Assembly (NCBI GenBank): GCA_022562915.1
Contig: JADFOJ010000033.1
Coordinates: 1 to 35,611 of the forward strand
Direction: 5' to 3'
Length of the DNA stretch: 35,611 nt
From: Planctomycetota bacterium
Lineage (GTDB): Bacteria > Planctomycetota > Phycisphaerae > Phycisphaerales > SM1A02
Shown: in pieces, positions 1 to 35,611 of the stretch
How positions within the stretch are numbered: the first letter of the stretch is position 1
Layout of the letters: every line of letters begins with the position of its first letter
Position numbers and translations under genes: made by a program
The notes under the pieces: generated by a model
Told to the model about the DNA's origin: nothing
Seen by the model: only the letters and a program-made list of their open reading frames with translations
Database searches by the model: none

Positions 1-350
1 GCGGTGAGAAGAAGCGTAGCGAGGTCTTCCAGAGGGCCGTGCTGGCGCCGACGCTGTGCATCATGGACGAGACGGACTCCGGGCTCGACATCGACGCTCT
101 CAAGACCGTCGCCAAGGGCATCAATGCGCTGCGCAGCACCGACCGCGCGTTCATCATCGTCACCCATTACCAGCGCCTGCTCGACCACGTCGTTCCGGAC
201 TTCGTCCACGTCCTGATGGACGGGCGCATCGTCCGGTCCGGCGGCAAGGAGTTGGCGCTGGAACTGGAGGATCACGGCTACACCGACGTCCAGAAGGACA
301 ATCCCGTACCCGAATCGGTCGCCTCACGCCGACGGACGGTGCTCTCGTGA
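1..350 (+). CDS. sufC: SufC, Fe-S assembly ATPase (C-terminal part, 5' end outside window)
   Basis: This is the end of the ABC-type ATPase of the SUF iron-sulfur cluster assembly complex SufBCD, which works in the cytoplasm. The reading frame enters the window at base 3. The visible part starts just after the ABC signature, with the typical SufC string [10 protein letters not shown], then Walker B plus D-loop ([16 protein letters not shown]) and the H-loop histidine ([10 protein letters not shown]). The C-terminal SufC hallmark [20 protein letters not shown] is intact. The stop TGA overlaps the GTG start of sufD in a GTGA junction, so the two are translationally coupled. Roughly 115 of about 250 residues are visible. 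sufB is not seen and could lie upstream of the window. Confidence 0.95.
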
Positions 351-1711
351 CCAGCGTGGCACATCCCAACGGCACGTATGTCGAGCAGTTCCGCCGGGCC
401 GGCGAGGCGCCCTCGGGAACAGCGGGGGTTCCGGGCGGTCCGTCTGCGTGTGCCGAGCTGGTGGAGGTGAAGCAGGCCGCCCTGGATCGATTCGTCGAGC
501 TCGGCTTCCCGACGATGCGGCACGAGGACTGGCGTTTCACCAACACGGCCCGAATCGCCGAGACGGCCTTCCAGCTCGCGGGTCCCGGCAATACGGCGTT
601 CGACGCCACATTCATGGCGTTCATGGCCGCCCAGACGCTCGACGCCGACTGGCCTCGGCTGGTCCTTGTCAACGGGTATTACTGCGCCGAGCTGTCGTGC
701 ACGAAGGGGCTGCCGGATTCGATCCACGCCGGATCGCTCGCGGCATCGACCTCCGGCGCGATCGAGGCACACCTCACCAGGCATGCCCAGTGGAAAACCC
801 AGCCGTTCACCGCCCTGAACACCGCGTTCCTCTCGGACGGCGCGATCGTGCACGTGGCCGCCGGGACGGATTGCCCGCAGCCGGTTCACGTGGTGTATGT
901 CTCGACGCCCGGCGCCGACCCGCAGGTGTCGCACCCGCGAGGACTCATCGTCGCCGAGGCCGGCAGCCGGGTCACGGTCATCGAGAGCTACGTCGGTCCG
1001 GGCGGCGGTGACTATTTCACCAACGCCGTGACCGAGATCGTCGCCGGCGACAACACCACGGTCGATCACTACAAGATCGTCCGCGAACACGACCGGGCGT
1101 ACCACGTCGGGACCACGCACATTCACCAGGGACGCGACAGCTCGGTGACGTCCCACTCGGTCACGCTCGCCGGCGCGCTGGTCAGAAACGACCTCATCGC
1201 CGAGATCGACGGGGAAGGGGCCGTCTGCACGCTCAACGGTCTCTATATCACGCGTGACCGCAGCCACGTGGACAACCACCTGCGCGTCGAGCACCTCAAG
1301 CCCCACGGCGACAGCCGGCAGCACTACAAGGGCATCCTCGACGGGCACTCCCATGCGGTGTTCACGGGCAGGATCAACGTCCACAAGGACGCCCAGAAGA
1401 CCGATGCCAAGCAGACGAACAAGAACCTGCTGCTGTCCGAGGATGCCCAGATCGACACCAAGCCGCAACTGGAAATCTTCGCCGACGATGTGAAGTGCAC
1501 CCACGGTGCGACGATCGGCCAGCTCGACGAGGACGCGATCTTCTACCTGCGATCGCGCGGGATCCGCGAAGACGCGGCCCGCGGCGTGCTGCTGCTGGCG
1601 TTCGCGCAGGAGAGCGTGGACCGGGTTCGTCCGGCACCGCTTCGGAGCCGCCTCCAGGACGCGGTGGGCGAACTGCTTGGCCAGGGCCGGGTGTTGCAGG
1701 AGGCGATATGA
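347..1711 (+). CDS. sufD: SufD, Fe-S cluster assembly scaffold subunit
   Basis: SufD pairs with SufB and SufC in the cluster-assembly scaffold and is needed for iron acquisition. The product is 454 residues, normal for the family. The N-terminal part holds the SufD string [16 protein letters not shown]. The C-terminal half is the conserved SufB/D beta-helix core, with the diagnostic [39 protein letters not shown] and [19 protein letters not shown] blocks, followed by a C-terminal helical stretch with SRGI. The GTG start at 347 was chosen because it overlaps the sufC stop (GTGA); the reading frame is open further upstream but there runs inside sufC. The next gene starts in an ATGA overlap. SufB is excluded because the SufB-specific N-terminal domain is absent, but SufB and SufD are homologous. 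Confidence 0.93.
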
Positions 1712-2973
1712 CCACGGCGTCCGGACCGACGCCGCCGGCAACCAGGACGGCCGCACCGTACGACGTGCAGCGGATTCGGGAGGACTTTCCCATCCTCGCC
1801 CGTGAGATCAACGGTGAGCCGCTGGTCTACCTGGACAATGCCGCCACCGCGCAGAAGCCCGACGCGGTCATCGACGCGATCTGCGGGTATTACCGTACGG
1901 CCAACGCGAACATTCATCGCGGTGTCCACAGGCTGAGCGTCGAGGCTACCAAGGCGTACGAGGGAGCCCGCTGCACCGTGCAGCGGTTCCTCGGGGCGCG
2001 CCGACCGGAGGAGATCGTCTTCGTTCGCAGCGCGACCGAGGCGATCAATCTCGTCGCCCAGGCATACGCCCGACCGAGGCTCGCCGCCGGCGACGAGATC
2101 CTGATCACGACCATGGAGCACCACTCCAACATCGTGCCGTGGCAGATCGTGTGCGAGCAGACCGGGGCCGTGCTGCGGGTGGCGCCGATCACCGACGCCG
2201 GCGAGCTCGAAATCGACGAGTTCGAGAAGCTGCTGGGCCCGCGGACCCGGCTGGTCGCGGTCACCCACATCTCCAACGCGCTGGGCACGGTCAACCCGGT
2301 CGCGAAGCTGGTCGAGCTGGCCCACCGCCATGGGGCCGTGGTGCTCATCGACGGCGCCCAGGCGGCGCCGCACCTGCCGATCGACGTGACGGCACTGGGT
2401 TGCGATTTCTACGCGATCACCGGCCACAAGATGTTCGGCCCCACGGGTGTCGGCGCCCTGTACGGCCGCTACGAACTGCTCGACGCCATGGAGCCGTACC
2501 AGGGCGGCGGCGAGATGATCCTCTCGGTGTCGTTCGAGAAGACGACGTACAACCACGTGCCGCACAAGTTCGAGGCGGGAACGCCCAACATCGCCGGGGT
2601 CATCGGGATGGGGGCCGCGGTGGACTATCTCAACGACATAGGGCTGAATCGCATCGGGACGTACGAGCAGGGGTTGCTCGCGTACGCCACCGAGGCGATC
2701 AGCCGGATCCCGGGCGTGAGGCTGTTCGGCACCGCCGCGCACAAGGCCGCGGTGCTGTCGTTCAACATCGGCGACGTACATCCCCACGACGCCGGGACGA
2801 TCCTCGACCAGCAGGGCATCGCCGTGCGGACCGGCCACCACTGCGCCCAGCCGGTCATGGAGCGTTTCGGGATCACCGCGACGGTCCGCGCATCGATCGC
2901 CCTCTACAACACGCACGCCGAAATCGACCGGCTCGCGGCCGCGGTCGCGACTGTCCGGGAGGTCTTCGCGTGA
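1708..2973 (+). CDS. sufS: SufS, cysteine desulfurase
   Basis: PLP-dependent class II cysteine desulfurase that takes sulfur from cysteine as a persulfide for cluster assembly. It has 421 residues. Visible marks: the SufS N-terminal block YLDNAATAQKP, the HxxSN motif EHHSNIVPW (about residues 137-145), the PLP aspartate in VVLIDGAQAAPH (about 212-222), the Schiff-base lysine K241 in ITGHKMFGPTG, and the active cysteine C379 in RTGHHCAQP. The short cysteine loop fits type II (SufS) rather than IscS/NifS. It begins in an ATGA overlap with sufD and ends in a TGATG overlap with sufU, its expected sulfur acceptor. About 20 residues at the N-terminus (Thr/Pro/Ala-rich) precede the conserved core and look disordered. 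Confidence 0.95.
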   Translation: MTTASGPTPPATRTAAPYDVQRIREDFPILAREINGEPLVYLDNAATAQKPDAVIDAICGYYRTANANIHRGVHRLSVEATKAYEGARCTVQRFLGARRPEEIVFVRSATEAINLVAQAYARPRLAAGDEILITTMEHHSNIVPWQIVCEQTGAVLRVAPITDAGELEIDEFEKLLGPRTRLVAVTHISNALGTVNPVAKLVELAHRHGAVVLIDGAQAAPHLPIDVTALGCDFYAITGHKMFGPTGVGALYGRYELLDAMEPYQGGGEMILSVSFEKTTYNHVPHKFEAGTPNIAGVIGMGAAVDYLNDIGLNRIGTYEQGLLAYATEAISRIPGVRLFGTAAHKAAVLSFNIGDVHPHDAGTILDQQGIAVRTGHHCAQPVMERFGITATVRASIALYNTHAEIDRLAAAVATVREVFA

Positions 2974-3428
2974 TGTTCGATCTTTCTGACCTGTACCAGG
3001 AACTCATCCTCGATCACAACCGCAGTCCGCGCAACCGGCGCCGGATCGAGCACGCCGGCTGCCGGGCGGAGGGCTACAACCCGCTGTGCGGTGATCGGAT
3101 CACGGTGTACCTTTCGATCGGCGGGGACGTGATCGAGGAGGCCGCCTTCGAGGGCACGGGCTGCGCCATCTCGACCGCCGCTGCGTCGATGATGACCGAG
3201 GCCGTCAAGGGCATGAGCGTTGCCGAGGCCACGGCGCTGTTCGAACGTTTTCGCGCGATGGTCACGGCTGACGAAGACCGCGTTGAGGCCGACGGGGCGT
3301 CCATGGGCAAGCTCGGCGCTTTCGCCGGGGTGCGCCGCTTCCCGGCCAGGGTCAAGTGCGCGACGCTGGCCTGGCACACGCTCCGCGCGGCCATCGCCGG
3401 CGACCATGCCAGCGTGACCACGGAATGA
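2973..3428 (+). CDS. sufU: SufU, zinc-dependent sulfurtransferase
   Basis: SufU accepts persulfide sulfur from SufS. The 151-residue product has the IscU-like fold signature with the three cysteines and one aspartate of the SufU zinc site: C41 and D43 in NPLCGDRITVY, C66 in GTGCAISTAAASMM, and C128 in ARVKCATLAWHTL. The insert between the second and third cysteine (around residues 85-105) is typical of SufU and lacking in IscU. The start is fixed by the TGATG junction with sufS. The stop overlaps the next start (ATGA). Pairing sufS-sufU places this operon in the SufU-type branch (Firmicutes, Actinobacteria and others) rather than the SufE type. Confidence 0.93.
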   Translation: MFDLSDLYQELILDHNRSPRNRRRIEHAGCRAEGYNPLCGDRITVYLSIGGDVIEEAAFEGTGCAISTAAASMMTEAVKGMSVAEATALFERFRAMVTADEDRVEADGASMGKLGAFAGVRRFPARVKCATLAWHTLRAAIAGDHASVTTE

Positions 3429-3757
3429 CCGGCCCACTGGACAGTCTCAGGGCGCAGGCCACCGAGGCCGAGGTCGTCGAGGTCCTCAAGACGATCCGCG
3501 ACCCGGAGCTGCCCGTCAGCATCTGGGACATGGGGCTGATCTACGGCATCGACGTGAGTCCCGAGGACGAGATCACGATCCGCATGACGCTGACCACGCC
3601 CTCGTGCCCGGTCGCCGAGACGCTGCCCCCGGAAGTCGAGCAGAAGGTCGCCGCGATCCACGGCGTCAAGAGCTGCAGTGTCCAGATCGTCTGGGAGCCT
3701 CCGTGGACGGCGGACCGCATGACGGATGCGGCCCGGCTCGAAACCGGGTTGATGTAG
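3425..3757 (+). CDS. sufT: SufT-like protein, MIP18/DUF59 family
   Basis: A 110-residue single-domain MIP18 (DUF59) protein. Family members (SufT, PaaD-like, eukaryotic CIA2) help mature Fe-S proteins. Visible marks: VVEVLKTIRDPELPVSIWDM with the conserved DPE motif at about residues 29-31, then DMGLIYGIDV, LTTPSCPVAETLP with the conserved cysteine, and WEPPWT near the end. The C-terminus ARLETGLM is close to the usual family ending, so the gene appears complete. It starts in an ATGA overlap with sufU, making it the last gene of the operon. Its stop codon TAG (3755-3757) lies inside the left arm of a 36-bp perfect inverted repeat, see the next entry. Placement at the end of sufCDSU supports the SufT name over PaaD. 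Confidence 0.88.
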   Translation: MTGPLDSLRAQATEAEVVEVLKTIRDPELPVSIWDMGLIYGIDVSPEDEITIRMTLTTPSCPVAETLPPEVEQKVAAIHGVKSCSVQIVWEPPWTADRMTDAARLETGLM

Positions 3758-3850
3758 AAAATAGACCGGGACTAATTTCCAGCCGGTGGCCTACCACAAC
3801 GCGGTGCCGGCAGCCTGGAAATTAGTCCCGGTCTATTTTCTACATCAACC
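3747..3850. repeat. 36-bp perfect inverted repeat, REP/MITE-like hairpin at the end of the suf operon
   Basis: Bases 3747-3782 are the exact reverse complement of 3815-3850, with a 32-base loop (3783-3814). The arms are AT-richer than the surroundings and carry the core AAAATAGACCGGGACTAATT. The left arm covers the last two sense codons and the stop of the sufT-like gene. Such a structure would end transcription or protect mRNA 3' ends. Perfect arms of this length with a gene-end location suggest a recently arrived non-autonomous element (REP moved by a tyrosine transposase, or MITE). No transposase is next to it, so mobility is inferred only. Confidence 0.9.
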
Positions 3851-4051
3851 GTGGAGCGACGTTCGAAGACACGGGCGAGCAAGCTCGACCGTGCCACCCG
3901 GCGACGAGAGATCACAGCGGCACAGGTACCTTAAAAACTTTTTTCCGGTCCGCAATACACTGGCGGGCCGGCGTCCGGGCCCTTCGGCCGGTCATGATCT
4001 CACCCTCGCCCGCGGCGTTTTGCCCCGCACCCGCCGGTACGTTGTGCGGCG
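3851..4051 (+). promoter_or_regulatory. Gap before the ubiquitin-like cluster: probable promoter and 5' leader hairpin
   Basis: This 201-base gap separates the suf operon from the ubiquitin-like cluster and must hold the cluster promoter if the upstream hairpin terminates. An A/T tract TTAAAAACTTTTTT (3931-3944) is followed by TACACT (3956-3961), a weak candidate -10; no convincing -35 at standard spacing is seen. Directly before the start codon, CCGCAC (4025-4030) can pair with GTGCGG (4044-4049), a small hairpin where the ribosome binding site should be; no good Shine-Dalgarno is visible for the first gene. Both points are tentative. Confidence 0.3.
3885..3899 (+). repeat. Dispersed repeat copy TCGACCGTGCCACCC
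   Basis: The 15-base string TCGACCGTGCCACCC occurs here, again at 23691-23705, and as its exact reverse complement at 23593-23607. The similarity extends: GTGGAGCGACGT at 3851-3862 is the reverse complement of 23648-23659, and both places have ACGGGCGA between the two blocks. This looks like a short intergenic repeat family in this genome. Confidence 0.65.
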
Positions 4052-4645
4052 ATGATTCAGATCGCGTCAGCCCTGAGACAGTTCCACCTGATCGACGCCG
4101 AGGCGGACGAACACGGCACGCACGAGGTGCTGCGGGTCCCGGAGGGCCTGTCGTACCTGGTCACCGGCGACGCTTCGGGCGGGCCGCGACTCGTCGCCGA
4201 TTCCGAAGCCGCCTCCGTGGCCAAGGTCACCCGCGGCGTGATCCTGGAGCCCATCTCCCGGCAGAGGGAACTGGTCCTGCTCATGGTCCTGTCGCCGGGG
4301 CAGCAGCCGGTGCTGATCAACGGCGTGACCGCCGGTCGCGTGGCGACGCTTCGCGAGGGTGACGTGGTTCAGCTCGACGGCGGCCGGCAGACCTTCCACG
4401 TCGCGCTGCACCTGCACTCGGTGATCGGGCGGGCCCCGCAGGAGCGGGCCGACGAATTGTGCCTGACGTGTCACCGTGCCCTCGACAATGACATCGTGCT
4501 CATCTGCAGTGTCTGCGGCAAGGCACAGCACTGTGACACCAGCGGCGACGCGGGCGCACGCAACTGCATCCTGTCGAGCACGTGCCCGTCGTGCAGGACC
4601 ACGATTCACACCGACGGGCACACCGCGCTGCCGGAGGATCTCTGA
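4052..4645 (+). CDS. FHA-like domain plus RING-like zinc domain protein (candidate E3-type component)
   Basis: A 197-residue protein of two parts. Residues about 25-125 end in the string VLINGVTAGR..LREGDVVQLDGG, which looks like the closing strands of an FHA-type (phosphopeptide-binding) beta sandwich. Residues 135-185 hold a cysteine-rich domain: C137xxC140, C152xxC155, H160-C161, C172, C178xxC181. This spacing can bind two zinc ions like the binuclear treble clef of RING fingers; bacterial RING-like proteins are known from comparative genomics of ubiquitin-like systems. It is the first gene of the cluster and is followed by E1 (one base gap) and E2, the classical RING partner. An E3-like or adaptor role is inferred from that context. 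Other zinc-ribbon folds remain possible. Confidence 0.6.
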   Translation: MIQIASALRQFHLIDAEADEHGTHEVLRVPEGLSYLVTGDASGGPRLVADSEAASVAKVTRGVILEPISRQRELVLLMVLSPGQQPVLINGVTAGRVATLREGDVVQLDGGRQTFHVALHLHSVIGRAPQERADELCLTCHRALDNDIVLICSVCGKAQHCDTSGDAGARNCILSSTCPSCRTTIHTDGHTALPEDL

Positions 4646-4646
4646 G

Positions 4647-5927
4647 ATGGTCTGGTCCGCGCCGGGATTCCGCGAGATCACGATCGATTCGACGGCCGGT
4701 GGCCATGACAGGGCCGGCCTGGTCGGCGCGGTCGACCGAATGCCCGATTTTCCAGGTCTCACCGGCGACGCCCGGGCCATCCTGGCCGGGACGAGGTTGC
4801 TGGTCGTGGGTACCGGGTCCGTCGGTGGCCGGATTGCGGAGCACGCGGCGCGGTGCCGTGTCGGCGAGATCGGCCTGGTCGATCCGAAGACCTTCTCCGC
4901 GAACTTCGACACCCAGGTGACCCGTTCTCGATCGGACATCGGGCGACCCAAGGCGGCCCAGGTGGGCGCGTGGGCGAAGACCATCTCTCCGTCGTCGATC
5001 GTCCGGGTCTTCGACGGATCCGTCCAGGCGTTGTCGTGGCTCGACCTCGATGACTACGACATCGTCGTCGCCTCGACGGACAACCTGCTGGCGGAGGTGT
5101 ATCTCGGCGAGACGTGCATGGCATTGGGGCTGCCACTGCTGTACGCGTCGGTTCACGGCCCGACGCTCTGCAGCCAGGTGCGGGTCTTCATGAACCGCAA
5201 CGGCGATTCACCGTGCCCCTCCTGCGGCTACAGCCGCGCCGAGCGCGAGCAGTTGTCCAGCGGCACCAGGTTCAGCTGCGACCCCGCCGCCGGTGGCGAA
5301 GCGGACCTCGACGGCCCGCCGACGGTCAGCGTAAGCCCGCTGTGCAGCCTCGCCGCCGACATGGCGATGCTGGAGGTTCTCCGGATGAGGCTGCGGCTCG
5401 GCTCGGCGCCGTGCGACTGCGTGCGGGAACTCAACGGCTATACGGGGGCCTCGGTCACGACACCGCTGTCGCGCCGGGCCGCGTGCGGGGTCGACCACAC
5501 GGTCCTGGAGCGCGTGTACCTCGACCGACCCCTCGGCGAGTGCACCTTGCGTGACTGCGCCGAGGCCGCGGGGGTGACGGGCGACGAGGGGATCGCCCGC
5601 ACCTCTTTCGCGGTCGACGACAGTCTCTTTGCCCCGGTTCTCACCTGCACGGCGTGCGAAGCCTCGCACGAGCACAACGGTTTCGTGGACCGTCGTCGAG
5701 GAACACTGCCCCGCCCGTGCCGCGCGTGCGGCCACCATGGCCTGGCACCCCACCCGTTCCGCTCGTTCGATCGGCTCATACCCGCCCGCGCCGGCGGCCT
5801 GCTGCCGCACCTGGACGTTCCGCTGCGAGCCCTCGGCGCCGACGGCCGGGGCGTCGTGGTCCGGTACGGCCGCAAGGCCGTTCTTCTCCGTTGGAAATCC
5901 GACCGCACACGGGACACGACATCATGA
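4647..5927 (+). CDS. E1-like ThiF-family activating enzyme with extra zinc-binding C-terminal region
   Basis: A 426-residue ThiF/MoeB/E1 superfamily protein expected to adenylate the C-terminus of a ubiquitin-like protein. The Rossmann nucleotide loop is GTGSVGG (55-61), followed by the acidic GLVDP (D79), the E1 residues N86, Q90 and R94, and IGRPKA (99-104), which matches the E1 arginine/lysine motif. VASTDN (141-146) matches the conserved Dx(N) after the crossover loop. Cysteines C190xxC193 and C256xC258 may form the structural zinc site; C233 in SPLCSLAADMA is a candidate thioester cysteine. After residue 300 comes an additional part with C334xxC337 and C358xxC361, a second zinc knuckle pair unusual for MoeB/ThiF. 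The ATG at 4647 follows GGAGG with good spacing. It is translationally coupled to the E2 gene (ATGA). Confidence 0.85.
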   Translation: MVWSAPGFREITIDSTAGGHDRAGLVGAVDRMPDFPGLTGDARAILAGTRLLVVGTGSVGGRIAEHAARCRVGEIGLVDPKTFSANFDTQVTRSRSDIGRPKAAQVGAWAKTISPSSIVRVFDGSVQALSWLDLDDYDIVVASTDNLLAEVYLGETCMALGLPLLYASVHGPTLCSQVRVFMNRNGDSPCPSCGYSRAEREQLSSGTRFSCDPAAGGEADLDGPPTVSVSPLCSLAADMAMLEVLRMRLRLGSAPCDCVRELNGYTGASVTTPLSRRAACGVDHTVLERVYLDRPLGECTLRDCAEAAGVTGDEGIARTSFAVDDSLFAPVLTCTACEASHEHNGFVDRRRGTLPRPCRACGHHGLAPHPFRSFDRLIPARAGGLLPHLDVPLRALGADGRGVVVRYGRKAVLLRWKSDRTRDTTS

Positions 5928-6580
5928 CTACGACAGCAACGCCGCGGCCCCCCGGGCTCGGCTCACTCGACCGGATCACGCTCACCCCGGCCAACGAGCA
6001 CATGCTCGCGGTGGCGGCATCCTCGATGCAGGGCGTCGACCCGTGGCCGGCCCGCAAGATGTCCGAGGCGAGGCAACTGCTCGCCCTTGGCCAGCTCGCC
6101 GGCTCGAAGCGAATGCAGGTTCGCGAACTGGACCTCGAACAGGACCTTCGCGCGACCGTCTGGTTCGACGTTCCGGTCGCCATGACGCCCGACTCCACCG
6201 GCGCCCTGCGGATCCAACAGGGTGCGGTGGTCGGCATCATCTATCCGCGGGTGATCCTGAGCATTCCGCTGCCCGGGTACGCGTTGACGAGCCTCGTGGA
6301 GCCGGAGGCGGGCGCGTTCTACCCGAACCTCGGATCGAGCCGCGGGCAGCGGATGTGTCTCGGCGCGCAGCTGCCGGTGGGGATCCCGGTCGTCGAGCTG
6401 GCGCTCGGAGCATGGTCATTGCTGGCGATGCAGACGGTGATGCTGGACGCAGGAGATTCCGCAGGCGTCATGCACATGGCGGCGGCCGAGTACTGGCAGG
6501 CGAACCGCGACCGGATGCCGCTCACCCGCGAGCCGTTGCTCCGTCCCGACCGGCTGCCTGGGGAACCACGATGCAGTTGA
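5924..6580 (+). CDS. E2-like (UBC-fold) ubiquitin-conjugating enzyme homologue
   Basis: A 218-residue protein with an apparent E2 fold. The stretch at 126-151 reads EPEAGAFYPNL..RGQRMCLGAQLP, matching the E2 active-site pattern in which an HPN motif precedes the catalytic cysteine (here YPN at 133-135 and C145 in MCLG). Strands before it (RATVWFDVP, VVGIIYPRVILSIPLPGY) match the E2 beta meander with the P-x-x-Y/F-P type turn. The helix after the cysteine (VVELALGAWSLLAMQ) matches the usual E2 helix. Histidine of HPN is replaced by tyrosine, as seen in other bacterial E2-like proteins. The start sits in an ATGA overlap with E1. Function: would accept the modifier from E1 by transthioesterification. 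The last residues overlap the next gene by 10 bases. Confidence 0.78.
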   Translation: MTTTATPRPPGLGSLDRITLTPANEHMLAVAASSMQGVDPWPARKMSEARQLLALGQLAGSKRMQVRELDLEQDLRATVWFDVPVAMTPDSTGALRIQQGAVVGIIYPRVILSIPLPGYALTSLVEPEAGAFYPNLGSSRGQRMCLGAQLPVGIPVVELALGAWSLLAMQTVMLDAGDSAGVMHMAAAEYWQANRDRMPLTREPLLRPDRLPGEPRCS

Positions 6581-7341
6581 CCGCGCGGACCATTGCCCGA
6601 ACCAACGACCGGCTTGCCGAGCTGGGACTGCAGCCGGATCGACCGAACGCCTGGTCCGGAGAGGACCTTCACCTTGCGATCGATGGCGGCTGGCTTTGCT
6701 TCAGCACGAAGCGATCGCCGCCGGCCGCGTCAGGAGGCCTCGATGCGCCGGGGCTCTGGAAACAGTCGACGGGCGGCGGCCGCGTCTTCGAGGCGCCGCT
6801 GGGAGCGATCATGCAGCGGATCGACGACACCGGGTTCGACGACCACGCTGAGGAAGCCGTGATCGCGATGGTGGCGACCTGGGCCGTGCAGACGCTCGAC
6901 GGCACCGGGGCCAGGGGATGGGCGCCGCCGGCGGTCGAACGGCTCGACGAACTGCTCCCGCCGGCGGCACTGTCGTTCCAGAGCGGCTCGCTGCTGGAAC
7001 CGTGCACGCTGGTGAGCCTCGAACACACGCTCCGCGTGCACGTCTGTCTGGGTCGGATCGACCCGGCGCTCTCCGATGCGCGCCGGCGCTGGGTGGATCG
7101 CGTGGTGGCCGACGCGAGGCGGCTGCGGCTGGTTCGTGTCGAACTGCGCGCTCCCGGCGAGGCGCCCGCCATGATCGAGGCCGCGATCGACCTGACCGGT
7201 GCGCCGGCGGCGATCGGCGAGGCGATGCTGCCGCTCGCCGTGGACGCGCTGCGTCACTGCTTCGAATTCCTCGCACTGACCGCAACCATCGTCGGCGACG
7301 CACAGTGCGCCAGCCGGGTGCTCGACACCGTGCCGAGCTGA
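6571..7341 (+). CDS. Unknown protein embedded in the ubiquitin-like cluster
   Basis: A 256-residue protein I cannot assign to a family. It is predicted soluble, with no signal peptide or membrane segment and with no cysteine pairs suggesting zinc. The second half (about 150-250) looks like an alpha/beta module with a final long hydrophobic helix region (MLPLAVDALRHCFEFLALTA). It begins 10 bases inside the end of the E2 gene, with GGGG upstream of ATG, and ends 44 bases before the ubiquitin-like gene. The tight position between E2 and modifier implies a role in the same pathway, for example a substrate adaptor or chaperone; this is context only. Confidence 0.75.
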   Translation: MQLTARTIARTNDRLAELGLQPDRPNAWSGEDLHLAIDGGWLCFSTKRSPPAASGGLDAPGLWKQSTGGGRVFEAPLGAIMQRIDDTGFDDHAEEAVIAMVATWAVQTLDGTGARGWAPPAVERLDELLPPAALSFQSGSLLEPCTLVSLEHTLRVHVCLGRIDPALSDARRRWVDRVVADARRLRLVRVELRAPGEAPAMIEAAIDLTGAPAAIGEAMLPLAVDALRHCFEFLALTATIVGDAQCASRVLDTVPS

Positions 7342-7385
7342 AACATCTCTTCTCGAAAACCCTTTCCGGAAAGGACCGCTCAACC

Positions 7386-7691
7386 ATGATCACAACCTCA
7401 CAAGACCTTCTCTCAAGGACCGCACCGGGAAAGGTTCGCCTGCGGATCCGCGACATCACCGCCACGCACGAGGCGGAACTGGTGATCGACGCCGACCTGC
7501 GCGTCGGTGCCGTCGCCAGGACGGTCGCGGCCCGGATGTCGTTGCCGGCGGATACGACCTGGGCACTTCGTTCTGACACCACCGCGGCGTTCCTGGACGA
7601 CGACGCAACCATCGGCGAGGCGGTCGGCGTCGACGGCGACACGGAAGTCTTCCTCACCGCCACGCCCCGGGCACACCTCGGCGCCGGATGA
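7386..7691 (+). CDS. Ubiquitin-like beta-grasp protein 1, C-terminal Gly-Ala-Gly
   Basis: A 101-residue small protein with the length and pattern of a ubiquitin-like beta-grasp fold: strand KVRLRIRDI (16-24), strand AELVIDADL, helix RVGAVARTVAARM (39-51), strand TTWALRSD, a loop AAFLDDDATIGEAVG (67-81, like the L-x-D-x-x-T-I-x-E segment of ubiquitin-like proteins), and strand TEVFLTATP (86-94). The chain ends PRAHLGAG, leaving a terminal glycine without processing, as needed for E1 adenylation. A strong Shine-Dalgarno (GGAAAGGA) precedes the ATG, fitting higher output than its coupled neighbours. The stop overlaps the start of the JAB gene (ATGA). YukD/EsaB-type ubiquitin-like proteins are the closest pattern I recognise; the E1/E2/JAB context supports a conjugated modifier. 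Confidence 0.75.
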   Translation: MITTSQDLLSRTAPGKVRLRIRDITATHEAELVIDADLRVGAVARTVAARMSLPADTTWALRSDTTAAFLDDDATIGEAVGVDGDTEVFLTATPRAHLGAG

Positions 7692-8821
7692 GCGAGACGA
7701 TCCTCCAACAGGACGTGCTCGACGCGGGCCTCGAGGCATTCGACGAGGACTGGACGCTGACCATGGTGCTTCGTGCCACGACGGACGGTCCGCCGTTGGC
7801 CCGGCAGCGCGTCAGCGAGGCTGACCTCGCCGAGGCACGGAGCGAAGCGTGGCTCAACGGCTTCCTGCGGCGCGGTCAACCCGACCTGCCGCTGGAGGCC
7901 GTGACCACGCGGCTCGCGCCCGTCGTGAAGAAGGGCCGGTGCCTCGGATTCGTGCTGAGAGCCGAGGGCCCCGGGACCGACGCCTCCGTACACACGTTCG
8001 GCGTGTCGTGTCTGGCGCCGGCGGCGCACCAGGTGTCGAAGAGACTGGTCACCGACGGGCTGCTGCGCGAAGGCGACGCCTACGTGTACGAGTTGCAGCC
8101 GCAGCGGGCGGGCGAGACGGACATGGACCCGTTGCCGGCGGCAGCGGCGCGGCACGATTCCGGCGGCATGCAGATCAAGACGACGACGACCGCACTGCGG
8201 TACGCGACACGGCCGTTGGCGCAGCTTCGGCTCACGGCCAGGACCGCCGGCGAGATCGATGACGCCGTCCTGCCCGTGTTCTTCACTGAATCGGCTCACA
8301 AGAAGTCGCGGGACTTCGCCCGCACGGGCGCCGACGACAACCCTCCGGTCGAGACGGGCTCAATCCTGATCGGCGAACTGGGTGTCTGCCCGGACAGCGG
8401 CGAAATGTCCGTCACCGTGCTCGACGCGATCGAGGTCGCCGACGCCGAGCAACGGGAGTTCTCCCTCATTCCGTCTTCGAGGACCTGGAGCCGCGTCCAG
8501 GCGGTTCTGGCCCGGCTCACCGGGGGCGATCCCTGCGGAACGACGCGTCTCGTAGGCCAGTCACACGGACATAATTTCCCCCTGGACGGTGAGCCGTGTG
8601 CCCTGTGCGCGACGGCCAGGGAGTGTGGCCGAACGACCGTGTTCGTCTCCGCGGCTGACCGCAGCTTCATGCGGACCGTCTTCGCGGGGCAGCCGTTCGC
8701 CCTCTGCTGGATCGCCGGCAGCAACGCGCGAGGTGAGGAGGTCGCGACGCTCTTCACCTTGCGTGCCGGCGTTCTCAAGCCGCGGGGCTACTACATCATC
8801 GAGGATCTCGTCCGCTCCTGA
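7688..8821 (+). CDS. JAB/MPN-type isopeptidase domain with unknown N-terminal domain and cysteine-bearing insert
   Basis: A 377-residue protein. The C-terminal part (about 190-345) has a JAB/JAMM metallopeptidase layout: the catalytic glutamate E222 in PPVETGSILIGEL, the zinc histidines H293 and H295 in GQSHGHNF, and S321-x-x-D324 in FVSAADRSF. Between HxH and SxxD there is an insert of about 25 residues with C304xxC307 and C313, instead of the usual 7 to 10 residues. The insert could bind a metal or form a lid. The N-terminal about 160 residues (WTLTMVLRATTDGPPLARQ...) are a separate domain I do not recognise. Expected role: removing or maturing the ubiquitin-like modifier encoded just upstream, with which it overlaps (ATGA). 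Catalytic residues seem complete, but activity is inferred. Confidence 0.68.
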   Translation: MSETILQQDVLDAGLEAFDEDWTLTMVLRATTDGPPLARQRVSEADLAEARSEAWLNGFLRRGQPDLPLEAVTTRLAPVVKKGRCLGFVLRAEGPGTDASVHTFGVSCLAPAAHQVSKRLVTDGLLREGDAYVYELQPQRAGETDMDPLPAAAARHDSGGMQIKTTTTALRYATRPLAQLRLTARTAGEIDDAVLPVFFTESAHKKSRDFARTGADDNPPVETGSILIGELGVCPDSGEMSVTVLDAIEVADAEQREFSLIPSSRTWSRVQAVLARLTGGDPCGTTRLVGQSHGHNFPLDGEPCALCATARECGRTTVFVSAADRSFMRTVFAGQPFALCWIAGSNARGEEVATLFTLRAGVLKPRGYYIIEDLVRS

Positions 8822-8854
8822 CACACCCGGGCCACTTGCACAAGGAAGACGACC

Positions 8855-10615
8855 GTGCCGACAGTGAAGAAGATACAGACCTCCGTCATGCTGCTCACCG
8901 ACAAGGTGCCGCTGGCGCATCGACGGATACTGCTGGCCGACATCTGCCAGAGCGACTCGGAGGAAGCCGCGAAGCTGCTCGACAGGCTGCTCAAGGCGGC
9001 GGCACAGGGAGACGGCGGCGAGGATCACTTCAAGGAAAAGACGAAGGAACTGGAGGCACTCATCGAGGGTCTCGAGAACGGCCCCCAGCGGTCCGCGGTG
9101 TTCCTCAACCTGGTGCCGGCCAACGGCGCGCCGCTCACCCGGGCGCTCGTGAAGCTCTCCGACGGGACCCCGGCGTACCCGATCGTGCCCGACGCCGTGC
9201 TGGGCGAGTCGCTCAAGCGGGGCGACAGCGTTCTGCTCAGCGCCCGGGGCGAAGCGCTGCTGTCGCGGGACGCCGGAAGCATCGACGTGGGAGAGGAAGC
9301 ACGGCTGGAGCGGTGGATGGGCGATCGAGTCGAGGTGAGCCTGCGAACGGGCGACGAGCGGCACCTGCTGCACGTCGCCGAGACCCTGCGAGCCCGACTC
9401 GAGGCGGACGAGGTTCCGAAGGGCACGGCGTTGCTCGTGTGCCTTCGCCGGGCGATCGCCTTCGACATGATCCCCTCGCCCATCGACCCGTTGAGCGGGT
9501 TCCGGTTCCTTTCAAGGGAGCCCGTCCCCGATGTCATCGCCGCGCGCGACATCGGCGACCCGCCGGAGTTCATCGAACGCATCGCCGAGGTCTGCCGGCA
9601 GGAGATGACCTCGCCCGAACGTCGCCGTCGATACGGGCTTCGACGGTCGATCACCATGCTCCTGACCGGCGTCAGCGGCAGCGGCAAGACACTGAGCCTC
9701 AACGCCGCCATCCGGAGGATCTACGAGGTCATGTCCGACGTCACCGGCCTGCCCATCGGGGCACTGCCTCCGCGAGTGATCCGCCTGAAGATGTCCAAAC
9801 TCTTGTCGCAGTGGCTGGGCAAGTCCGACAAGAACGCCGACAGGCTCGTCGATGAGATCACCGAGCTGGCCGGGCACACCGTCACCGACGCCAGCGGGCG
9901 CACCGTCGAGCTTCCGGTGATCGTGGTCCTCGAGGAGTTCGACGGCATCGCCCGCCGCCGCGGTCTGGACCACGACGGGATCTACGATCGCATCCAGACG
10001 ACGCTGCTGCAGCGGCTGGACCACACGGCCAACGCGGCGCTGCGTGACTCGCTGATCGTCATGTTCGCGACGACCAACGTGCCGCACCTGCTCGACCCCG
10101 CGTGGCTCCGCCGCGTCGGCGGACGAACCTGCACCTTCGGGCGGCTGCGCCGCCGGGCCTTTGCCGCCGTGCTCGACAAGCAACTGCGGGATCGCCCGCT
10201 CGCCGGCGACAACGGGACCGCCCCGGACGAACTCAAGCGCCGCCTTGTACGCAACGTCACGGGCGCACTGTTCAGCCCCAACGGCGCGGCACGGCCGCTG
10301 ATCGAGATCCAGTTCGCGGGAACGACCACGCCGTGCTTCAAGCACGGTCGAGACTTCCTGACCGGCAGCGTCGTGGACCGGGCCGTGCAGCAGGCGGCGG
10401 AGGCCGCCTGCCAGGCCGAGCAAGCAGGGGCCGACACCCCGGGCATCACCATCCACGGTCTGCTGGATGCGATCGAGGACCAGGTCCGGGCCGTGGTCGA
10501 GTCCGTCACCCCCGCCAACGTGGCGGAGTTCGTCGACGTGCCCGACGGCACGAGGGTCACCAACACCCGACGTATCGAGGCACAGGCGATCCCCGCACGC
10601 GACATCCTGCGCTGA
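8855..10615 (+). CDS. AAA ATPase, ARC/Mpa/Cdc48-like unfoldase candidate
   Basis: A 586-residue AAA protein. Residues 57-75 are charged and could be a short coiled coil. Residues 80-175 look like two OB-type beta modules (SAVFLNLVP..., SVLLSARGEALLS), the arrangement found in ARC/Mpa proteasomal ATPases. The AAA core spans about 225-440: RDIGDPPEFIERI, Walker A GVSGSGKT (272-279), Walker B VIVVLEEFDGIARRRG (355-370), sensor 1 ATTNVPHLLDP (405-414) and the arginine-finger region LRRVGGR (418-424). The Walker B aspartate position is glutamate (E360-E361). The C-terminus ARDILR lacks the GQYL-type tail that docks Mpa/ARC to a 20S proteasome, and no protease gene is nearby. Start is GTG at 8855 after AAGGAAG. 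It sits between the two ubiquitin-like modules, which suggests it unfolds modified proteins or remodels the machinery. Confidence 0.75.
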   Translation: MPTVKKIQTSVMLLTDKVPLAHRRILLADICQSDSEEAAKLLDRLLKAAAQGDGGEDHFKEKTKELEALIEGLENGPQRSAVFLNLVPANGAPLTRALVKLSDGTPAYPIVPDAVLGESLKRGDSVLLSARGEALLSRDAGSIDVGEEARLERWMGDRVEVSLRTGDERHLLHVAETLRARLEADEVPKGTALLVCLRRAIAFDMIPSPIDPLSGFRFLSREPVPDVIAARDIGDPPEFIERIAEVCRQEMTSPERRRRYGLRRSITMLLTGVSGSGKTLSLNAAIRRIYEVMSDVTGLPIGALPPRVIRLKMSKLLSQWLGKSDKNADRLVDEITELAGHTVTDASGRTVELPVIVVLEEFDGIARRRGLDHDGIYDRIQTTLLQRLDHTANAALRDSLIVMFATTNVPHLLDPAWLRRVGGRTCTFGRLRRRAFAAVLDKQLRDRPLAGDNGTAPDELKRRLVRNVTGALFSPNGAARPLIEIQFAGTTTPCFKHGRDFLTGSVVDRAVQQAAEAACQAEQAGADTPGITIHGLLDAIEDQVRAVVESVTPANVAEFVDVPDGTRVTNTRRIEAQAIPARDILR

Positions 10616-10645
10616 AAGCCGACAAGACAAGAAAGGAACACCGAG

Positions 10646-10969
10646 ATGACCGAACTCATCAGAGCACAGACGCCTCAGGAGCGGGCCGGTGGAGCACCCG
10701 ATGACTTCGGCGGCGTCTGGCCGAACCAGGAACCTGCCGGCCTCGCCCAGGTGAGCACCGGTCTCTATACCGAGCACCTTCCGGTGGTGGGCAGGACGAT
10801 CATGGACATCCGCCGGACATTCGCCGACCGCCTGGACATCGACCCCAGCGCCCAGCCCGTCATCGACGGGCAACTCGTTGCGGACGAATCCACCCGCGTC
10901 GAGCCGGGGCAACGACTTGCGTTCGTCCGGCACGCCGGCGAAAAGGGAGTCGACCTCACCCCGGAGTGA
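10646..10969 (+). CDS. Ubiquitin-like protein 2, PRTRC system protein C-like
   Basis: A 107-residue protein. The core (about 42-100) has beta-grasp spacing: strand near EHLPVVG, helix IMDIRRTFADRLDI, strand AQPVIDGQLV, and the last strand RLAFVRHAGEKG. The FxRxxGxKG ending is the pattern of the ubiquitin-like protein C of PRTRC (ParB-related, ThiF-related) cassettes, where a GTKG-like end is common. Here six extra residues (VDLTPE) follow the glycine at 101, so exposing a C-terminal glycine would need cleavage, and two JAB peptidases are nearby. The N-terminal 40 residues are polar and probably disordered. A good Shine-Dalgarno (AAAGGA) precedes the ATG. It overlaps the next gene (GTGA). Confidence 0.65.
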   Translation: MTELIRAQTPQERAGGAPDDFGGVWPNQEPAGLAQVSTGLYTEHLPVVGRTIMDIRRTFADRLDIDPSAQPVIDGQLVADESTRVEPGQRLAFVRHAGEKGVDLTPE

Positions 10970-11859
10970 CCATCATGCCGCATGACACGCTCACGATCAG
11001 GGGAAGGAACGTGCAGGCGCGGTCGCCGGAAGGCGTCACCGCGACGCTGGGCGTCGCCGAGTTCGTCAGGAAGCTCAGCCCACCCACGATGAACTGCTGC
11101 GGGCTGATCCTTCCGCGCGGCGTCAGCACCTTCTTCTCGACGGACTCGACGACGATCTTCTTCTGGGAGCTTCCGCCGGCCGTTCACCACGTCCGGTGGA
11201 TCAGCGCTGATTCGGAAGTGCCCTACAGGATGCCCGGCGCCAAGGTGCTCTACGAGGACCGGCGGATCGCTCTGCCCTACATCGTCATCGTTGCCGTGTT
11301 CGTCAAGGATCCTGCCGGCCGGCTGGTGCTGTCGGGCAGGAACGAGGCGTACTTCCGAACGGCGCCGCTGGAGAGTCTCGACGACGAGCTGCTGTTTCCG
11401 TCCCTGCTCAATATCAGCAAGTTCCCCCGGCAGGTTGCCGCGTCCAGGCCGCTGAGCTGGATCTGCACGCAGTACCTGGACCGGGCCACGCTCGCCGCCG
11501 AGCCGGACCTCAACACCCGCATCCGGCAGTCGTTGAAGGCCCTGCGCAGCACCACGCTGGAAGCGGGCTTCAACTACTCCAGCGAGCACCACGAGCTCAC
11601 GAGCTACTGGACGGTCTCGGCGAAGAAAATCCCCCAGGTCGCCGACCTCGACCGGTGGGAGCAGCTCAGCCGGGAGGACCCGCTGTTCACGCTGGAGGTG
11701 CCGTGGCTGCCGGCGAAGTGGCGAGGCCGAAAAATGACCGTCAGCAGCCTCGTCGAGCGGATCCAGACGCTCTTCTCCGCGCATCGATCGTCCCCGGACT
11801 CCAGCGACGCCCTGGCCCGCATCGTCTTCGAGGCGTCCGCCAACGGGGAGGCGTCGTGA
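10966..11859 (+). CDS. PRTRC system protein B-like, E2-related protein
   Basis: A 297-residue protein. The pattern LPPAVHHVRW (69-78), a strand ALPYIVIVAVF (102-112), then RNEAYFRTAP (125-134), LFPSLLNIS (143-151) and WICTQYLD (165-172) follows the layout of PRTRC protein B / prokaryotic E2 family proteins, where a strand is followed by an L-Y-x-A-P-F-x-N-V-like motif and a cysteine. C167 in WICTQYL is the only cysteine in the equivalent region, but I cannot show it is catalytic. The start GTG at 10966 was chosen for the GTGA overlap with the preceding stop; an ATG at 10975 is a fair alternative. The order C-B-A-ThiF in this part of the cluster equals the order known for PRTRC cassettes, which supports the call. 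Confidence 0.6.
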   Translation: MTIMPHDTLTIRGRNVQARSPEGVTATLGVAEFVRKLSPPTMNCCGLILPRGVSTFFSTDSTTIFFWELPPAVHHVRWISADSEVPYRMPGAKVLYEDRRIALPYIVIVAVFVKDPAGRLVLSGRNEAYFRTAPLESLDDELLFPSLLNISKFPRQVAASRPLSWICTQYLDRATLAAEPDLNTRIRQSLKALRSTTLEAGFNYSSEHHELTSYWTVSAKKIPQVADLDRWEQLSREDPLFTLEVPWLPAKWRGRKMTVSSLVERIQTLFSAHRSSPDSSDALARIVFEASANGEAS

Positions 11860-12608
11860 CCGATTCGCGTCCACCGGAGCGACTGCTGACGAACATCTAC
11901 CTCAAGACGCGCGGCGACGAACCTCCGCCGGCTGACGAGAGTTGTTATTACCTTCTCACCGGCAGCGGCCTGTTCATCGGGCGCAACCAGCCGCACATGC
12001 GGAGCCTGGTACCCGCCCGCAACTGGCCGGGTGAGCTGGAGCCCCAGGAGCCCTTGCTCACGCTTCGCTATCCGAAGGTTCCGGCGGAGCTGCTCGGGCG
12101 CATCGTGGGCTTCTTCTGGACGGTCGCACAACGCCACGGAGCCGAGGCCGCGATCCTGCTCGCCTTCGACGACGCGTCCCAGCGCATCACGCCGATCGTA
12201 CCCGACCAGGTCGGCACGATCGGCTGCGGCTGGCGCGGCGAGCCGTACCCGATCGGTCTTCACTACGAGATTCCCATTCACCTCGATGACGGCCTGAGGA
12301 TCATCGGGGACATCCACAGCCACGCGTTCGAGCCGGCGTATGCGTCGTCCATCGACATACATGACGAGGTGCATCGGCCGGGTCTGCACGTCGTCGCGGG
12401 GCGTCTTGACCGTGATCCACCCGACTGGCACGCCGAATACGTCGTGGACGGCACGCGTTTTCAATACGCGCCGGAGTCGGTTCTCGACCTGGAGGGCTAT
12501 GCCGGTCGCACCGTCCCCGCGGAGGCCGAGTGGCTCGATCGGCTGGAGGTCATTCCCGCCGCCGAGTATGCCCGAGAGCGGGCATCCAACGGAAACCGTA
12601 CGCCGTGA
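11856..12608 (+). CDS. PRTRC system protein A-like, JAB/JAMM metallopeptidase
   Basis: A 250-residue protein. The C-terminal part is a JAB domain with a full JAMM motif: E97 in GAEAAILLAFD, H154-x-H156 in IIGDIHSHAFEPAYAS, and S164-x-x-D167 followed by IHDE, then LHVVAGRLDRDPPDWHAEYVVDG, a pattern typical for PRTRC protein A and the related MPN+ family. The N-terminal 90 residues (YYLLTGSGLFIGRNQPHMRS, ...PKVPAELLGRI) form the small leader domain that precedes JAB in that family. It would cut ubiquitin-like protein 2 or its conjugates; the substrate is inferred from context. The start GTG sits in a GTGA overlap with the previous stop, and the end overlaps the ThiF-like gene the same way. Confidence 0.75.
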   Translation: MTDSRPPERLLTNIYLKTRGDEPPPADESCYYLLTGSGLFIGRNQPHMRSLVPARNWPGELEPQEPLLTLRYPKVPAELLGRIVGFFWTVAQRHGAEAAILLAFDDASQRITPIVPDQVGTIGCGWRGEPYPIGLHYEIPIHLDDGLRIIGDIHSHAFEPAYASSIDIHDEVHRPGLHVVAGRLDRDPPDWHAEYVVDGTRFQYAPESVLDLEGYAGRTVPAEAEWLDRLEVIPAAEYARERASNGNRTP

Positions 12609-13366
12609 AGAACTCCGTACTGCCGAACCTTTCGGGACGGATCACCTGCCGCATCATCGGTGTCGGCGGCATCGGTCAGATCGTCGCGACGTACCTCGTC
12701 CGGTACCTGGCGAGTCTCGCGGTCCCGGCGAGGGTGGTCCTGATCGACGGTGACGAGTTCGAGCACGGCAACGAGACACGCATGAGCGTGCAGCGGCTCT
12801 TCGAGAACAAGGCGGCGGCGCTCGCTGAGACGCTGGGGGCATCCTGCCGCGGGACGCAGGTGACGATCCTGCCGGTCCGGGAGTATGTCCGGCCGGACAA
12901 CCTCGCCAGGCTCGTACACTCCGGCCGCGGCGAGTCGGTGTTGATGTGCGTGGACAACCACGCCACCCGCAAGCTCGTCGGGGATCACTGCGAGCGGCTC
13001 GACGACGTGTGCCTGATCAGCGGCGGCAACGACGGGGTCGGCCCCGACTCGTCCGGCTACGTCCGGCAGGGCACCGCCGGCAACGTCCAGGTTCTCCTGC
13101 GGCGCGACGGCCGAAGCCTCACCGCGGGGCTCGGCGAACACCACCCGGAGATCGCCACGCCGAAGGATGTCATCCCGGACGACGCCGGCTGCGACGCTTC
13201 GCTTGGCTCGGCGCCGCAGATCCTTTTCACCAACCTGACCGCGGCGGGCTGCATGCTGAACACCTGGTGGCTGTATGCCCGCGGCGAACTGCACTACTCG
13301 GAACTGGTCTTCAATATCAGCCACGGACGTACGGCGCCGCTGATCGAGATGGCGACCGTCGTGTGA
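12605..13366 (+). CDS. PRTRC-like ThiF/E1 family protein
   Basis: A 253-residue minimal E1 domain. Nucleotide loop IIGVGGIGQIVATYLVRYL (glycines at 19-24), acidic VVLIDGDEFEHGNETRM (43-60) with the E1 N56 and R59, then CVDNHATRK (115-123), which is the crossover motif with D-N in PRTRC ThiF proteins. Unlike the first E1 of this cluster there are no paired zinc cysteines, and it lacks the extra C-terminal region. C196 and C216 are candidate thioester positions, unproven. The start GTG overlaps the JAB stop (GTGA). It is the last gene of the cluster; the following gene converges after four bases. Adenylating ubiquitin-like protein 2 is the likely role by linkage with the C/B/A-like genes. Confidence 0.78.
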   Translation: MKNSVLPNLSGRITCRIIGVGGIGQIVATYLVRYLASLAVPARVVLIDGDEFEHGNETRMSVQRLFENKAAALAETLGASCRGTQVTILPVREYVRPDNLARLVHSGRGESVLMCVDNHATRKLVGDHCERLDDVCLISGGNDGVGPDSSGYVRQGTAGNVQVLLRRDGRSLTAGLGEHHPEIATPKDVIPDDAGCDASLGSAPQILFTNLTAAGCMLNTWWLYARGELHYSELVFNISHGRTAPLIEMATVV

Positions 13367-13370
13367 ACGG

Positions 13371-14021
13371 TCAACTGACGTTCTCGAAGATCCGGCCCTC
13401 GACGTACAATCTAAGCCGGTACCCGCCACCACCGGATTCGATCAGGTTGGGGTTGATGTGCGCCTTGATGAACAGGGCGCGGAGTTGCTGAACGAGGTTC
13501 TGCAGATTGCCGGTGCTGATGCGCTGCCCGCTGAGCTCCTCGATCGCCTCGATCAATTCGGCCTTCGTTTTGAAGGGGATGACCCCGTTCGTCGGCATGT
13601 TGACCCGCGACACCTTTGCCCCCAACGCGAGCAGCAGTTGGCGGAGCCGTTGCCTGTTCCGGAGCGGTGCGGGGAGCTCGTTGTTCTCAACGTGGACGAG
13701 CATGAAACCATCCCGGTCGTGTTCGATGATCACGTTGTGGACGGGCTCCACCACGTCGCTGGAGTTCGACGTCCGGTCCGCCTGACGCTGTGTCACGGGG
13801 ACGACCTTCGCGGCGGCCGGTCGCGTGGGCTTGCCATTCTTCCTGCGTTGGGCCTCGGCGTGTTGCACCTTCTCCTGCCTTTGTTGCTTCTCCCACTCCG
13901 AGAGCCCGGCGGTGACGATCTCGACCGCCCACGCCTGCTTCGCAATCGCGGTCCCGACGATCTCGAGGTCCTTGCGCGTCTTCTTGATCCACTGCAGGAA
14001 CTCACGGTCACTGTTGGTCAT
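13371..14021 (-). CDS. Winged-helix-like protein, unknown, convergent with the cluster
   Basis: A 216-residue protein without recognised full-length family. Its N-terminal 85 residues are highly charged and helix-rich (EKQQRQEKVQHAEAQRRK, likely coiled coil). The C-terminal end, LRALFIKAHINPNLIESG.GGYRLRLYV (about 180-210), has the look of the recognition helix and wing of an OmpR-type trans_reg_C winged helix (pattern LR..L......LI....GGYRL). There is no receiver domain. It faces the ubiquitin-like cluster tail-to-tail with four bases between and is divergent from the next gene, sharing its 278-base promoter gap. A DNA-binding regulator is plausible but unproven. The ribosome site (GAGGC) is weak. 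Confidence 0.65.
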   Translation of the reverse strand: MTNSDREFLQWIKKTRKDLEIVGTAIAKQAWAVEIVTAGLSEWEKQQRQEKVQHAEAQRRKNGKPTRPAAAKVVPVTQRQADRTSNSSDVVEPVHNVIIEHDRDGFMLVHVENNELPAPLRNRQRLRQLLLALGAKVSRVNMPTNGVIPFKTKAELIEAIEELSGQRISTGNLQNLVQQLRALFIKAHINPNLIESGGGGYRLRLYVEGRIFENVS

Positions 14022-14299
14022 GCTTGCCTCGCGTCATCCGTGATGCGACATGGGTGCTTCTCGTCGCGACCCGTTGCCGCGGCGAAGAATCAAACGACTC
14101 GCTTGTGTCGGTAGGGACGAAACTGGACACGTCCTGTCGTGATTCATGACTGTTTCCAGGAGTCCGGCGGGACGAAGCGAGTGTACCTGCCGAGAATGGG
14201 CATGCAACAAATGAAACAGTAGTTTGATAAATATGGTATAACAGCGACAATAACGGAATTGTTATCGCGTATGCTGACAGATATCCAGGAGGCTCAAGC
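14022..14299. promoter_or_regulatory. Divergent promoter region with candidate operator ATAAC-N6-GTTAT
   Basis: The gap between the divergent genes is AT-rich compared with the rest of the window. For the rightward gene a candidate promoter is TTGATA (14224-14229), 16 bases, GACAAT (14246-14251); an alternative -10 is TATAAC (14237-14242). A perfect interrupted palindrome ATAAC-GGAATT-GTTAT (14250-14265) directly overlaps or follows the -10 and could be an operator for the helix-turn-helix gene. AGGAGG precedes the ATG at 14300. The leftward promoter was not located. Confidence 0.4.
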
Positions 14300-15418
14300 A
14301 TGGCACCCCCGAACCCGAAGCAGCCCGGTATGGCCGCCGAAACCCGTCTGAAGCATCTCCTGGACAAGGCTGGATTCCCCGCTCGCGGCCTGCTCGAACG
14401 GATAGCCAGGGAGACGGGCCTCGCGCGGCACACCGTCCGCAAGTTCTACTACAACGAGGCTTCCGTCTTCTCGCTGGAGACGGTCGGCAGGATCTGCGCG
14501 TGGCTTGCGCAGAACGGCCTCGGCGACGGTCTTCCCGGCACCCTGTTCGCCATACGACCGCCTGCGATGATGACTGCCCTGATGGAACCCGGTCACGTCA
14601 CGATGTGCGTGGGCGTCTACCAGGGGCGCGGCCGCCCCGGCTTCGCCCGGAGCTCCATCGCGAGAGACGACTTTTCCGTGGCGGCGCGCCTCGTCGAACG
14701 ACTGTCGCGGTCGTCTCAGCGCACCGTCCGCATCAGCTACATCCATGTTCCGTCGCATGTGGCTCTCGACGGGCATACGCTCGATCGATCCGTGCTCGAA
14801 CGTGATCAGGCAGAAGCAAGACGCATCTTTGAGAAGGCACGTCGCAACACGACCAGCGGAACGTCAGTCATGATCGGTTCGCAGCGAGCCAACTACGTGG
14901 TTGAATGTTTTGTCGCGGAACTGTGGAACGCCGAGGCTTTCTCTGCCGAGAACAGTCCGGTACCGTTCTATCTAAAATACCCGGAACCGGCACGGTCGTC
15001 AAGCTGCTTTGGCGGCGATACGGCGCCGGTGACGAACGGAACCGCTGCGCCCGACGGGATTTATTTTCGTCATCGTGGCAAGAAAGATTGGGAGTTTTTT
15101 CCGTCGGAGCCGCGTCAGAGCGCCACGGGCATGGTCATCGTGCGCCGTGATCCGGGCCTCGGTCGAGTGGAGCTCGCCGTCTTCGGTCTATCAGGGATCG
15201 CCACCAGCGCGATGGGGACGCTCCTGTGCCGCATGCCGGACAGGTTCCTGCCCAACGGGCCGGTGAGGGCGGGAATCCAGGTCGGCGTGTACGTCTGCGG
15301 ATTCGATATTTCGGCGATGACCTCCGACGAGCAGGACATCGACACGATCACGATCGGCACCCCCAGGATCGTCGAACTCGACGTGGACGTCCGCGGAAGG
15401 CGACGGCCCGCCGCGTGA
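14300..15418 (+). CDS. Helix-turn-helix protein with large unknown C-terminal domain
   Basis: A 372-residue protein. Residues about 14-68 (LKHLLDKAGF...LERIARETGLARHTVRKFYY...VGRICAWL) look like an XRE/Cro-type helix-turn-helix. The remaining 300 residues are not recognised; they contain strings such as TMCVGVYQGRG, MIGSQRANYVVECFVAELW (about 188-206) and VPFYLKYPEP. The region with GSQRANYV and FYLKYPEP could be a sensor or ligand-binding fold and resembles nothing I can name. It has a strong RBS and its own AT-rich promoter region, with a palindrome that may be its operator. Possible role: regulator of the adjacent ubiquitin-like cluster, or independent; only position supports this. Confidence 0.7.
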   Translation: MAPPNPKQPGMAAETRLKHLLDKAGFPARGLLERIARETGLARHTVRKFYYNEASVFSLETVGRICAWLAQNGLGDGLPGTLFAIRPPAMMTALMEPGHVTMCVGVYQGRGRPGFARSSIARDDFSVAARLVERLSRSSQRTVRISYIHVPSHVALDGHTLDRSVLERDQAEARRIFEKARRNTTSGTSVMIGSQRANYVVECFVAELWNAEAFSAENSPVPFYLKYPEPARSSSCFGGDTAPVTNGTAAPDGIYFRHRGKKDWEFFPSEPRQSATGMVIVRRDPGLGRVELAVFGLSGIATSAMGTLLCRMPDRFLPNGPVRAGIQVGVYVCGFDISAMTSDEQDIDTITIGTPRIVELDVDVRGRRRPAA

Positions 15419-15460
15419 AACCCGGTACACTGTCGAGCGTCCAGCGAAAGGAACCCATCG

Positions 15461-15952
15461 ATGCTGAAACCCGAGATCGAGGCCGCCCTCAACAGCCAGT
15501 TGAACATGGAGCAGACGGCGGCTCATGAATACCTGGCGATGGCTGCATTCTTCGAGCAGCAGAGCCTCGGGGGCTTTGCCGGGTTCATGCGGGCGCAGTC
15601 GACCGAGGAGACCGAGCACGCGATGCGGATCTTCAAGCACCTCTTCGCTCGCGGTGGATCGGTCTCGATCGGTGCGATCGCCGCACCACGGGGTGGGTAC
15701 GACTCCGCCATGGGCGTCTTCGAGGCGGCCCGCGATCGGGAGCAGGCGAACACGGCGAGCATTCACGAACTGTACCGGCTGGCCGGGGCCGCGGACGATC
15801 CCGCGACCCAGATCATGCTGCACTGGTTCATCGAGGAACAGGTCGAAGAGGAACAGTGGTGCGCCGAGGCGCTGTCGCTGCTGGAGATGGTCGGCGACAA
15901 CCGCAGCGCCCTGCTTATGCTCGACAAGCGGTACGGCATGAAGGCGGGGTAG
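15461..15952 (+). CDS. ftnA: Ferritin (FtnA-type, non-heme)
   Basis: A 163-residue four-helix ferritin storing iron as a ferric core in the cytoplasm. The ferroxidase ligands align with E. coli FtnA numbering: E17, E50 and H53 (TEETEHAM), E94 (RDREQA), and the E126-Q127 pair in FIEEQVEEE, so the di-iron centre is complete, including site C acids E129-E130. No heme-binding methionine of bacterioferritin type is evident. Shine-Dalgarno GAAAGGA sits at normal spacing. The ferredoxin-like gene starts 8 bases after its stop, so the two are probably co-transcribed. An iron store next to Fe-S-rich electron-transfer genes is sensible, but direct teamwork is inference. Confidence 0.93.
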   Translation: MLKPEIEAALNSQLNMEQTAAHEYLAMAAFFEQQSLGGFAGFMRAQSTEETEHAMRIFKHLFARGGSVSIGAIAAPRGGYDSAMGVFEAARDREQANTASIHELYRLAGAADDPATQIMLHWFIEEQVEEEQWCAEALSLLEMVGDNRSALLMLDKRYGMKAG

Positions 15953-15960
15953 GTGGAGGG

Positions 15961-17433
15961 GTGCAGTACGGCTTCGTCATCGACCATTCTTCCTGCATAG
16001 GCTGTCACGCGTGCACCGTCGCGTGCAAGGCGGAGAACGACGTGCCGGTCGGGAGTTTCCGGACGGCGGTGAAGTACACCGAGGTCGGGACGTTCCCCGA
16101 GATCCGCCGCCACTTCCTGGTGCAACGGTGCAACCATTGCTCGGACGCCCCGTGCGTCACGATCTGCCCGGTGAACGCCCTCGAGAAGCGCCCCGACGGC
16201 ATCGTTGACGTCGACCGCGACGCGTGCATCGGGTGCCGGGCGTGCATGCAGGCATGCCCGTACGACGCGATCTATCTCAACGAAGATCTCGGCGCCGTCG
16301 AGAAGTGCCACTTCTGCGCCCATCGCATCGACCGAGGCCTCGAACCGGCGTGCGTCACGGTCTGTCCCGTCGGTGCCATTGTCACGGGCGATCTGCACGA
16401 TCCCGGCTCCAGGGTGTCACTGATGATCCTCGACAACGAGACGAGCGTGCGGCGGCCGGAGCAGGGAACCGGTCCCAACGTCCACTACGTCGGCGCCGAC
16501 GAGATCTCGCTGCATCCCGGAACGGCGTCGCGACCGCCGACATACCTGTGGAGCGACCGCCCGCCGGACAAGCCGGAGCCGTGGCCCGACACACTGACAA
16601 CGGCCCCGGATGCGACTGTCGTGCTCGACCAGGGCCACCGCGTCCAGTGGGGCTGGCCGATCGCGGTGTATCTCGTGACCAAGGGCATCGCGGCCGGGGC
16701 CGCGATGCTCGCGCCGTTCGTGCCGTGGCCGGATCGTGCGGGATTCGCGGCGCTGTGGGCGCCGGAGATCATCGCGATGGTGTTCATCATGGTCACGCTG
16801 GTGCTTCTCGTGGAGGACCTTTCCCGGCCGCTGCTGTTCTACCGGATGCTCACCCGGCCGAACTTCCGGAGCTGGCTCGTCAAGGGCGGCGTGCTGCTGG
16901 GCATGTTTACCGCGGTCATCGCCGCGGTGATGGTTGCGCGGCTCGCCGGCCTTGATGGTGCGGTCGACATCGGCCGGGTCATCGGGGCGGTGCTGGGCAT
17001 CGGCATCGCCGGTTACACGGCGCTGCTGTTCGCGCAGTGCAAGGGTCGCGACCTGTGGGAAAGCTCCCTGCTCCTGCCGCACCTGCTGGCCCAGGCGGTC
17101 ATGTGCGGCGGCGCTGCGCTGCTGGCATGTGACCCCTCATGCCCGGCGCTGCCGTCGATCACCGCCGTCGCCATCCTCGCCCACGGGGCGCTGGCTCTTG
17201 CCGAGCGATACAGGACGCATCCAACCGACAACGCCCGCCAGGCGGCGGCCTTTCTCGGTCGCATCGAGGTCGGGCCGCTGAAGGCCTGGCGCGACGGCCT
17301 GCTGCTCGGGGTCGGGCTGTCGCTGGTCGTGCTGGTTGTTCTTCCAGTCGCCTCTATCATTCCGGTCGTGGTCGGACTGCTGCTGTACGAGCACGCGTTC
17401 GTCCGCGCCGCCCAGCTTCCTCCGCTCTCGTAG
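15961..17433 (+). CDS. Fusion of four-cluster 4Fe-4S subunit (DmsB/PsrB-like) and membrane anchor (DmsC-like)
   Basis: A 490-residue protein starting at GTG 15961 (GGTGGAGG upstream). Residues 1-180 carry the four cysteine groups of DmsB-type electron-transfer subunits: C12xxC15xxC18xxxC22, RCNHCSDAPCVTIC, CIGCRACMQAC, and KCHFC...CVTVCPVGAI. Residues about 230-490 have 7 to 8 hydrophobic segments (for example GWPIAVYLVTKGIAAGAAML, IIAMVFIMVTLVLLVEDL, and the last SLVVLVVLPVASIIPVVVGLL), matching NrfD/DmsC-type quinol-linked anchors. In most relatives these are two genes; here they are fused. The likely partner is the molybdoenzyme 25 bases downstream. The DLSRPLLFYRMLTRPNFRSWL string matches NrfD-like subunits. 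No signal peptide is seen. Confidence 0.9.
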   Translation: MQYGFVIDHSSCIGCHACTVACKAENDVPVGSFRTAVKYTEVGTFPEIRRHFLVQRCNHCSDAPCVTICPVNALEKRPDGIVDVDRDACIGCRACMQACPYDAIYLNEDLGAVEKCHFCAHRIDRGLEPACVTVCPVGAIVTGDLHDPGSRVSLMILDNETSVRRPEQGTGPNVHYVGADEISLHPGTASRPPTYLWSDRPPDKPEPWPDTLTTAPDATVVLDQGHRVQWGWPIAVYLVTKGIAAGAAMLAPFVPWPDRAGFAALWAPEIIAMVFIMVTLVLLVEDLSRPLLFYRMLTRPNFRSWLVKGGVLLGMFTAVIAAVMVARLAGLDGAVDIGRVIGAVLGIGIAGYTALLFAQCKGRDLWESSLLLPHLLAQAVMCGGAALLACDPSCPALPSITAVAILAHGALALAERYRTHPTDNARQAAAFLGRIEVGPLKAWRDGLLLGVGLSLVVLVVLPVASIIPVVVGLLLYEHAFVRAAQLPPLS

Positions 17434-17457
17434 AGACCTGCCTGAGAAGACCACTCC

Positions 17458-20238
17458 ATGCGCTCCCACGACCCCGAGACCATGTCCACGACGCCGCTGG
17501 AATCGTTCCCGCCCGTCGAGCAATGGGACGACTGGATGGAATACGACGCCGCCGCGTGGCCTCGAAAGGTCGAGCGCAGGTACATGCTCGTGCCCACGAC
17601 CTGCTTCAACTGTGAAGCGGCGTGCGGCCTCATGGCGTACGTCGACAAGGCCACGATGCAGATCCGCCGCCTGGAGGGCAACCCGCACCACCCCGGTTCC
17701 CGTGGAAAGAACTGCGCCAAGGGCCCCGCGACGATCAACCAGATCAACGACCCGCAGCGGATCCTCTACCCGTTGAAGCGGGTCGGGCCGCGCGGCTCGG
17801 GGCAGTTCGAACGCACCACGTGGGACGAGGTGCTGGACACCTTCGCCGGCCGCATCCGCCAGGCACTGCTGGATGACCGCCGCAACGAGATCATGTACCA
17901 CGTGGGAAGGCCGGGCGACGACAGCTTCATGCTCCGCGTGCTCCAGAGCTGGGGCCTGGACGCACACAACTCCCACACCAACGTCTGCTCGTCGGCGGCG
18001 CGGCTGGGCTATGCGCTCTGGAGCGGCGCCGACCGGCCCTCGCCCGACCACGAGCACGCGAAGTTCATCCTGCTGCTGTCATCGCACCTGGAGACGGGTC
18101 ATTATTTCATTCCCCACGCCCAGCGGATCGTCCAGGCCCAGGGCCACGGCACCCGGATGTGCGTCATCGACGTGCGACTGTCCAACACCGCGTCGCGCGC
18201 GGACTGGTGGCTCGCGCCGTGGCCGGGCACCGAGGCGATGCTCCTGTTGTCCTTCGCGCACGTGATCCTGCAGGAGAACCTCCATGACCGGGAGTTTCTC
18301 AGGCAGTGGGTCAACTGGCGGGAGTTCCTCGCCGTGCGGCGGCCCGACGCCGAGCCGTCGTTCGAGCTCTTCCTCGACGAGCTTGCCGGGACCTATGCCT
18401 TTGCGAGCCCCGAGGCCGCCGCGGCCGAATGCGGGGTCGCGGCGACGACGATCCGGGAGGTCGCCCGCGAGATCGGCCGGGCGGGTCACGCGTTTGCGTC
18501 ACACGTCTGGCGCAACGCGGCGTCGGGGAACCTCGGCGGGTGGCAGGTGGCGCGCTGTCTTGCGCTGCTGTCGGTGCTTACCGGCTCGGTGGGCACGCGC
18601 GGCGGCACCAACCTCAACTCGGACAACAAGTTCGTCCCGCCGCCGTTTCTCAAGCCCGCCCCGCAGAACATCTGGAACGAATTGCTGTACCCGCGGGAGT
18701 ACCCGCTGGCTCACCACGAGATGTCCTTCCTGCTGCCGCACATGCTGCTGGATGGTCGGGGACCCCTCGACGTGTACTTCACGCGCGTCTATAACCCGGT
18801 GTGGACCAACCCCGACGGCCTGCTGTGGGAGAAGGTCCTGCTTGACGAATCGCTGATCGGCCTGCACGCGGCACTGACGCCGGTGTGGAGCGAAACCGCC
18901 CAGTACGCCGACTACGTGCTTCCCATGGGCAACGCCGCGGAGCGGCACGACCTCATGAGCCAGGAAACCCATGCCGCGAAATGGATCAGTTTCCGCCAAC
19001 CGGTGCTGCGCACGGCCCACGAACGGCTCGGCAGAACGACGGCCCTGACCCATGAGACCAACCCCGGCGAGGTGTGGGAGGAAGACGAGTTCTGGATCGA
19101 GCTGTCGTGGCGCATCGACCCCGACGGTGAGCTGGGCATCCGCAAGCACTACGAGTCGCCGTACCGCGCCGGCGAGAAGATCACGATCGACGAGTATTAC
19201 AGGTGGATCTTCGAGAACTCGGTGCCGGGACTGCCCGAGGAGGCGCGCCGTCACGAGCTGACGCCGCTCCAGTACATGCGGAAGTTCGGTGCGTTTCTCG
19301 TCGAGGGCGACGCCTACGAGAGTTACAGCGACGAGCTTCCCGCGAAGCGCCTGGAGGGTTCGACCACGCTGCCCGACGGCACCATCGAGCGCGACGGTAC
19401 CCCGATCGGCGTCACGGTGTCGGGGACCGCCCGCGTCGGGTTCAACACGCCGTCACGACGACTGGAACTCTACAGCCGGACGCTCGCGGACTGGGGCTGG
19501 CCGCAGGACACGCTGCCGGGGTACATCGAGAGCCACATCCACCGGAGCAGCATGGACCGGGACAAGGGCGAGTACGTCCTGATCCCGACGTTCCGGCTGC
19601 CGACACTGATCCACACGCGTTCCGCCAACGCCAAGTGGCTGTACGAGCTCTCCAACACCAACCCCGTGTGGATTCACCCCGAGGACGCCCGGCGAATCGG
19701 CGTCCGGACCACCGACCTGATCCGGGTGGCCACGCGGATCGGCCACTTCGTCAACAAGGTCTGGGTGACCGAGGGCATGCGGCCGGGCGTGCTGGCGTGC
19801 TCGCACCACCTCGGTCGCTGGCGTCTTGATGACACCGCGGGCACCGAACGGTGGGCGAGCGCCAAGGTCGTCCGGGACGAGATCGCCCCCGGCACGTTCC
19901 GGTTCCGACGCGTCGAGGGGATCCGGCCGTACGCGAGCGATGATCCGGACACCCGGCGGATCTGGTGGACCGACGGCGGCGTGCACCAGAACCTGACCTT
20001 CCCCGTGCAACCGGACCCCATCTCCGGCATGCACTGCTGGCACCAGCGAGTCACGGTCTCCCGCGCAACGGACGACGACCACTACGGCGACGTCGTCGTG
20101 GACACGTCGAAGTCGATGGAGGTCTACCGCGAATGGCTGGCGCTGACCAGGCCCGCGCCCGGACCGGACAATCTCCGCCGCCCGCTATGGCTGTCCCGCA
20201 TCGCCCGCCCGACGGAGCAGGCGTTCAGGGTAGGGTAG
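17458..20238 (+). CDS. Molybdopterin oxidoreductase, DMSO reductase family, catalytic subunit of unknown substrate
   Basis: A 926-residue catalytic subunit of the DMSO reductase superfamily. It has the N-terminal 4Fe-4S site C49xxC52xxxC56...C86, the domain-1 block CAKGPATINQINDPQRILYP, and a probable Mo-ligand cysteine C177 in SHTNVCSSAARLG. The molybdopterin regions LLLSSHLETGHYFIPHAQRI and GTRGGTN are present, as is the C-terminal dinucleotide-binding domain with NPVWIHPEDARRIGVRTTD. A Mo cysteine ligand points to the polysulfide/thiosulfate/arsenate-type group rather than formate dehydrogenase, but the substrate cannot be read. No twin-arginine signal is seen, so a cytoplasmic active site is likely, unusual for NrfD-linked enzymes. 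ATG at 17458 was taken; ATG at 17482 is an alternative. Its stop TAG touches a hairpin element. Confidence 0.9.
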   Translation: MRSHDPETMSTTPLESFPPVEQWDDWMEYDAAAWPRKVERRYMLVPTTCFNCEAACGLMAYVDKATMQIRRLEGNPHHPGSRGKNCAKGPATINQINDPQRILYPLKRVGPRGSGQFERTTWDEVLDTFAGRIRQALLDDRRNEIMYHVGRPGDDSFMLRVLQSWGLDAHNSHTNVCSSAARLGYALWSGADRPSPDHEHAKFILLLSSHLETGHYFIPHAQRIVQAQGHGTRMCVIDVRLSNTASRADWWLAPWPGTEAMLLLSFAHVILQENLHDREFLRQWVNWREFLAVRRPDAEPSFELFLDELAGTYAFASPEAAAAECGVAATTIREVAREIGRAGHAFASHVWRNAASGNLGGWQVARCLALLSVLTGSVGTRGGTNLNSDNKFVPPPFLKPAPQNIWNELLYPREYPLAHHEMSFLLPHMLLDGRGPLDVYFTRVYNPVWTNPDGLLWEKVLLDESLIGLHAALTPVWSETAQYADYVLPMGNAAERHDLMSQETHAAKWISFRQPVLRTAHERLGRTTALTHETNPGEVWEEDEFWIELSWRIDPDGELGIRKHYESPYRAGEKITIDEYYRWIFENSVPGLPEEARRHELTPLQYMRKFGAFLVEGDAYESYSDELPAKRLEGSTTLPDGTIERDGTPIGVTVSGTARVGFNTPSRRLELYSRTLADWGWPQDTLPGYIESHIHRSSMDRDKGEYVLIPTFRLPTLIHTRSANAKWLYELSNTNPVWIHPEDARRIGVRTTDLIRVATRIGHFVNKVWVTEGMRPGVLACSHHLGRWRLDDTAGTERWASAKVVRDEIAPGTFRFRRVEGIRPYASDDPDTRRIWWTDGGVHQNLTFPVQPDPISGMHCWHQRVTVSRATDDDHYGDVVVDTSKSMEVYREWLALTRPAPGPDNLRRPLWLSRIARPTEQAFRVG

Positions 20239-20287
20239 GGGACAGATTTATTTGTTTCCGAAGCGGGAAACAAAAAGATCAGTCCCC
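20238..20287. repeat. Inverted repeat GGGGACAGATTTATTTGTTTCC, REP-like hairpin at gene end
   Basis: Bases 20238-20259 and 20266-20287 are imperfect inverted repeats (19 of 22 positions pair) around a six-base loop. The right arm ends in AGTCCCC. The element begins on the last base of the molybdoenzyme stop codon and ends five bases before the stop of the opposing gene, so it sits exactly between converging genes and can act as a bidirectional terminator. The GGGGACAGATTTATT end is a motif I know from REP-like elements linked to IS200-type (Y1) transposases in other bacteria; that link is from memory. Confidence 0.85.
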
Positions 20288-20292
20288 ATTAA

Positions 20293-20826
20293 TCAGCCTG
20301 CATCCTTGAGAGATACGCCGGTGCCGGGCGCGACCTGGCCGGTGTCGTCGAGCTTCCAGCAGTAGTCGACGACGTCGTCGCCGTTGCAGCATGGGCAGGT
20401 CTCGAGCGAGACTCCGTCGCCGGTGATCGCGATGTCGCGTCGCACCAGCGCCTCGCGCATGGCCGCGCCGGCCTGCTCGGCGCCGGGCAGCGTACCGGCC
20501 AGCGCCTGGTCGACGAACGCCCGGGCGCCGTCGGCGGCAAGGGCGTGGACGACCTCAGCGCGAACGGCGCGGGCGGCGCCGTACGCGCCGAGTCCGGAAG
20601 CCGGCACCTCGCCATGTCCGCAGGTGCGGCATCGTCGACCGCGGACCACGATCGGCGCCTCGTCGAGGATCGCCTGGAGGCCACTGTCTTTTGGGCAGTG
20701 TGTCGAGCAGATGGTCTCCAGCTCGTTCTCGAGGCAGATCAGCCACGGCTGCGGAATCGATCCTGCCGCGCCGATGTGCTCGCGGGTCCGGCTCAGTGCG
20801 GCTGATGCGTTTTTGTGGGCAGACAT
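20293..20826 (-). CDS. Unknown cysteine-rich protein downstream of the flavoprotein-polyferredoxin gene
   Basis: A 177-residue protein that I do not recognise. It has three cysteine groups: ICSTHC (38-43), C66xxC69 in RCRTCGHG, and CPCCNGDDVVDYC at the C-terminal part, so it may bind zinc or iron-sulfur clusters. No signal peptide or membrane segment is present. It lies 58 bases downstream of the flavoprotein gene on the same strand and is probably in that operon. A Mo-enzyme assembly factor is one possibility but nothing in its sequence shows this. The upstream ribosome site is weak; the start ATG at 20826 was taken as the longest. Confidence 0.65.
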   Translation of the reverse strand: MSAHKNASAALSRTREHIGAAGSIPQPWLICLENELETICSTHCPKDSGLQAILDEAPIVVRGRRCRTCGHGEVPASGLGAYGAARAVRAEVVHALAADGARAFVDQALAGTLPGAEQAGAAMREALVRRDIAITGDGVSLETCPCCNGDDVVDYCWKLDDTGQVAPGTGVSLKDAG

Positions 20827-20884
20827 GCCCTGTTCGTCGGCTCAGCCCGCGCTGGTCTTGAGCCGACGATGGCGCCGTGGCCCG

Positions 20885-23200
20885 TCAATTCATCGCGTTT
20901 CCTTCGACGGTGAGGCGCACGCCGGTGCCGGGGCCGAAGAGCTTCCGGGAAATCGTCCCCTGGCCGTCGTTGTCGAAGCTCAGCACATCCATCGGGCAGA
21001 CGGTGATGCAGATGCCGCACTGGATGCAGGAGGTCGTCTCGTTGGAGAAGGATTGCTGGTTCTTGGCGAAGCTCATCACGTCGATGCCCACCTCGCAGTA
21101 TCGCGAGCACTCGCCGCAGGTGATGCACTTGTCGTTGCTTGAAATGCGCAGCGTTCCGAACCACTTGCTCGTCCACTGCATCCACTTCGCCAGCGGGCAC
21201 CAGTACCGGCACCAGAACTTGCCGCCGAAGAACGGGTACAGGGCGATGGGAATGATCCCGACGAGCCAGAGGTCCGCGACACGCGCATAGCCGGTAAACA
21301 CCGTCACCGTCAGCCATCCATGCGTGCCGGCGTCGGGCGACGCGAACCGTTCGCCGGTAATCCAGTGGCCGAGACCGACCTTGCTCACGACCAGCGCGGC
21401 GGCGATGACCGCCCACACCAGGACGGCCGTGTTCATCCATTCCCACCGGCCGGCGACTTTGCCCTTGGGCGCCAGGTGCCGCCACGGATCGCCGAGCGTC
21501 TCGGCGAGACCGCCGCAGCCGCAGAACCACGTGCAGTACCGCTTGCCGTGCCGGATCGTGAGGATGGGGATCACCACGAACGTGGCGACGAGCCCGTACA
21601 CCAGGTAGAGCCATCCCACATCCCAGAAGAACTGCCAGAAGAAGAGCGGGAATGCGTACTCGAAGCCCGACGCATGCCACCAGTGGTCGCGGTCCCCGAG
21701 AATCGGGTTGTCCGGCCACAGACCGTGGATCCACCACATGAGCACCATCGGGACGAAGAACGCCAGCGTCCACTGCACGATGATGAGCGAGGCGAACCGT
21801 TTCCTCTGGTAGGCGTCATCGTGGTGAACGCCCCAGCGGTAGTACGCCTTGAGCCCGAAGACCGTCATCACCACGCAGTACGCCAGGCTGTACCAGAACG
21901 AGCCGTTGAGCTTGAAGGCCCAGTTGCCCTCGCCGACGTGGAGGTCGGCGTACCACCGGGCGAAGGACACGGGGCTCTCGGCGGTTCCAAACAATGCCAT
22001 CTGGACGTTGAACGGCCAGAGCGCCGGATCCGTCTTGGAACCATAGATGAAGTAGCTCACCAGGAACATCGCCAGCAGCAGCGCCCACCGGCCGAGGTGC
22101 CAGGTGCCTTCGAGGCGGATCCCGATGCCGTTGAGGAACTTCACGGGCAGGTCGGCGCCGATGCATCGGAAGACGTGGTCCGCCGGGGCCTCGAAGGTCT
22201 CGCCGGTGTCGAGATTCCTGATCGAGACGGTGTCCGCGCCGATCGCGTCGGCGCCGTGGCCGAGGCGCAGATCGATCGAGCCCGCCTCGGCACGCTGCAT
22301 GACGCCGTCGATGTTCCGTTTCCTGGGGAAGGTGAACTCGCGATCGGGTGCGACCATCGTGACGCGGTTGCCGCCGTCGGCCAGCGCGATCGCCGCCTCG
22401 CACGCGACGTCGCCGGCGCCGAAGACGAGCAGGTTCCGGTCGCGGTACTCGTCGGGGTCGGCGACGTTCTGGCTTATCCGGGGGGCGTGCTCGTGCTCGC
22501 CGGGAACGTTCAGCATGCGGGGGTTGCCCCCCATGCCGATGGCGAGCACGACGCGGCGGGCCCGATACTCGCCCGCATCGGTGACGACCTTGAAGCCGTC
22601 CTGGTTGCCGAGTCGCTGGATCTCGCCGACGGTCTCGAACTGCCGGATGTTCGGGGCGAGACCGAGCTCGACGACCTGGCGATCCCATTCAGCCAGCAGC
22701 CGCTCCTTGGGGCACTCCTCGCAGAAGAGCCGTGTGAGGTTGTCCTCTCCGGGCGGCTCCATGTAGAGAGGCTTGCCCCTGGTGAAGTCGCGGATGAGCT
22801 GGGCAATCCTCTGTTGCTCGATGACGACGTAGCGCAGGCCCAGCTCCTGGCAGCGGTCGGCGGCGCCGAGCCCCGCCGAGCCCGCCCCGACGATCAGCAC
22901 GTCGATCCATTGATCCTCGCGCGGCTCCGCCGGGTCCCAGCCGTCAGGCTGCCCGCCGGCGGAGCCCGGACCAGCCAGCCTGAGATCGACGGTGGCGATG
23001 TGGTCGATCACCGCGCGGCCGCGGTTGAGCCCGAGCTTGATCAGCGGCGTGCCGGCGATCTCGCCGACCAGGTAGAGCCCGCGGACGTTGGATTGACCCA
23101 CCGCGTTGATCACGGGTAGCTTCCGTGCCCGCGCGGGATCGAAGCGTCGATCGAACAGCGACGCCATCGCGTTTATCGGCCCTGTGAGAATGCCCGTCAT
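20885..23200 (-). CDS. Flavoprotein (FAD/NAD(P)) fused to NosR/NapH-like membrane polyferredoxin
   Basis: A 771-residue fusion. Residues 30-65 (VINAVGQSNVRGLYLVGEIA...) look like the C-terminal FAD-domain motif of reductases, placed ahead of the true nucleotide fold VLIVGAGSAGLGAADRC (about 101-117). A second nucleotide motif follows (LLVFGAGDVACEAAIALADG). Residues about 375-670 are membrane segments with NapH/NosR-type cysteine motifs: CTWFCGCGG and CRYWCPLAKW. The C-terminus has two 4Fe-4S clusters: CITCGECSRYC and CIQCGICITVCPMDV. Expected role: membrane electron transfer between NAD(P)H and quinones or the Mo enzyme. ATG at 23200 was chosen because GGGAGGG precedes it; an open extension of 35 codons upstream lacks family-like sequence. 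It faces the Mo enzyme tail to tail. Confidence 0.88.
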   Translation of the reverse strand: MTGILTGPINAMASLFDRRFDPARARKLPVINAVGQSNVRGLYLVGEIAGTPLIKLGLNRGRAVIDHIATVDLRLAGPGSAGGQPDGWDPAEPREDQWIDVLIVGAGSAGLGAADRCQELGLRYVVIEQQRIAQLIRDFTRGKPLYMEPPGEDNLTRLFCEECPKERLLAEWDRQVVELGLAPNIRQFETVGEIQRLGNQDGFKVVTDAGEYRARRVVLAIGMGGNPRMLNVPGEHEHAPRISQNVADPDEYRDRNLLVFGAGDVACEAAIALADGGNRVTMVAPDREFTFPRKRNIDGVMQRAEAGSIDLRLGHGADAIGADTVSIRNLDTGETFEAPADHVFRCIGADLPVKFLNGIGIRLEGTWHLGRWALLLAMFLVSYFIYGSKTDPALWPFNVQMALFGTAESPVSFARWYADLHVGEGNWAFKLNGSFWYSLAYCVVMTVFGLKAYYRWGVHHDDAYQRKRFASLIIVQWTLAFFVPMVLMWWIHGLWPDNPILGDRDHWWHASGFEYAFPLFFWQFFWDVGWLYLVYGLVATFVVIPILTIRHGKRYCTWFCGCGGLAETLGDPWRHLAPKGKVAGRWEWMNTAVLVWAVIAAALVVSKVGLGHWITGERFASPDAGTHGWLTVTVFTGYARVADLWLVGIIPIALYPFFGGKFWCRYWCPLAKWMQWTSKWFGTLRISSNDKCITCGECSRYCEVGIDVMSFAKNQQSFSNETTSCIQCGICITVCPMDVLSFDNDGQGTISRKLFGPGTGVRLTVEGNAMN

Positions 23201-23360
23201 CCAGTGAACCCTCCCGGAAACAAACGTCAACCTGACCAACCCGCGTCGCCGGGAAGGTATTCCGGTTCCGAGGCGTGGATCGTACCCACGAGGCCCGAGA
23301 ACCATGTCAACGCCAAGTCCGAGCGGGCAACGGTCGATAAGAACATCCGGGGAAACTCAC

Positions 23361-23579
23361 ATGATGGACATGTCCAATCCCGGTGTGATGCTGTCGGCGG
23401 GCGTGATCTCCATGATCGGCCTGGGTGTCTTCATCCATGGGAAGAAGATGGATGATCTGAAATCGCTCGGCATCGGGGTGGTATTGATGGTGTTCCCGAT
23501 GTTCGTCGGCTCGATTCTGATCATGTGGGGGCTCGCCGGCGCCTGCGTCGCGGGGTTGTACTTCGGTCCCAGAGGCTGA
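23361..23579 (+). CDS. Small membrane protein
   Basis: A 72-residue protein with two hydrophobic segments (VMLSAGVISMIGLGVFI and GIGVVLMVFPMFVGSILIMWGLAGACVAGLYF) joined by a charged hairpin HGKKMDDLK. It is divergent from the flavoprotein gene with 160 bases between. Start ATG 23361 taken; ATG 23364 follows immediately. The purine-rich GGGGAAA is upstream at loose spacing. Function unknown. A longer open frame starts 57 bases upstream but is not supported by a ribosome site. Confidence 0.6.
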   Translation: MMDMSNPGVMLSAGVISMIGLGVFIHGKKMDDLKSLGIGVVLMVFPMFVGSILIMWGLAGACVAGLYFGPRG

Positions 23580-23592
23580 AGGCCCGTGCCTC

Positions 23593-23705
23593 GGGTGGCA
23601 CGGTCGACGGAGTCCGCCCTGGCGGACGACGTCGCCCGTGTGGCCGGACGTCGCTCCACGGGCGAACTCGTCCGCCTGCGGCGGGGTCGCTCGACCGTGC
23701 CACCC
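23593..23705. repeat. Large imperfect hairpin with GGGTGGCACGGTCGA ends
   Basis: The 15-base GGGTGGCACGGTCGA (23593-23607) has its exact reverse complement at 23691-23705. Inside are more palindromes: GTCCGCC-CT-GGCGGAC (23612-23627) and CCCGTG...CACGGG. The same end string occurs once near 3885. It fills most of the 250-base gap (23580-23829) between the small membrane protein and the next gene. It is probably a terminator and a short dispersed repeat. No gene is seen in this gap. Confidence 0.75.
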
Positions 23706-23829
23706 CCTCGCCCGACAGAACAGGCCGTGGATTCCGAATCAGGTCCGGGAGGCCAAGCGGTGTAACGCCGGGGCCGCCCGGCGGGTACAAGGGGCGGTGC
23801 CGAACGATCCACCCACGAGGACACTCCCC

Positions 23830-24909
23830 ATGAAGAACCTGATGACCGCAACACTGGCCACGCTCCTGCTCGCCTCGGTTACCGCCGCGGGCCCCCTGGA
23901 AAAAGCCCGGGTCGCCGCCGACGCCACGTGGCTGATCCACGTGGACGTCGAGCGACTGCTCGACTCGGCCGTCGGCAGATTCCTGCTGGAGCATGCCGAG
24001 GAGTTGGACATCGACCTCGACGAGTTCGACAAGATCAAGCGGGAAGTGGGGGTCGATCCACGCACCGACCTCAAGAGCGTCACACTGTATGGAACCGGAG
24101 ATGAGCCGGGCGAGGATGCGATCATCGTCGCCGTCACCACCGCCCGCGTCGACGAGGCAATCAAGAGACTCCTTGCCAACGACGACCTCCCGATCCGCCG
24201 GCGGAAGCTCAACGGGAAGCGCGTGTACGTGATTGGTGAGAAGGGGCACCGGCACTACCTGTCCATCCAGCGGGCCGGCGCCGATCGTCGCATCGTGGTT
24301 TTCAGCGACGACAAGCGTGGGTTTCGCAACGCGCTCAACGTGCTCGCCGACGAAGCACCGAGCATCTCGATGGGTCGATCGAACATACCGGCTGACGATC
24401 CCCAGGAGGGCTCGTTGGTATTCCTGTCCGTCGGCGACATCGATGCCTTCGGCGATGACGGCCCGGCCTCCCAGATCATCCGAATGTCCGACGGTTTCAC
24501 GGCCGACCTCGCGGAAGTCAACGGCGTGCTGACGGGACGCGCCTCCGTGAACGCCGAGAGTCCGGAGACCGCGAATGACATCTCGCAGGTGCTTCGCGGC
24601 CTGGTGGCGCTGGGGCGGCTCATGGTCACCCAGCAGCCGGAACTGGCCCCGCTGTTGGAGCTTGCCGACTCGCTCAACATTCGCACCAGGGATTCGCGGA
24701 TCAGCATCAGTATCCGCTATGACGCCGTCGAGCTGCTGAAGAAAGCCGAACGACTGATGCGGCAGCACGGCGGCGCCGGACATCGGCACGACCATGATGA
24801 TGACTGGGACGACGACTGGGACGACGACTGGGACGATAATGACGACGACTGGTTCGACGACGATGACGACCGCCGTCACCGCACCCGTCACAAGAGGTCA
24901 CGTGACTGA
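23830..24909 (+). CDS. Secreted protein of unknown function with acidic DDDW tail
   Basis: A 359-residue protein. The first 20 residues (MKNLMTATLATLLLASVTAA) are a Sec signal peptide with cleavage near AAG. The body has an alternating alpha/beta pattern with the string TWLIHVDVERLLDSAVGRFL and the later SLVFLSVGDIDAF, a layout seen in uncharacterised secreted proteins of Planctomycetes-type genomes. The C-terminus is a low-complexity tail of about 40 residues: HDHDDDWDDDWDDDWDD..., ending in a basic RHRTRHKRSRD. The tail could bind metal ions or act as a surface patch. Its stop overlaps the sigma factor start (TGATG), so it is translated with the sigma factor. Start ATG 23830 chosen for the signal peptide; the frame is open further upstream. 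Confidence 0.8.
   Translation: MKNLMTATLATLLLASVTAAGPLEKARVAADATWLIHVDVERLLDSAVGRFLLEHAEELDIDLDEFDKIKREVGVDPRTDLKSVTLYGTGDEPGEDAIIVAVTTARVDEAIKRLLANDDLPIRRRKLNGKRVYVIGEKGHRHYLSIQRAGADRRIVVFSDDKRGFRNALNVLADEAPSISMGRSNIPADDPQEGSLVFLSVGDIDAFGDDGPASQIIRMSDGFTADLAEVNGVLTGRASVNAESPETANDISQVLRGLVALGRLMVTQQPELAPLLELADSLNIRTRDSRISISIRYDAVELLKKAERLMRQHGGAGHRHDHDDDWDDDWDDDWDDNDDDWFDDDDDRRHRTRHKRSRD
24796..24831 (+). repeat. 12-base tandem repeat coding DDDW
   Basis: Three consecutive 12-base units of the type GACGACGACTGG encode Asp-Asp-Asp-Trp, followed by a degenerate fourth unit (DDNDDDW, to 24852). In-frame unit length means that repeat-number changes keep the reading frame. Confidence 0.85.
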
Positions 24910-25580
24910 TGAACGAGGCTCCGGGCGATGACGGCCGGCAGTGTCCACCCCTGGAGACGCTGCCGGTGCCGGAGCTGGTGAGCCGCGCGCAGCGCGGTTC
25001 GCTGCCGTGTTTCTCCGAGCTCGTCACGCGGTTCGAGGGACGCCTGCTGAACTTCCTGCTTCGCAAGACGGGATCGACCCACGATGCGGAAGACCTCGCC
25101 CAGGAGGCCTTCGTGCGAGCCTGGCGGCGCGTGGAGCAGTACGACCCGCGCTGGCAGTTCTCGACGTGGCTCTTCACGATCGCCCACCGGCTGGCGATCA
25201 CACAGCACCGCCGCCGCGACGTTGCAACCTCGTGTGACGCGCTCGACCTCGCGACCGTTGACGGTCACGACCCCGCCGGCCTGCTGGCCGAGTGCGAGCG
25301 CGGCGGGCAACTCTGGGAGACGGCCGACCGGATCCTGACCGAGACGCAACGCACGGCGCTGTGGCTGCGCTATGCCGAGGATCTGTCCAACGCCGACATC
25401 GCCGCCATTACCGGCCGCTCGCGGGTCAGTGTTCGTGTCACGCTCTTTCGTGCCCGCGAGGCGCTGGCGGCGCACGAGCGGGCGGGGCCCGAGGGTCGTT
25501 CCGAAGGGCAGACCGCCGTACCCGACGACATACAGGCCGCGGGGTTGACCAGGACGATCACAGGAGACCTGGTATGTTGA
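24909..25580 (+). CDS. ECF-type RNA polymerase sigma factor
   Basis: A 223-residue sigma-70 family ECF factor. Region 2 spans about 25-95: FSELVTRFEGRLLNFLLRKTG, then DAEDLAQEAFVRAWRR (the core-binding motif) and WLFTIAHRLAITQHRRR. Region 4 is about 130-185: LTETQRTALWLRYAEDLSNADIAAITGRSRVSVRVTLFRAREAL, a helix-turn-helix. A roughly 30-residue C-terminal extension follows. It starts in TGATG overlap with the secreted-protein gene and overlaps the next gene by 7 bases, so three genes form one unit. The next gene encodes a single-pass membrane protein, a candidate anti-sigma factor. Confidence 0.92.
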   Translation: MNEAPGDDGRQCPPLETLPVPELVSRAQRGSLPCFSELVTRFEGRLLNFLLRKTGSTHDAEDLAQEAFVRAWRRVEQYDPRWQFSTWLFTIAHRLAITQHRRRDVATSCDALDLATVDGHDPAGLLAECERGGQLWETADRILTETQRTALWLRYAEDLSNADIAAITGRSRVSVRVTLFRAREALAAHERAGPEGRSEGQTAVPDDIQAAGLTRTITGDLVC

Positions 25581-26104
25581 AGTCACTGGTGCACATCGGC
25601 TTCGCGTGGAGGTCTTCCGAAGCCCGCCGACAGCGGCGGCAGGTGGAAGACCGTCTCCGCGCCGAGGCCGGGCGTTCGCGGATCGAACCCTCCCGGGGCC
25701 TTCACAGCCGCACGCTCGCGGCACTGAACGACGTGTCGATGCTGCCCGCGCCGGCGGTGTCGATGACGGTGCCGCTTCATCGCGCTCTCACCGGCGGCCA
25801 TGCACTGGCGTTGGCGTCCTTGATGGTGATCGGCGCGGTGGCGGTTTACCTTGGCGTGCCACGCGCCGACGACGGTACCGGCGCGCCCGGACCCGTGCCG
25901 ACCCTGGCCGTCTTTGACACGATGCGTTTCGACTCCGTCCTGAACCGGCAACTCCGGGGACTGCAGGAGACGTGGGAGTCACCGCTGCGAACGGAGGCGA
26001 GGCTGATCGCTCGCGACGCCCGCATCGTGAGCACGAACGTCCTGGCGAGCGTGTCGCTGTTGGCCGCGTGGGATCGTCGCGACCGGCCCGAGGGCCGGGA
26101 ATAG
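25574..26104 (+). CDS. Membrane protein, candidate anti-sigma factor partner
   Basis: A 176-residue protein. One membrane segment near residues 75-95 (ALALASLMVIGAVAVYLGV). The N-terminal 70 residues are charged and would be cytoplasmic, with the ERHS-like area SEARRQRRQVEDRLR; the C-terminal 75 residues would face outside. There is no zinc HxxxCxxC anti-sigma motif. The start ATG lies inside the end of the sigma gene (7-base overlap), typical for sigma/anti-sigma pairs. Direct evidence for anti-sigma activity is missing; an alternative is a simple membrane protein of the same regulon. Confidence 0.7.
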   Translation: MLKSLVHIGFAWRSSEARRQRRQVEDRLRAEAGRSRIEPSRGLHSRTLAALNDVSMLPAPAVSMTVPLHRALTGGHALALASLMVIGAVAVYLGVPRADDGTGAPGPVPTLAVFDTMRFDSVLNRQLRGLQETWESPLRTEARLIARDARIVSTNVLASVSLLAAWDRRDRPEGRE

Positions 26105-26117
26105 GCGAACCGTTCGA

Positions 26118-27119
26118 TCAACCCCCGGCGGATCTCGGCGGCGCCACCACGGCGCGGTTGCGCCCCTCGGCTTTTGCCCGGTACAGCGCCTGGTCGGCCC
26201 GCTCGATGAGCTCGGCGACCGTCTCGCCGGATGATGGATCAAGAGCTGCGGCGCCCACGCTGACCGTCACCCGGCCGTACTCGTCATTGTGCTCGTGGAG
26301 CAGGTTCATCGCCGCCACGCGCTCGACCATACGGCTCGCGGGAATCGTGATGCTCCGATCATCGGCCCCGTTGAGGAGAGCCACGATCTCCTCGCCGCCG
26401 TAGCGGGCCACGATGTCGCTGGGACGCATCGCCGAGCGGAGCGCCTCGGCCACCTTCCGGAGTGCCTCGTCACCGGCGACGTGGCCGTACGTGTCGTTGT
26501 AGAGCTTGAAGTGATCCACGTCGACCATGCAGAGGCCGTATGCCGTCCCGGTTGTTCTGGCTTGCGCGTACAGATCTCCGTGCACGTCGTCGAACGCCGC
26601 ACGATTCAGGATGCCCATCAGCGAATCGATCCGCGCCGCCGCCATGAGTTCTTCGTCTGACTTGGCGATGCCGGCGCGCTCCCGGTGGCTCTCGATCAGT
26701 GCGGCTGCGACGCGCCGTTTGTGCCGGCTCAACGCGCCGATCACCCGCCGCCGCAGGGCATCACCCTTGAACGCCTCGTGCTTGGTCATGAACTCGATTG
26801 CACCGCCGCGGAAATCCGCGAGGGCAACCTGGGGATCGGAACTCGTCGATAACCCGATGACCGGCGTAGTAAGCAGGCGTTCCTCCATCCGCTCCAGGAT
26901 GTCGGAGCCGTGACCGTCAGGAAGGTTGTGGTCCAGCAGGATGAAGCTGAACTTCTCCTGTTGGAGTCTCCGGCAGGCGTCCTTCACGGTGTGAGCAAAC
27001 TCGACGGACATCGCCTCGCGACCGCCGCGGCCGAGGCACTCTTCGATCATCTCGCAGTGATCGAGCTCGTCATCGATCACCAGGACACGGTACTTCGGTT
27101 GCTGCTTCGTCTCCGTCAT
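26118..27119 (-). CDS. Response regulator with GGDEF diguanylate cyclase output
   Basis: A 333-residue protein. Receiver domain 10-130 with acidic pair D16-D17, phosphoacceptor D63 in FILLDHNLPDG and the conserved K near FMTKH. A GGDEF domain follows from about 165: RIDSLMGILNRAAFDD, VDVDHFKLYNDTYGHVAGDEAL and the active loop RYGGEEIVALL (241-245, GGEEI instead of GGDEF, an accepted variant). The inhibitory I-site RxxD is present (R232-P-S-D235). It makes the second messenger cyclic di-GMP. It overlaps the start of the histidine kinase stop by four bases, and the pair forms one signalling unit. Confidence 0.93.
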   Translation of the reverse strand: MTETKQQPKYRVLVIDDELDHCEMIEECLGRGGREAMSVEFAHTVKDACRRLQQEKFSFILLDHNLPDGHGSDILERMEERLLTTPVIGLSTSSDPQVALADFRGGAIEFMTKHEAFKGDALRRRVIGALSRHKRRVAAALIESHRERAGIAKSDEELMAAARIDSLMGILNRAAFDDVHGDLYAQARTTGTAYGLCMVDVDHFKLYNDTYGHVAGDEALRKVAEALRSAMRPSDIVARYGGEEIVALLNGADDRSITIPASRMVERVAAMNLLHEHNDEYGRVTVSVGAAALDPSSGETVAELIERADQALYRAKAEGRNRAVVAPPRSAGG

Positions 27120-28999
27120 GCGGCCTGCCGATCCTTTCCGGTGTGATCAACCCTCTCGGCCAGAGGCAGTTCAACCACGGCCATTGCCCCGGTATTGCCG
27201 TCGGACTCCAGCCAGACGCGCCCGCCCATCGCCGTGACGTACCGCCGCACGATCGAGAGGCCGAGACCCGTTCCCGCGGTCCCCGCCGACGCGCGTCGAA
27301 ACGGCTGGAACACGTCGTCCAGCAGTGCCGGATCGATCCCGGGGCCGTTGTCCTGGATCGTGATCCGGACGATCGCGCCGGCAACCGTCACGCGGACCTG
27401 CACGATGCCGTGGTGATCGGCCTCGACGTACTTGATCGCGTTGTCAATCAGGTTCGTGAGAACCCTGGCGACGATCTTCCGATCGCCCAGGGCCGCGCAC
27501 CTGCCCTTGGAATCACACTGGCACTGAACACGAATGCGTTTTTTCTCCGCCAGGGGCTGAAGCTCCTCGACGGCGATCTGCACGACCTCACAGAGGTCGA
27601 CCGGCTCCGAGTCGATCTGCTCCGTGCCGGTGCGGGCATACACCATCAGGTCGTCGAGCATCGTCACCATCCGTTGGGTCGAAGCTCGGATCCGATCCAT
27701 CCACTTCATCTGGTCGGGGGACGCTCCGTCGAGCCGGCGCTGCAGCGCATCCACACCACCGGCAAGGCTCGCCAGCGGCGTCTGGAGATCGTGCGTCATG
27801 GCATAGCACAGACGAAGGATTTCCTCGTCCCGGTGCTCCAGTTCAAGATTGGTCTGCTCCTGGCGCCGGCTGATCGCCGACAGGTCCCGGGTGCGCGTGG
27901 CGATCACGCGTTCGACCCGGGCCGTACGACCGACGAGAACCAGCACGCAACCCGCCACGAGTCCCGTGACGAGCAGCCCACCGGCGACGATCGACTGCGA
28001 CAGTTGCGAGCGATGGGCCCGCAGAAAGTCCGGCGACGGGGTCGAGGTCACCCTCCAGGTTCGCCCTGCCATACCGAAGGTCCGTTCCCGCGTCAGCCGT
28101 TGGACGGTCTCGGACGGCTCGTCGCCGCCTGGCGACGGCACCCCGTGACGGACGAGCACCTGGGCGTGCAGGGGCATGGTGACATCCGAGACCACGGTGT
28201 CGAGGTTCGCCCAGTGCCCGTCGTTCATCGCCGCCGCAACGAGGTCTCCAAGCCTGAAGACGCCGAGGACGAAACCGGCGAGTGCCTCCTGCCGCCGGGC
28301 CGGCGCCCGTGCAACGTCACGGTACTTCGCAAGGAACACCAGCAGGCCGAATTGCTCGCCCGTCTCCTGAACGAGCGTCACCGGTTCACTGGCGACGAGC
28401 CGGCCTGTCCGGGCGGCCCGGTCGAGGGCCTGCCGTCGGCTTCGCGTGGATCCGACGTCGTAGCCGAACGCTCTGTCGTTGCCCCGCCTCGGCTGCAGGT
28501 AGGCGACGGGGAAGTACTCGTTCCGGCGCAGTGCCGGAACCATCTCCCCGGTCACTGACCGCTCGGTGATGTGAAAATCCGTGAACCCCTCTGCGCGGAT
28601 CTCCTGCTCCCACGCATCACGTTCGGAATCGGGAATCCGCGGGATCCACTCGAGCGCCTGGATTCCGCGGTGACGGCGAAGCAGGGGGTTGACGAACCGG
28701 CTGAACTGTTCGCGGTCGACGTGATCGATGGCATCGTAGAGAGCGCCGATCGCGACCAGGACGGTCATGTGGTCGTGGATGGATCGTTGCAGCGACGCGT
28801 GCCAGTCATCGGCGAGCCGGTTGAACTCGCTCTCGACCTTCCGCGACTCCAGTCGACCCATGGTGGCCAGCACCAGCCCGGTCACCACCAGGCCGACGGC
28901 GACAATGAATGCGACCGGCCGGCCACGACGAAGCACTCGCAGCCACCCGCCGGTGTCGCGCGCAGTCAAGTCGGGGTCGCTCGGGCCGGCGGCAGTCAT
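27116..28999 (-). CDS. Sensor histidine kinase with CHASE-like extracytoplasmic domain
   Basis: A 627-residue membrane kinase. Membrane segments at about 29-46 and 337-357 flank a sensor of about 290 residues. The sensor carries the CHASE-type strings IQALEWIPRIPDSERDAWE and FPVAYLQPRRGNDRAFGYDVGS (cyclase/histidine kinase associated sensing extracellular). After a coiled linker comes the HisKA domain with H403 in YAMTHDLQTPLASLAGGVDAL. The ATPase domain holds the N box NLIDNAIKY, the G1 box DNGPGIDP and G2 GTGLGLSIV. It is the upstream partner of the GGDEF response regulator (ATGA overlap) and likely phosphorylates its D63. The CHASE ligand is unknown. Confidence 0.93.
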   Translation of the reverse strand: MTAAGPSDPDLTARDTGGWLRVLRRGRPVAFIVAVGLVVTGLVLATMGRLESRKVESEFNRLADDWHASLQRSIHDHMTVLVAIGALYDAIDHVDREQFSRFVNPLLRRHRGIQALEWIPRIPDSERDAWEQEIRAEGFTDFHITERSVTGEMVPALRRNEYFPVAYLQPRRGNDRAFGYDVGSTRSRRQALDRAARTGRLVASEPVTLVQETGEQFGLLVFLAKYRDVARAPARRQEALAGFVLGVFRLGDLVAAAMNDGHWANLDTVVSDVTMPLHAQVLVRHGVPSPGGDEPSETVQRLTRERTFGMAGRTWRVTSTPSPDFLRAHRSQLSQSIVAGGLLVTGLVAGCVLVLVGRTARVERVIATRTRDLSAISRRQEQTNLELEHRDEEILRLCYAMTHDLQTPLASLAGGVDALQRRLDGASPDQMKWMDRIRASTQRMVTMLDDLMVYARTGTEQIDSEPVDLCEVVQIAVEELQPLAEKKRIRVQCQCDSKGRCAALGDRKIVARVLTNLIDNAIKYVEADHHGIVQVRVTVAGAIVRITIQDNGPGIDPALLDDVFQPFRRASAGTAGTGLGLSIVRRYVTAMGGRVWLESDGNTGAMAVVELPLAERVDHTGKDRQAA

Positions 29000-29104
29000 G
29001 GCGAGGATTCCATCGTGTCCGATAAGCGTCGGCGCGAGGTGTGCCGATGTACATCTGCGGGCGATGGGTTTATCGTCGAGAACGGCGGCGGGTGTGAGGG
29101 GCCT

Positions 29105-29491
29105 CTACCCGGTCGCCCGATGCACGAGCATGTGGATCGCCGCTCGCAGCGTCCGGTCGTCCACGGGCTTCACGAGCACGTGGTGACCGGGCAGTTCCTC
29201 CGGCAGCATCTCGACGTTGCTGAAACCGGTGACGAAGACAAAGGGGCAGCCTCGATAGAGCAGTGTCCTGGCCACCGGCGCGCTGGTGCCCGGGCTCAGC
29301 GCGATATCGAGTACGGCGGCATCGAGCGGCTGGGCCTTGGCAAGCTCACACGCCGCCTCGACGGTGGAGACAGGCCCGATCACCTCGGCCCCCGCGGTCG
29401 CCAGCACCAACCGTAACGCCTCGGCCACGTCGAAATCGTCCTCCACGACGAGTACGCGTACGCCGTCCAGGGAGTCGGGGTCGGTCGTCAC
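29105..29491 (-). CDS. Single-domain response regulator
   Basis: A 128-residue stand-alone receiver domain. Acidic pocket E17-D18-D19 (VLVVEDDF), phosphoacceptor D62 in AAVLDIALSPG, conserved threonine in FVFVTGFSN and lysine in VLVKPVDD. GTG at 29491 was chosen for its overlap (GTGA) with the kinase stop upstream; the frame stays open further but runs inside the kinase gene. It lacks an output domain and is likely a phosphotransfer shuttle for the HWE kinase. It is followed by a 105-base gap (29000-29104) before the CHASE kinase gene; nothing further seen there. Confidence 0.9.
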   Translation of the reverse strand: MTTDPDSLDGVRVLVVEDDFDVAEALRLVLATAGAEVIGPVSTVEAACELAKAQPLDAAVLDIALSPGTSAPVARTLLYRGCPFVFVTGFSNVEMLPEELPGHHVLVKPVDDRTLRAAIHMLVHRATG

Positions 29492-30405
29492 GGCCTGGAC
29501 TCCTCGGCGCCTGCCATGAACGACCTGTGCCGATCCGCAAGCGGGACCCTCAGTTCGCACGTCACACCCGCCGGCTCGAAGTCCAGCCTCGCCTCGCCGT
29601 TCAACTGGTAGCCGAGCATTCGCTCGATGAGCAACGTGCCCCGGCCCCGGCTCGTCGGCGGCGACACGGGCGGGCCGCCGGTTTCGCTCCACGTCAGACG
29701 GAGATGCCCGTGGTCGTCCGCGCCCGGCTCGTGCTGCCACGTTATGAAGACCCGGCCCCCGTTCTCGGAGAAGGATCCGTACTTCGCAGCGTTGACCGCG
29801 AGTTCGTGGACGACCATGCAGATCGGCGTGGCGACCGCGGCCGGCAGCTTGATGGCAGCGCCGCGAAGATCAATGCGGCTCGCGTCGTCGCGCCGGTAGG
29901 GTTCGAGCAGGCGCCCGAGCATGTCGTGCAGTTGAAGGCCCTGCCAGCCTGTCTCGGCAAGCATCTCGTGGGCGAGTCCCATCGAGCTGATCCGGCCGGT
30001 CAGCGCGATCTCGAAGTCCCGGACCGATTCGGACCGGCTCGCCGTCTGCTGGATGATGGAGATGACCGCGGCCAGGTTGTTCTTCACGCGATGGTCCAGT
30101 TCCTGAACCATCAGCTTCTGTCTCTGCCGGGCGTCGATCCGCTCGGTGATCTCCTGGGCCACCCCCATGATCCGGACGACCGTTCCGTCGGCGTCATTGA
30201 GCGGAACGAGGCTCGTGGTGAACACGCGGGGCGGGTCATGAAAGCTTGACGTGAACTCGAACTCCGCCGGGTGACCGCCCATCGCCTGCTCAAGCAACCC
30301 GGTGACGCGCGGACGATCCGTCTCGCAGATGCAGTCCAGGAAGACCTCGCCGATGATCTCGGACACGTTCGTCATCCCGTGCAGACGAAGGCCTGCCGGG
30401 TTCAT
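29488..30405 (-). CDS. HWE/HisKA_2-type histidine kinase with PAS (C-terminal half of a split gene)
   Basis: A 305-residue piece read from ATG 30405. It begins within a PAS domain (FEFTSSFHDPPRVFTTS and IMGVAQEITERI are the PAS end), then the HisKA_2/HWE dimerisation helix LMVQELDHRVKNNLAAVISI with phosphate-accepting H105, and the catalytic part with HELAVNAAKYGSF and the WxE motif RLTWSETGGPPV. It is in the same frame as the next entry and separated only by TGA plus 18 bases, so it likely was one GAF-PAS-HWE kinase. No Shine-Dalgarno is found before the ATG. It could still be translated by restart. The response regulator overlaps its stop (GTGA). Confidence 0.75.
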   Translation of the reverse strand: MNPAGLRLHGMTNVSEIIGEVFLDCICETDRPRVTGLLEQAMGGHPAEFEFTSSFHDPPRVFTTSLVPLNDADGTVVRIMGVAQEITERIDARQRQKLMVQELDHRVKNNLAAVISIIQQTASRSESVRDFEIALTGRISSMGLAHEMLAETGWQGLQLHDMLGRLLEPYRRDDASRIDLRGAAIKLPAAVATPICMVVHELAVNAAKYGSFSENGGRVFITWQHEPGADDHGHLRLTWSETGGPPVSPPTSRGRGTLLIERMLGYQLNGEARLDFEPAGVTCELRVPLADRHRSFMAGAEESRP

Positions 30406-30423
30406 GGAGACGAAGCGGCCGTC

Positions 30424-30426
30424 TCA
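30424..30426 (-). other. In-frame TGA stop interrupting a PAS domain
   Basis: The frame before and after is continuous: ...MCIYEVD, TGA, DGRFVSMNPAG... This is the ordinary PAS sequence (E-V-D-x-D-G-R-F). One base change, for instance CGA (Arg) or GGA (Gly) to TGA, explains it. Reads would show whether it is real. Confidence 0.9.
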
Positions 30427-31134
30427 GTCGACCTCGTAGATGCACATCGGGGCGTTCTGCACCAGGGCGCGAAGGCGTTGTTCGCTCGAAGTCAGCGCCG
30501 CTTCCGTTCTTGCTCGCTCGATCGCCATGCCGGCAAGATGCGCGGCAAAGGTGAGGAGTTCAAGGTCCGATGCGTCGGGCCGTTGCGGCCGGCGGTAGTA
30601 CATCGCGAAGGTACCCAGGATCCCGCCCGTCAACGAGACAATCGGGTGCGACCAGCACGCGCGCAGGCCCGCGCGCTGCGCGATCTCGCGCAAGTCGGCC
30701 CAGTAGGGATGGGTCATCACGTCCTCGACGATGATGCGCTCGCCGGTGTGCGCGCACGTGCCGCACGACCCGACGGCGGGTCCGATGGCCAGGCCGTCGA
30801 TCGCCTCGTTGTAGAAATCCGGCAGTCGCGGCGCGGCGCCGAGCCGAAGTCGCCTGCCGTTGTCCTCCAGCAGGAAAACCGAGCCGAGCATCGTCGGCGT
30901 GACGGCCTCGATGGTGTCGATGAGAATGTGCAGCACCTCGTCGAGCGGCGCTCCGGCCGTGAGACTCTCGAGGACGCGGCCCGCACCGCGATGAATCTGC
31001 TGAGCACGGTGCAGGTCGGCGCACTCGCGCTGGAGTTCGGCGATCCGCGCCCGCAACACCTGCGGATCGGAACCGAGCTCAGACGGACTCGTGGATGACG
31101 TGCTCCTGGCCGGTCCTCCCATGCAAGGTGGCAC
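30424..31134 (-). CDS. GAF plus truncated PAS protein (N-terminal half of the split kinase)
   Basis: A 236-residue piece ending at an in-frame TGA (30424-30426). GAF domain about 50-200: SLTAGAPLDEVLHILIDTIE, MLGSVFLLEDNGRRL, IGPAVGSCGTCAHTGERIIV, SHPIVSLTGGILGTFAMYYR. The end (SSEQRLRALVQNAPMCIYEVD) is the beginning of a PAS domain that goes on in frame after the stop as DGRFVSMNPAGLRLHG. The start is a GTG at 31134; an ATG at 31122 is an alternative and neither has a good ribosome site. Product alone would be a sensor fragment. If the stop is a sequencing error, both pieces make one kinase of about 548 residues. Confidence 0.72.
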   Translation of the reverse strand: MPPCMGGPARSTSSTSPSELGSDPQVLRARIAELQRECADLHRAQQIHRGAGRVLESLTAGAPLDEVLHILIDTIEAVTPTMLGSVFLLEDNGRRLRLGAAPRLPDFYNEAIDGLAIGPAVGSCGTCAHTGERIIVEDVMTHPYWADLREIAQRAGLRACWSHPIVSLTGGILGTFAMYYRRPQRPDASDLELLTFAAHLAGMAIERARTEAALTSSEQRLRALVQNAPMCIYEVD

Positions 31135-31200
31135 TGGTCAGTGTCACCGGCCATCCCCCGCACGAGCATTCTCTCCATCTCGCCGGCAGGGAGGCATCGA

Positions 31201-31809
31201 TCACCGGCTGCTCCCCGTGGCGTCCGGATCGGCGGGTGAACGCTCCGGCACCCGCGCAGGTTTGAGCGAAGCGATCATCTCATCCAAGCTCGCGGTCCAC
31301 CGGTCCACCGTCTCGACAGGGCCGACGATCTTGAAGTAGTACGGACCGGCGTCGGTCAAGACGACGGCGGCGCGCAATCCCCGGTGCGGCCGGTTGGGGT
31401 GCTCCCCGGAACCGGGCGTCACCGCGGCGACGTACGTGCCCTCTATCGCGATCGTGCGCACCTGGATGCCGTTGACCTCGAACTCGTCGCGGCGCGCGAC
31501 ATCGCGGGTGGAGCGGCCATCGGGCTGCCGGAACTGACCGGCCCAGCGGGTGATGTTCGCGTCCGTGCTTCCGGCGCCTTCGGCGCCGAAGTGGTAGACG
31601 ACCAGGCGGGCGTCTCCGACCTGGGTGCGGTCACCTTGCAGGCGGTACTGGATCATGCGGTGGTCGCTGGTCGGCTCCTCCCTTATCCATCCGGTGTCGG
31701 GAGTGAAGCTCACGCCGGGCATGGTGACGCGGTAACAGCCGGTCAGAACGACGGCGACCGACAGGATGGTACACGCACGCAACGGTGTTCTCATGATCGG
31801 AACGATCAT
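31201..31809 (-). CDS. Lipoprotein of unknown function
   Basis: A 202-residue protein with a lipoprotein signal: hydrophobic CTILSVAVVLTGCYRV, lipobox LTGC with the lipid cysteine at position 25 from ATG 31809. This start was chosen because it overlaps the stop of the upstream PLP enzyme (ATGA); ATG 31794 is a fair alternative. The mature part (DARLVVYHFGAEGAGSTDANITRW...; EVNGIQVRTIAIEGTYVA; PYYFKIVGP) is of a type seen in uncharacterised secreted proteins that probably sit in the inner face of the outer membrane or the periplasm. The likely coupling with a sulfur amino acid enzyme is not explained. Confidence 0.8.
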   Translation of the reverse strand: MIVPIMRTPLRACTILSVAVVLTGCYRVTMPGVSFTPDTGWIREEPTSDHRMIQYRLQGDRTQVGDARLVVYHFGAEGAGSTDANITRWAGQFRQPDGRSTRDVARRDEFEVNGIQVRTIAIEGTYVAAVTPGSGEHPNRPHRGLRAAVVLTDAGPYYFKIVGPVETVDRWTASLDEMIASLKPARVPERSPADPDATGSSR

Positions 31810-32972
31810 ACCGTCCCGTCCAACGCCGCGCGAAGGTCCTCGACCAGGTCATTCGCATCCTCGATGCCGACCGACAGACGGACCAGGCTGTCGGTGACGC
31901 CCAGCCGCCGGCGCTCGGCAGGCGGCACGTTCGCATAGGCCGTCACTGCGGGCCGGATGATGAGCGATTCCACGCCGCCCAGGCTCACCGCCACGATGGG
32001 GATGGTCACGCCCTCCAGGAACTGCCGGGCCGCCGGCACCCCGTCGACGAAATCAAAGCTCATCATCCCACCGTATCCGTCGAACAGTTCGGCGGCGCGA
32101 CCGTGACCGCGGTTCGATGCCAGGCCCGGATAGTTCACGACGCTGATCGCGGCGTGTTTCTCGAGGAAGTCCGCGATCCGCCCGGCGCTGTCGTTCTGGC
32201 GGCGTACCCGTAACGCGAGCGTCTTGATACCGCGATGAAGCAGGAAGCAGGCGTGCGGATCGAGCGTGCCGCCCAGATGATTGAGCAGGAGGCGCAGTTC
32301 ATCCACGAGGTCGGCCCGGCCGATGATCGCGCCCGCGGCGAGATCGTTGTGGCCGTTGAGGTACTTCGTGCAACTGTGCAGCGACAGGTCAATCCCGATC
32401 TCGGCGGGCCGGAAGTTCACGGGGCTGGCGAAGGTGTTGTCCACCATCGACACGAGGTTGTGTGCGCGGGCGAATTCGACGAACGCCCGCAGATCCGGGA
32501 CCTGCATGAGCGGGTTGGTGATCGACTCCATGTAGATGACACGGGAATTGTCGCGCAACGCGGCGGGCCAGCTTGCCGGAAGCATGGGGTCGATGAACGT
32601 GCAGCTCATTCCAAACCGTGGCAGGTCCTCTGCCAGGAACCCGCGCGTGCCGCCGTAGGGGCAGTCCAGCGCAAGCATGTGGTCGCCGGAGCGCAGCACG
32701 CCGAGAATGGCGGTGGTAATCGCCGCCATCCCGCTGGAGGTGACCAAGGCACTCTCGGCGCCCTCCAGGGCCTTCAGCTTGCGATGAAGGACCTCGTGGT
32801 TGGGCGTGTTGTTGAGTCGGACGTACCGAAGGGCGTGGTAGTCCGTCTCACCCTCGTAGAGATAGGTGGAGGACTGAAAGATCGGCATCGCCACCGCTCC
32901 GCCGATTCGGGGCTGTGGCTCGCCGGCATGGACGGCCTTGGTGTCGATCGTCGTGAAGGGTGTAGTGGGCAT
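31806..32972 (-). CDS. Trans-sulfuration PLP enzyme, cystathionine gamma-synthase/lyase family
   Basis: A 388-residue Cys/Met metabolism PLP enzyme. Visible marks: N-terminal TKAVHAGEPQPRIGGAVAMP, SSGMAAIT (79-86), YMESITNPLMQVPDL (147-161), VDNTFASPVNFRPA and the PLP lysine K203 in LHSCTKYLNGHND. The C-terminal SLGGVESLIIRPA is complete. The family includes cystathionine gamma-synthase, gamma-lyase, beta-lyase and O-acetylhomoserine sulfhydrylase; the sequence does not settle which. ATG 32972 was preferred over a start 18 codons upstream because GGAAG precedes it and the family begins here. It overlaps the lipoprotein gene. The 75-base gap to the divergent dipeptidase gene must hold both promoters. 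Confidence 0.88.
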   Translation of the reverse strand: MPTTPFTTIDTKAVHAGEPQPRIGGAVAMPIFQSSTYLYEGETDYHALRYVRLNNTPNHEVLHRKLKALEGAESALVTSSGMAAITTAILGVLRSGDHMLALDCPYGGTRGFLAEDLPRFGMSCTFIDPMLPASWPAALRDNSRVIYMESITNPLMQVPDLRAFVEFARAHNLVSMVDNTFASPVNFRPAEIGIDLSLHSCTKYLNGHNDLAAGAIIGRADLVDELRLLLNHLGGTLDPHACFLLHRGIKTLALRVRRQNDSAGRIADFLEKHAAISVVNYPGLASNRGHGRAAELFDGYGGMMSFDFVDGVPAARQFLEGVTIPIVAVSLGGVESLIIRPAVTAYANVPPAERRRLGVTDSLVRLSVGIEDANDLVEDLRAALDGTV

Positions 32973-33047
32973 GATGGTGCTTCCGGTTGGCGGTGCTTGG
33001 TAGTATCTTCGAGCGACCCGGGACACTGTCTGAAAGGAGTACCTCCG

Positions 33048-34349
33048 ATGATGAAGCGTACCGTGACGGCGGGCATCATTGGGTTGGCGGCCCTGATCTC
33101 AGTCTCGACGGCCTCGATGGTTGCGGCGGCCGCGGCGCCCGGCACCGATGGTGACCTCCAGAGGCGGGCACGCCGCCTGCTGCGGGAAGTGCCGCTGATC
33201 GACGGGCACAACGACACGCCCTGGCAGTATCGCAAGCGCGTGAGCCTCAGGATCAACGACCTGGACTTCGGCGCAGACCTGAGTGAGCTCGAGCCGCCGA
33301 TGCACACGGACCTCGCCCGGTTGCGTGAAGGCGGCGTCGGCGCCCAGTTCTGGTCCGTCTTCATTCCGATACCGCAGCGGGGCGGCCGCCCCGGCGACGC
33401 TCGAACCGTGATCGAGCAGATCGACTTCGTCAAACGGCTGGTTGACCGCTACCCGGACGATCTCGAGCTGGCACTGACAGCGGACGATATTGAGCGCATA
33501 CATCGTGCCGGCAGGATCGCCTCGCTCATCGGCATGGAAGGCGGCCACTCGATCGAGGACTCGCTGGCGGTGCTCCGCGCGACGTACGAACTCGGCGCGC
33601 GGTACATGACGATCGCGCACGTCAAGAACACCAGGTGGGCGGACTCGGCCACGGACGATGCCGAGTTCGACGGCCTGGCCGACTTCGGACGCGAGGTGAT
33701 CCGGGAGATGAACCGGCTCGGCATGATCGTGGACCTGTCACACGTGTCGCCCGCGACGATGCACGACACGCTGGACATCACCGCCGCACCGGTGATCTTT
33801 TCCCACTCGTCGGCGTTTGCCGTGTGCCGGCACGTACGCAACGTCCCGGACGACGTGCTGCGGCGCGTCCGCACCAACGGGGGGGTCGTGATGATCACGT
33901 TCCTGGGCTATTACGTTTCGGAGGACCTCCGGACCTGGGACGTGCGACGCCGGGCCGAACGTGACGCCATCGCCGGCGGGCAGGACACGCCCGCAGTCAA
34001 TCGGCTCATGGCCGACTGGGAACGGGCCAATCCCAAACCCCGGGCCACGATCGCGCAGGTCGCCGACCACATCGATCACGTGCGGGCCCTGATCGGGGTG
34101 GACCACATCGGCCTCGGCGGCGACTATGACGGCACGTCCTCGCTGCCGGAGGGAATGCAGGACGTCTCGACGTATCCCGCGCTGATCGTGGAGCTGCTGA
34201 GGCGGGGTTATTCCGACGACGACGTCAAGAAGATCATCGGGCTCAACGTGCTTCGCGTCATGCGCGACGTCGAGACGACCGCGGCGACGCTGCAGGCCTC
34301 GACCGAACCGTCCGAGGCGTTGTTCATCGAGGCGGACTCCGCCGATTGA
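33048..34349 (+). CDS. M19 (renal) dipeptidase, exported
   Basis: A 433-residue zinc dipeptidase of family M19. A signal peptide is visible (TAGIIGLAALISVSTASMVAAAAAPG, cleavage near 30), so it is periplasmic or exported. Active-site marks: H54-x-D56 in LIDGHNDTPWQ, bridging E164 in LIGMEGGHSIED, H232 in IVDLSHVS, H253 in IFSHSSAFAVCRHVRNVPDD, and the final aspartate in GLGGDYDG. Conserved neighbours (KNTRWADSAT, GGVVMITFLGYYV, KKIIGLNVLRV) are intact. AAAGGAG precedes the ATG at 9 bases. Its stop is followed by a 20-base tandem repeat. Confidence 0.92.
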   Translation: MMKRTVTAGIIGLAALISVSTASMVAAAAAPGTDGDLQRRARRLLREVPLIDGHNDTPWQYRKRVSLRINDLDFGADLSELEPPMHTDLARLREGGVGAQFWSVFIPIPQRGGRPGDARTVIEQIDFVKRLVDRYPDDLELALTADDIERIHRAGRIASLIGMEGGHSIEDSLAVLRATYELGARYMTIAHVKNTRWADSATDDAEFDGLADFGREVIREMNRLGMIVDLSHVSPATMHDTLDITAAPVIFSHSSAFAVCRHVRNVPDDVLRRVRTNGGVVMITFLGYYVSEDLRTWDVRRRAERDAIAGGQDTPAVNRLMADWERANPKPRATIAQVADHIDHVRALIGVDHIGLGGDYDGTSSLPEGMQDVSTYPALIVELLRRGYSDDDVKKIIGLNVLRVMRDVETTAATLQASTEPSEALFIEADSAD

Positions 34350-34362
34350 CCGTCCGGGTCCG

Positions 34363-34439
34363 TGGCGCCACACGCGGGTATCTGGCGCCATAGGCGGGTA
34401 TCTGGCGCCATAGGCGGGTATCCGGCGCCATACGCGGGT
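34363..34439. repeat. 20-base tandem repeat, about four copies
   Basis: Units of the form TGGCGCCATAGGCGGGTATC lie at 34363-34382, 34383-34402, 34403-34422 and (degenerate) 34423-34439. The middle units are the closest to each other. They hold a GGCGCC palindrome. The repeat lies between two genes that converge, in a 101-base gap. There are no spacers, so it is not a CRISPR array. Confidence 0.9.
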
Positions 34440-34450
34440 TGTTTGAACGT

Positions 34451-35608
34451 TCACTGGCGGCGACCCTTGCCGCGATGGATGGCGCCCGGCCCGTATCGGT
34501 GTTCAATGGCGTCGGTGACCTCGTCGATCCGCCGTCGCCGTTGATCCGCATCGTCCGTGAACAGCTCGAGTTGCTCGCCCTGGCTGGTGAGGTGGCTCGC
34601 CCCGAAGCCGATCAGCCGGACGGGCCGAAACGACCTCGCCCAGCGATCGAACAGCCGGCGCCCCGCCGGCCACAGGCGATCGCTGCGATCCGTCGCCTCG
34701 CCGAAGGACTGCGACCGCGTGATCGTCTGGAAGTCGCCGTAGCGGATCTTGACGGTCACCGTGCCCGCGCGGAGTCCATGGCGGCGCAGCCTGCCGCCCA
34801 CCTGCTGCACGTGCTCCAGCAGCACGTCGCGCACGACCTGGGCATCGCCAACGTCCACCGCGAAGGTCTGCTCCTGGCTGATGCTCTTCGCCCGGCTGTC
34901 GGGAACCACCTCCCGGTCATCCTCGCCCCGCGACAGCGCCACCAGCCGCCCGGCGTGCGAGCCGAGCGCCTTCTCGAGGACCTTCGCCGGATAGCCCTGG
35001 AGGTCGCCGAAGGTCGTGATCCCCAGGTCGCCCAGTCTTCTCTCCATGGCGGGTCCGACACCCCACATGCGGCCGATGGGCAGCCCGGAGAGTGTCCGGC
35101 GGATCCGGTCCGGATCGATCACGGTCAGACCGTCGGGCTTGTTCATCTCCGAGGCGAGCTTGGCGAGGAACTTGTTCGGGGCGACGCCGACGGAGGCGGT
35201 GATGCCGATGTCCCGGACGATCCGATGCCTGATGGAGGCGCCGATCCGTCGGGGTTCGCCGTGCAATCGCGTGGAGCCGGTCACGTCGAGAAATGCCTCG
35301 TCGATGCTCAGCGGCTGCACGAGCGGCGTGTACGACTCGAGGATTTCGAAGACGATCGCCGAGACCTCGCGATAGCGCCGACCTCGCGGTGGCACGATGA
35401 CGACTCCCGGACAGCAGCGCCTGGCGATCGACATGGGCTGAGCGGAGTGACACCCGAACGCCCTGGCCTCATACGACGCGGCCGCAACCACGCCGCGGGG
35501 CCCGTCGCCGCCGACGAGCACCGGCTTGCCGCGGAGTTCCGGCTGATCGAGCTGCTCGATCGACGCGAAGAACGCATCCATGTCCACGTGCAGGATGGCG
35601 CGATGCAT
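34451..35608 (-). CDS. dinB: DNA polymerase IV (DinB), Y-family
   Basis: A 385-residue Y-family translesion polymerase. Palm catalytic acids are in ILHVDMDAFFASIEQL (D9) and PLSIDEAFLDVTGS (D-E pair near 104-105), the thumb/HhH region is VGVAPNKFLAKLASEMNKPDGLTVI and LPIGRMWGVGPAMERRLGDLGI, followed by the little finger SISQEQTFAVDV. The C-terminal residues after about 340 (QLELFTDDADQRRRRIDEV) look like a beta-clamp-binding motif QLELF. The protein starts three bases from the window end, so a start further upstream cannot be excluded, but MHRAILHVDMDAFFAS is the usual beginning. Confidence 0.94.
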   Translation of the reverse strand: MHRAILHVDMDAFFASIEQLDQPELRGKPVLVGGDGPRGVVAAASYEARAFGCHSAQPMSIARRCCPGVVIVPPRGRRYREVSAIVFEILESYTPLVQPLSIDEAFLDVTGSTRLHGEPRRIGASIRHRIVRDIGITASVGVAPNKFLAKLASEMNKPDGLTVIDPDRIRRTLSGLPIGRMWGVGPAMERRLGDLGITTFGDLQGYPAKVLEKALGSHAGRLVALSRGEDDREVVPDSRAKSISQEQTFAVDVGDAQVVRDVLLEHVQQVGGRLRRHGLRAGTVTVKIRYGDFQTITRSQSFGEATDRSDRLWPAGRRLFDRWARSFRPVRLIGFGASHLTSQGEQLELFTDDADQRRRRIDEVTDAIEHRYGPGAIHRGKGRRQ

Positions 35609-35611
35609 GAC

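Follow-up and report, generated by a model that had tools for sequence, protein, structure and literature searches.

The window, that is, the whole stretch of 35,611 nucleotides analysed here, carries eleven genes on its + strand between positions 4052 and 13366 (hereafter designated g1–g11). Their content and order, as read directly from the sequence, comprise a first modifier set or core (g1–g6), an AAA ATPase (g7), and a second modifier set (g8–g11). All eleven frames are open on the + strand and six of the ten junctions overlap (in order, 1, −4, −10, 44, −4, 42, 30, −4, −4, and −4 bp), which bears out the preliminary description of eleven same-strand, mostly overlapping genes. The start of g2 is likelier to lie at 4647 than at the mechanically assigned 4476, and that of g7 at 8864 or 8855. 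The neighbours of the cluster in the window are SUF, ferritin, and redox genes, with NifU-like and FeS-assembly genes directly upstream and a molybdopterin enzyme downstream. A helix-turn-helix (HTH) protein (14300–15418, + strand; HTH_26, 20.6 bits, below the cut-off of 22) is a possible associated regulator; good homologues of it adjoin the cluster in loci L003 and L007, whereas the L024 homologue is weak (25.2 bits).

The predicted E1–E2–RING core and its modifier

The product of g1 (4052–4645; 197 aa), a predicted RING-type Zn protein and candidate E3, contains six Cys residues (137, 140, 152, 172, 178, and 181) that are invariant in all eight sequences of an alignment that does not include the g1-like frames found in L007 and L024. 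Its top PDB profile matches are PHD/RING fingers with weak E values (0.0015–0.012), and no Pfam model scored over its cut-off, Prok-RING_1 reaching 11 bits. Of the FHA/RING-like character initially ascribed to this protein, the RING side is borne by these cysteines and weak matches, whereas the FHA assignment of the N-terminal part was not confirmed. The E1-like protein g2 (4647–5927; 426 aa) matches Pfam ThiF significantly (82.1 bits), revealing the ThiF adenylation domain expected of an E1; the Cys of its SPLC motif is conserved in 9/9 sequences, and Zn-ribbon-like cysteines lie C-terminally. In the predicted E2-like protein g3 (5924–6580; 218 aa), Cys145 of a CLG motif is invariant in 13/13 sequences, Pup-form loci included, and Asn135 nearly so; neither a Pfam or NCBIfam match over the cut-off nor a credible PDB match was obtained for it.

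The following gene, g4 (6571–7341; 256 aa), encodes a protein of predicted YbjN/type III secretion chaperone-like fold, for which nothing exceeded the cut-offs of Pfam or NCBIfam. Likewise devoid of a Pfam or NCBIfam match is g5 (7386–7691; 101 aa), the predicted first modifier Ubl-1, whose C-terminus reads HLG, RLG, or HLG followed by 2–3 residues in 10 of 12 sequences, the other two ending in HLA and KAA. The JAB/JAMM-type metallopeptidase g6 (7688–8821; 377 aa) retains the JAMM motif (E, HxH, S, D) as Glu222, His293, His295, Ser321, and Asp324, all invariant in 14/14 sequences aligned without the L005 remnant; its profile matches to Rpn11/BRCC36 are weak (E about 1), and Pfam and NCBIfam gave none over the cut-off. 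In both halves of the cluster, the E2-like and Ubl assignments are predictions made because of conserved motifs and gene position, HMM matches being absent.

The ATPase is ARC/Mpa-like

The product of g7 (8864–10615; 583 aa) matches both PF00004 (AAA) and PF16450 (proteasomal-ATPase OB) over their cut-offs. Mpa/ARC heads its PDB profile list with an E value of 1.7e-37, followed by VCP-like ATPases at 9e-27, and the NCBIfam model pup_AAA (TIGR03689) scored 88.8 bits, below its cut-off of 504.75. By its OB plus AAA architecture and closest solved relatives, g7 is ARC/Mpa-like. The Walker A, Walker B, and W-x-G pore residues are invariant across the 31 sequences of alignment A1; the ATPase of L007, which stands outside this alignment, has W-Y-S in the pore.

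The second half resembles a PRTRC cassette

The predicted second modifier Ubl-2 is encoded by g8 (10646–10969; 107 aa). A GEKG motif occurs in 8/9 aligned sequences, the window copy having a six-residue tail after it, and no Pfam or NCBIfam match exceeded the cut-off. Fusions of Ubl-2 to g9 account for 14 of 120 listed homologues (458 were found), and all 14 have GEKG where the two parts meet, which fits the expectation for a processed precursor. The PRTRC-B-like g9 (10966–11859; 297 aa), candidate E2 of this half, has a Cys167 that is invariant in two alignments (9/9 and 10/10). In the PRTRC-A-like JAB peptidase g10 (11856–12608; 250 aa), Glu97, His154, Ser155, His156, Ser164, and Asp167 are invariant in 10/10 aligned sequences, and Pfam Prok-JAB scored 22.1 bits, just below the cut-off of 25. 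The PRTRC-ThiF-like activating enzyme g11 (12605–13366; 253 aa) matches Pfam ThiF significantly (42.8 bits), and its catalytic residues are conserved, as are those of g2. Cofactor-synthesis models (ThiF and MoeB) are among its NCBIfam matches, the best of which is TIGR03736 (34.9 bits, below the cut-off of 144.75).

Profile comparison indicates that g10 and g11 are clear remote homologues of PRTRC A (hhalign 98.7% over 176 columns) and PRTRC ThiF (99.6% over 236 columns), and that g9 and g8 match B and C weakly: g9 is collinear with B (22.7%, P 9e-4), and g8 scored 5.3% against C. The curated models gave less. TIGR03735 (PRTRC_A) scored 24.1 bits for g10, below its cut-off of 101.8. PRTRC C (Prok_Ub) and B (Prok-E2_D) models matched neither g8 nor g9 in Pfam and NCBIfam for the window proteins, nor in NCBIfam for nine members of each family; the same Pfam models do match a canonical PRTRC cassette. 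A search of 16 host genomes for PF14460, run without a positive control, was negative, and the ParB, E, and F genes are absent among the genes of the cluster. The original assignment of 10646–13366 to PRTRC families thus holds as homology of A and ThiF at the profile level, but not as membership in the curated families.

Recurrence across phyla, exchange for Pup ligases, and phage copies

The gene order of the cluster recurs, rarely, in Deltaproteobacteria, Verrucomicrobia, Gemmatimonadetes, and Planctomycetota. The genome scan returned 11 loci, nine of which are true relatives. All eleven genes stand in order in L003, L006 (with Ubl-2 and g9 fused), L008, L009, and L011, as well as in L005, where a 49-aa remnant is left of g6; ten genes and a g1-like frame are present in L007, and contig ends truncate L004 and L010. 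All eleven were also detected by HMM in the divergent L027, whose ATPase is 26% identical. Recurrence of the complete arrangement in other phyla shows that the cluster is not a chance juxtaposition, and the proposal of two modifier sets around one ARC-like ATPase is strengthened by finding the same unit adjacent elsewhere. The g9 family occurs in four of 392 genomes of the window's phylum, all four of which also carry the ATPase. In three other phyla the cluster was found in 1/288, 1/345, and 1/200 genomes, each being the seed genome itself, and among 61 relatives only the window's own genome exceeds a 20.7-bit match.

In three loci of the same phylum (L028–L030), the RING, E1, E2, Ubl, JAB, and ATPase genes are followed by a Pup-ligase module replacing the PRTRC-like half. 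Each contains two Pup_ligase (PF03136) proteins (6/6, 251–342 bits) flanking a 64–73-aa protein that ends in GGQ or GGE (3/3); these small proteins gave no Pfam match at E 1, the Pup model included. Neither the window nor the genome it comes from yielded this module.

Moreover, the PRTRC-like half, whole or in part, occurs on five phage contigs, two of which also bear the ATPase; no core gene lies within the stretches examined (n = 5). One (L063) has the order AAA–Ubl2–g9–JAB–ThiF; the second ATPase-bearing contig, which has terminase and portal genes, carries Ubl2–g9–JAB–ThiF and AAA at its two overlapping ends. On the remaining three (L064–L066), Ubl2 and JAB are accompanied by two g9-like genes, and the stretch examined contains no ATPase. 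The phage Ubl-2 ends exactly in GEKG in four of the five contigs and in AEKGGR in the fifth, and the catalytic residues are retained in the phage copies examined, as in the cellular ones. The IMG/VR scans were pattern-limited (the ATPase scan missed the L063 ATPase, recovered via the ThiF scan), so that absences there carry little weight. Given the swap of Pup ligases for the PRTRC-like half and the phage copies of the latter, one ATPase seems to be served by exchangeable second-tag modules. The idea of a shared ATPase accordingly needs qualification: it does sit between both sets, but it is not simply shared, accompanying the first half and a Pup-ligase module in cellular loci and, on two phage contigs, the second half, with no core gene within the stretches examined.

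Proposed mechanism and alternatives

We consider it somewhat better than an even chance that the cluster is a two-tag protein-remodelling operon with a probably stand-alone motor and phage conflict as its likeliest setting. The predicted E1–E2–RING relay of g2, g3, and g1 would attach Ubl-1 (g5), and the predicted PRTRC-like ThiF and E2-like pair g11 and g9 would attach Ubl-2 (g8), which may mature at GEKG; the predicted JAB peptidases g6 and g10 would trim or remove the tags, and g4 may act as a chaperone-like adaptor. The single ARC-like AAA ring (g7) would likely unfold proteins bearing either tag. We infer conjugation of both Ubls and the reading of both tags by the ATPase; phage conflict as the setting is the least certain step. 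Tagging followed by unfolding, probably with no 20S proteasome involved, would be the likeliest mode of action.

The role of the motor bears on two other readings. Were g7 to feed a compartmental protease (20S or HslV) like ARC/Mpa, the tags would be degradation marks; its closest solved relatives are indeed Mpa/ARC, OB region included, and in genome G430 a neighbouring pair of proteasome-family genes shares its contig with Pup ligases. A C-terminal hydrophobic-Tyr-X motif is the mark bearing on such feeding. The window ATPase, however, ends in DILR without this motif, only L027 (YFQ) among the other ATPases listed resembling it, and the proteasome family PF00227 was unmatched in nine of 16 host genomes, many of them drafts (6/13 long-form and 3/3 Pup-form). 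Because of these nine genomes, the motor is probably a stand-alone remodeller; degradation in the style of the ubiquitin–proteasome system loses ground, and we regard protease feeding as quite improbable. That two modifier systems are merely linked, the ATPase serving the first only and the PRTRC-like half being an autonomous plasmid- or phage-type module, is in keeping with the three loci having core and ATPase without the second half, with ATPase distances that do not track those of g9 or g11, and with the ATPase-less stretches of L064–L066. The two phage contigs that pair the second half with the ATPase, and the ATPase in 4/4 cellular g9 genomes, argue against this arrangement, which we consider unlikely.

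Two further readings concern the purpose of the cluster. It might be a sulfur-carrier/cofactor module (ThiS/MoaD type) in its Ubl-2 half, rather than a protein modifier, perhaps tied to the SUF genes, as the ThiF and MoeB matches of g11 and the iron–sulfur and molybdopterin genes on either side would allow. These neighbours do not recur, however: no SUF match lies in the other loci, and a short molybdopterin-enzyme match occurs in L003 only. Moreover, the half encodes, alongside a JAB, an E2-like protein that bears a Cys, and it adjoins an unfoldase, which leaves this reading the least credible. Anti-phage defence in the style of Bil/CBASS conjugation, its output being the unfolding of tagged phage proteins, is a serious possibility that falls short of an even chance. 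The patchy distribution, the isolation of the window's genome among its 61 relatives, and the presence of a matching half on phages are consistent with it, and a CBASS cGAS system employs Ubl-type conjugation against phages, according to the available text of its description (PMC10097602). Conversely, PADLOC, with g1 left out, returned a generic partial E1–E2 and an IetA-type ATPase resemblance but no whole system, and the cluster's neighbours in the window are of the SUF, ferritin, and redox kind. The early suggestion of anti-phage or mobile-element control thus gains circumstantial support from the phage contigs.

Beyond the two-tag remodelling operon favoured above, we tentatively suggest, as a possibility rather less than probable, a modular unfoldase in which an ARC-type ring and an E1–E2–RING–JAB core are combined with an exchangeable pupylation or Ubl-2 module, phages having taken the ring and the Ubl-2 module, and host and phage fighting with or over it. 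Ubl conjugation and pupylation are usually regarded as independent inventions, each leading to a similar ATPase. The operon slot after the ARC-like ATPase takes either a Pup-ligase or a second Ubl module here, the upstream Ubl core being common to both; if true, a modular two-tag unfoldase would bring ubiquitin-type and Pup-type tagging together on a single motor. One unfoldase reading two unrelated tags, and tagging for unfolding without a proteasome, thereby become testable, and one of the phage copies, compact at five genes, would lend itself to reconstitution.

Comparison with known systems

Among published work, the survey of RING fingers in prokaryotes by Burroughs, Iyer and Aravind (2011) is where the core would most likely be described. 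Among the open-licence PMC matches listed, no title or abstract describes the cluster, its Pup form, or its phage counterpart; the "PRTRC" matches include the plasmid name pRtrCIAT899 in at least one case, and probably in the other Rhizobium tropici papers too.

The PRTRC cassette is, in the accessible part of the source, operon type 6d of Iyer, Burroughs and Aravind (2006; PMC1779556), whose order of Ubl (C), E2-like (B), JAB (A), and ThiF corresponds to g8–g11. The full order ParB–E–C–F–B–A–ThiF is annotated on L051, whereas the cluster has no ParB, E, or F; the PRTRC cassettes examined are plasmid-borne, and the L003 cluster is a chromosome record. Bil/CBASS-type conjugation likewise combines E1, E2, and JAB in one operon, Bil adding a Ubl, but has neither an ARC-like ATPase nor a second modifier in the portions available (PMC11354881, PMC10097602). 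FtsH ternary conflict systems similarly couple an AAA ATPase to a complete Ubl system, RING among its parts, and show a Ubl–E2 fusion; as far as the available text (PMC7159879) describes them, FtsH and vWA take the place of ARC, and they have a single modifier and EAD effector domains, without a PRTRC-like or Pup module. With ARC/Mpa, g7 shares the proteasomal-ATPase OB and AAA domains, but it scores far below the cut-off of the family, has neither Pup nor 20S genes beside it here, and stands in an E1/E2/RING/JAB operon. Finally, PafA homologues adjoining Pup are the rule in the accessible part of PMC2588565, and L028–L030 resemble the Pup–PafA–Dop system in having a PF03136 pair and a GGQ/GGE-ending protein after a related ATPase, whereas in the window the second tag is Ubl-2.

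Organization and recurrence of the long form

The eleven plus-strand frames that the preliminary description placed at 4052–13366 are present as described: a core of predicted RING, E1, E2, YbjN-like-fold protein, Ubl-1, and JAB (g1–g6), an ARC/Mpa-like AAA ATPase (g7), and a second half of Ubl-2, candidate E2, JAB, and ThiF-like enzyme (g8–g11), hereafter designated the long form. Overlaps of 4–10 bases occur at six of the ten junctions, the remaining four being gaps of 1, 30, 42, and 44 bases. No sigma-70-like promoter was found in 3600–13700 and no tRNA gene within the window; G+C content differs little from the flanks. Just upstream (3–3757) lie apparent SUF iron-sulfur assembly genes, among which NifU_N and FeS_assembly_P were matched by Pfam and the others recognized by visual inspection; a relative with 64% identity to the NifU-like protein occurs within the same family. 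Directly downstream, a 216-aa minus-strand protein (13371–14021) is without a Pfam match. An HTH_26-type protein, a possible regulator, stands beside the cluster in the window (14300–15418) and in the related loci L003 (3313–4533) and L007 (2374–3615), upstream and on the opposite strand in the latter two.

A search of a species-level genome collection with a profile of 31 ATPases revealed 11 loci, of which L012 and L013 match over part of the AAA region only. In five of the nine others, all eleven genes occur in order (with Ubl-2 and g9 as one frame in L006), showing that the two halves, whose merger had been singled out as unusual, are adjacent elsewhere. L005 keeps the order, but its core JAB is shrunk to a 49-aa C-terminal remnant (4099–4245), the other ten genes remaining; in L007 a g1-like frame accompanies ten of the cluster genes, and contig ends cut off L004 and L010. 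By record title, the nine loci come from Deltaproteobacteria (two), Verrucomicrobia/Verrucomicrobiota/Verrucomicrobiia (four), and Gemmatimonadetes, Pirellulaceae, and Planctomycetota (one each). At 1e-30 the ATPase occurs in 7 of 392 genomes of the window's phylum, four of them long-form (the window's, G116, G200, and G351), and the g9 profile matches exactly these four of the 392. The clusters of G116 and G200 are each divided between two contigs, and that of G351 is divergent. Outside this set the ATPase is rare: among 61 relatives, the two matches were the window's own genome and a weak one of 20.7 bits, and in three other sets (1/288 at 1e-80; 1/345 and 1/200 at 1e-30) each match was the seed genome itself. 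An AAA-like protein of roughly 440–515 aa with a seemingly degenerate Walker A, absent from the window, lies between ATPase and Ubl-2 in three long-form loci: L007 (11875–13095), L008 (7593–8918), and L025 (8038–9363).

Relation of the second half to PRTRC cassettes

For comparison, PRTRC cassettes were taken from plasmids of environmental origin. The annotation of L051 gives the complete series ParB-E-C-F-B-A-ThiF, and most of the others follow it with members unlabelled or missing. In all-against-all hhalign of ten cluster families with six PRTRC families of 4–9 sequences, g11 matched PRTRC ThiF (99.6%, 236 columns) and g10 matched PRTRC A (98.7%, 176 columns); g2 likewise matched PRTRC ThiF (96.6%, 128 columns). 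The pairs g9–PRTRC B (10.4%) and g8–PRTRC C (5.3%) each topped their row, all other cells being at most 1.6%, and with 101 sequences g9–PRTRC B reached 22.7% (P 9e-4) in a collinear match of 90 columns. Gene order and two of the four second-half proteins are thus clearly homologous to PRTRC, and the other two plausibly so, with g8–g11 falling outside the curated PRTRC definitions.

Possible Ubl-2 processing and the phage form

Seven of eight cellular Ubl-2 proteins with GEKG extend 1–10 residues beyond it, that of L025 stopping there, and 14 Ubl2-g9 fusions among the 120 homologues listed carry GEKG at the junction. These tails and fusions, with the phage termini described next, suggest a possible precursor form of Ubl-2. 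IMG/VR scans gave five phage contigs, on four of which Ubl-2 terminates exactly at GEKG (AEKGGR on the fifth). The order is ATPase-Ubl2-g9-JAB-ThiF on L063, and Ubl2-g9-JAB-ThiF, then ATPase, on a 45-kb contig whose ends (L067 and L062) overlap in the ThiF gene and which also carries terminase and portal genes. L064, L065, and L066 (the last two near-identical in the stretches compared) have Ubl-2, JAB, and, after JAB, two g9-like genes (11280–12807, 5898–7449, and 11094–12618, respectively); ATPase and ThiF were not found in their examined stretches. Nor was any core gene (g1–g6) found in the phage stretches, each part of a contig, except for an E1-profile cross-hit to ThiF. JAMM, Walker, and pore residues are retained in the phage copies read, ThiF motifs in L063, and the g9 Cys in L063 and L067; L064 and L066 also have a Cys, but in a poorly aligned region. 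A scan of the contigs other than L065 found PHROGs replication genes on L064 and L066, and on L063 SbcCD-like genes. A PHROG 5931 protein lies near the Ubl-2 module on L063 (10752–11684) and L066 (13903–14784). Patchiness and phage carriage are the two observations that hint at an anti-phage role.

Pup form

The other three of the seven phylum genomes with the ATPase (L028–L030) have RING, E1, E2, Ubl, JAB, and ATPase by HMM; g4 and g8–g11 were not found by HMM, except for ThiF-profile cross-hits to the E1 gene. Directly 3′ of each ATPase are two large proteins, all six matching Pfam Pup_ligase (251–342 bits), and between each pair lies a protein of 64–73 aa ending in GGQ or GGE, without a Pfam match. 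A search of the window genome for Pup_ligase found none; of the twelve other long-form genomes, G351, G430, and G433 have it, outside the cluster stretches examined. L028 (16130–17437) and L029 (3260–4411) carry homologous genes transcribed divergently from the Pup-form operons, and a profile built on the HTH protein of the window did not match them.

Motor, inheritance, and known systems

In the long form, two ligation relays would converge on one motor, the ATPase. Its W-x-G pore residues, kept in the 31 aligned ATPases (L007 has W-Y-S), fit substrate threading, which is established for this ATPase class. No proteasome-family match was found in 6 of 13 long-form hosts and 3 of 3 Pup-form hosts, many genomes being drafts and a family match not separating HslV from 20S; therefore, 20S degradation is unlikely as a general output. 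Against two relays serving one motor stand the gene distances. E1 correlates with E2 (r 0.71, P 0.005) and either with g9 (r 0.67–0.68, P about 0.01); ATPase distances correlate with neither g9 nor g11 and no more than marginally with g2 and g6; the groupings that receive support also vary from module to module. This pattern is more in keeping with repeated exchange of modules than with inheritance as a single unit.

Among the papers listed in searches of open-licence PMC literature, none described, by title or abstract, the three-way arrangement (core, ATPase, and Pup; core, ATPase, and Ubl-2; phage ATPase and Ubl-2). Every module is of a known kind, and the placing of the small protein between the Pup_ligase genes in L028–L030 recalls the Pup-PafA-Dop system, in which, as outlined in PMC2588565, PafA homologues adjoin Pup.
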